Source: a virus
Virus record (IMG/VR): IMGVR_UViG_3300010370_000071
Coordinates: 1-42,501 of that record
DNA: 42,501 nt
Reading direction: 5' to 3' (one strand)
The position numbers and the translations under genes were made by a program. Below are positions 1 to 42,501 of the stretch, piece after piece. Numbering within the stretch: the stretch's first letter is position 1; each line of letters opens with the position of its first letter. The notes below the pieces were generated by a model. The model did no database searches, was not told where the DNA came from, and was given only the letters and a program-made list of their open reading frames with translations.

Positions 1-474
1 AGTGTTTATAGTTTTCCAAGTGTTGGATATTCAACTTTAACATATACTAATCCCAGTCTTGTTGCAAAAAATTATAAAGTTTGGGTATCATATGATACAG
101 TAACACTACCTTCTGCTGTTAACAGCTCTAATATTTCTAACTGGGTTGATGGTGCAATTATTAAAACTGTAGGTTTTATTGATACTATAATGTATCAAAA
201 TTTATCAAGACCACTTTTATCTGGTTCATTGTTAGATGGTGCAAATGCAAATGATATAGTTAATAGGTCATCAATTGCTCCTGATCAAGTTTTAACAACT
301 GCAGGAAATACAGTTGAATTTAGATTTTTATCAGGGCAGTTAACTTTTAACTCTTCATTTTTCTACTATATCACATTAAACCCTGGAGAAACAGTAAGTT
401 TAAAATTTAAAACTAAAGATATTACCTCACCTGGTTGGTTATTACAAGCTCAGATGATGGTAGAAGAAAGATAA
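1..474 (+). CDS. C-terminal fragment of a beta-rich phage structural protein
   Basis: The frame is open from the first base of the window and ends at a TAA, giving 157 residues of the C-terminal part of a larger protein. An internal ATG at 190 is not taken as the start, because the same frame is open upstream with similar composition. The sequence is rich in Ser, Thr, Asn and Val with alternating hydrophobic residues, and ends with a beta-type stretch containing LNPGETVSLKFK. This pattern suits a virion surface, fibre or capsid-decoration protein. No catalytic motif is visible. It sits immediately before a strong terminator, so it is the last gene of the preceding transcription unit. Its specific role cannot be assigned from this fragment; tail fibre or head fibre is only a guess. 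Confidence 0.75.
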   Translation, partial: SVYSFPSVGYSTLTYTNPSLVAKNYKVWVSYDTVTLPSAVNSSNISNWVDGAIIKTVGFIDTIMYQNLSRPLLSGSLLDGANANDIVNRSSIAPDQVLTTAGNTVEFRFLSGQLTFNSSFFYYITLNPGETVSLKFKTKDITSPGWLLQAQMMVEER

Positions 475-507
475 AGTTGCAGTTTGTTGGTTTCTGTAAC
501 AACTGGT

Positions 508-533
508 AAAACCCCTGCACTCGCGGGGGTTTT
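508..533 (+). terminator. Rho-independent type terminator hairpin
   Basis: An 11-bp stem, AAAACCCCTGC paired with GCGGGGGTTTT, has a single G-T wobble and a 4-base loop (ACTC). It is followed by a T-rich run. It is very G+C-rich for this sequence and lies between the stop at 474 and the next start at 591. The A-tract and T-tract on both sides mean it could work on either strand. It separates the upstream structural gene from the tail operon. Confidence 0.85.
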
Positions 534-560
534 GCTTTTATACTTATATTTGTTAAAGTC

Positions 561-581
561 ATTTATTTTTAGTATATTAAT
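561..581 (+). promoter_or_regulatory. Promoter-like element 1 (upstream of tail operon)
   Basis: ATTTATTTTTAGTATATT (561-578) recurs exactly at 10893-10910, again just upstream of a gene, and a diverged form occurs at 18654-18668. The shared core is TTTTARTATATTWAT. Here it lies 9 bases before the ATG at 591 and directly after the terminator. The position and conservation suggest a phage late promoter. Whether the phage polymerase or a host sigma factor recognises it cannot be told from the sequence. Confidence 0.5.
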
Positions 582-590
582 TATTATAGT

Positions 591-1172
591 ATGAAGGAGT
601 TTAAAAGCCCAGATGTAAAAGCCCCAAGATATAGACCAGAGGTTTTTACAATTATGGATAAAGAGTTCTTTGAGAATTTTAAAAAAAAGCATCCTAAGTA
701 TAAAAACTTAGATAATAAAGATTTAAGAAAAATTATTAAATATTTTAATAAGTCTTTTTATCAGACAGTTATAGATACAAGAGATGGAGCTCAACTGCCT
801 GAGCAGTTGGGTTGGATTTTTATTGGTACATGTCAATCTCCTAAAAAACAAAACGTAGACTTTGTTAAGTCAAAAAAATATGGAGTAACTGTTACTAATA
901 AAAACTGGGAAACAGATGGTAAGCTTGCTAAAATATTTTTTACAAGTTATGCATTAAAACACAAAATGAAGAATAGAGAATTTTGGAGTTTTGTTGCTTG
1001 CAGAGATTTTAAAAGATCTGTATCTAAATCATATCCAGAAAACTGGAATATGTATTTAGTTGTAGAGCCTACAATTAGAATTAAACTAAATAATTCTATT
1101 AACTATTTGGTTAATAGAACTAAGCAACAGGATAAAGAAAAATTAAAATATTATAATGAATTTGAACTATGA
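591..1172 (+). CDS. Conserved crAss-like virion protein, small (193 aa)
   Basis: This 193-residue basic protein has no signal peptide or membrane segment. Its middle holds a conserved-looking block: RDGAQLPEQLGWIFIGTCQ at about 61-79, then a Lys-rich region and NWETDGKLAKIFF. I recognise this pattern from proteins encoded between the capsid and tail genes of crAss-like phages, where the neighbours are tail ring proteins, but that is recollection and not a search. There is no enzymatic motif. The start at 591 is the first ATG after the promoter-like element and has no Shine-Dalgarno sequence. The TGA stop overlaps the next ATG (ATGA at 1169-1172), so translation is probably coupled. A connector, ring or assembly role is inferred from position only. 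Confidence 0.8.
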   Translation: MKEFKSPDVKAPRYRPEVFTIMDKEFFENFKKKHPKYKNLDNKDLRKIIKYFNKSFYQTVIDTRDGAQLPEQLGWIFIGTCQSPKKQNVDFVKSKKYGVTVTNKNWETDGKLAKIFFTSYALKHKMKNREFWSFVACRDFKRSVSKSYPENWNMYLVVEPTIRIKLNNSINYLVNRTKQQDKEKLKYYNEFEL

Positions 1173-1834
1173 CAACCATAGGAGAAGCAGTATCAAGAGT
1201 TAGAAATACTCTAAAGGCAGTAAAAGAAGATCCATTTTTAACTGATAGAGTTATCTATAGCTCATTAATTAAATATGGTCAAACACTCTTAAAGAGAGAA
1301 GATAATCAATTTAAGTTGATGAAGATTAGTTCTATCTTTCAAGTACTTCCATATCTTGAGCTTATTGATGTAGATAAAGTAGAAGCAGGATGTTATGGTG
1401 TGTATTCTGGGTGTTATTTTAAAAGAACAAAAGAAAAACTACCAACTATACTTGAAGGAACATTTGGTCCAATTATACGTACAGTATCTTCAATAGATGG
1501 TACAATAGAAATGTTTAGAACAGATCCTGGTACTTGGGTTTCTATGACTAAAACAACAACATTTAAATATAACACAAGAAAATATTTCTGGTACCTAGAT
1601 GGTTATCTTTACTCTCCAAATATAGATTGGGAAGCACTTAGAATGGAAGCTATATTTCAAGGAGTAACAGATCCTTGTGATGAGAAAGAACAATGTGAAA
1701 TAGCTCAAAATAAACTATTAACAATTCCAGAATATTTGTTTTCTGAAGTTGAGCAATTTGTAATTAAAGAACTATCAATGTCACTATCTGTTCCTTCAGA
1801 TGGTCCAGATGATGGTCAAAATACTCTTAGATAA
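1169..1834 (+). CDS. crAss-like tail ring/connector-type protein (221 aa)
   Basis: This 221-residue soluble protein resembles the conserved crAss-like gene found just before the larger ring protein and muzzle genes. Recognisable segments are DPFLTDRVIYSSLIKYGQTLL near residue 21, the SSIFQVLP segment near 51, RTVSSIDGT near 104, a strongly aromatic stretch (KYFWYLDGYLYSPNIDW) near 139, and a C-terminal helix with IPEYLFSEVEQFVIKEL. This architecture suits a head-tail connector or tail barrel ring subunit. Two Cys pairs (GCYGVYSGC, and C-x5-C in DPCDEKEQC) are visible. It overlaps the preceding gene by 4 bases and the next by 1 base (TAATG). The exact ring position is not assignable here. Confidence 0.75.
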   Translation: MTTIGEAVSRVRNTLKAVKEDPFLTDRVIYSSLIKYGQTLLKREDNQFKLMKISSIFQVLPYLELIDVDKVEAGCYGVYSGCYFKRTKEKLPTILEGTFGPIIRTVSSIDGTIEMFRTDPGTWVSMTKTTTFKYNTRKYFWYLDGYLYSPNIDWEALRMEAIFQGVTDPCDEKEQCEIAQNKLLTIPEYLFSEVEQFVIKELSMSLSVPSDGPDDGQNTLR

Positions 1835-2880
1835 TGGACTTTAACTACACACTTAAGTATAGAACATTTGATCAATTGTTAGAAGATGTAACAGTTGACT
1901 TAAATACATTTGCTCTTGAAAACATGATAGAGCCACAGCAATTAATTAAGCTGGTTAAAAAAATTAATTATGATCTTGGTTTAAGAATTAATCAACAAAA
2001 AGAAGTTATACTTGATGTTTGTCATGGTAGAGTAAAATTGCCAGATGATTTTTATACATTTAATTTTGCATTTGTTTGTGGTAATTATACACAGCATATT
2101 GGATATGATTCATATGCTGCAGGTACTACTATAATGGAAGTACCATATCAAGAAACTCCTGCAACTGTAGATGTATGTGCTCCTGCAACTGTTAACTGTA
2201 GAACATGTAATTCTAATCCATGTAATAAAACTGCAGCTTGTGATCTTAATTTTCCCATAGTAGATCCAATACCTACAGAGTATGATCCTAATAATCCTTA
2301 TGGAGATACATGTATAGCTCCAAGGGTATTCATGAACTGTAAAGGAGATAAATGGGAACTTGTTCAAATAATGAATAGCTCTGGTGCAACAAGAGTTTAT
2401 ACAGATCTATTACCATTAAGAATGAAAGCCAGTCAAGAAATAGAATGTGACTGTCCTAATCTTTATTATAATACTCCAAACCAAGGATGGATAAAAGGAG
2501 GATTTTTATTTACAACTTTTCAAACAGGAAAAGTATATTTAAATTATCAAGGTCAGATGGAAGATGATCAAGGTAATTTAATGGTGCCAGATCATGATCT
2601 TATAAATGAGTATTATGAGTATGCATTAAAAGCAAGGATCTTTGAAAACTTATTTTTAAATGGAGAAGATGTTTCACAAAGAATTTCTTTAATTGAACAA
2701 AGACTTAGAACAGCAAGAAATAATGCATTAAGTGTTGTAAATACACCTAACTTCAAAGAGTTAGAACAAATGTGGTGGACAAACAGAAAAGCTATGTATG
2801 GTAAATACTATTATATGTTTGAAAGCTATTCTCCCAATGCAGCATATTATAGAAATAGAACTGGAAATAGAATAATATAA
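1834..2880 (+). CDS. crAss-like tail ring/tubular protein (348 aa), Cys-rich insertion
   Basis: The N-terminus (YRTFDQLLEDVTVDL, then MIEPQQLIKLVKKINYDLGLRINQ with positions 32 onward) and the C-terminal helical part (EYYEYALKARIFENLFLNG and a Trp-rich WWTNRKAMYGKYYYMFESY region) are typical of the larger crAss-like tail ring protein that precedes the muzzle gene. A P22 gp4-like tail tubular role has been proposed for neighbours of this kind. A middle insertion holds five cysteines at residues 115, 122, 125, 130 and 136, with more around 160-210 including an ECDC pair; a metal-binding or disulfide-stabilised loop is possible. It overlaps both neighbours by one base (TAATG), which suggests co-translated subunits of one complex. 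Confidence 0.78.
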   Translation: MDFNYTLKYRTFDQLLEDVTVDLNTFALENMIEPQQLIKLVKKINYDLGLRINQQKEVILDVCHGRVKLPDDFYTFNFAFVCGNYTQHIGYDSYAAGTTIMEVPYQETPATVDVCAPATVNCRTCNSNPCNKTAACDLNFPIVDPIPTEYDPNNPYGDTCIAPRVFMNCKGDKWELVQIMNSSGATRVYTDLLPLRMKASQEIECDCPNLYYNTPNQGWIKGGFLFTTFQTGKVYLNYQGQMEDDQGNLMVPDHDLINEYYEYALKARIFENLFLNGEDVSQRISLIEQRLRTARNNALSVVNTPNFKELEQMWWTNRKAMYGKYYYMFESYSPNAAYYRNRTGNRII

Positions 2881-5800
2881 TGGCTAAAGGTATTCAAAAT
2901 ACGGTACAAAGTATAACAAATAGTTTTTCAAAAGGTCTTAATAAAGATACTGACCCTTCATTTGTACAATCTGGATTATGGGTTCATGCAAGAAACATGG
3001 TAAATAATACAGATGAAGGTAGCTTAGGAACATTGTCTAATGAAGATTCTAATTATCTCTGCGGCACAAGTGGAGAAACAATGATAGGTGATAAAAAAAT
3101 AATAGGCTTAGTACATCTTTATTCAGATAAATGGATTGTTTTTACTGTTGCTTATGTAAACTATAAATCTACTAATTCTGAAATAGGTTTATATGAAGAA
3201 GACTATTGTAGATATAGACCTATTGTATCATCTCCTTGTTTAAACTTTGAAGAAACTAGTCTTATAACTGGAGCTTCAAAACAAAATGCAGATTGTTCAT
3301 GGGAAGTATATTGGGCTGATGGATTAAATGTTGATAGATACATGAACATTGGTGATCCTAAAACTTGGCCAGATCCTAATTATGTTTGGGGTGGTTCTGA
3401 TTCAACAACTGCAGGATTTAATTATAATTACTATTTAGATGCAAATGGTGTAAAGTATCTTTGGCCTATTACAGCATGGGAACAAAAACCTTCATTAGGA
3501 CCATGTATTATCTATAATGATACTAATCAACTTGACTGTGATAAAATAAGATTAGCATCACTTGTAAAAACACCTTGTGTAGAATTATCTATTGCTCCAG
3601 GAACAGGAACTCTTGAAAATGGAACTTACTTTGCTGTAATTGCTTATACAATTAATACACAAAAAGTAACTAACTATTTTTCACCAAGTAACCTTCAACC
3701 TGTATATTCACAAAATGATTTATCTCATGGATCATTACTTTTAAAACTAGATTTAGATACTGAAAATTTTAGCCAATTTGAATTAGTAATAGTAAGATCA
3801 ATAAATGAAAATGTGCAAGCAAAGCAAGTAGGATATTATTCTACATCATTAACAACAATACAATTAGATGACATTGCACAAACTCTTGTTACAGTTCCTC
3901 TTTCATATTTAAATATTTTAAATCCAGTATATGAAAAGTCAGATCAAATTGCAAATATTGGACAGTATCTACTTAGAATTGCACCAACATCAAAATTTGA
4001 TTTTAACTATCAACCACTAGCTAACTTAATTAGTACTAAATGGGTATCAGTTGAATATCCTGAAGATTATTATATTACTGGCGGATCTAAAGTAGGATAT
4101 CTTAGAGATGAGGTATATGCTTTCTTCATTAGATGGGTATACAATACTGGAGATAAATCTGCATCTTATCATATTCCTGGAAGAGCAAAAGAGATTTATC
4201 CAACTCCTAACCCAGACAATGTACCTGCTAATACTTTAGATACTGATACTTACTTTGATAAAAATAGTTTTGTTGATAATAAAAGATTATTTGAAACTGT
4301 AAATACAGCTTGGCAAACAGATACATTTGCTCCAAACTATCCAATACTTCCTGATGGTGGTGTTGTTTTAGCTAAAGGTATAATGGGTTATTGGGAATCA
4401 ACAGAAAAATATCCTAATCAACCTGATGTATGGAACTCAAGTGCACATTGCTGGACAGACTCAACAGATGTTAGATATGATCTTTGTGGAGAACCAATAA
4501 GACATCATAAATTTCCTGATAATGGTTTAACTCCTGAAACATATCACTTTAGAGTAGAGAATGCTAATGCATCTGATGGTAAAAAGTTTATTAGAATAAT
4601 GGGTGTAGAGTTTGACAACATTATTTATCCAAAAGATAATGATGGGAATGATATACCTGGTATTGTAGGTTATGAAATATTAAGAGGATCAAGAGAAGGT
4701 AATTTAAGCATAGTTGCTAAAGGTATGATTAATAACTTTAGAACTTATCCAATACAAGGAAAATCAAAAGGTAATAGAACTGGATTATATGCAAACTATC
4801 CTTTTAACTGTTCAATACCATTGAATAACAGTGCAAACATTGGAGATCATGATTATTACTATAATGATCCTTTTATAAAAACAGTTGACATAGATTCAAC
4901 AACAGGACAAGAAACTTTTATAAATCAAAGTATACCATACAACTTACTAACATTTACATCTCCAGATACAAGCTTTAGGAATCCATTTATTAATCAAACT
5001 GAATTAAAAGTATATGGAAGTTTGCAAGGTAATTCTGTACATTCATTTGTAATTCCTAATAAGCATCCTGAAAATAAATTAATGTCAAATGACGCTGTTA
5101 CTGCAGCAGTATTTGTTGGTTTAGGTAATGCTCTTTTAAATCTTCTTGGTAAAGAACAAATAAGTACTCCAGCTGTTGCTGACTTTCAAGTTCCATATCA
5201 GAAATATGATAACTGGACATGGACTCCTGCTGCTGGTGGTAACTATCCTGCAATACCACCATCTCCACCCCCACCTGCTCCACAACTTGATCAACCAAAT
5301 CTTGCTCCAAATGCTGTAACTGCAGCTAATACATGTTATAATAATTATATATCAGATTTAAATAATTATAATACTCTTGGTGGACAATTAGGTGCAGCCT
5401 TTGTGGGTGGTGTAGCAAACCCAAGTTTGCAAGATATATTTGATAAAGCTGCAGCCTGTTATCAACAGGCTGGACTCTATACTCCACAAACATTAATAAC
5501 TGAAAATAATACGTCAACTGTACTTAATGGAATTCCTGGGGTAATTGGAACATACTTAGTTCAAATCCCTTATTATTTTACTGAAGGTTTTAATGCTACT
5601 CTAAGAATAATTCAGGCACTTCTTCCATTTAGACAATATGCATTACAATCCCTTGCTCATGGTTTTTATGCTAGATTTGTTACACCAAACAATAACTTTT
5701 TAAAAAGATATAAAATTGAAAATGGTTTTTACTTAACAGATAGAAATCAAGAAGTTCCAGATTTTTTAAATGGTGCTGGTGTTTTTCAAAGATATACAAT

Positions 5801-8357
5801 AAACAATTTAAATAGAACTAAGACAGTTTTTTTAAGAACTTCTGCTCCAAATTCTATATTTACTTTACCTTCATTAGCACCAACAATGGGACCAGAGTTA
5901 GTTGGTACATATATTGGTTCAGTTCAACAAATTGGTTTTCAAGAAGATAACTCATTAATTAATCTTGGTAAAGCAGAAGATGCTGGTTTAGGATTATCAT
6001 TTGATAATGAAACTAGATTTAATCAATTTCTTGGAAATATTGCTAGTCATTATGTAGGATTAAAATATAATGTTCAAAATCAATATGGGCAAATAGAAAG
6101 TATTAAACAAGTTGTTTCTACAACTTGTGAATATAGATTTAATCCTAATAGTATTATTGATCCATTATTAAATCCGGATGGAGATGTATATGAAGTTGTG
6201 ACAGGTGCAACATGTCCAAATGGTCAAGTTATACAAAAACAATTAAGACCAACAAGTATAATTTTTGGTGGTGATACTTATATTAATAGGTTTACAGAAA
6301 AGAATACAATGCTTTTCTTTTACAATTGGTTATATAATTTACCAGATGGAACTATATGGAATTATGCATTGTACAATAACATTCCAACTGCAAGATATTG
6401 GATGAATACTGCACCATATTCAAAAGATGAAAATCCTTTTTCAAGCTTATCACTTGCACAAATAATAAATGGATTTTCTAATGTTTTAACTTCTGGTAAT
6501 TTTGGAACTGGTATATTACCTAAAGGATATTATAATTTAGATAATAAAAATTATTTTAGACCTACAGATGCTGAAGGAATTTATGAAGGATTTTTTGGTA
6601 TAAATAATGCATTCTTTTATTTAGCAAATTCAGGAGTAAGAGATTTCTTTGTAGAAAGTAATGTTCTTGTTGACTTTAGATCACAAGGGACATTCCAAGC
6701 ACAACAACCATATATACCATACCAATATACAGATCTAAGAGAGTTATTTGATATGGATCCTGAAATAATTACTAAAGGGAACTTTTATAATTATGATTAC
6801 TCATTAAGTGTTACTAAATTTTTTACACAGTATTTATCTGCAGGAACTGTACAAGGATTAAATTATGATCCTAATGTTGCAAGTCTTTGTTATACTTATT
6901 ATCCAAATAGGTCTTTATATTCACTTTATCAAGATGATCAATCCTTTGATAATAACTGGCTAATTTATCTACCTCTAAACTTTGTACAGTTTAAAGATAA
7001 AATTACTACAGTAAAAGGTGTGGGCATGACTGGTATGATATTTACATTTCCAACAAGAGGCCCATTGTTCTATCAAGGTATAGATCAATTAGAAACACTC
7101 TCAGGAAAAAAAGTAACTATAGGTGATGGTGGATTATTTTCAACACCACCTCAGTCATCAACAAATGCTGATAGACCATTTGAGTATGGCTCATCACAGA
7201 ATATAAGATCAGTTCTTTATTCACCTGCAGGTTTATACTATGCATCTATGAATCAAGGAAAAGTATTTGCATATGGTGAAGGTCTAAAAGAAATTTCTCA
7301 GAATGGTTTAAAATGGTGGATGAATTTATTTTTACCTTATAAACTAACAGAAGATTTTCCAGATTTTCCACATACTGATAATCCTGTAGTAGGAATTGGT
7401 GTACAGACAATGTATGACAATAAAGATTCAATATTATATATTAGTAAAAAAGACTATAAATTAAAAAATAATATTGGTAAGGTTGTATATGATAAAGGTA
7501 AAAATAGATTTAACTATTCTGGGGCATTATATAAATTAGGAGATCCTCTTTTATTTGAAGATGCATCATGGACTGTAAGCTATGATCCAAAGGCTGAAAT
7601 ATTTATAAGCTTTCATGATTGGCATCCAGATTTAGCATTCTCTGCAAATACAAGAATATTTACAACTAAGGATAATACAATATGGAAACATAATGATTCT
7701 TGTTCAGATTTTTGTAATTTTTATGGAAAGCAATATCCTTTTGAAATTGAATACCCAATAATTACCGGTCAGTCTCCAACAGTTGTTAAATCAATTGAAT
7801 ATATTTTAGAGGCTTATAAATATTCTAACTTTAATTGTGTTGATCAGTTTCATGTGCTTGACGCAAACTTTAATCAAGCTGTAGTATATAACACAGAGCA
7901 AGTATCTGGATATTTAAATTTAAATATTTTTCCTAAAAATAACATTACTCTATCTTTACAATATCCAAAATTAAATCAAGCTAACTTATCTTCATTTGAT
8001 GTATTGTTTTCAAAAGAAGAAAACAAATATAGATTTAATCAATTCTGGGATATTACAAAAGATAGGGGTGAATTTCCAATAGGTTCTAATTATCCTCCAA
8101 CAGGTCCATTAGTTCCGGGAACTACTGTACTTCAAGGAAATTATTCTGATCAATTTATTTGGAATACACAATCTAATGGTTATATTAAAAACTTGAATCA
8201 AAATAATTTAAATTATGCTAAACCTCAATTACAGAGAAAAAAGTTTAGACATTATTTAAATTACTTATTTCTTTCTAAACTTGCTACACAAGATGAAAGA
8301 AGTATAAATTATATTTTGAAAATAGTAAATAGTAAGAATCAAGCATCATTAAGATAA
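2880..8357 (+). CDS. Tail stabilization/muzzle protein, P22 gp10-like, crAss type (1825 aa)
   Basis: The N-terminus carries the hallmark block SFSKGLNKDTDPSFV followed by GLWVHARNM and a GxxGTLSNEDSNYLC stretch, which in my memory marks the crAss-like 'stabilization protein' (P22 gp10-like), now seen as the muzzle closing the tail barrel. The body is beta-rich with repeated Asn/Tyr-rich blades and no membrane segment. A proline run (PPSPPPPAP, residues 793-801) is followed by a Cys/Ala-rich helical segment to about 930; this looks like an extended insertion. Late parts include the IFISFHDWHPDLAF motif, and the C-terminus is basic (QLQRKKFRHYLNYLFLSKL). At 1825 residues it is one of the largest virion components here. 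It overlaps the previous ring gene and the next hydrolase gene by one base each. Confidence 0.85.
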   Translation: MAKGIQNTVQSITNSFSKGLNKDTDPSFVQSGLWVHARNMVNNTDEGSLGTLSNEDSNYLCGTSGETMIGDKKIIGLVHLYSDKWIVFTVAYVNYKSTNSEIGLYEEDYCRYRPIVSSPCLNFEETSLITGASKQNADCSWEVYWADGLNVDRYMNIGDPKTWPDPNYVWGGSDSTTAGFNYNYYLDANGVKYLWPITAWEQKPSLGPCIIYNDTNQLDCDKIRLASLVKTPCVELSIAPGTGTLENGTYFAVIAYTINTQKVTNYFSPSNLQPVYSQNDLSHGSLLLKLDLDTENFSQFELVIVRSINENVQAKQVGYYSTSLTTIQLDDIAQTLVTVPLSYLNILNPVYEKSDQIANIGQYLLRIAPTSKFDFNYQPLANLISTKWVSVEYPEDYYITGGSKVGYLRDEVYAFFIRWVYNTGDKSASYHIPGRAKEIYPTPNPDNVPANTLDTDTYFDKNSFVDNKRLFETVNTAWQTDTFAPNYPILPDGGVVLAKGIMGYWESTEKYPNQPDVWNSSAHCWTDSTDVRYDLCGEPIRHHKFPDNGLTPETYHFRVENANASDGKKFIRIMGVEFDNIIYPKDNDGNDIPGIVGYEILRGSREGNLSIVAKGMINNFRTYPIQGKSKGNRTGLYANYPFNCSIPLNNSANIGDHDYYYNDPFIKTVDIDSTTGQETFINQSIPYNLLTFTSPDTSFRNPFINQTELKVYGSLQGNSVHSFVIPNKHPENKLMSNDAVTAAVFVGLGNALLNLLGKEQISTPAVADFQVPYQKYDNWTWTPAAGGNYPAIPPSPPPPAPQLDQPNLAPNAVTAANTCYNNYISDLNNYNTLGGQLGAAFVGGVANPSLQDIFDKAAACYQQAGLYTPQTLITENNTSTVLNGIPGVIGTYLVQIPYYFTEGFNATLRIIQALLPFRQYALQSLAHGFYARFVTPNNNFLKRYKIENGFYLTDRNQEVPDFLNGAGVFQRYTINNLNRTKTVFLRTSAPNSIFTLPSLAPTMGPELVGTYIGSVQQIGFQEDNSLINLGKAEDAGLGLSFDNETRFNQFLGNIASHYVGLKYNVQNQYGQIESIKQVVSTTCEYRFNPNSIIDPLLNPDGDVYEVVTGATCPNGQVIQKQLRPTSIIFGGDTYINRFTEKNTMLFFYNWLYNLPDGTIWNYALYNNIPTARYWMNTAPYSKDENPFSSLSLAQIINGFSNVLTSGNFGTGILPKGYYNLDNKNYFRPTDAEGIYEGFFGINNAFFYLANSGVRDFFVESNVLVDFRSQGTFQAQQPYIPYQYTDLRELFDMDPEIITKGNFYNYDYSLSVTKFFTQYLSAGTVQGLNYDPNVASLCYTYYPNRSLYSLYQDDQSFDNNWLIYLPLNFVQFKDKITTVKGVGMTGMIFTFPTRGPLFYQGIDQLETLSGKKVTIGDGGLFSTPPQSSTNADRPFEYGSSQNIRSVLYSPAGLYYASMNQGKVFAYGEGLKEISQNGLKWWMNLFLPYKLTEDFPDFPHTDNPVVGIGVQTMYDNKDSILYISKKDYKLKNNIGKVVYDKGKNRFNYSGALYKLGDPLLFEDASWTVSYDPKAEIFISFHDWHPDLAFSANTRIFTTKDNTIWKHNDSCSDFCNFYGKQYPFEIEYPIITGQSPTVVKSIEYILEAYKYSNFNCVDQFHVLDANFNQAVVYNTEQVSGYLNLNIFPKNNITLSLQYPKLNQANLSSFDVLFSKEENKYRFNQFWDITKDRGEFPIGSNYPPTGPLVPGTTVLQGNYSDQFIWNTQSNGYIKNLNQNNLNYAKPQLQRKKFRHYLNYLFLSKLATQDERSINYILKIVNSKNQASLR

Positions 8358-10870
8358 TGAAAAAATCATTTAAGAAATATGAAAAAGCTGGTTTACCCGG
8401 TGGTCCAAATGAGTTAAAAAGATTTACTCAGGGATTTATTATTTCACAAAGAGGACAATGGGATTATCCAGGTCTTCCTACTGCAGTGCCTACACCTACT
8501 GGAAAGATAACCATGAAAGGAGTAGAAGATGATTTATTGGGTATAGATAATTTAGGTAATGCACAATACATGACTCCAGGTAATGAGTATCAGTTTGAAG
8601 GAGACATGGTGTATGAAATACCACAAGCTAAGAAAGGTGGTAGTAAAAAGTATCCTAAAAAATATTCCAGAAGCTTAATGGCTAGGAATATATTATTTAC
8701 AAAAAACCCGTTATTTAAAAAATCAAAATCTGTAAAGAATAAAATCTTTGATCCTAATTCTCCATATTTTCAAGATGGTGGTATTACTAAACTGTCACCA
8801 GAAGAAGAAATAGAATTTCAAAAATTTTATGCTACACTTCCTGAAAATCTTCAAACAGATGATGCTACATATGATATAAGGGGTTATTGGGATTCTGAGG
8901 GAAGACCAGAAAAATTTAATTATGATCAACCCAAAGAGAGTGATGGTTATTATCATGCATATAGTATTAATCAAAATACAGGAGAATATTTAAAATCACC
9001 TGCACATGAAACATTTCAGCATGCTGTAGATGAAGATAGAAAAATTGGTTATAGACCAATTCCAAATGTTTATGGTAGAAATATAGCAACTGAAAATTCA
9101 TCAATTGCAGATTCTGATGCACAAAGTTTTTTAAGAAATATGATTGGAGCACCTAGTTATATTGAACTTGAACTTGATGATAATCAAATAGAAGAATACA
9201 GAAAAGGTGGATATATAATAGAAGACATCTCTGTACCTTCATTAACTAGAATGGATAATGGAGGTAATCCAATAAAACAACTTCAAGAAAAAGAAAAAGC
9301 TGCTGAACTTTCAAGATTAATTGCTAGTGGTGCTGCTGCATATGGTGCTAATGATGGAGCAAACTATAAATCTGGTGGTTTAATTGAAAAAAAATCTTCA
9401 TTGCTTAAAGCAGATGATGGAATAGAGATTTCAGATAATTCTCTTTTTAATGATAAGCTGCAAGAAATAGCAGATGAGTTAGGTGTTACTGTAGATGATT
9501 TAGTTGGTATAATGCAACATGAATCAAGATTAAACCCTTCAGCAGTTAATCCTTATACTGGTGCTGTAGGATTGATTCAGTTTATGCCAAACACAGCTAA
9601 AGGTTTAGGAACTAGTATAGATGCATTAAAACAAATGTCTGCCATTGATCAGTTAGACTATGTAAAAAAGTTTTATAAACCAATAGCAGGTAAAGCAAAA
9701 GACATAGGGGATTTATACATGTATACTTTTTTACCAGCTGCTGTTGGTAAACCAGATGACTTTGTAATAGGTGTTAAAGATAGTGACTCAAAAGTTTTTG
9801 GAATTAATCAGGATGCTCTTTATAAACAAAATGCAGTTTTTGATTCAGAAAAAAAAGGTTACTATACTGTAGGAGATGTAAAAAAAAGAATATCAAATTT
9901 TACTGGTAAATCTTTAACTGCTCCAAACAGAAAAAAGACTATAAAAAGAATCCCTGGAAAAGTTGAAGATACAGTAAAAGTTATAAAAAGAAAACACTAT
10001 GTTGATTCTGATAAAAAAGAAGAAACAATACCAGTAGATCCTAGAATAGAACAACTTGCTGCATTTAGTAAAATTATGGCTCCAACGTCTGAAAATATTT
10101 TTCAGTTGTACAATCAAGGAATGTCATCACAAATGAAATATGGTGGCTTAACTAAAATGGATAAAGGTGGTGGTATTCAAGGTATAGAAGGTCTCAAAGA
10201 AGATTTTGCAGATAGATTATCTCAATTTATTAATGATGCAAAATCTCAAGGGATTAATTTAAAAATAGGTTCTGGATATAGATCATATGAAAAACAAAAA
10301 CAATTGTGGGAAGATGCCCTTAAAAAATATGGTTCTGCTGAAGTAGCAAGAAAATGGGTTGCTCCTCCTGGAAGTTCATACCATAATAAAGGATTAGCTG
10401 TTGATCTACATGATGAAAATAGTAGAGCATTAGGTAAAGAAGAAAATCAAGAAGCAACAGCATGGGCACATGCTAATGCTAAAAAGTATGGTTTACATTT
10501 TAGAATGGGTAATGAGCCCTGGCATATAGAGCCAATAGAATTTACAGGTGAGGATCATGAACATACAGATGAAAATGATATTACTGGTGATATACTAATA
10601 CCAGATTTACAAACAGAATCTAAAGTAGAATATGATGATGACTATAGTGATTGGTCCCCTAATAAAAAAGAAGTTGTAACATCAGATCCAAGACTTCAAC
10701 AATTAGAAGCATTCTCTAAAATAATATCTCCAAGTAGTCAAAATATAAATATGATGTTTCAAGATGCAATTAAAGGTAATATGAAGAAGGGTGGTTTTAT
10801 TTTAGAAGTAGATGATAGAGATATTCAAAAATATTTAGATGGTGGGTATATTGTAGAAGAAATAGATTAA
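8357..10870 (+). CDS. Virion peptidoglycan hydrolase: lytic transglycosylase + VanY-type M15 peptidase (837 aa)
   Basis: Two cell-wall domains are visible. The SLT-type transglycosylase spans about 363-480, with the general acid in MQHESRLNP (E389) followed by GAVGLIQFMP. The D-Ala-D-Ala carboxypeptidase/LAS domain spans about 615-730: GSGYRSYEKQKQLW, then SSYHNKGLAVDL with predicted zinc ligands H676 and D683, then EPWHIE with E720 and H723. It probably opens the glycan strand and cleaves peptides during DNA entry. The linkers carry internal repeats: a 37-residue unit at 561-597 and 777-813, and a DDxxIxxYxxGGYIxE(D/E)I unit at 272-291 and 817-837. Several K/R-(A/M)-x-x-G motifs also occur. 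It starts within the muzzle stop (TAATG) and is followed by a 59-base gap with a promoter-like element. No signal peptide is seen, consistent with a virion-borne enzyme. Confidence 0.9.
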   Translation: MKKSFKKYEKAGLPGGPNELKRFTQGFIISQRGQWDYPGLPTAVPTPTGKITMKGVEDDLLGIDNLGNAQYMTPGNEYQFEGDMVYEIPQAKKGGSKKYPKKYSRSLMARNILFTKNPLFKKSKSVKNKIFDPNSPYFQDGGITKLSPEEEIEFQKFYATLPENLQTDDATYDIRGYWDSEGRPEKFNYDQPKESDGYYHAYSINQNTGEYLKSPAHETFQHAVDEDRKIGYRPIPNVYGRNIATENSSIADSDAQSFLRNMIGAPSYIELELDDNQIEEYRKGGYIIEDISVPSLTRMDNGGNPIKQLQEKEKAAELSRLIASGAAAYGANDGANYKSGGLIEKKSSLLKADDGIEISDNSLFNDKLQEIADELGVTVDDLVGIMQHESRLNPSAVNPYTGAVGLIQFMPNTAKGLGTSIDALKQMSAIDQLDYVKKFYKPIAGKAKDIGDLYMYTFLPAAVGKPDDFVIGVKDSDSKVFGINQDALYKQNAVFDSEKKGYYTVGDVKKRISNFTGKSLTAPNRKKTIKRIPGKVEDTVKVIKRKHYVDSDKKEETIPVDPRIEQLAAFSKIMAPTSENIFQLYNQGMSSQMKYGGLTKMDKGGGIQGIEGLKEDFADRLSQFINDAKSQGINLKIGSGYRSYEKQKQLWEDALKKYGSAEVARKWVAPPGSSYHNKGLAVDLHDENSRALGKEENQEATAWAHANAKKYGLHFRMGNEPWHIEPIEFTGEDHEHTDENDITGDILIPDLQTESKVEYDDDYSDWSPNKKEVVTSDPRLQQLEAFSKIISPSSQNINMMFQDAIKGNMKKGGFILEVDDRDIQKYLDGGYIVEEID
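8375..8404 (+). repeat. First of a dispersed K/R-(A/M)-x-x-G motif family
   Basis: EKAGLPGG at residues 9-16 of the 837-residue hydrolase begins a set of short motifs found in three adjacent proteins. Other copies in the hydrolase are TRMDNGG (297-303), LKADDG (350-355) and TKMDKGG (599-605). In the 1508-residue protein they are QKAQMG (27-32), KKAQEG (206-211), HKAVEG (579-584) and VRADNG (1306-1311). In the 1055-residue protein it is PRARTG (9-14). Most follow a short GG(L/I) element. The function is unknown. Confidence 0.5.
10037..10147 (+). repeat. 37-residue internal repeat, copy A (hydrolase residues 561-597)
   Basis: DPRIEQLAAFSKIMAP begins a 37-residue block that ends MKYGG. It matches copy B at 10685-10795, which begins DPRLQQLEAFSKIISP and ends MKKGG. 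The copies flank the VanY-type peptidase domain, so they read as paired linkers or docking segments around it. Confidence 0.8.
10685..10795 (+). repeat. 37-residue internal repeat, copy B (hydrolase residues 777-813)
   Basis: This is the partner of the repeat at 10037-10147. The conserved skeleton is DPR(I/L)xQLxAFSKI(M/I)(A/S)P(T/S)S(E/Q)NI, then a variable helix and M-K-(Y/K)-G-G. It lies just upstream of the C-terminal DGGYIVEEI element. Confidence 0.8.
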
Positions 10871-10892
10871 ACTTATAAGATTTATAGGATAA

Positions 10893-10913
10893 ATTTATTT
10901 TTAGTATATTTAT
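10893..10913 (+). promoter_or_regulatory. Promoter-like element 2 (upstream of 1508-aa gene)
   Basis: ATTTATTTTTAGTATATT at 10893-10910 is an exact 18-base copy of the element at 561-578. It sits in the 59-base gap between the stop at 10870 and the ATG at 10930. No terminator hairpin is seen in this gap, so read-through from the tail operon plus new initiation is likely. Confidence 0.55.
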
Positions 10914-10929
10914 TAATATATAGTGTACT

Positions 10930-13900
10930 ATGGCAAAGAAAAAAGTAAGAATTTATAAATCTCCAACAGGTGAGGGTGGATATATAAATAAAACTGCAAA
11001 GTTTATTCAAAAAGCACAAATGGGTATGCAGTCAGGTATGACTCCAGTAACTGCAGGTATAATGCAACAAATGCAAGGTGCTTCTCAAAATAAATCTTCA
11101 CAAGGATCTTCAGAAGATTTTCAAAACCAAATTGTTCAAGTTGTAGTAACTTTAGCTCAACAAGGAAATGATGAAAATACAATTACTGACTATATACTAA
11201 CAAATGCTTATGGTATAAAGCCAAACTCAAGAGAGTATAAAGAAGCTCAGCCTCAAATATTAGAGTTTGTAACTAACATTACATCTAAAATATCTGAATC
11301 AAACGAACAACCACAAGAAGAAGTTGTAGAGGAAGAAATAATGATGCCACAAACTTCTGAGACTTCAATGCCAGAAGAAACTGAGCAAGGTATATCAGAA
11401 GAAGATTTAATGAATCAAATTTTATATTCTGATGAAGAAGATGATGACTACTCATATAATCAAGAAGAAGATGAGTCAGAAGAAATGAGATATGGTGGAA
11501 TACCAAATAAAAGAAACTATGTAAAAAAAATATTTAATCAGTTAAAAAAAGCACAAGAAGGAGATGAAGTTACTGAAGCTAATACAGCAACAGTAAAAGG
11601 AACTGAGACTAATCCTACTGAAAATGCTGGAATTAAAAATGAGTTTATTGCTGGCGTTAAAGATCAATCAAGAAATCATTTTCTTAAAAAACAAGCAGAA
11701 CAAATATACAATCAAAGATTTGGTGGAAGAAGAACAAGAAGAGCTAATAGACAAATTTTTGGAACTCCTTATACACCTGCAAATGTAACTTCAGCAAATT
11801 ATAATTTTGGTCCTTTAGGTGGTCTAAGGTCTGCAGACATTCAGTTTAATCCATTTGTATCTGCAAGTAATATATTTGGAGGAAGTTATGGAAACTTTGG
11901 TGGTGGCTTTACAAAAAAAATAGTTACTCCAGGTAGATTAGTTGTTGAAGAAATTAGTAGCAATGTAAACAATCAATCTATAAAAGAAGTAGCTAATGCA
12001 ACTCAATCTAGTGCTGCAAGTAATTCTGTAAAGAAATCTACTCCAAAAAGTAATACTGAAGAATTTATATATTCACCAGACTTAAAAGAACATCAAGATG
12101 CATGGCAAAGAGCTTTAGATTTATTTCCAGAAAAGGAAGAACTACAAACTCGTGATGGTATAAATCCTAATCCTCAAAAAAATGAATATGACTATGAGGA
12201 TGCATCTAAAGTACCTCAAGAAGATATAGATAAAGAAAATAAAAAAAGACAAGAAGAAGAACAAAAAAGAATGCCAAAAGATATTCATTTACATGTTCCA
12301 GGAGGAAGATACACTATATCAAAAGATTTAATAGAAAGGGCTCAAAGCAGCAACATAAATGAAAGTAACGCTGCAAAAGAAAAGATTAGAGAAATTTATA
12401 AGGCAGCATTAAAGGACAAAAGAAGTACTCAATCTGTAAAGGATGTAATTTTTAAATCTCGGAAAGAGAATGCAGAAAAATATTTAAAAGGTAATCAAAA
12501 ATTAGCTTTACAATATGGAGGATTAATTATGAATCCTCAAATGAATGAATATGGAAATCTTCAAAAATTTATTTATGGTGGTGGAGATTATATAGATCAA
12601 GCTGACTTAGATTATACAGATTCTAAAGATGTAACAGATGCATATTTTATGCATGGAGGGTTACACAAAGCTGTTGAAGGTGAAGAATTTAATATTGGTT
12701 CAGATAAATTTAAAGTAACAGGTAATATTCAAAGTAATCCTACTAATCAATATCAAAGCCCTGCTTTTCAAAGATATAATCCAAATTTATCGGAGAGAGG
12801 AAATAGAGCTGCCTTTGATTATTTAAAATCATCTGGAACTTTAGATCAGAATGCTAAATATGATAATTCAAAAATTTATGCAACAGGTCAATACCAAGGA
12901 GGATTTAGACCAGGAGATTTTTTTACTGCTGATCTAAATACTAAAACTTTTAATCCAGCTGGTATGGGACAACCTGTATGGGGTTATCCACAATATGGTC
13001 AAAGAGGTTACTTTGGTGGAAGAGGAAGATACCAACCATATTTTAATATGTACTCACCTTTTACAAGAGGACCAAGAACATTTAGTCCTGTTGGAAATCC
13101 TGCAGAATATGCCGCAACAGCAGCTGCTATAACTAAATCAGGATTACTACCTACTGGAGTAAAATTCTCTAAAGAAAGAAAACAAGATGGTAATTGGTTT
13201 GAAAGAAATCTTGGTTTTAATAAAGATCGCATTTGGACTTTAAACTATGGATCACCAGAACAAATAGCTACAGGATTAACAGGTACTAGTGGAGCATCAT
13301 CTAATGTTTCTCAACAAACTGGAGCTACTGAACAACGTAGAGGAAATAAATATAAGGGTATGGGTCTGGCAGGTTTAAGACTTAATGCTAATGATCTAAT
13401 ACAAAGAATAAAATATGGAAAACAAGAACAATTTCCAGAAGATAATTTTTATCCAACAGGAACTACTCAAATAGAAAATCCAAATCCAGTTGGTGCATCT
13501 AAAAGTGCAAATCAACCAATGTCTAATGAAGAGATGTTAAAATCTCAAGGAAGAATGTGGGATGAGCAACAACAAAAATGGGTTTTTGCAAAACCAAGTT
13601 CTACTCTGTTTCCAGAATCAAATCCTATACAAACTAATACTGGAACAGCAAGTCCTATTTCTACAGGAAGTGGATTACCAGATTTACAATCTAGAAGTCT
13701 CCCTGAAAGATTAATTAATCAAAAAACAGAAACATCTCTTGATGGTATGGCTGAATCTTCCGGAATGGCTGGTAAAACAGATGCTGAGATTAAAAGTGCA
13801 TATCTTAAAGGAAAGTCTACTCCAACTGTAGTTGGTAAAGATAACACAACAATTGTTAATGCTGCAGGTGAAGCTATAGATCCAAATGACCCAATGTATT

Positions 13901-15456
13901 CAGATGATTCAGAATTAGAGCAAGAAACTCCTGAAGCTCAAGAAGAACAAATTATTGAACAATCACCAGTTAACTCACAAACATCTGTTCCACAAGAAGG
14001 TCCTGTTAATGAAAAAACTTTTGAAAGTCCTGTTACTAATGCTAACATGCAACCAGAACAAAATTACTTTCAACAACCAAACTCTGATTTACAAAGATTT
14101 ACAGATAGTCAATTTACTTCAGGTTCTGGTATTCCAAATTATGGTTCATTTAATCAAGGAGATGTTTTCATGCAACAACCAGGCAGCAATCCTGTAGCTG
14201 ATGAAGACTTTTATAATTCAAGCTTCTCTTCTAATCCATATGATAGAAGCATGATGCCATTTAATCCAGATTATGAACAACCTACAGAATATAAATTTGG
14301 TGTAGATCCATTAACTGGTAGTTCTTCAAGTGACATAGCAATTAATAATCCAAATTCTATTTTAAATACAATGGAAGGAAGAGATTGGTTTGCTCAACAA
14401 ACACCTGAAGTTCAAAAACAAATTATTAAAAATCAAACAGGAACAGGAACAGGAACGGGAGTAAGAGCAAGAAGAAATCAACAACCAATAAATAACTTTG
14501 GACCAAGATATAATCCTGCTTCAGAAAGATTTGATCCTATATCTGCATACTGGTCTCGTGATATATATAATTTAAAGAATAGATTTAATCCAAAAATTGA
14601 TTATTCAAAAAGTTATTCAGAAACTGAGGCAAGAAAACTTTATGATGACGCTTTAAATAGTCTTTATAATGATAGAAATAAACAAATAAAAAAAGCTTTA
14701 GGTAAAGATGCTCGAAAAAGTCTTTGGAACATGACTAGTGAAGAACAAAGAATTTATAACAATATAATGTCTACATATGCAGAAAAAGCAAAACAAATAG
14801 AAAAGAAAAATATTTTTAATGCTAGCCGTGCTAATGGTGGTCTTGTAAGAGCTGATAATGGAATAAATTTTTCTTCAGTATCATATGCTGGGAATCCTGT
14901 AGTTGGTCTACAAGAAAGTCCAACTTGGGCAGCTGTAGAATATTTTAATAATTTAAATCAAAATATTAAAAATCCAGATGCTGATAAATTTAAAAATTAT
15001 ACAATAGAACCAGAAGGAAAAGATTTATCTAATTGCACAGAAGAACAAAAGAAAGATCCAACTAGTAAATGTTATGATCCTAAAACAGCAGAACTTAAGA
15101 TAAAAGAAAATAAATCTGGTACCATTAACTATGATAATATTTCAAGAGCTATGGTAGATGGTATGAATTTATTAGCAGATACTAAAGATTACTATGATGA
15201 AAGAAGAACTAAGTATATTCCAGGAATGACAGAGTTTTCAAGAGGTGAAAGACAAAAAGCTTATGAAGGATATAATCCTGGAGGATATGATCCTAGAACA
15301 GGTAGAGATGTATATCAACAAGGTTTTGAAGGTGTAATAGGTAAAAAAGGTGGGGCAATTAAAAATAAAAAATCTAAACCTACAAGTGGAGGAAATAGAA
15401 TAAATATTACAGATTTTCAAGATTTAATTAAACTTGCTGGATTAAATAAAAAATAA
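10930..15456 (+). CDS. Large low-complexity virion/cargo-type protein (1508 aa), function unknown
   Basis: This 1508-residue protein has no recognised enzymatic domain. The N-terminus is basic (MAKKKVRIYKSPTGEGGY) and followed by the KAQMG motif. An acidic Glu/Asp/Met-rich stretch at about 125-190 precedes MRYGG and KKAQEG. Glycine/aromatic-rich segments (about 680-730: GYPQYGQRGYFGGRGRYQPY), long Gln/Asn/Ser/Pro-rich linkers (about 850-1160) and a GTGTGTG run occur further on. A module at 808-835 (YKGMGLAGLRL...) is shared with the next gene product. The C-terminus is Lys/Gly-rich. Its place between the hydrolase and other cargo-type genes suggests a flexible virion protein packaged or ejected with the DNA; this is inference. 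The ATG at 10930 follows promoter-like element 2, with no Shine-Dalgarno sequence. Confidence 0.8.
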   Translation: MAKKKVRIYKSPTGEGGYINKTAKFIQKAQMGMQSGMTPVTAGIMQQMQGASQNKSSQGSSEDFQNQIVQVVVTLAQQGNDENTITDYILTNAYGIKPNSREYKEAQPQILEFVTNITSKISESNEQPQEEVVEEEIMMPQTSETSMPEETEQGISEEDLMNQILYSDEEDDDYSYNQEEDESEEMRYGGIPNKRNYVKKIFNQLKKAQEGDEVTEANTATVKGTETNPTENAGIKNEFIAGVKDQSRNHFLKKQAEQIYNQRFGGRRTRRANRQIFGTPYTPANVTSANYNFGPLGGLRSADIQFNPFVSASNIFGGSYGNFGGGFTKKIVTPGRLVVEEISSNVNNQSIKEVANATQSSAASNSVKKSTPKSNTEEFIYSPDLKEHQDAWQRALDLFPEKEELQTRDGINPNPQKNEYDYEDASKVPQEDIDKENKKRQEEEQKRMPKDIHLHVPGGRYTISKDLIERAQSSNINESNAAKEKIREIYKAALKDKRSTQSVKDVIFKSRKENAEKYLKGNQKLALQYGGLIMNPQMNEYGNLQKFIYGGGDYIDQADLDYTDSKDVTDAYFMHGGLHKAVEGEEFNIGSDKFKVTGNIQSNPTNQYQSPAFQRYNPNLSERGNRAAFDYLKSSGTLDQNAKYDNSKIYATGQYQGGFRPGDFFTADLNTKTFNPAGMGQPVWGYPQYGQRGYFGGRGRYQPYFNMYSPFTRGPRTFSPVGNPAEYAATAAAITKSGLLPTGVKFSKERKQDGNWFERNLGFNKDRIWTLNYGSPEQIATGLTGTSGASSNVSQQTGATEQRRGNKYKGMGLAGLRLNANDLIQRIKYGKQEQFPEDNFYPTGTTQIENPNPVGASKSANQPMSNEEMLKSQGRMWDEQQQKWVFAKPSSTLFPESNPIQTNTGTASPISTGSGLPDLQSRSLPERLINQKTETSLDGMAESSGMAGKTDAEIKSAYLKGKSTPTVVGKDNTTIVNAAGEAIDPNDPMYSDDSELEQETPEAQEEQIIEQSPVNSQTSVPQEGPVNEKTFESPVTNANMQPEQNYFQQPNSDLQRFTDSQFTSGSGIPNYGSFNQGDVFMQQPGSNPVADEDFYNSSFSSNPYDRSMMPFNPDYEQPTEYKFGVDPLTGSSSSDIAINNPNSILNTMEGRDWFAQQTPEVQKQIIKNQTGTGTGTGVRARRNQQPINNFGPRYNPASERFDPISAYWSRDIYNLKNRFNPKIDYSKSYSETEARKLYDDALNSLYNDRNKQIKKALGKDARKSLWNMTSEEQRIYNNIMSTYAEKAKQIEKKNIFNASRANGGLVRADNGINFSSVSYAGNPVVGLQESPTWAAVEYFNNLNQNIKNPDADKFKNYTIEPEGKDLSNCTEEQKKDPTSKCYDPKTAELKIKENKSGTINYDNISRAMVDGMNLLADTKDYYDERRTKYIPGMTEFSRGERQKAYEGYNPGGYDPRTGRDVYQQGFEGVIGKKGGAIKNKKSKPTSGGNRINITDFQDLIKLAGLNKK
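13351..13434 (+). repeat. Shared 28-residue module, copy 1 (1508-aa protein residues 808-835)
   Basis: YKGMGLAGLRLNANDLIQRI opens a block that matches YKGMGLSGLRLAANDLMQRI at 16319-16402 in the next gene. In both genes it follows an Arg-rich segment (EQRRGNK here) and is followed by an (H/Y)G-(K/R) turn and acidic residues. A shared docking or assembly segment is likely. Confidence 0.85.
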
Positions 15457-15457
15457 A

Positions 15458-18400
15458 ATGAATAAAAAACTAAACAAGCTTCCAAGAGCAAGAACTGGTT
15501 ATCAAGTTCAAGGTTCTTTAATTAATGATGTTCCAGCTTTTGGTGGTGCAGATTATAATGCTTATATAGGTAAACCTGGATTAAAATCTAGAAACACAAT
15601 GGGTGCTGTACCTAGAGATGAAGCTAATATAGAAGCAGAAGGTGGAGAAACATTAGTAGGAGATCTAGATGGTTCTACATTCCCGTCATTCTTTAATATT
15701 AAAGGACCAAGACACTCAGCAGGTGGAGTTCCTATGAACTTGCCAGATGATACATTTATCTTCAGTGACACAGCTTCTATGAAAATAACTGATCCTAAGA
15801 TATTAAAGATGTTTGGTAAAGATCCAAAAAAAGGTGGATTTACTCCTGCTGAACTTTCCAAATCATATGAAATAAATAAATATAGAAAAATACTGCAAGA
15901 TCCAGATTCTAATAAAATGGAAAAAAAGACTGCAGAGATGATGATTAAAAACTATGTGATGAAGCTTGGAGCATTAGCTATTGCTCAAGAATCTAAAAAA
16001 GGTTTTCCGCAAGGTATTCCAGTTATTGCTAAACCATACATGGAAGCTAATGGTATTACAGAAGAAGATTTAATGCCAGAGTTAGCTCAACAAAGACAAG
16101 AGCAAGAACAAATGATGCAGCAACAGCAATCTATGTCTGAAGAGCCAATGATGGAACAAGATCAACAAATGCCTCCTCAAGAGATGAATGATCAAATGAT
16201 GTCAGAAGAAGAATATCCAATGGAAGAAATGGATATGGAAGAAGACTATGAAGAAATGCCTGAAGCTAGAAGAGGTAGAGAACAAAGAAGAGCAGATAGA
16301 AAAGAAAGAAGAAATAGATATAAAGGAATGGGTCTTTCTGGTTTAAGACTTGCAGCTAATGATTTAATGCAGAGAATAATGCATGGTAGGCCAGAAGAAT
16401 ATAGTAATGAAATTTATGGAAATCAAAATACATTACCTATAGTAGATCCAACTGTAAGAACTACTATACCTCCAGTAAATGTATCTCCAGAGCAAACATC
16501 TTATGTAGATAGAAATATTATTTTAGATCCTGAAAATGAAATGTTTGGTACACAATATGATTTTACTAAACTACAAGATCCTGAAAACTGGAAATCTGGA
16601 CAGTACTATTTTAAAGATCCTAAAACTAATCAATACTATATGGCTCAAGGAGAATATGGTGATATTGGATCCTATCTTCCTAATTGGCAAAAGGTTACTT
16701 TACCAGAAGAACAAATAGCTCGTTTAAAAGTTCCTGTAAAAACAATGAAGGCAGTTTTAAAACCAGGTGCAAAAGATGAATTAGAAAATTATACTGCAGA
16801 AGAAGAAGTAAGTCAATGGTATGATCCTAAAGATTGGTTACAGTATAAGTATGATCAAGAAAGAGAAGGATTTGATAGTCAAGGAGAAACATACTTTCAA
16901 CAAATGTACCCTGAAGAATATGCAAGACTTAAAAGACAATTTGGAGGTAATAGCCAATATGCACAATATGGTATAACATTAGGTGGAGGAAATCCAAATA
17001 ATTATTTAGGTAGAACTAAAAAACTGCAAGGGAGTGGTCCATTTATGGCTAAACAAGGTATTATTATGGGTGGTATGCATATGCCTTTAATAATGTCAAA
17101 TGGTGGAAGCACATACAATTTAAATAAATTCCAAGGTGGTGGACAAATTACTGAAGCAGATTTAACTAAACAAGACTTAGAGGTAATTGCTAAAAAATGG
17201 AATAATAATAAACAAGCTTATATTAATTTCATTAATACTAAGAATGCAATAGAAGGAAATGAAGATTTTAAAAATGACTTGTTTAAACAATATCAACAAG
17301 ATATTGAAAATAAAGAAAACTATACTAAAAGTCAAAGAGAAAAACTATATAGTGGTTATGCACCAGAATTAAGAAAACTTGATAAACAAGGAGTAGTTAA
17401 TCAATTACTAGCACAAGAAGAAAGAAATGCAAGGCTAGAAGCTTTTGGTTTAGATGCTTCTAAAACAGAACAAAATGTATCAGGAAGTACTGGTACTAAT
17501 GCTGCAGCAAATAAATTAATAAAGGAAAATCCAGATGGACTTGGTGACTTAGATTTTTCTAGTGGTTTTAAAGGACAAGCTGCATACATTGCCTATAGGA
17601 ATTTATTAGGAACTGAAAAGTATAAACCATATGGTGATTTTCAAGTAGGTAAAGATGATGAAGAAATTGCAGGAAAAAGAGGACAAGTATCTGGTATTGA
17701 TCAATTTAATACAAATACTACTTTAGGGCAAAGAGTTAAGTTTGTACCACCAACTAAAGTGAGTAAATGTTTTTGTCCTGATCCTATAACAGGTGAGGAA
17801 AAAGAAACACCACTAAAAGATGGTAAGTGTGAATGTGAACAAACAGTAGATGTGCCCGGACAAGAATATCCTGCTGGAACTTACTGGCCTGAATGGACAA
17901 CTCAAGATAAACTTAATCTTTCAAGAGCAAGATCTTTAAGAACAGGTATTGAGTATCCAACAGCAATGACATTCCAAAGACCTGAAGTAGAACTAGCAAA
18001 ACAAGAATGGTTAGCTCCTGTTCAAGCTACACAAGCTGCAGCAGCAAAAAATATTGATGCTATTTCTAGAATTGGTGCACCATCACAGTATAAACAAGCT
18101 ATTATGGGTTCATTGCAAGGAGATGTTTCAGAAGCAATTCAAAGACCAATTACAGAAACTCAAGCAAGAAATGTGGGTATTGAGAATCAAGAAAGATCTA
18201 TGAACTATCAAGGTGATTTATCAGAAGGACAAAATAGACAAAATGTTCTAAATCAATATATGGATAAAGTAGGTTCTGCTGAAAATTTCTATAGAGGTGA
18301 ATTAAATGCTAAAGATGCACTTACTACTCAAATGATGAATCAGGGTATTAAAAATGCTGCTGATATATATAATATTCAATCTGAACAGTATGCAATTGAT

Positions 18401-18625
18401 CCAGTTACTGGAGTACAAGTATTTAAACAAGGAAAACCAATTAGTCCTGAACAACCTACTGATGACATGATAGCTTTTGCTCAAAAGCTTGAAGGTTCAC
18501 ATTTACCTGAAGATATGCAAGAATTAATCTTTAAAACACAGTATGGTAGGTATGGAGGTAGGGTTATGCAGATTGGAGGAATGGTTTATGGAGATACTGT
18601 TTACCCCTTTTACTACTATGAATAA
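15458..18625 (+). CDS. crAss-like cargo/structural-type protein (1055 aa)
   Basis: Residues about 45-205 form a conserved-looking N-terminal region (DEANIEAEGGETLVGDLDG, then GPRHSAGGVPMNLPDDTFIFSD, KKGGFTPAELSKSYEINKYR and KKGFPQGIPVIAKPYME). I recognise this from crAss-like phage proteins encoded near the polymerase genes. It is followed by a Gln/Met/Glu-rich acidic stretch (about 205-270), an Arg-rich patch and the shared 28-residue module at 288-315. A CxC-x17-CxC cysteine cluster lies at residues 771-793. The last 300 residues are helical and Gln/Ala-rich, and the C-terminus is Tyr-rich (YGDTVYPFYYYE). No catalytic motif is seen. It starts one base after the previous stop, so it is co-translated with the 1508-residue protein and likely shares its virion location. 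Confidence 0.82.
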   Translation: MNKKLNKLPRARTGYQVQGSLINDVPAFGGADYNAYIGKPGLKSRNTMGAVPRDEANIEAEGGETLVGDLDGSTFPSFFNIKGPRHSAGGVPMNLPDDTFIFSDTASMKITDPKILKMFGKDPKKGGFTPAELSKSYEINKYRKILQDPDSNKMEKKTAEMMIKNYVMKLGALAIAQESKKGFPQGIPVIAKPYMEANGITEEDLMPELAQQRQEQEQMMQQQQSMSEEPMMEQDQQMPPQEMNDQMMSEEEYPMEEMDMEEDYEEMPEARRGREQRRADRKERRNRYKGMGLSGLRLAANDLMQRIMHGRPEEYSNEIYGNQNTLPIVDPTVRTTIPPVNVSPEQTSYVDRNIILDPENEMFGTQYDFTKLQDPENWKSGQYYFKDPKTNQYYMAQGEYGDIGSYLPNWQKVTLPEEQIARLKVPVKTMKAVLKPGAKDELENYTAEEEVSQWYDPKDWLQYKYDQEREGFDSQGETYFQQMYPEEYARLKRQFGGNSQYAQYGITLGGGNPNNYLGRTKKLQGSGPFMAKQGIIMGGMHMPLIMSNGGSTYNLNKFQGGGQITEADLTKQDLEVIAKKWNNNKQAYINFINTKNAIEGNEDFKNDLFKQYQQDIENKENYTKSQREKLYSGYAPELRKLDKQGVVNQLLAQEERNARLEAFGLDASKTEQNVSGSTGTNAAANKLIKENPDGLGDLDFSSGFKGQAAYIAYRNLLGTEKYKPYGDFQVGKDDEEIAGKRGQVSGIDQFNTNTTLGQRVKFVPPTKVSKCFCPDPITGEEKETPLKDGKCECEQTVDVPGQEYPAGTYWPEWTTQDKLNLSRARSLRTGIEYPTAMTFQRPEVELAKQEWLAPVQATQAAAAKNIDAISRIGAPSQYKQAIMGSLQGDVSEAIQRPITETQARNVGIENQERSMNYQGDLSEGQNRQNVLNQYMDKVGSAENFYRGELNAKDALTTQMMNQGIKNAADIYNIQSEQYAIDPVTGVQVFKQGKPISPEQPTDDMIAFAQKLEGSHLPEDMQELIFKTQYGRYGGRVMQIGGMVYGDTVYPFYYYE
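16319..16402 (+). repeat. Shared 28-residue module, copy 2 (1055-aa protein residues 288-315)
   Basis: This is the second copy of the module at 13351-13434. Preceding residues are Arg/Lys-rich (GREQRRADRKERRNR) and it ends HGRPEEY. Only conservative differences separate the two copies, which suggests a common partner or recent exchange between neighbouring genes. Confidence 0.85.
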
Positions 18626-18653
18626 ACTTTATATGTTTATTAAACTTACAAAA

Positions 18654-18668
18654 TTTTAATATATTTAT
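18654..18668 (+). promoter_or_regulatory. Promoter-like element 3 (upstream of 1006-aa gene)
   Basis: TTTTAATATATTTAT matches the core of the elements at 567-581 and 10899-10913 with one change (A for G). It lies in the 61-base gap between the stop at 18625 and the ATG at 18687. As at element 2, the next gene starts in the context ACTATGGC. Confidence 0.4.
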
Positions 18669-18686
18669 ACTATATAATATAAAACT

Positions 18687-21600
18687 ATGGCAACGTTTGC
18701 AGCAGCCACATTTATACCTCAGATTCAACCTTATCAACCTGATCTTAATCTGTACTCTAACATTATACAGAATAAGCAAACACAATATGATAGTAATTGG
18801 AAATCATTAAATAAAATATATGGTCAGTATTTTTATGCTGATTTAACTAGAGATGATAATATAAAGAAAAAAGATTATTTATTAGATCAAATTAATTTTA
18901 ATCTTAAAAGAGTTGCTGGATTAGATCTTTCTCTACAGCAAAATGTATCACAAGCCACACAAATATTTAAACCTTTTTATGAAGATAAAGGCTTAATGAA
19001 AGATATGGCTTGGACCAAAAATTATAATATGCAAGTTGGGACTGCTCAAGCTTTGCAAGGTTCTGCAGATGAAAAAAGAAGAGGAGAATTTTGGGATGCT
19101 GGTTTAAGATTTTTACAATATAAGAGAGATGAGTTTAGGGAAGCTTCTGCAGATAAAGCTTTGGCATTTGAAAATATAGCTTATACTCCTTATGTAAATG
19201 TTCAAAACAAAGCTTTAGAACTAGCTAAATCTTTTGGAGATATACAATCTGTAGATTGGTCTGATGATGGTAGATATATTGTTACTAAGACAAATGGTGA
19301 ACAACTAGAAGAACCATTACAACATTTATTTGAAGCTAATCTAGGAAGTAATGCACAGATACAGTCTGTATATCAAACTCAAGCATATGTAAATAGAAAA
19401 GATTATGCTTATTCTAATGCTGCTCAATTTAATGGAGATAAGAATGCAGCAGAGATGAAATATCTTGAAGAAAACTTTAATGTACTTAAAGAGCAATCAA
19501 GAATTAGATATAAAAATATAGAAGCTGCAAATTCTACATATGATGCTAGAATTAAAGATCTTCAAAAACAAATTGCTGATGGAACAGCTGGACCAGACGC
19601 AGAAAATTTACTAAATGCATATTTACAAAATAAAGATATTAATACTAAAGTATTAGAAAGAGCAAAAAAGGATTTTGAAACTATATCAAATGGTGAATCT
19701 AGTACAGCAACAACTACTACTGGTTTTAAAAATCCATATGGAGATCTTGAATCTTTAAGATATAAAGTTGATAATGGTGTGGCATCAATGTTAATGCAAA
19801 AAGATTTTGATGAAGCAGCACATTCACTTTCTAAAAGAGGAGCTAAAACAGATGTAAAAGCTGATCCTTTTGCAGTTCTTGATCAACAACAACAATATAG
19901 ATTAGAGATAGAACAAATTCGAGCTGAAAAAGCAGCAGAAGAAGCAAGGAAAAAAAGACTAATAGAAGCTGGCACACACTATGAAGATGAAAATGGAAAT
20001 TTAGTTGAAGATCAAAGTCAGAATATTATTTCTTCAGGTATTGAAGATAAGGGTAATGTGACTGATGAACAAAATGTAAAAGTTCTTAGTCAACAAATTC
20101 AAGATTTAACAAGAAGTGAGTACTTAGATCCTGCAGTTACATCTTATATACAAATAATTGATAAAGCTTTAGGTAAAGGTAAGTTAAGTGAACAACAAGC
20201 AAATAGCTTTTTTGGTGGCACTAAATATACATATAAACAATTTAAAGATAATTATAATAGACTAAAGAATAATCCTGGAGGTTTTAGAGATCATTTTGCA
20301 CTTTATGAAAAAGGTGAATGGGAAAATATTAATAAAAAAATAGGAAAGTGGGTTGAGCAAAATAGAGAGTTAGATATGTTTACTTTAAATGGTCAAAAAA
20401 CTCAATTATATGAAGATTATGTAAACAGCTCTACTAAAATAACTGACTATGTGCTTTATCAAAAAGCTGATATAGAATATAATAGAGAAGTTGCAGATAT
20501 AGTTGCAAAAGTCTTAAAAGATAGAGGTTTTGCAAATGGACATTTATTATATGATAAGAATGGAATAAAAAGGAGTAAAGAGGAATATTATGCATTATTA
20601 GATAAAGAAGGAATACTTACATCAACTGAAGCAAGAATTTATAATAATAGAAGAAGAAATAATAATATAGAAGGGCAAGATGTAGATTGGTGGGATTGGC
20701 TTGTACCTCCTGTGGCAGCTGTATATAAAATTCAAGATGAACTTGGTGATAGTGAAATTAGTAATTTAAGATATGAAAATATTTTAGAAGAAGCTGATAA
20801 AATTGCATCTAGTTCAAAATATATTAAAAAAGCACCACCAAGAATTTCTGTAGGACCAACAGAAGCTGGGACAGGAACATATGCGTTTAAAAAATCTACA
20901 ATTACTGTAAACCCTAGAGGAACGTCAAAAGGTAAATTGTATTTTAATGAAATCATCCCAATACTTAATAGTACAGATTATGGGGATTTTACTAAAATTT
21001 CTTCAGTATCAATTGGAGGAATAACTAAAACTGCTAAAGATAAGTTTAGGCTTGATGGATCTTTAGCAAATTCATTAGTTCAAGACTTAATAAGGGATTT
21101 TAATAGTGCAAAAAATCCAAAATCAGAATCAAAATTAAAAAACTTTACATTGGAGTCACATCCAATTGCAGCAAATAATTCTAGTTTAGGTGCAATAACA
21201 ATTAAACCAAATAGGGAATGGATAAAAGATTATGTTGATGCTGCTGGTCTTACATCATCTATAAAACAAATGGCAAAAGAAGATTTAGATGATGATGATC
21301 TTTCAGATTCAGAAATTAAAAGTTGGTTCTCTACAAAATTAGCAAACAATGGAATTAACTTTTTTATTCCAGTGCAAGATTTAAAAAGATCATCTTTATA
21401 TAGATCTTCATATGAATCTCCACTTGAAGCATATGTAAATTATGCAGGATCTTATACTTTAAATAATATTGGAGGAGATCCTAATGCAAGTTATAAAATA
21501 ACTAAAAATAAAAATAATACAGGAGATTATAGTATAAAAGCTACATATCCATCTTATGATCCTAATACTAAAAAAACAAAGATGGAAACATATACTGCAA

Positions 21601-21707
21601 CATCTTTATTACAACAAGGAAATTTAGCAGCTAATAGAGATAATTTCTTAGCATTCTTAAAACAAGTACAAGATGCTAATAATCAAATAAAAAATCAATA
21701 CAAATAA
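18687..21707 (+). CDS. crAss-like cargo-type virion protein (1006 aa)
   Basis: The N-terminal 300 residues are recognisable as a conserved crAss-like protein found just before the giant polymerase genes: YQPDLNLYSNIIQNKQTQYD near 16-35, YGQYFYADLTRDDNIKKKDY near 45-64, NFNLKRVAGLDLSLQQNV, and FKPFYEDKGLMKDMAWTKNY. The middle is helical with coiled-coil-like Lys/Glu/Ala stretches (about 260-340 and 395-425). The C-terminal third is mixed alpha/beta. No enzymatic motif or membrane segment is visible. Family context suggests a helical protein carried in the tail barrel or capsid and ejected into the host. It is followed after TAATA by the next ATG at 21710, so the two are co-translated. Confidence 0.83.
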   Translation: MATFAAATFIPQIQPYQPDLNLYSNIIQNKQTQYDSNWKSLNKIYGQYFYADLTRDDNIKKKDYLLDQINFNLKRVAGLDLSLQQNVSQATQIFKPFYEDKGLMKDMAWTKNYNMQVGTAQALQGSADEKRRGEFWDAGLRFLQYKRDEFREASADKALAFENIAYTPYVNVQNKALELAKSFGDIQSVDWSDDGRYIVTKTNGEQLEEPLQHLFEANLGSNAQIQSVYQTQAYVNRKDYAYSNAAQFNGDKNAAEMKYLEENFNVLKEQSRIRYKNIEAANSTYDARIKDLQKQIADGTAGPDAENLLNAYLQNKDINTKVLERAKKDFETISNGESSTATTTTGFKNPYGDLESLRYKVDNGVASMLMQKDFDEAAHSLSKRGAKTDVKADPFAVLDQQQQYRLEIEQIRAEKAAEEARKKRLIEAGTHYEDENGNLVEDQSQNIISSGIEDKGNVTDEQNVKVLSQQIQDLTRSEYLDPAVTSYIQIIDKALGKGKLSEQQANSFFGGTKYTYKQFKDNYNRLKNNPGGFRDHFALYEKGEWENINKKIGKWVEQNRELDMFTLNGQKTQLYEDYVNSSTKITDYVLYQKADIEYNREVADIVAKVLKDRGFANGHLLYDKNGIKRSKEEYYALLDKEGILTSTEARIYNNRRRNNNIEGQDVDWWDWLVPPVAAVYKIQDELGDSEISNLRYENILEEADKIASSSKYIKKAPPRISVGPTEAGTGTYAFKKSTITVNPRGTSKGKLYFNEIIPILNSTDYGDFTKISSVSIGGITKTAKDKFRLDGSLANSLVQDLIRDFNSAKNPKSESKLKNFTLESHPIAANNSSLGAITIKPNREWIKDYVDAAGLTSSIKQMAKEDLDDDDLSDSEIKSWFSTKLANNGINFFIPVQDLKRSSLYRSSYESPLEAYVNYAGSYTLNNIGGDPNASYKITKNKNNTGDYSIKATYPSYDPNTKKTKMETYTATSLLQQGNLAANRDNFLAFLKQVQDANNQIKNQYK

Positions 21708-21709
21708 TA

Positions 21710-24700
21710 ATGGCAAAAGAAGAAGAATACTTTAATCCATTAGATCCATTAGGTCCAGAGTTTGGTAAAATTAATCAACCAATAGCAGATACTAAAGGTT
21801 ATACAGCTTTTGAAGGTAGCAGAGTTATGTTGCCTCAACCAAACATGCCTGTGGGTAATCAAATTGCATATTCAAACTTACCAAAACTTGAAAATTTAAA
21901 TGCCCCAAATAATCAAATATATGATAATGTAGTAAGAACAAATATTAATAATCCAAGTATTCCTCAAAAAGCTTTTGATATAAATGAATATAATGATTCA
22001 TTAAAAGGTTATTTGGATAATATGTTTCAATCTAACCAAGATTTAAATGACTATGCAAGAATATATTCATATGATGCAGGTTCAACAAATTTAAGTACTT
22101 TTTATAAAAGATATTCTGCCTATGGTCAAGAAAAATTTGATGAAGTTGGTTTTTCACCATTAAGAGACAATGATGCCAACTTTAATGCTAGGACAACAAG
22201 ATGGGATGATTTTAGCAGAATGATGAGTAATTCTTTTGTGCCATTATTTACACAAGGATTTACATCTGGATTTAAAAGTTTTGGTAAAATTCTAAGGGGA
22301 GATTTTACATCTTCAAATAGAGAAGATGCAGAAGTATATGAAACAGCAGCTGCAATTGGTCAATCTACTAAAGGTGGTATAGGTGGATTTATGAATAATG
22401 CTGCTATGAATTTTAGTTATACAGCAGGTATTATTACTGAAGCAATAGCAGAAGAAACTCTAGGAGCAATCTTAGCAGCACCTACTGGAGGATCAAGTTT
22501 ATTTACTACAACTGTAAATAATGCTAGAAAATTACCTTCTCTTTTAAAAGGAGTTAAAACTGGTTATCAAGGTGTTAGGCAAACACTAAACTTAACTAAA
22601 GAAATTAGCGGTGCAAGAAAAGTATATAATGCAATTAAAGAATCACAATTTCTTAAAGGAACATTGAATCAATTAAATCCATTGAATAACACAATGGGTG
22701 CTTTAAAACAAATAAGACAAGCAGATAACTTTACAAATCTTGGTAAAATTTATAAAACGGCAGGTGGTTTATATAGAGATTCTAGAAATATAAACATGGC
22801 TTTATCTGAAGCTAGGCTAGAGGGGGGAATGGTTCAAAATAAAATTTATGATGAACTTTATAGAGAAGCTTATAAAGCTAATGGCAATAAAGTACCAAGT
22901 GATAAAGAGCTTGCAGAAATTAGTAAACAAGCTGAGCAGGGAGGATATGAAACATTACTAGAGAATGTTGGAATTATTTATGCAACCAATGCTATTACTT
23001 TTAATAATATAACAGGCCCAAGAGGTGGGCTTAGAAATTTTATTAAATCTACTACAGATGATATTTATGAAATAGCTTCTAGAGAAGGTTCTAAAAACTT
23101 TGGTAAAATTGGTAAAGTAATATATAATAGAACTTCAAAGGCTTTTGAATTAGAAGCAAATAATTTAAAAACATGGGCTAAGGGATGGTTAAAAAATCCA
23201 ATTCATAAATCTGTTGGTAAAACTGTAGGTTATTTTAAAGCAAATTTTTCAGAAGGTATTCAAGAAAACTTACAAGAGACTATTGCTCAAGCAAATGAAA
23301 AATATTTTATGGATTCTTACAATAGCCCTACATTAAAGTCTATGCTTTATTCTAGAGCTGCTATAAAAGGAATAAATAAAGGAAGGCTTGATTATTTTAG
23401 TGATGCATGGGCTCAACAAAATCCTTTTACAGCTCAAGGTTTTGAAACTTTTGCTTCTGGTTTTGCAATGGGTACAATGGCTGGTCCATTAAATTCAGCT
23501 GTTCCATTTTTAAGCAGAACTTATAATAGAATGTTTAATAAAGAAGAGTATACAAGATGGAAAGAAGCACAAACTACTGTTGCTCAAAATTTAGTTAATG
23601 AACTTAATAATACTAATTTAGAAACTTTTTTAAATGGTTATACTCAAAATTTAGGTGTTCAAGAAAAAGTAGCAGCTACTAAACAAAAAGGAACTAAAAA
23701 AGAAGCATTAGATGCTGAAACAGAAGCATATATATCACAAGTTCAATTATTAAAAAGAACAGGTACATTTGGTATTTTTTCTGAAAAATTAAAAGACTTA
23801 CACAATTTAACAGATGATGAATTTGCTGAAGCTGTTGGTATAGAAAAAGATCAAGTTAATAAATATAGAGCAAGGGTAGATTCTTCCATTGAAAGATTAA
23901 ATAAAATTAAAAATCTATACGAAAGAGTAGAAAGAAAAAATCCTAATCCAATTAATGTAAGTGATCTTAAGGAAGATGACCCGGAATACCAAGATAAATT
24001 AATATTATATCATGCATGGGAAACAGTTAATAGAAACATAGTTTTCTTTAATGAAACTTATGATGACATATTATATAGAAGATCGGAAATAAATAAAAAG
24101 TATAATAACAATAAAAAACTAAAAAATATAAGCAATAGAAAAAGAAATTTATTGTTTAACCCTATAAGACCTTTTAATGAAACTAAAGAAGCTATTGATG
24201 GAGTGGGTGTTCCAACCGGAGATATGCTAGAAGAAATTAATCTCTTAGAAAAAGAACTTGCTTTAGAAAAAGAAACTACAAAAAATCCAGCTAAGATACA
24301 AATGCTTCAAGAGCAAATTAATCTAACAAAAGATTATGCTGAACAATATAGAGCATTAGACATCTTCCAAAGAAGAGAAGAATATGTTGGTTTAATTAAA
24401 GAAAAACTAAAAGCAGAAACAGGAACTGAATATACCGATGAGCAAGTATTAAAGTACATGGAGGATGAATTTGGTGCTGTTAATGATACACAAAAAAGAG
24501 ATGAGTTACTAAAAAATTTAAGAAACTCATATACTAATTATTTAAAAACACACGCAAAACAAAATGGTCAAGAAATTTTTAATGAAGATATAGATGAAAC
24601 ATGGGAGTTAATGAAAGACTACTATGACTTAGATATAGAAAAAACAAAAATTTCAAAATATGTTGATGTTTTAAATGATCCAATGGCTTTCTTAGAAGCT

Positions 24701-27700
24701 GTAAGGAGAAATAATGATTGGCTTAAAAAAGTTACTGCTAAAAAAATTGAGTACTATGAAAAAATTATCCGTGAAGAAATGGATAATATTAGAGCTAATG
24801 CTTTATTAAATGCTCTTGCAAATAAAGGTTTGTTCATAAGTACTGAGGACATGTTAAATTATTTTGCAGATGGAGTACCCCCAACTGAAATATATGATGA
24901 TATAAATAAAAAAATATATCCTATTGGCTCAAAAGAATATTCTCAAATATATCAGGATTATTTTAAAAAGTATGAAGAGTTAAAAGAAGATTTAAATCCA
25001 AATAAATCAGAAATAATTGATGAAGCATATCAGCAACAAATAAATGCATTAGAGAAAGAAAAACAAGAAAAAATTGATGCGCTTCCTAAAGAAGATGTAG
25101 AGACACAAATAAACAATTTAGAGGGGAAAATATCATTAAAATCTTTATCACAAGAAATTCAAAATGATCAGTATGCTGAACTAAAAGTTTATCAAGAAAA
25201 AGGCTCCACTAATGATAGAGATGAAATAGAAAAAAAATTAGAAATAAATGGTGTTATTCCACAATATGGTGAATTTAGAGAAGCTATTTCTACACTTACT
25301 GAAATTTTAGAAGATGAAAATGGTAATACAAAACGTGGAAGAAAATTCATTGGTGATGAAGAAATAAAAGCTGCACAAGAAGAAGGAGTTACAGGAGAAA
25401 CTGGAACTATGCCTGCAGCATCTAATACAAGCACAAGAACAATAAAAATTGGAAATAAAAACTATAAAGCTAGAGTAGAATTATATCCTGATGGTACAGC
25501 AACTTATAACATCAGTGAAGTTGATGCAGCTGGTCTTCCTTTAAAAACTTTGTCAGAAACTGAATATACTGAGCAAATAGATGATTCTATTACTTCTGAA
25601 TTAGAAACCGTAACTGTATATAAAGACAAAGCTGGACAACTCAGATTAAAAAATGAAGAAGGAGATATTTTAGATAGTGAAGATACAACACAAAGATATT
25701 CTTCTGCAAGAATCTATATTATAGATAAAGTATCAGATCCAGTAGAGATTGAAAAAATTACTAACTTTTATAATGATAAAATAGAGGAAGTTAAGGAAGC
25801 ATATGTAGCTTCAAAAGAAAATATGGAATTAGAGATTCCATATGAAGATGTTACTCCAGAGTCTAATTTAGATACTCCAGATCTTTCTGAATTTAAAGAA
25901 GAACTGTATAATAATTATCAAAAAGAATATGTTAATAAACTTAGTCCTTCTGAAAAAAATGCTCTACTAGAAGATGAAGATTTAAATAATAAAACATTTG
26001 AAGAATGGTACTCTAGACCAGAGAACAAAAAATACTTTGATGAGTATAATAATGCAAATAGGCCTGTGCTTTCTAAGCAAGAAACTATCATGAATATTAG
26101 GGGGGTAGAAGTAAATACTAATACAAAAACATTAGAGCAACTAATTGCATATAGAGATGATGTTAATAATCAAATTACTTCAAATAATGAGGAAATAAAT
26201 TCTTTAGATCCTGAAACTGAAAAAGAACAAATTAAAAAGTACGAAGAAAAAAATAAAGAATTAAGTTTAAATTTAAAAAATTTAAATAATATTATTAGTG
26301 CTAGACAGTTTGCTAATTTTCCAGAAGAAATTAAATCTGCTGTAAGGAGTATACAAAAGATATTTAAAGCTCAAAGTAAAGTAGAAAAAGGAGTAGAACT
26401 TACTGAAGATGATGAAGTAACAGGATTAAAAAAGGGTCAAAAGGCATATAGAATAAACGGTAAGTTTCATAGAAGAACAACACAAGCTATACAAGATGTT
26501 ATTGATGAAACATATGAATATCAAGGTCAAGAAGAAGTAGATACTATTTTTAAACAAACAATAGCTAAAAAAGGATTAAATCCTGCATCTATAAAAGAGT
26601 TTGTAGATAGATTACGTTCTCTTCCAGATACTGGTGAAGCAGCTCTCCCTGGAACTAATGATATATTCTTTAACAAACTTCAACAAGAACTTAATGCTCT
26701 GCCTAATATGACAGCTGAGCAAATTGAATTAGAAGGGCAAAAGAATGAAATTTTAACAAAAGCAAATAAAGAAAAGAATCTTGCTAAACAACAAGCTTTA
26801 TTTGATCAGGCTGAAGAAATTCAAAATAAAATTGATGGTGCTTATACAGCTCCTGTTTCTGATAAGAAAGCTGAAGGAACTAATGCTAGAGGTACTACTT
26901 ATAAAGGAGAAACAACTGAGAAAGATGGATTAAAAGTTACTGAGTATTCTGAGTTTAGACCTGATGGAAAAAGAATTTCTAAAGGTGGTAGAATAATGTT
27001 ACCTTCAGAATTTATAGAAGAGTATAATATAACTGATCAAGATTATTTAGATAGTCTTGAAGGAGCTACAGAAATAAGAATATATCAAGTAAGAGTAGGA
27101 AAAGATGGTAAATCCGGTATAAGTATTCAAGGAACTTTCCCAGAAGGAAATGTAGAAATGGAAGTTGCTGGTGTAGAACTAGCTGCTTTAGAAGGTACAG
27201 CTCAACCAACTACTAAAGATAATTTTGATACAGCTACTAAGAAGAATACTACTAAGAATATAATAGATACATTTTTTGCAGAAAATACATATGAAGATAG
27301 TAGAATTGCTGGTAATTTCTTTGACTTAGCTAAAGACTATCTGGAGTCTGGTAAAAAACCAGAGTTTAATGAAGAAATAATTACAAGAGAAGCATATGAT
27401 AGTTTAATAGAGTATTTAGATACCATTAAAAAAAGAGTGGACTCTGGGGAATTATACATAGTAGGTAGAGACCTTATTGTATATGATTCAGATATAGTTC
27501 ATCAAGATGTTAAGAAAGATAGAATAGCTGGTGAAATTGACCTTATTTTAGTAGATAAAGATGGTATTTATGTAGTAGATATTAAGTCTGGAGAAACTAA
27601 TAAATTTTTAAACTTTAATAATTTAAGCACAACTAATAAAAAGTTTACTAAGAGAAATGAGTATACACTTCAAACTGCTGCATATGCTACAATGTTAGAA

Positions 27701-29356
27701 AAAATGATAGATAGAAAAGTTGCTGGAATAGCAATGCTTCCTATCCAAAGAGAGTCTAACAAAAAAACTAATCAAGTAATTGAAGCTGGTAAACCTTTGT
27801 CTGGTCAGTTCTTTAATGAATTAGAGTATAAAGTAGATGAAGATGGAAAAATTGTAATAAACAAAAAAATAGATCCAAAAACCAAAAAACCATTTAATGA
27901 AAAACAATTTACTATAACTGGTAATAAATATAAGTTTGATTTCTTAGTTCCATTATATAGAGAGTCAGTTCAAGAAGAGATGGATAAACTCTTCCCCAAA
28001 AAATTAGGTGAACTTGAACCTGGTGGTAAAAGAGCAATAGCAAATAGAATTAACAATATTAGAGAAAGACTATCTGAAATAACTGATGAGTTAAGTGACA
28101 TAAATGTTAAAAATCTAGCAATTATAAAAGTTTTAATTGGTAATGCAGTAAAACAAAATATATCTATTCCAAAAGATATTATTGAGCAATATGAATCTAA
28201 AAATAAAAACTTAAAACAGTATACTAGCAAAGAAAAAATTAAATCAGTAATAGACAAATACAAAAAGAATTTAAATTCTTCCGAAAAGAACTTAAAAGAA
28301 CAATCAGATAAGTTAAGAAAAATTAAGTCTAATGTTTCATTTGATAATGTAGATAAATCAATATTTAATGAACAAAGTGATTTTATAAAAGAACAACTTG
28401 AATCTGATTCAAATTTTAAATATTATTTTGATCAACATAATAGTTTTTATAAAAATGCAGTAGATAGAAGTCCAACAGATAATCAAATTGTTGCTATTGA
28501 AACTATGAAAGAATCTGGTCTCTTAACAGATACAGATATATCAGATGCTGATATAAAATATTTGTCAATGGTTGAAGCATCAGAATTAATTCATGAGGGT
28601 GTAAAAAGAATTCAATATTTAAAAACATCAAGTGTTGAAAAATCTAAAGATTTTCGTGAGTATCAAAAAAATATATTTGATTTAATGAAAGCAACTAAAA
28701 TAAATTCTAATGATGTTTCATTAGTACAATTATTTGAGGATGCTGAAAAAATTTCTAAAACAGGAAGAACTAAACAAGCTATTGATTTATTAAATATAAA
28801 ATTAAATAACTTAAATTCAGAATATAATAAAGAATTTACTAGTGATGTTAGAAAAACTAAAATCTTAAAGGAAATATTAGACATTGAACAGTTTAAAGAG
28901 GCATTAATAGATACATATGAAATGCCTATAGATATAGTTGAGCAAGTACAAGAATCAGAAATTGTTGAAGAATTTATAGATGAATTTGATACAGATATTA
29001 ATGTTGGTGATATAGTATATTCAAGAAAGAAAAATAATAATACACCATATAAAGTCAAAGAAAAAACTAAAGATTCTTATGTATTATCTCCTCCAAGAGG
29101 TAAGGCAATAACAGTTAAAATTGATACTTTTGCAGATAACTATATAACTAAAATAGAAATGGACTCAGGTAATATTACTCCACCTACTGTTGAAGTAACA
29201 GATACAGAAAAAGAAATACTTAACGAAAGTCAAGTTACTGTAAATAATTTCTTACAAAATCAAGATAGCAAAACTAAAGCTTATGAAAAGGGTATTAAAA
29301 ATACTCCTGAAGAAAATAGAAAAAATTTATTGAATAAAACAAAAAACTGTTTATAA
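21710..29356 (+). CDS. Giant cargo-type protein with PD-(D/E)XK nuclease-like domain (2548 aa)
   Basis: This 2548-residue protein probably acts as an ejected multi-domain virion protein. A Gly/Ala-rich hydrophobic stretch lies at about 225-265, and another (FASGFAMGTMAGPLNSAVPF) lies near 577-600; these could insert in membranes. Long charged helices and coiled coils follow (about 640-1150). At about 1900-2010 a PD-(D/E)XK nuclease-like core is visible: E1942-x-D1944 in GEIDLILVD, D1957-I-K1959 in VVDIKSG, and Q1988-xxx-Y1992 in LQTAAYATML, the order found in RecB/Cas4-like nucleases. A small SH3-like segment (VGDIVYSR, then YKVKEK) lies near 2430-2480. Its stop overlaps the start of the next giant gene (TAATG at 29354-29358), which suggests linked function. 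Its targets are unknown. Confidence 0.85.
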   Translation: MAKEEEYFNPLDPLGPEFGKINQPIADTKGYTAFEGSRVMLPQPNMPVGNQIAYSNLPKLENLNAPNNQIYDNVVRTNINNPSIPQKAFDINEYNDSLKGYLDNMFQSNQDLNDYARIYSYDAGSTNLSTFYKRYSAYGQEKFDEVGFSPLRDNDANFNARTTRWDDFSRMMSNSFVPLFTQGFTSGFKSFGKILRGDFTSSNREDAEVYETAAAIGQSTKGGIGGFMNNAAMNFSYTAGIITEAIAEETLGAILAAPTGGSSLFTTTVNNARKLPSLLKGVKTGYQGVRQTLNLTKEISGARKVYNAIKESQFLKGTLNQLNPLNNTMGALKQIRQADNFTNLGKIYKTAGGLYRDSRNINMALSEARLEGGMVQNKIYDELYREAYKANGNKVPSDKELAEISKQAEQGGYETLLENVGIIYATNAITFNNITGPRGGLRNFIKSTTDDIYEIASREGSKNFGKIGKVIYNRTSKAFELEANNLKTWAKGWLKNPIHKSVGKTVGYFKANFSEGIQENLQETIAQANEKYFMDSYNSPTLKSMLYSRAAIKGINKGRLDYFSDAWAQQNPFTAQGFETFASGFAMGTMAGPLNSAVPFLSRTYNRMFNKEEYTRWKEAQTTVAQNLVNELNNTNLETFLNGYTQNLGVQEKVAATKQKGTKKEALDAETEAYISQVQLLKRTGTFGIFSEKLKDLHNLTDDEFAEAVGIEKDQVNKYRARVDSSIERLNKIKNLYERVERKNPNPINVSDLKEDDPEYQDKLILYHAWETVNRNIVFFNETYDDILYRRSEINKKYNNNKKLKNISNRKRNLLFNPIRPFNETKEAIDGVGVPTGDMLEEINLLEKELALEKETTKNPAKIQMLQEQINLTKDYAEQYRALDIFQRREEYVGLIKEKLKAETGTEYTDEQVLKYMEDEFGAVNDTQKRDELLKNLRNSYTNYLKTHAKQNGQEIFNEDIDETWELMKDYYDLDIEKTKISKYVDVLNDPMAFLEAVRRNNDWLKKVTAKKIEYYEKIIREEMDNIRANALLNALANKGLFISTEDMLNYFADGVPPTEIYDDINKKIYPIGSKEYSQIYQDYFKKYEELKEDLNPNKSEIIDEAYQQQINALEKEKQEKIDALPKEDVETQINNLEGKISLKSLSQEIQNDQYAELKVYQEKGSTNDRDEIEKKLEINGVIPQYGEFREAISTLTEILEDENGNTKRGRKFIGDEEIKAAQEEGVTGETGTMPAASNTSTRTIKIGNKNYKARVELYPDGTATYNISEVDAAGLPLKTLSETEYTEQIDDSITSELETVTVYKDKAGQLRLKNEEGDILDSEDTTQRYSSARIYIIDKVSDPVEIEKITNFYNDKIEEVKEAYVASKENMELEIPYEDVTPESNLDTPDLSEFKEELYNNYQKEYVNKLSPSEKNALLEDEDLNNKTFEEWYSRPENKKYFDEYNNANRPVLSKQETIMNIRGVEVNTNTKTLEQLIAYRDDVNNQITSNNEEINSLDPETEKEQIKKYEEKNKELSLNLKNLNNIISARQFANFPEEIKSAVRSIQKIFKAQSKVEKGVELTEDDEVTGLKKGQKAYRINGKFHRRTTQAIQDVIDETYEYQGQEEVDTIFKQTIAKKGLNPASIKEFVDRLRSLPDTGEAALPGTNDIFFNKLQQELNALPNMTAEQIELEGQKNEILTKANKEKNLAKQQALFDQAEEIQNKIDGAYTAPVSDKKAEGTNARGTTYKGETTEKDGLKVTEYSEFRPDGKRISKGGRIMLPSEFIEEYNITDQDYLDSLEGATEIRIYQVRVGKDGKSGISIQGTFPEGNVEMEVAGVELAALEGTAQPTTKDNFDTATKKNTTKNIIDTFFAENTYEDSRIAGNFFDLAKDYLESGKKPEFNEEIITREAYDSLIEYLDTIKKRVDSGELYIVGRDLIVYDSDIVHQDVKKDRIAGEIDLILVDKDGIYVVDIKSGETNKFLNFNNLSTTNKKFTKRNEYTLQTAAYATMLEKMIDRKVAGIAMLPIQRESNKKTNQVIEAGKPLSGQFFNELEYKVDEDGKIVINKKIDPKTKKPFNEKQFTITGNKYKFDFLVPLYRESVQEEMDKLFPKKLGELEPGGKRAIANRINNIRERLSEITDELSDINVKNLAIIKVLIGNAVKQNISIPKDIIEQYESKNKNLKQYTSKEKIKSVIDKYKKNLNSSEKNLKEQSDKLRKIKSNVSFDNVDKSIFNEQSDFIKEQLESDSNFKYYFDQHNSFYKNAVDRSPTDNQIVAIETMKESGLLTDTDISDADIKYLSMVEASELIHEGVKRIQYLKTSSVEKSKDFREYQKNIFDLMKATKINSNDVSLVQLFEDAEKISKTGRTKQAIDLLNIKLNNLNSEYNKEFTSDVRKTKILKEILDIEQFKEALIDTYEMPIDIVEQVQESEIVEEFIDEFDTDINVGDIVYSRKKNNNTPYKVKEKTKDSYVLSPPRGKAITVKIDTFADNYITKIEMDSGNITPPTVEVTDTEKEILNESQVTVNNFLQNQDSKTKAYEKGIKNTPEENRKNLLNKTKNCL
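27407..27739 (+). other. PD-(D/E)XK nuclease-like domain (within 2548-aa protein)
   Basis: This domain covers roughly residues 1900-2010. The catalytic set is readable as D1944 in GEIDLIL, D1957 and K1959 in DIKSG, and the helix motif QTAAY (1988-1992), all in canonical spacing. The fold is known for DNA-end processing or phage DNA metabolism. In an ejected protein it could act on host or incoming DNA, but that is inference. Confidence 0.75.
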
Positions 29357-32300
29357 TGATAACTTGTAGCATTAATGATGACGCTATTATAGCTGAACTA
29401 TATTCTGATGTAAGTGGTTCAATGAACCAAGCTCTAAAATCAAATAGCACATTTGATGCTATGGATTATATGAAAAATCTTTTCAAAGATTTTTCTGAGC
29501 AAAGTTCACCAGAAGTTGCAGCAAAATTTCTACAGTCTATACCAAGAATAATTATTGATGTTAAAAATAATTTTTTTGAACAATTAAAATTAAAAGAAGG
29601 ATTAAGATTAGATGCACTAGATGATTTAAATACAGAATTTAAAAATCCAGATACTGGTGTTGCATCAATCATTAATACCTTAAGTGATATTTCAGAGTTA
29701 CAAGAAAAAAAAGATATAATAGAAAATGAACAAAAAAATGAAATAAGTTTAGATCAAAATCCTTCAATTGAACCGCCAGTTGTAAGACTACCAGAAAGGT
29801 TTAGTACACTAAGTGCCTATGGTGGTACTTCTCAAGCATATGTAAAATTAGATCCAAATAAGAAAGAAAAGAATCCTTTTTTATCAATTGAAGATCTTAA
29901 CCAAGAACTTACATATATGGTTAAGACTTTTGATAGAATAAAAGAAATACAGAATACTACAAATCCATTAAATGGAATAGTATATCAAGGAAAAAGATTA
30001 GTGTTTAAAGCTATCACATTAAGTGCGTATGCAACACCTCAGAATTTAAAATATCTTGATAAATCTACACAAAGTGAAATAGATAAGTCTAATGCTATAG
30101 TTGATAGAAATTTAAAAGTTTCTGAAGACATTAAACAAGCTAATCAAAGAGTAATATTATTAATTAGTGATGATAAAGGAAATACTCTTTACTTTGATGA
30201 AGAGGGTAATATAACAACAGCAGAACTTGGTAAACCAGTGTATCAGTTTATGAGAACCATAAGAGAAAAAAATGGTGAATATTCTGCTACCAATATGTAC
30301 AATACTGAAGACTTATTAATATCTGTTGAAGCTTTTGTTGAGAATACCTACAATCCAGAAATAGATGGAACAAAAGAAGAATATACAAAACTTGTAAGAG
30401 AACAAAGAAATAAGGATCTTGAAGAACTGTATACAATTCAAAATGAAATATTAAATGGAGAAACCAAAATTTTACCAATAACAAATGTTACAAATGGTGT
30501 TCCCACTAATTTATCAGCTACAAAAATATATTTAAATGATTTAATAAATCTTCCATCTTTTAAAGATAAAGTATCTGAAATTTTAAAGAGTATTTATACA
30601 ATTCCATTTGATCAAAAAAACTTTAAAAGTGGATCAGCATTTATAAAAATTAATGGTAATGACTTTTTTATAAATAGACCACTTATCACTGATGACTTAG
30701 CATTAGAAATTGCAGAGGTATTGACTAATAAAAATATCAAGAATGAGGATAAAAAAGAATATACCAATCAGTTTTTTGAAGGATTTGATTTAGGAAGAAC
30801 TAGTAAACAGTATGATTTATTTTATAGTAAAGATGGTAAATCAATTTACTTTAACTTATATGATGGTTTTGGAAAAGATGCAAAGAAACTTGATGTAAAA
30901 ATAAAATTAGATCAAGAGGCTCTTAAAAAAGCTGGAGATGAAGTAATAAATAAATACAAAGAGTATATAGTAGAATATCTTACACAAAAAGGATTAAAGA
31001 AAAATTCTAATAGAACACAAATTATTTTTAAAAATACAGCTTTAGCAAGTGGTGTTTATATGAGATTAAACACAGAACGTACAGGCTTTAATAGAAATGC
31101 AGATTATTTTGATTTTATAAAAGGTCTAAAGTCAGATATAGAGCTTACAAATGCAGATCCAGGATTTTATAATTATGTAGTCAATTTTACTACAGATAAT
31201 AGCTCATTTGGTAAAGAGATTTTAAAAGAGCAAGATCCTTTTGATGAAGACTTTGCTCCACCAAAACCAACAGTATATGAAGAGGAAGCATATAGAATAG
31301 TAAATACTGCAACATCAGATGCATACAAATCTACTATTGACCAAGCAAATCCTTACGATAGTTTTTTAATTACTAAATATTTTATTGAAGAGATAACAAA
31401 TAACTATAGTAAAAATCAAACTAGGGAATTTGCTGAAGATATATTTAAATTACTTTCAGAGGGATATAATTCAGTTTTAAATCAAAATCAAAAAGATTTA
31501 ATTTTAAAAGAAATTAATAAAACTAAATTTTCTCAAAAAACAGCTTCTGAAAAAACTAATCCTCCTATAGAAGAACAGATAAGTGAGGGTATTGCTTCTA
31601 AAAATAATTCTCCAGAGAATAATACTCCAGTAAATGATATATTTAAAGAAGAAAAAATATCTGAAAAAAATAAAAAGTATTTTGAAAGGTCAGGCATAAA
31701 GCCAGAATTTATTAGTCCACTAAAAGTTAGACAAGCTAAGAGTTGGTGGAATAGTAAAGAGATGGAGCCAATGAGAAAACTCATTGAGTTTGGTCATATG
31801 GCAAACATTGTAAACTCAGATGTATATGCAAGATTTATTGTAGCAGGTGCTACTCTTGCTGATACAAGTATTATGGGTAGGTTAGAGGTTAATAAAAAGA
31901 TGGGTAGTATATATCAAAACCTTACTATTTATCATGAAGCATGGCACGTATTCTCCCAGTTGTTTTTAACTAAACAACAAAAGTTAGATTTATACAATGA
32001 GCTCAAGAACTACAAAGATGCTAAAGGAAATACTCCTTATAGTAAAATGAGCTTTAGAGAATTAGAAGAAATGCTTGCAGAAGATTTCCGTAACTATGTT
32101 AAAACAGGAAAAGCAAAACAAGCAGCTCCAAAAAGAAATACTTTATTTAGAAAAATAGTTGAGTTCTTAAAACAACTATTTGGTAAGGTGCTTAAGAAGT
32201 TTAAAAAACAAGATACAGTTATAAATAGTCTTAACTCGCCAATGGCTCAAAGATTATTTAATGAACTATATATTGGAGACTTTAATAAGTACTCTCCAAG

Positions 32301-35300
32301 TATTGATAATCAAATGTTTACTCAATTAGATAGAGGACCAAGACAGGTTGAATATCCATCACAAGATGCACTATCTCCTGGGGATGGTCTATTAATTTCT
32401 AATTCTATTGACAATTTTTTTGCTGAAAAAATAAATGAGCTTCAAGAAGAAAGTAAAAGTGTTGGCGTAAGTCTTTCAGCACTCATGAATCCAAAATATA
32501 AATCATATTTATACAAGGATGCTAAAGAAAGATTTGAAGAAATTTTAAGACAAGAGGAAGCTAAACTTAAAACACTAGAGGGTGTTAAAGATTTTAATGA
32601 GTTAAAGACATTAGAAGAGATAGAAAGCAATGCTATTGCTATAATGAAAGCTTCTGATGGAAAAAATAAATACTTCTTTTTAACATCACAAGTTAGGGAC
32701 TTTAATAACTTATTACCATCTACAAAAAGAGGAGAAAGAGTAAGAGGAGAGGATTATAAAGATAGTGTTAGAATAGTTGGTGATTTTTACAAACATGGAA
32801 CAATAAAAAAGAATGGAAGAAATATAGACATTGTTCTAGTTACAAGACCACAAGATGCACAAACTCAATTTGATAATTATAAAAAAGCTAAGGCTAAAGT
32901 TTTTACTGAACTCATAAAACAACCTGTCTTAGATAAAGTAGAGATTGATCAAGATCAAGAAACTATTAGAGATAATGTAAGAATATTACAAACTACATTA
33001 AAAAACTGGGGTGATGAAAAAAGTGGTATAATAAAATACCATATGGAAAATACAGCTTATGAAGTATCTAGAAAAAAATATGCTGTTGAAGATGATTCAG
33101 TTATTCAAAATAAAGATCAAGAATTAGATGAAAATGGAGAACTAGTTGATGAAGAAGAAAACAAAGGAGGTCTAGAGCAGAATAATGAAAAAACTGGAAA
33201 ACAATCTTTACAACAAACAATGAGTAAACAAACAATATTTGTTTTAAAAACATTATTGAAAGTAGATTCAGAAGGTAATTTTGTAAAAGATAGATTTGGA
33301 ATTATAGAGAGAGCAGAATTTAGTAAAACTTTTGCTATAGTTGCTAAAACAATAGGGGGTATAAGAGATAGAAATGAAGCATATACAAGGTTAAAAGAAG
33401 AATCAGAAAAGTTTCCAGAATTAAAACAGTTATTTAAATATAAATTTCCTGATCCTAATAAATCAGGAGCTGAAGTTAATACATTTGAATTTGATTTAGC
33501 AAGAGGATTTTTTCAAGACTTTGCAAAACCTCAGATTGATTACCAACAACTTTATGCATACTATAGAGAAGATGATAAAGAATTAGACTTTATAGTTAAA
33601 AAATCAGATCTTGCAGTTGATAATGTTGTAACTAAGTGGATTAATACTTTTGAGACACTTAAGAAAAGTAAATATGTAAATGTTTCAAGAGATAACATTA
33701 GATCTTTAAACTTATCTGAGGTTGTAAAAGATTTTAAGGATAGTAAAAGTGATACTTTAAACTTAAATAAACAAATACAATTTGCAAAAATATTGGGTAT
33801 TGAATTACAGGACAATGACAATATTAAAAAAGAGTTAGATAAACCTACTAGCGTTAGTTATTATGGTTTAGCATATATCTATGATATTCTTAAAAAAGTA
33901 AATCAACTAGATATTTTAGAGTCTAATGGTGAAACAATAACTGAAGAACAAAAACTTTTACTTAATAATTTTAAGAAAAATCCTTTAAAAGTTTTATCTG
34001 TTGGCTTCTCAGAATCTGTATTAGATAAAAGTAAAAAAGGTAAAGTAAGCGAACTTACACAGCTTAAAAGGTTAGCTGAACTACAAATAATGTATGGTTA
34101 TGATAGTTCAAGTACTGCTATAATTAGATCTAATCAAACCGTTGGTTATAAGGAAGTTAACTGGAGTTCACTTCATGCTGCAGCATATGCATTAAACCAA
34201 GTTCAATATATGCATCAACTTTGGACAGATCCAAGATATAACAGTATGTCTCATCTTAATCCAGAAATAAATACTCATGTTAGACACCTTAAAATAATGT
34301 CAACATTATTCAATTTTGAAAATAAAGGTGAGAAAAAGAAAAATAAAAGTTTAGAAGTATTTGCTCAAGATGGATTTGCATTTACAGATTATTTTGGAAA
34401 TAATTCTGGAAATGTCACAACTGATCTAGACCCTCTATCTAAATTTATATTTGAATTCCATAGTTTTAGTTTAGCAGGTGTAGCTGAACTTCCAAGAACT
34501 TCTGATAAAAAGTTTTCATATGGAGTTAAAATTAATGGTGGTATAGACCAAGCAAGATTAGGTTTTGATGCTTCTGAATCAGATAAAAATTTATATATAA
34601 ATACTAATAAATTTTTAACAGAAGAAGGTGAGCAAATTGCAAGAGTAGGATACTTGTATGGCTATATCCAAGGAGAGTATGACAGAATTAAAAAGTTTAG
34701 AGGCCCAGATAAAGATAAATATCTTAGAATTAAAGGATATAATAATAGAGTTATTGAAAACGGTAAAGAACTTTATTCTGGAGAAACTTTTGTAGCATTC
34801 AAAGGAATGTTAAGTCAGAATACAAAAAATAAATTGTATGAACTTGCAGACCAACAATCTGATATTGATATATTAAGTTATGTCAAAGAAGTGGATAAAG
34901 AGCTTGGTACAATGATTAAGAATGATATAAAAAAATACTTTGATGAAATTTTGTCAGATATAAAATCCTTATACTTTAATAACATACCTTATATATCTAA
35001 ATCTCTATTTGAAAAAGTTGGTATTAAAAGAGAAGACTTGTCTGGTGATGCTCTTAAACAATTTCAAAAAGATAATAAATTAGTTAATGCATTGCTTAAA
35101 TCATATATGTTTAATGATTTCATACACAAATATGAGACAAGTATTATATTATTTGGGGATCATGCACAATGGGATCACGGCAAACAAGACTGGTCAAAAA
35201 GAATTCCTGGCCTTACATCAGATGGTATTGGGTTTATGTTTGATGAACAAACACAAAGCTTTATAAATGATGTATTTAATAAAGAAACATATGCTTCTAA

Positions 35301-38300
35301 ACTAACTGAAAAAGAAGGTATTAATTATGATAACTTTGTTTTTTCTGAGAAACTTAATTCAGCAGTTATTGAAGATCCAGTAAGAGAATCAATATATATT
35401 AAAGAATATCAAAAACTTTGGGAAAAAGATTATCTAAAAAGATTTAGTCCAGAAGTTGCAAAAGAAAAAGCAGCAGCAGATGCTGAGTTATATAAAAAAA
35501 TGAAAGAATCAGATGGTATGGCATATGTTACACTTGATGCATACCGGACACTCAAGAAAACAGGAAGAGGTTGGAGCTTGGCTGAAGAAGCATTGTATCA
35601 AAAAATAATTAATAATGAAACAATTACATCAAAAGATATAGATCAGTTTTATTCAATCTATAAACTGCATTATTTTGGAACAATTGAAAATGATGTTTTA
35701 CCCGTAAGAGGAATGTATAAATTTTCTGTTATTCCACTTATCCCTGGTGTAAATGCAGTAGCTGGTTCTGAGCTTGAAAAACTTCATAAGCTAATGTTAA
35801 AACAAAATATTCAACTTGTAACATTTGGTTCAGGATCAAAAGGTGCTTATTTAACTTCAGATGGAAAAACTGATAATGTTTTTTCAGATAAAGAAATGAA
35901 GTTTGTAAATACAGAAGTTAATGATGAAGGTGAGAATATATTTAAGTTTACAAATAATCCAATTTATTTAGCTAATCTTAAAGAGGTAACAGTGATGAAT
36001 GACTCCTATAAGGGTGAACTTCAAATTGCTACACAAACAAGAGCTATTATAATAGACAACTTATTTGAAGATGGAGAATTAAAAAATTCAAATAATAAAG
36101 CTGTTGTAGATGAATATTCTAATACAATTAAAGAATACTCAAAATTATTAAAAGAAGATCTACTAAATGGTTTAGGTATTGAGTTAATAGATGGTAGAGT
36201 AATTGGTGATTTTACAAAGTTTGTTGAAATAATTAGAAGTGAACTTACAGAAAGAGATACACCACAACATTTAATAAAATTAATTAATACAGATAATGAC
36301 GGAAAACTTGCAATGGATTTATCATTGCATCCTGAATCAGATAGTATTGAAAAATTACTTGTAAGTTTAATACAAAGAGGGGTTGTTAAACAAAAAACTA
36401 AAGGTGAGCCATTAGTTCAATCTCCAGCAACATTTACAAATGGTATTTGGGATTCTCCTTACATAGGTCTTACTGAATTAAAAGAAATTCAAAAACTTTT
36501 AGGTACTAATACTCTTCCTTTTTATTTAATAAATGGAGAGACTAGATCTGAAGAAATGAAAGTTGCAATTGCTTTACAAGGAGACTTTAGAAATTTACTT
36601 AATGCAAAAGATTTAGATGGAAATAAGATTGAAACAATTGAAAGATTAAATCAATTAATTAAAAATCCTGAATGGTTTGCAAAAAATAAAAAATCACTTA
36701 CACTATTTGGACCTAGAATTCCTAATGATGCTCACAATACTATTGAAGCAGCTACAGTCTGGCATTTCTTACCAGAGTCATTTGGTAATACTATTATCAC
36801 ACCAACTGAAATTGTAGCAAAAGCAGGGTCAGATTTTGATGGGGATAAATTATTTATGTCTATGCCTAACATAGATTCTGAAGGAAACTATATTGACAAA
36901 GGAGTAGAAAATTTTTATAAAGTTTTAGAAGAGACTAAAGAACTTGAGAAGAAAAACAAACTTCCTGAAGGTAGACTTACATCTAGACAGTTAATTAATT
37001 TACAGAAAAAATATTTACAGAACAAGTACTTACAAGCATCTGTAGAAATATTAATGCTTCCTGAAAATGCAGTAACATTAATCAAACCTAATGGTACATA
37101 TTTAATGGATAGGTATGAGGAAAACGTTACTGCAAATAGAACAGGTTATGATAAGTTTAAAAATGTTGATAATAGACCTTCTGATGTAAATACAAAAGGT
37201 GAAAAAATTCCAAGTCCAACAAGCCACTTTACTATTGGATATAATTTATATGTTCATGAAGCTAATTTATCTCTTGAACCTTCATTAGGTATTTTAGCTA
37301 AATTGACTAAATCAATTCCATTATATAAAGCTGCTGGTGCAAAAATGCCAGCAAGATATAGAATCTCAGATACATTAAAAGTACCATTAAAAGTAAGATT
37401 TGATGTTAATACTACAGTAAATTCTAATAATGAAGAAGTAGTTTCAGTTGGTGCTGAAAATAATGTAGCCGGAGAAAACATATCTGATACAACATCTCAC
37501 TCTTTACAAGGAGTATTGGATAGAGCTAAGGCAACATTCCCTTTTGAATTAAAATTAGTCCCTGAAGCAATGACAGTTTATGGTTATTTAACCAGAGCTG
37601 GTATGGATCAGGAAGACATAGTTTATTTACTTAATCAACCACTAGTTGCAAAGTATTTAAATATGCAAAAGATGAATAATTCATCTATTAATAATGCATT
37701 GTTTGGTTCTAAAAAAGATTTTGAAATTAAAAATGAGATAATTTTAGATGTATTAAATTCTCAATTAAATGAGGATCAAATAAAAAAATTAATAGCTGAT
37801 GTTAGTAATGATAAGTTATCAGCAACGTTAAAATCTTTACCCGAAGATTTGAAAATTACTGTTACTATAGGTAAAAATATAGAAAACACAACTGTAAAAG
37901 ATTTAAGAAATTCTTTAAACACAAAAAAGATAAACCCTAATTTAATATCCGGAATCAGATCAGCTGATGAAGAAAGTACTAAAATTTACAATAGAATATT
38001 AGGTGCAAATTGGTTGTCTCATAAAGAAAATTTATATTTTTTAATTGAAAAATTAGCAAAAGTTAATCTTACAAATAAAGATAAAATTACTAAATCTGAT
38101 TTATATAGTGTTCTAAATATTCAGGATGCGTCAAGTAGTAAAGCTCTTTTAATTTTCTTGCATTATTTAGAATTAGAAAATCAATACTCAAGAATGAGTG
38201 ACTTTGAACAAGCATTTTCTCCAGATACATCTAAACTAACAACAGTACAAGAAGCAAAAGATAGAAAAAATGTATTAAAAACTTTTGAAAAAGATGAAGA

Positions 38301-41300
38301 AATAGATCAAGACTTTGTAAAATATATGACAAAGCAGTCTGTTATATCTTCATTAATGTTTGATGACTTAACAATTGATTTGGTTACTCCCCTATTTGAA
38401 ATAAAACTTAATGAAAAAATAACTAGCTTCTTAAAAAGAGGTATTGATAATACAAGAGCTGAAATTATTTTAAAATATGGTAGAGGTGCTGATGGAAGAG
38501 CTAATTTCACAAGAGCTTTTGGTAATAATCTAATTAACTATATATATCAAAATTATCAAACAAACTTTTATGATGAAAGTGGTAAACTATCTAATTTACC
38601 ACAAAGCACTGATAAAAAAACAATTGAAATAAATAATGATATAAATACTCCTGTATTAGTTCAAGAAGATAAAATTATAGTAAATACAAGACTTATTGAA
38701 TTTGATTATGCTACTAAAAACTATTTAGAAAATAGGAATCCAGAAACATCATATGAAGGTAGGGGGTATGATACATTTAAATTGGGTCAAGATCCTTTTA
38801 TAAGTTTAAGATCATTTTACAGATATAATATAGAAAGAGCAATACTAGAAAGTAAAAATAGTATAGATACTCTTAGTAATGATGATTACTTTATTAGTCT
38901 TGTTGCTAAAAATGACGGTAATGCGGAAAATGCATATAAACAATATATATCTGAAAGAGCATTACTAAATAGTTATAACCCTATGTATATCATGGGTAAA
39001 ACTAAATATAGTTATAGAGATAATATCCTAGAGCTTCTTAATTCATTAGAAAACTACCCGGCATTATTTGAAAAATTCACTATACTATCTCAGATATCTC
39101 CACAAAGAAATAGAGATGGTTATAAAATTATAAGACTAAATAATAGAAATGATATAAAGGGTGCTTTAGCTCAAGAGTATTTTAATCAAATAAGACAGTT
39201 GGGGGATTACTCTATACAAAAATTAGATAATCCTAAAAATGATCCATTGATTGCTTCTAAAGATAAAAGAATCAGTGATCTATTCAATGTGTTTTCATTG
39301 ATGATGTATTATCAACATGGTATTGGAAAGACCACAACAGGCTTTGTAAAAGGACTAGATTCTACACAATATAAATCTTTAATGCAAGATATCACTCCTG
39401 CATTTATGAGTAACTATATTGAAACTAATGAAAAGTTTGACAACTTATATGTTTCTGATTTAGTCCTTGCTACTATTTTTAATAAAACTTTAGAGGCTTC
39501 TAATTTTAATATTTTTGCAAGTCCTCGTAATATTTATTATAATAGTGACATGGAGCAAATAGCCACGCAAGTGGATATAGAACTTCAAAAAGCAGGGGAA
39601 GAAGAGTTTGATATAAATGAAGGAAAACAAAGTATACCTGAAGAATTTAAAAGAGGAGACAGACTTATCTTAGATGAAGATGTTAAACTTTATAATTCAG
39701 TATTAATAAAAAATAATGGTGTTAAACCTAAAAGATGGACAACACCAAATACTAAGTTTTCTGAATTCTATAATGGGAGACAACAAGGTATGCCAAATAG
39801 TACAGCTTGGTTATTGAATGACAATAACTTGTATGACATGGTGGAGATAGGTGCAGACTCAGATATGGCAGGTACAGTATACTATGAAAATGTAGATCTA
39901 GAAACAGGATACCAAATGTTTAAGGAGGGTGAAGGTCCTACTCAACCTAGTGTAAGAAAAACATATTCCGGAAAAGTAACTAGCTTACAACCTAATCAAA
40001 TATTTGTATTTGGTAGTAATCCAGAAGGTAGACATGGTGCAGGTGCAGCTAAATATGCTAAGGATAATTTTGGAGCAGTATATGGTCAAGGGGAAGGATT
40101 ACAAGGTCAATCATATGCCTTACCAACTAAAGATTTAAGAATTAAAACTAATAATAGTTTACGTTCTATATCAGCTGAGGATATAACTAAAAACATTAAA
40201 AAACTATATGAAGTAGCCAGACAAAACCCAGCTAAAGAATTTTTAGTGTCTGATTATTCTGAGAGCAATCTTAATGGTTATACTGGTCAAGAAATGGCAG
40301 ATATGTTTAGTGCTGCTGGACCCATACCTTCTAACATAGTTTTTAATGAAAACTTTGATAAATTAATTGCTACTCAACCTACTACAGCTACTACAAACAA
40401 TCCAGCAGAGTTTACTAATCATTCTGGTGGTGCTTATGGTGGAGATACTTTCTGGGATATAATTGGTAGAGAGTTTGGGGTCACTAATCATATGCATTAT
40501 AAAGATGCTGGTAATACTAACCTATCTCAAAAACTTAGAAATGCAGGTGTTAAAGCTACTGTTCTTACTAAAGAACAAATGGATGCTGCAAGAGATGAAG
40601 TAGAAAGATTACTTGGAGAAAGATATCCAGATACTATTCCAGGCAATCTTAAAGTAAGAAATTACTATCAAGTTGCTAATGCAGATGCTGTTTTTGCTAT
40701 AGCAGAGCTGAATGGAGATTCTAGATTTAATACAGGTTCTGTATTTGGGGGTACAAATGTAGCAGTTCAATTAGGTATTAAATTAAATAAGCCTGTTTAT
40801 GTTTGGGATATATCAAGCAAAAACTGGCATAAATATAATCCAAGCACTAAAGAATTTGAGCTTACAGATACTCCAATACTTACTAAAAACTTTGCTGGTG
40901 TAGGCTCTAGAGATATAGAATCTTACAATGTACAAAAAGAAGATAAGTGGGTTCCAAGAGAACAATACAAAGGTAAAGAAGTAGAAGAGGCAGCTAAACA
41001 AGCTATTAGAGATGTGTATGCTAATACATTTAAAGCTACTAATCAACAACAAGGTAGTGTTAAAGAAGGTGTAATGTCTATAAAAGATGTTTTAAAAGAA
41101 TATACTTTAGATGAATTAAAACAAGGAGTTAATTTAAGGTCATTACAAGATAAAGTGTTAAAAGGTGATGAAGAAACTATTAAAACTGCATACAATTATT
41201 TAAAAGCAAATGAAAAGGTAGAGTTATTAAAAAAAGAGTATGATAATACAGTAGAAAAAAATAAGGAAATTACTAGAAATATCAATAGTCTAACTCAAAG

Positions 41301-42501
41301 AATTAATAATACTATACCAACAAAAGTTGGTGATATACTAAATGTTTATAATAATGAAAATGCTTCTGATTATAAAGTTAAAGTATTGGAAATAACTAGA
41401 AACAAGAACCATGCTATTTTAAAAGTAATAACAGCAAAGAAAAAAGAATATACAATAAGAGTTGAAAGTGATGGTAGTACAAAGAGTGGACAAATTGATA
41501 ATTTTGTATTTGAGACTAGTGGAGAGAATGTAGATAAGCTGAGAGCTGAAAAAGAAAATCTAAAAAGTCAATTAGTTTCTGTTAAAAACTACTTTGATTA
41601 TAACAGTGCATTTTCAGAGTCATGGAAAGATTATTTTACTCCTACTCAGCCATCTACTAGTGTTAAAGAAGGTGTATCAGAACTATTTGAATCTAATCCT
41701 GAGTTAGCTAAAATAGGTACACCTCAACAGTATTCTCAATATCTGTCTACTATATTTCCAGATAGTGTTGTAAGAGAAATCTTATATCACATGACTTCTG
41801 ATTCTGGTAAAAAAGGTATAGAAGAAAAAGGTAGATTTTTAAAACCAGGAGAACCAGGTTATCAAAAAAGTGATTATGTCACTACAGGTGGTATATATTT
41901 TACAGATAATAATATCTATGATGAAGAAACACAAATGTATGGTTCTCCCATATCTGGAGCTTTTGGTAGTGCTTTTATATCTGCAATTTTAAATATTAAA
42001 AATCCTTTGATTGATCTAACCAAGAGTTTTGGAGATATATCCAAAGTAGATTTAAAAGGCTATGATGGTTTTGTTGGAACAAATGAGTCAAAAGAAATAG
42101 GTGTGCTGGAGCCAGACCAAATACACATATTAGGAAGTAAACAAGATATAGAAGGATTTAAAGAGTTTGTATCTACTCAACCTACTGGACCAGTAAAGGA
42201 TGGTGGTTCTGAATCTTCTATAAATACTGATATGGAAGAGTATCAAAAACTAGTGGAAGCATCTAATGGAGTTCAACCAAAATCATTTACAGTAGGTACA
42301 AGAACTTGGAATCTTAATAAGTTTGGTAATTATGATTGGTCAGATCCAACTACTAATCAAATCTACATGAGAAATGTTGATATGGAAACTGGTAAGTCAG
42401 TCCCAGAACCATTAAGAGAAGAACCTGTAAATCCAAAGTTAATAGAAGCTAATTTAAATTGGATAAATACAAATAAAAAATTACTAGATTTAGATAATAA
42501 A
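29356..42501 (+). CDS. Giant multi-domain virion RNA polymerase polyprotein, 5' part (at least 4382 aa)
   Basis: This frame is open from the ATG at 29356 to the last base of the window (4382 codons) with no stop, so the C-terminus lies beyond. The start overlaps the previous stop (TAATG), and stops occur in this frame just upstream. Domains in order: an unassigned N-terminal region; a zincin-like metallopeptidase at about 835-960 (HEAWH 860-864); a two-barrel RNA polymerase of the crAss-like/phi14:2 gp66 type at about 1915-2780 with DFDGD at 2493-2497; a macro-like domain at 3545-3675; a SLOG-like domain at 3687-3895; an SH3-like segment near 3990; and an ADP-ribosyltransferase-like domain at 4116-4273. 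The polymerase likely transcribes early phage genes after ejection, as known for relatives. The downstream cassette is joined by TQP/VK(E/D)G linkers. Proteolytic maturation is plausible but not shown. Confidence 0.93.
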   Translation, partial: MITCSINDDAIIAELYSDVSGSMNQALKSNSTFDAMDYMKNLFKDFSEQSSPEVAAKFLQSIPRIIIDVKNNFFEQLKLKEGLRLDALDDLNTEFKNPDTGVASIINTLSDISELQEKKDIIENEQKNEISLDQNPSIEPPVVRLPERFSTLSAYGGTSQAYVKLDPNKKEKNPFLSIEDLNQELTYMVKTFDRIKEIQNTTNPLNGIVYQGKRLVFKAITLSAYATPQNLKYLDKSTQSEIDKSNAIVDRNLKVSEDIKQANQRVILLISDDKGNTLYFDEEGNITTAELGKPVYQFMRTIREKNGEYSATNMYNTEDLLISVEAFVENTYNPEIDGTKEEYTKLVREQRNKDLEELYTIQNEILNGETKILPITNVTNGVPTNLSATKIYLNDLINLPSFKDKVSEILKSIYTIPFDQKNFKSGSAFIKINGNDFFINRPLITDDLALEIAEVLTNKNIKNEDKKEYTNQFFEGFDLGRTSKQYDLFYSKDGKSIYFNLYDGFGKDAKKLDVKIKLDQEALKKAGDEVINKYKEYIVEYLTQKGLKKNSNRTQIIFKNTALASGVYMRLNTERTGFNRNADYFDFIKGLKSDIELTNADPGFYNYVVNFTTDNSSFGKEILKEQDPFDEDFAPPKPTVYEEEAYRIVNTATSDAYKSTIDQANPYDSFLITKYFIEEITNNYSKNQTREFAEDIFKLLSEGYNSVLNQNQKDLILKEINKTKFSQKTASEKTNPPIEEQISEGIASKNNSPENNTPVNDIFKEEKISEKNKKYFERSGIKPEFISPLKVRQAKSWWNSKEMEPMRKLIEFGHMANIVNSDVYARFIVAGATLADTSIMGRLEVNKKMGSIYQNLTIYHEAWHVFSQLFLTKQQKLDLYNELKNYKDAKGNTPYSKMSFRELEEMLAEDFRNYVKTGKAKQAAPKRNTLFRKIVEFLKQLFGKVLKKFKKQDTVINSLNSPMAQRLFNELYIGDFNKYSPSIDNQMFTQLDRGPRQVEYPSQDALSPGDGLLISNSIDNFFAEKINELQEESKSVGVSLSALMNPKYKSYLYKDAKERFEEILRQEEAKLKTLEGVKDFNELKTLEEIESNAIAIMKASDGKNKYFFLTSQVRDFNNLLPSTKRGERVRGEDYKDSVRIVGDFYKHGTIKKNGRNIDIVLVTRPQDAQTQFDNYKKAKAKVFTELIKQPVLDKVEIDQDQETIRDNVRILQTTLKNWGDEKSGIIKYHMENTAYEVSRKKYAVEDDSVIQNKDQELDENGELVDEEENKGGLEQNNEKTGKQSLQQTMSKQTIFVLKTLLKVDSEGNFVKDRFGIIERAEFSKTFAIVAKTIGGIRDRNEAYTRLKEESEKFPELKQLFKYKFPDPNKSGAEVNTFEFDLARGFFQDFAKPQIDYQQLYAYYREDDKELDFIVKKSDLAVDNVVTKWINTFETLKKSKYVNVSRDNIRSLNLSEVVKDFKDSKSDTLNLNKQIQFAKILGIELQDNDNIKKELDKPTSVSYYGLAYIYDILKKVNQLDILESNGETITEEQKLLLNNFKKNPLKVLSVGFSESVLDKSKKGKVSELTQLKRLAELQIMYGYDSSSTAIIRSNQTVGYKEVNWSSLHAAAYALNQVQYMHQLWTDPRYNSMSHLNPEINTHVRHLKIMSTLFNFENKGEKKKNKSLEVFAQDGFAFTDYFGNNSGNVTTDLDPLSKFIFEFHSFSLAGVAELPRTSDKKFSYGVKINGGIDQARLGFDASESDKNLYINTNKFLTEEGEQIARVGYLYGYIQGEYDRIKKFRGPDKDKYLRIKGYNNRVIENGKELYSGETFVAFKGMLSQNTKNKLYELADQQSDIDILSYVKEVDKELGTMIKNDIKKYFDEILSDIKSLYFNNIPYISKSLFEKVGIKREDLSGDALKQFQKDNKLVNALLKSYMFNDFIHKYETSIILFGDHAQWDHGKQDWSKRIPGLTSDGIGFMFDEQTQSFINDVFNKETYASKLTEKEGINYDNFVFSEKLNSAVIEDPVRESIYIKEYQKLWEKDYLKRFSPEVAKEKAAADAELYKKMKESDGMAYVTLDAYRTLKKTGRGWSLAEEALYQKIINNETITSKDIDQFYSIYKLHYFGTIENDVLPVRGMYKFSVIPLIPGVNAVAGSELEKLHKLMLKQNIQLVTFGSGSKGAYLTSDGKTDNVFSDKEMKFVNTEVNDEGENIFKFTNNPIYLANLKEVTVMNDSYKGELQIATQTRAIIIDNLFEDGELKNSNNKAVVDEYSNTIKEYSKLLKEDLLNGLGIELIDGRVIGDFTKFVEIIRSELTERDTPQHLIKLINTDNDGKLAMDLSLHPESDSIEKLLVSLIQRGVVKQKTKGEPLVQSPATFTNGIWDSPYIGLTELKEIQKLLGTNTLPFYLINGETRSEEMKVAIALQGDFRNLLNAKDLDGNKIETIERLNQLIKNPEWFAKNKKSLTLFGPRIPNDAHNTIEAATVWHFLPESFGNTIITPTEIVAKAGSDFDGDKLFMSMPNIDSEGNYIDKGVENFYKVLEETKELEKKNKLPEGRLTSRQLINLQKKYLQNKYLQASVEILMLPENAVTLIKPNGTYLMDRYEENVTANRTGYDKFKNVDNRPSDVNTKGEKIPSPTSHFTIGYNLYVHEANLSLEPSLGILAKLTKSIPLYKAAGAKMPARYRISDTLKVPLKVRFDVNTTVNSNNEEVVSVGAENNVAGENISDTTSHSLQGVLDRAKATFPFELKLVPEAMTVYGYLTRAGMDQEDIVYLLNQPLVAKYLNMQKMNNSSINNALFGSKKDFEIKNEIILDVLNSQLNEDQIKKLIADVSNDKLSATLKSLPEDLKITVTIGKNIENTTVKDLRNSLNTKKINPNLISGIRSADEESTKIYNRILGANWLSHKENLYFLIEKLAKVNLTNKDKITKSDLYSVLNIQDASSSKALLIFLHYLELENQYSRMSDFEQAFSPDTSKLTTVQEAKDRKNVLKTFEKDEEIDQDFVKYMTKQSVISSLMFDDLTIDLVTPLFEIKLNEKITSFLKRGIDNTRAEIILKYGRGADGRANFTRAFGNNLINYIYQNYQTNFYDESGKLSNLPQSTDKKTIEINNDINTPVLVQEDKIIVNTRLIEFDYATKNYLENRNPETSYEGRGYDTFKLGQDPFISLRSFYRYNIERAILESKNSIDTLSNDDYFISLVAKNDGNAENAYKQYISERALLNSYNPMYIMGKTKYSYRDNILELLNSLENYPALFEKFTILSQISPQRNRDGYKIIRLNNRNDIKGALAQEYFNQIRQLGDYSIQKLDNPKNDPLIASKDKRISDLFNVFSLMMYYQHGIGKTTTGFVKGLDSTQYKSLMQDITPAFMSNYIETNEKFDNLYVSDLVLATIFNKTLEASNFNIFASPRNIYYNSDMEQIATQVDIELQKAGEEEFDINEGKQSIPEEFKRGDRLILDEDVKLYNSVLIKNNGVKPKRWTTPNTKFSEFYNGRQQGMPNSTAWLLNDNNLYDMVEIGADSDMAGTVYYENVDLETGYQMFKEGEGPTQPSVRKTYSGKVTSLQPNQIFVFGSNPEGRHGAGAAKYAKDNFGAVYGQGEGLQGQSYALPTKDLRIKTNNSLRSISAEDITKNIKKLYEVARQNPAKEFLVSDYSESNLNGYTGQEMADMFSAAGPIPSNIVFNENFDKLIATQPTTATTNNPAEFTNHSGGAYGGDTFWDIIGREFGVTNHMHYKDAGNTNLSQKLRNAGVKATVLTKEQMDAARDEVERLLGERYPDTIPGNLKVRNYYQVANADAVFAIAELNGDSRFNTGSVFGGTNVAVQLGIKLNKPVYVWDISSKNWHKYNPSTKEFELTDTPILTKNFAGVGSRDIESYNVQKEDKWVPREQYKGKEVEEAAKQAIRDVYANTFKATNQQQGSVKEGVMSIKDVLKEYTLDELKQGVNLRSLQDKVLKGDEETIKTAYNYLKANEKVELLKKEYDNTVEKNKEITRNINSLTQRINNTIPTKVGDILNVYNNENASDYKVKVLEITRNKNHAILKVITAKKKEYTIRVESDGSTKSGQIDNFVFETSGENVDKLRAEKENLKSQLVSVKNYFDYNSAFSESWKDYFTPTQPSTSVKEGVSELFESNPELAKIGTPQQYSQYLSTIFPDSVVREILYHMTSDSGKKGIEEKGRFLKPGEPGYQKSDYVTTGGIYFTDNNIYDEETQMYGSPISGAFGSAFISAILNIKNPLIDLTKSFGDISKVDLKGYDGFVGTNESKEIGVLEPDQIHILGSKQDIEGFKEFVSTQPTGPVKDGGSESSINTDMEEYQKLVEASNGVQPKSFTVGTRTWNLNKFGNYDWSDPTTNQIYMRNVDMETGKSVPEPLREEPVNPKLIEANLNWINTNKKLLDLDNK
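31858..32236 (+). other. Zincin-like metallopeptidase domain (residues ~835-960 of giant protein)
   Basis: The motif YHEAWHVFSQ puts HEAWH at residues 860-864 (HExxH: two zinc ligands and catalytic Glu). Downstream ELEEMLAEDF offers E909 as a gluzincin-type third ligand, 45 residues after the second His. This pattern occurs in peptidase domains of phage polyvalent proteins. A role in cutting the polyprotein or a host protein is inference. Confidence 0.78.
35101..37680 (+). other. RNA polymerase catalytic core (residues ~1916-2775 of giant protein)
   Basis: The beta'-like barrel is marked by AGSDFDGDKLF, with D2493, D2495 and D2497 as predicted Mg2+ ligands, preceded by RIPNDAHN and ITPTEIVAK. 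The beta-like barrel upstream shows candidate catalytic lysines in MYKFSVIPLI (K2122), FGSGSKGAY (K2162) and YKGELQIATQTR (K2219). Conserved flanks include VTLDAYRTLKKTGRGWS and GYLTRAGMDQEDIVYLLNQP. This is the single-chain polymerase type of crAss-like phages, related to eukaryotic RNAi polymerases. Confidence 0.92.
39938..39949 (+). repeat. TQP linker repeat 1
   Basis: CTACTCAACCTA recurs exactly at 40370-40381 and 42173-42184 in the same frame and encodes T-Q-P. A related copy, CCTACTCAGCCA, is at 41641. Each copy lies at a boundary between recognisable domains: before the macro-like domain, before the SLOG-like domain, before the ADP-ribosyltransferase-like domain and after it. Confidence 0.75.
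39988..40380 (+). other. Macro-like domain, A1S_2505 phage family type (residues ~3545-3675)
   Basis: The signature IFVFGSNPEGRHGAGAAKYA, then GAVYGQGEGLQGQSYALPTK, matches the small phage family I know as A1S_2505, which has a macro-like appearance (glycine-rich loops that could bind ADP-ribose or a related nucleotide). The rest (ISAEDITKNIKKLYEVARQ, FLVSDY) fits an alpha/beta fold. Assignment is from memory. Activity (binding or hydrolysis of ADP-ribose) is not shown. Confidence 0.68.
40414..41037 (+). other. SLOG-like Rossmann domain (residues ~3687-3894)
   Basis: HSGGAYGGDTFWDIIGREFG near 3689 opens a domain that continues through ADAVFAIAEL, TGSVFGGTNVAVQLGIKLNKPVYVWD and FAGVGSRD (about 3846-3853). 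Glycine-rich loops with this order are typical of the SLOG/YpsA-like superfamily, which binds nucleotides and is often linked to NAD or ADP-ribose signalling. Family-level confidence is moderate; ligand and function are unknown. Confidence 0.6.
41056..41073 (+). repeat. VKEGV direct repeat, copy 1
   Basis: AGTGTTAAAGAAGGTGTA (S-V-K-E-G-V) occurs exactly again at 41659-41676, 603 bases (201 codons) downstream in the same frame. A related VKDGG follows the third exact TQP linker near 42193. Confidence 0.85.
41659..41676 (+). repeat. VKEGV direct repeat, copy 2
   Basis: This is an exact 18-base copy of 41056-41073. Here it directly follows the TQP linker (PTQPSTSVKEGV). The two copies enclose a helical stretch plus a small beta-barrel-like segment, as expected for a cassette gained or lost by recombination. 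Confidence 0.85.
41701..42174 (+). other. ADP-ribosyltransferase-like domain (residues ~4116-4273)
   Basis: Readable elements in order are YHMT (Y4144-T4147), GGIYFTDN (4178-4185), NIKNPLIDL, and KEIGVLEPDQIHILGSK (4246-4262). They match the ART-type domains seen in phage polyvalent proteins: an NAD-contacting Y/H-x-T strand, a GIYFT strand and a terminal Glu before a P-x-QIHIL strand. E4247 is the candidate catalytic Glu. Such domains modify host proteins or sense NAD; the target here is unknown. Confidence 0.68.

Follow-up and report, generated by a model that had tools for sequence, protein, structure and literature searches.

The window analysed here, a 42,501-nucleotide stretch of viral DNA, closes with a giant gene, ORF9 (29356..42501; this and all features below lie on the + strand), which runs for 4382 codons from its ATG and carries a zincin-type motif, a crAss-like RNA polymerase (RNAP) and a C-terminal cargo array. 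Translation of the frame meets no stop up to the end of the record, which leaves it open at the 3' side with the C-terminus beyond the record. In a relative that is 99.7% identical to the window over 27169-40385 (L001/L018; L-numbers denote the loci of relatives) the frame ends 35 residues past the window's last codon, which suggests that the true stop of ORF9 lies about 35 residues beyond the record. The original prediction had described one uninterrupted frame of at least 4382 codons with a zincin, a crAss-like RNAP and C-terminal domains, and had proposed looking downstream for its stop; the open reading frame and the profile matches bear out the description, and the relative indicates where the stop probably lies. 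The same zincin-RNAP-cargo frame is found in other relatives and is thus not an oddity of a single contig, although the window's own macro-SLOG junction, part of the predicted domain order, had no match in any second viral contig. Searched whole, the 4382-residue protein gave only chance-level matches against Pfam and none against solved sequences with phmmer.

The RNAP core was identified with an eight-row profile of the stretch 35500..37002, which matches the phi14:2 RNAP (6vr4_A) with an E-value of 6.4e-44 over profile positions 2-460; a single-sequence tblastn comparison of the window with phi14:2 g066 gave 5e-6. The catalytic DFDGD (DxDxD) motif lies at 36832-36846 (residues 2493-2497), and by homology and motif together ORF9 is a predicted crAss-like virion RNAP. 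Further upstream is the zincin-type motif HEAWH (31933..31947, residues 860-864). In every one of the 46 loci whose N-terminus is complete and whose catalytic motif has more than 2000 residues in front of it, near-identical contigs being counted, an HExxH stands ahead of that motif, where shuffled sequences would lead one to expect 0.79 loci; the region around it found nothing in databases or solved sequences beyond two chance-level matches. Phi14:2 gp66 (PDB: 6VR4) and PhicrAss001 gp47/gp49/gp50 resemble ORF9 in having an RNAP core with DxDxD and a three-protein block, but gp66 (2180 aa) and gp50 (2412 aa) are much shorter and lack the cargo modules: module profiles found no match in phi14:2 gp65-gp67, in crAss001 gp49 and gp50, or in the C-terminal part of gp47. 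The payload is thus dispensable for the polymerase, as neither of these two phages has any of the modules. Record notes for phi14:2, and mass spectrometry described in PMC10172136 for PhicrAss001 gp47/gp49/gp50, place the homologous RNAP subunits in the virion, and both virion presence and ejection of the crAss-like RNAP have been reported for phi14:2 and crAss001. ORF9 itself is probably packaged and injected with the viral DNA.

The cargo slot of the window opens with the upstream copy of a repeated 'NGV' module (39676..39918) and closes with a terminal copy that forms a C-terminal cap (42229..42396). Between them lie four modules, two of which, macro and SLOG, can be assigned firmly. The macro domain (39967..40368, residues 3538-3673) belongs to the A1S_2505/phrog_2072 family, with E-values of 1.1e-33 against phrog_2072 and 6.3e-33 against NCBIfam A1S_2505_Nterm. 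Fold comparison was used for this domain and the next because a profile of macro and SLOG together found no solved sequence; Foldseek run alone returned nothing at E ≤0.001. The macro model (pLDDT 90) has TARG1 (2l8r) as its best macrodomain (Z 11.2, rmsd 4.1 over 131) and also matches DarG (5m3e; Z 9.8, rmsd 3.0 over 126), while the same half of the model also matches designed serine hydrolases of the OSH55 series at up to Z 10.6; as modelled, residues 3538-3673 have a macro fold. The SLOG domain (40405..41043) matches phrog_768, 'DprA-like', at 1e-5, and its model superposes on 3IMK, which we take to be a member of the SLOG group, with Z 12.5 and rmsd 3.8 over 150. A glycine-rich SGGAxGxD loop is typical of the SLOG superfamily, and S3690, G3691, G3692, A3693, G3695 and D3697 are kept at ≥95%, so that predicted fold and loop both place the domain in that superfamily. 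Module X (41068..41634) occurs in one of 43 tails, that of the window itself. The last module (41662..42177, residues 4103-4274) has no Pfam match of its own, but five of its seven aligned homologues match PF18760, ART-PolyVal (best 3.4e-11); its profile found no solved sequence, and the model of this module plus cap is poor, with pLDDT below 50 at model residues 43-161. The original prediction of three C-terminal domains, macro-like, SLOG-like and ART-like, is thus supported by models for the first two, whereas the third is less surely an ART, by way of its relatives. PADLOC matched nothing in the window; its matches (best 2.4e-7) were confined to modules of the NADAR and DprA types in L018, L021 and L032.

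Within the array, the sequence ACTCAACCTACT, which encodes TQPT, occurs at 40372..40383, next to a BLAST breakpoint against L018 at 40385, and again at 42175..42186; ACTCAACCWWCT is present twice in the window against 0.04 expected. Pairs of phages with different cargo often break at linkers of the ACTCAACCTACT type. Over 32 loci there are 63 such linkers in 23,258 cassette residues and nine in 102,923 residues elsewhere, and their first threonine is encoded by ACT in 44 of 46 cases (background 0.49-0.53). Among 11 relatives' records (1.23 Mb) ACTCAACCTACT has six matches, in four records, all within the slot by coordinates, and the exact 12-mer is missing from the other seven. Twelve of 23 BLAST breakpoints fall within 30 nt of a linker (7.9% expected) and the other 11 do not, by a linker pattern that excluded variants such as GQPT. 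The original prediction was silent on the flanking repeat modules and the linkers, as it was on the variable patch of ORF8 and the terminal cysteines described below.

Comparison with relatives shows that the content of the slot changes. We parsed 61 of 69 loci, omitting eight that were short or weak (L069, L076, L079-L084). Of 60 tails, the window's and 59 others with the motif, we hand-picked 43 by removing duplicates and shortened copies, together with L054 and with L027, a single module apart from L028. Many module labels were assigned by eye; ASCH, DUF4326-like, P-loop kinase, NADAR_b/c, the L052 zincin, the L074 radical SAM and the opening module of L017/L019 (2OG) were named by eye or likeness with no library match of their own. 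Assigned cargo is present in 32 of the 43 tails, in 31 distinct ordered sets that include NADAR, an AlkB-like 2OG oxygenase, RNase H and others, and absent from 11. Phages with different cargo can be nearly identical to the left and right of the slot: W/L018 (W being the window; 99.7/93.3%), L033/L034 (98.5/97.6%), L038/L040 (98.8/97.9%), L022/L045 (97.9/88.4%), L028/L030 (97.6/97.4%), L021/L006 (96.6/87.1%), L028/L027 (99.9%, one module more) and L056/L061 (96.4/97.0%, one module inserted). Seven of these eight pairs, when compared from the first to the last aligned point, align over 94-100% of the DNA outside the slot and 0-60% inside; L056/L061, whose slot was set by hand, aligns fully in both, the insertion sitting in the other phage. 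Shared modules also appear in changed order (L022/L036; L021/L034 (L005/L007)), and modules up to 96% identical are found in phages whose RNAPs are 29-46% identical. Module identity exceeds backbone identity in 161 of 237 module pairs, which are not independent, and falls at least 15 points below it in 29. A conserved cap follows the slot in 16 of the 43 tails, the window's included, and other clades close with other shared sequences. The domain set of the window is thus one draw from a shuffled slot. The original prediction of an ADP-ribose toolkit on a polymerase holds as to the single polypeptide but not as to the set, as near-identical phages bear NADAR, 2OG-oxygenase and other modules; a fixed toolkit was rejected.

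In 11 records of 102-120 kb all five 2OG-family matches and both matches of the macro/SLOG profile lie inside the giant frame, and searches with modules only found 35 of 44 loci (at least five of them contigs already in the set) to have the module in one frame with the RNAP profile or motif. The L055 macro domain, assigned in tail parsing, was missed by the 11-record profile search, and stand-alone module copies could therefore have been missed too.

With RNAP, macro and SLOG in one frame, ORF9 fits the description of a polyvalent protein (Iyer 2017). The proteins treated in PMC5512222 are alike in joining a polymerase to several effectors, in being virion-borne, and in having an HExxH motif and, less surely, the ART-PolyVal family; its passages on N4-like phages describe virion RNAPs fused to MPTase, ART, lysozyme or PBECR. 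An RNAP-ART fusion in one virion protein was thus already published, and the original statement that the precedents are separate was wrong. The N4 polymerase is of another family, related to single-subunit RNAPs according to a title in the reference list of that paper; its passages describe no exchange between near-identical phages, and its text does not contain 'crass'. The phage NAD/ADP-ribose toolkits presented in parts of PMC9503650 comprise the same families, often together (Macro, NADAR, SLOG and DUF4326, the last assigned by eye here), but these are typically stand-alone, again in a text without 'crass', whereas those of ORF9 ride on a polymerase. The diversity-generating retroelements of Crassvirales, as outlined in sections of PMC10136315, also diversify one protein quickly and locally, but by point changes in their targets, where the slot swaps whole domains; RVT_1 was found in none of the 11 relatives' records, the window's own genome being incomplete, and RecT and ERF recombinases were likewise found in none of the 11.

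We propose, with a probability of about 0.7 for the explanation as a whole, that an array of enzyme or binding domains, flanked on either side by a copy of a small repeat module close to the C-terminus, is swapped at linkers and delivered with the polymerase, most likely for counter-defence. Recombination at short conserved linker DNA would allow modules to be gained, lost, reordered and exchanged between phages. The payload would arrive with the polymerase, ahead of any phage gene expression, and would most likely dull immediate host defences, with NAD-derived signals and ADP-ribosylation as its chief targets. A role against NAD-derived signals has been proposed for macro, NADAR and SLOG domains of phages (PMC9503650). 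The fused frame, the RNAP homology, the modelled macro and SLOG folds, the shuffling, the linkers and the purifying selection on modules are observed here; that this phage packages and injects the protein, how the modules recombine and that they counter defences are inferred.

The modules might instead be accessories of early transcription that process NAD-capped or damaged RNA, or repair or modify the template, and so suit the polymerase to different hosts. Their fusion to the polymerase would fit this, as would the AlkB-like 2OG, RNase H and SLOG/DprA-like modules, which act on nucleic acids, but phi14:2, crAss001 and L065, which has 955 residues after the motif, have an RNAP without assigned cargo, and swaps between near-identical phages would better suit an arms race; we consider it unlikely. 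Less probable still is a role as toxin or in exclusion, directed against competing phages or, once it has been taken over, the host. In polymorphic toxins, as PMC3482391 describes them, recombination likewise exchanges the C-terminal domains of a conserved carrier. Their variable domain stands at the extreme C-terminus, whereas here one protein holds several modules and a conserved cap comes after the slot; those modules of the set that match known families are mostly ADP-ribose-processing, oxygenase or nucleotide-binding.

That the slot is a recombination hot spot gathering functionless passengers seems very improbable. Module X and the X of L018 lack any relative among the tails compared, as passengers might, but dN/dS is 0.08-0.41 in 17 of 18 module pairs (0.71 in the W/L018 ART pair), showing that purifying selection acts on modules, and the cargo of the window's wider clade contains no cysteine. 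Assembly chimeras of co-occurring phages we regard as scarcely credible: assemblers could be misled by shared modules of up to 96% identity, and the contigs L002, L003 and L004 stop inside the slot, but the same backbone and array recur under other dataset numbers, which may share samples (L022/L024, L040/L057 and L052/L064 identical; L050/L051 99.99%; L030/L031 and L025/L026 identical over their reach). Clean module insertions are present, moreover, in deposited genomes, namely Kolpuevirus cr126_1, 'frurule', and Klebsiella phage Pylas compared with MY01. The isolate 'frurule', which grows on Bacteroides cellulosilyticus, has a macro domain within its RNAP. In the N4-like group Pylas has a SLOG insert that MY01, KpCHEMY26 and SP-058 lack; at that site a different insert, of 113 residues, is present in Shigella phage B2.

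Upstream of ORF9 lies a second giant gene, ORF8 (21710..29356, 2548 aa), which contains a variable patch of its own (26877..27168) that differs among the window, L017, L018, L020 and L021 and ends near an AQPT linker (27200-27211). ORF8 has a single cysteine, Cys2547 (29348..29350), and ORF9, over its 4382 visible residues, has none but Cys4 (29365..29367), so that the two face each other across the gene junction. A count over 31 chosen complete giants puts 62 of their 65 cysteines at one terminus or the other; the figure is 65 of 74 with four distant frames added (L062, L066 and L070, with a C-terminal cysteine only, L066 having two internal ones as well, and L078, which lacks the motif and by difference has four cysteines, none terminal) and 76 of 86 in all 41 complete frames, duplicates counted. 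Of 99 gene junctions, 85 have a cysteine on both sides and 12 on neither, and Cellulophaga phage phi14:2 matches the pattern exactly, with gp67 Cys1797 opposite gp66 Cys3 and gp66 Cys2179 opposite gp65 Cys3. It is an even bet, in our judgement, that the giants of the RNAP block are joined covalently into a train. Inside the virion, where conditions are oxidising, successive proteins would be linked by a disulfide between the C-terminal cysteine of one and the N-terminal cysteine of its follower, in the orders ORF8-ORF9-ORF10, phi14:2 gp67-gp66-gp65 and crAss001 gp47-gp50-gp49, with ORF8 as the putative first car and ORF9 the middle one; the train would leave the capsid by ordered threading, and the reducing cytoplasm would separate the cars. 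The virions in PMC10172136 were run both reduced and untreated. Cysteine would be avoided elsewhere, swapped payload included, since any stray thiol would form cross-links in the train. At a junction where two cars are seemingly fused in one gene, the couplers would be absent; a profile of the upstream protein, applied to L062, L066 and L070 as candidate fusions, matched none of the proteins given, not even phi14:2 gp67.

According to PMC10172136, no viruses are more abundant in the human gut than crAss-like phages. If the proposed delivery of a shuffled payload is right, some of their lineages would deliver changeable counter-defence enzymes physically joined to the polymerase with which infection begins, and would renew this payload through domain exchange, not point mutation. 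The slots would then offer a naturally occurring collection of candidates for injected anti-defence domains and would explain the giant, variable genes of the RNAP block that are annotated as helicase, DprA-like or hypothetical, and the terminal-cysteine rule, if it holds as proposed, would be a simple answer to the ordered exit of huge proteins through a narrow tail.

The original prediction of a single open frame at 29356-42501 (+) was borne out. This frame, ORF9, begins with an ATG and stays open for 4382 codons, until the 42,501-base virus contig ends; its HEAWH motif starts at residue 860 and its DFDGD motif at residue 2493. An RNA polymerase (RNAP) profile built from the window and seven relatives matched PDB 6VR4, the RNAP of Cellulophaga phage phi14:2 (E 6.4e-44), which at the level of sequence identifies the ORF9 enzyme as a relative of the crAss-like polymerase. 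The nearest relative (L018; 99.7% identity across 13.2 kb) encodes a protein that stops 35 residues beyond the window end, so the part of ORF9 missing from the window is probably only about 35 residues. At position 10922 of two related loci (L007 and L008) the catalytic motif reads DYDGD rather than DFDGD. In cr108_1 (L009; 11368-11662) the annotated RNAP frame stops at GSD, within the catalytic motif, and may continue in the next frame, possibly with an intron or intein; the frame of L078, a distant relative, likewise terminates where its match ends. Elsewhere in the window, the protein at 8357-10870 is cysteine-free and matched baseplate-hub, transglycosylase and endolysin-type PHROGs.

A model of ORF9 residues 3525-3900, for which the input was 47 aligned stretches from the window and related contigs, had a pLDDT of 90. 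Its first half resembles the human TARG1 macrodomain (Z 11.2 over 131 residues) and DarG (Z 9.8), with designed serine hydrolases scoring almost equally to the macrodomains, and this domain also matches NCBIfam A1S_2505 (6.3e-33). Its second half resembles the putative molybdenum carrier 3IMK (Z 12.5 over 150 residues), which we take to be a SLOG-fold protein. The macro and SLOG parts of the predicted macro, SLOG and ART combination are supported by fold matches of this model. The ART assignment rests on relatives: five of seven homologous modules match ART-PolyVal, while the window's own module gave neither an ART-PolyVal match nor a usable structure prediction.

Scans of viral contigs with the RNAP returned eight loci and then 69, and a side-by-side comparison of their C-termini revealed non-conserved cargo. 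As far as the macro module extends, the DNA of L018 is 99.7% identical to that of the window; the window's order is macro-SLOG-X-ART, where X, between SLOG and ART, is an unassigned module, and that of L018 is macro-NADAR-X'-ART. Two loci with the same backbone (L017 and L019) open instead with a module resembling a 2OG oxygenase. Cargo could be assigned in 32 of a chosen set of 43 tails, giving 31 distinct ordered sets; library matches among the relatives comprise NADAR, ART-PolyVal, 2OG-Fe(II) oxygenase, RNase H and a DprA-like domain. When eight near-identical pairs were aligned, seven had 94-100% of their DNA aligned outside the slot (the region between two 'NGV' repeat copies that holds the cargo) and 0-60% inside; the eighth (L056/L061) differs by one extra module, flanked by two copies of the linker GCTCAACCA. 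The right flank is less similar than the left in some pairs (L022/L045, 88%; L021/L006, 87%), and two comparisons revealed shared modules in altered order. A second variable patch lies in the upstream giant protein, ORF8, preceding an AQPT/TQPA linker (26877-27168), and its sequence differs in each of the window, L017, L018, L020 and L021.

Modules are connected by TQPT-like linkers, found 63 times in 23,258 cassette residues (32 loci) and nine times in 102,923 residues elsewhere, with ACT as the first codon in 44 of 46. The upstream gene carries one linker in each of 9 of 48 loci and the downstream gene none in 47. The 12-mer ACTCAACCTACT occurs six times, in 4 of 11 records of 102-120 kb, always within the slot by coordinates, and 12 of 23 BLAST breakpoints fall within 30 nt of a linker (expected 7.9%). 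Searches of the same 11 records returned no RecT or ERF recombinase and no reverse transcriptase match. Module similarity is often far above that of the carriers: the SLOG modules of L035 and L037 are 95% alike and their RNAPs 40%, and the macro modules of the window and L037 are 87% alike and their RNAPs 37%. Overall, 161 of 237 module pairs exceed backbone identity, 77 by at least 15 points, and 29 fall at least 15 points below it. The dN/dS ratio is 0.08-0.41 in 18 chosen module pairs, except for the ART modules of the window and L018 (0.71).

In the 11 long records, all five 2OG-family matches and both macro/SLOG profile matches lie inside the giant frame; the latter profile missed the macro module of L055, so free copies may exist. 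A search that used only the macro or SLOG module as query returned 44 loci (at least five being contigs already in the set), of which 28 lie in frames with RNAP profile matches, seven more in frames with the catalytic motif, three in other giant frames, two in fragments and four in smaller frames of their own. In four of these loci (L089, L115, L118 and L127) the module lies N-terminal to the zincin motif, occupying a second slot of the giant protein; L090 and L119 appear to be arranged similarly. Among deposited gut phages, the RNAPs of Kolpuevirus cr126_1 and 'frurule' (an isolate) are 83-87% identical apart from insertions, a NADAR near the N-terminus of the former and a macro domain at a different, internal site in the latter. 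The cr112_1 RNAP has a macro domain near its N-terminus, and giant proteins of cr130_1, cr109_1, cr50_1 and cr272_1 contain SLOG, NADAR or macro domains; the crAss001 and phi14:2 proteins examined contain no cargo modules. The virion RNAP of the N4-like Klebsiella phage Pylas has a SLOG insert (residues 983-1143) that is absent from three relatives, including MY01 of the same genus. Shigella phage B2 has a different, 113-residue insert at this site.

ORF9 has one cysteine in 4382 residues, at residue 4 (29365-29367), and ORF8 (21710-29356, +) has one in 2548, at residue 2547 (29348-29350). A chosen set of 31 complete giants (120,924 residues) contains 65 cysteines, 62 of them within the N-terminal 12 or C-terminal 8 residues. 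Including four left-out distinct complete frames (L062, L066, L070 and L078) makes this 65 of 74, L078 having, by difference, four internal cysteines and no terminal one. In a list of 46 loci without L078, every complete C-terminus (42 of 42) bears a terminal cysteine, as do 35 of 38 N-termini; the upstream protein has one at its end in 34 of 36 cases, and the downstream protein has one at its start in 29 of 29. The three deviating N-termini belong to L062, L066 and L070. In two of these HExxH lies ~900-1100 residues further in, and in all three the RNAP match starts far from the N-terminus, as would be expected of a fusion to the upstream gene, for which a profile of the upstream protein proved too insensitive a test. 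If the next protein also ended in cysteine, the one after it was expected to begin with cysteine, and this held in six of six cases. At 99 gene junctions from 47 loci, many of them related, cysteine is present on both sides in 85, on neither in 12 and on one in two, both from L066, where a small gene separates the Cys-ending and Cys-starting proteins. Cysteines face each other across junctions of near cysteine-free giants in the window, L037, L043, L066, L149 and L150. Cargo contains no cysteine in 13,116 residues from 29 loci of the window's wider clade and eight in 14,353 residues from all tails, all within one radical-SAM-like module; four module homologues outside giant frames have eight in 1,095 residues. 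Giant frames found by module alone have 58 in 78,289 residues, all positions pooled.

The RNAP-block proteins of phi14:2 were detected by mass spectrometry, according to its record, and their only cysteines are Cys1797 of gp67 (the last residue), Cys3 and Cys2179 of gp66 (2180 residues) and Cys3 of gp65. crAss001 fits the same rule, with Cys5 and Cys2404 of gp50 (2412 residues), Cys5 of gp49 and a cysteine third from the end of the C-terminal part of gp47, the exception being a single internal cysteine of gp50. In other gut phages the terminal cysteines are retained but the interior is less strict, with internal RNAP cysteines numbering three in cr111_1, five in cr126_1, five in 'frurule', one in cr112_1, three in 'jaberico' and four in cr118_1; the 'jaberico' RNAP frame also includes the last subunit and lacks the C-terminal cysteine. 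The Pylas RNAP has no cysteine in 3819 residues.

The original prediction took RNAP and ART precedents to be separate, but fusion of RNAP with ART and peptidase is already described for N4-like phages (PMC5512222). In the open-licence literature consulted, neither terminal cysteines nor a shuffled payload attached to the crAss-like RNAP turned up. Homologous proteins are cargo of crAss001 virions and must partly unfold for tail passage (PMC10172136, PMC10136315), and other parts of that virion have resolved disulfides (PMC10172136). On these grounds, ORF9 is probably the middle car of an ejected protein train with an exchangeable payload, possibly joined through terminal cysteines; we infer its delivery, disulfides and activity. 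Since phage Macro, NADAR and SLOG domains are proposed to act against immune signals derived from NAD (PMC9503650), the likeliest use of such a payload would be counter-defence.
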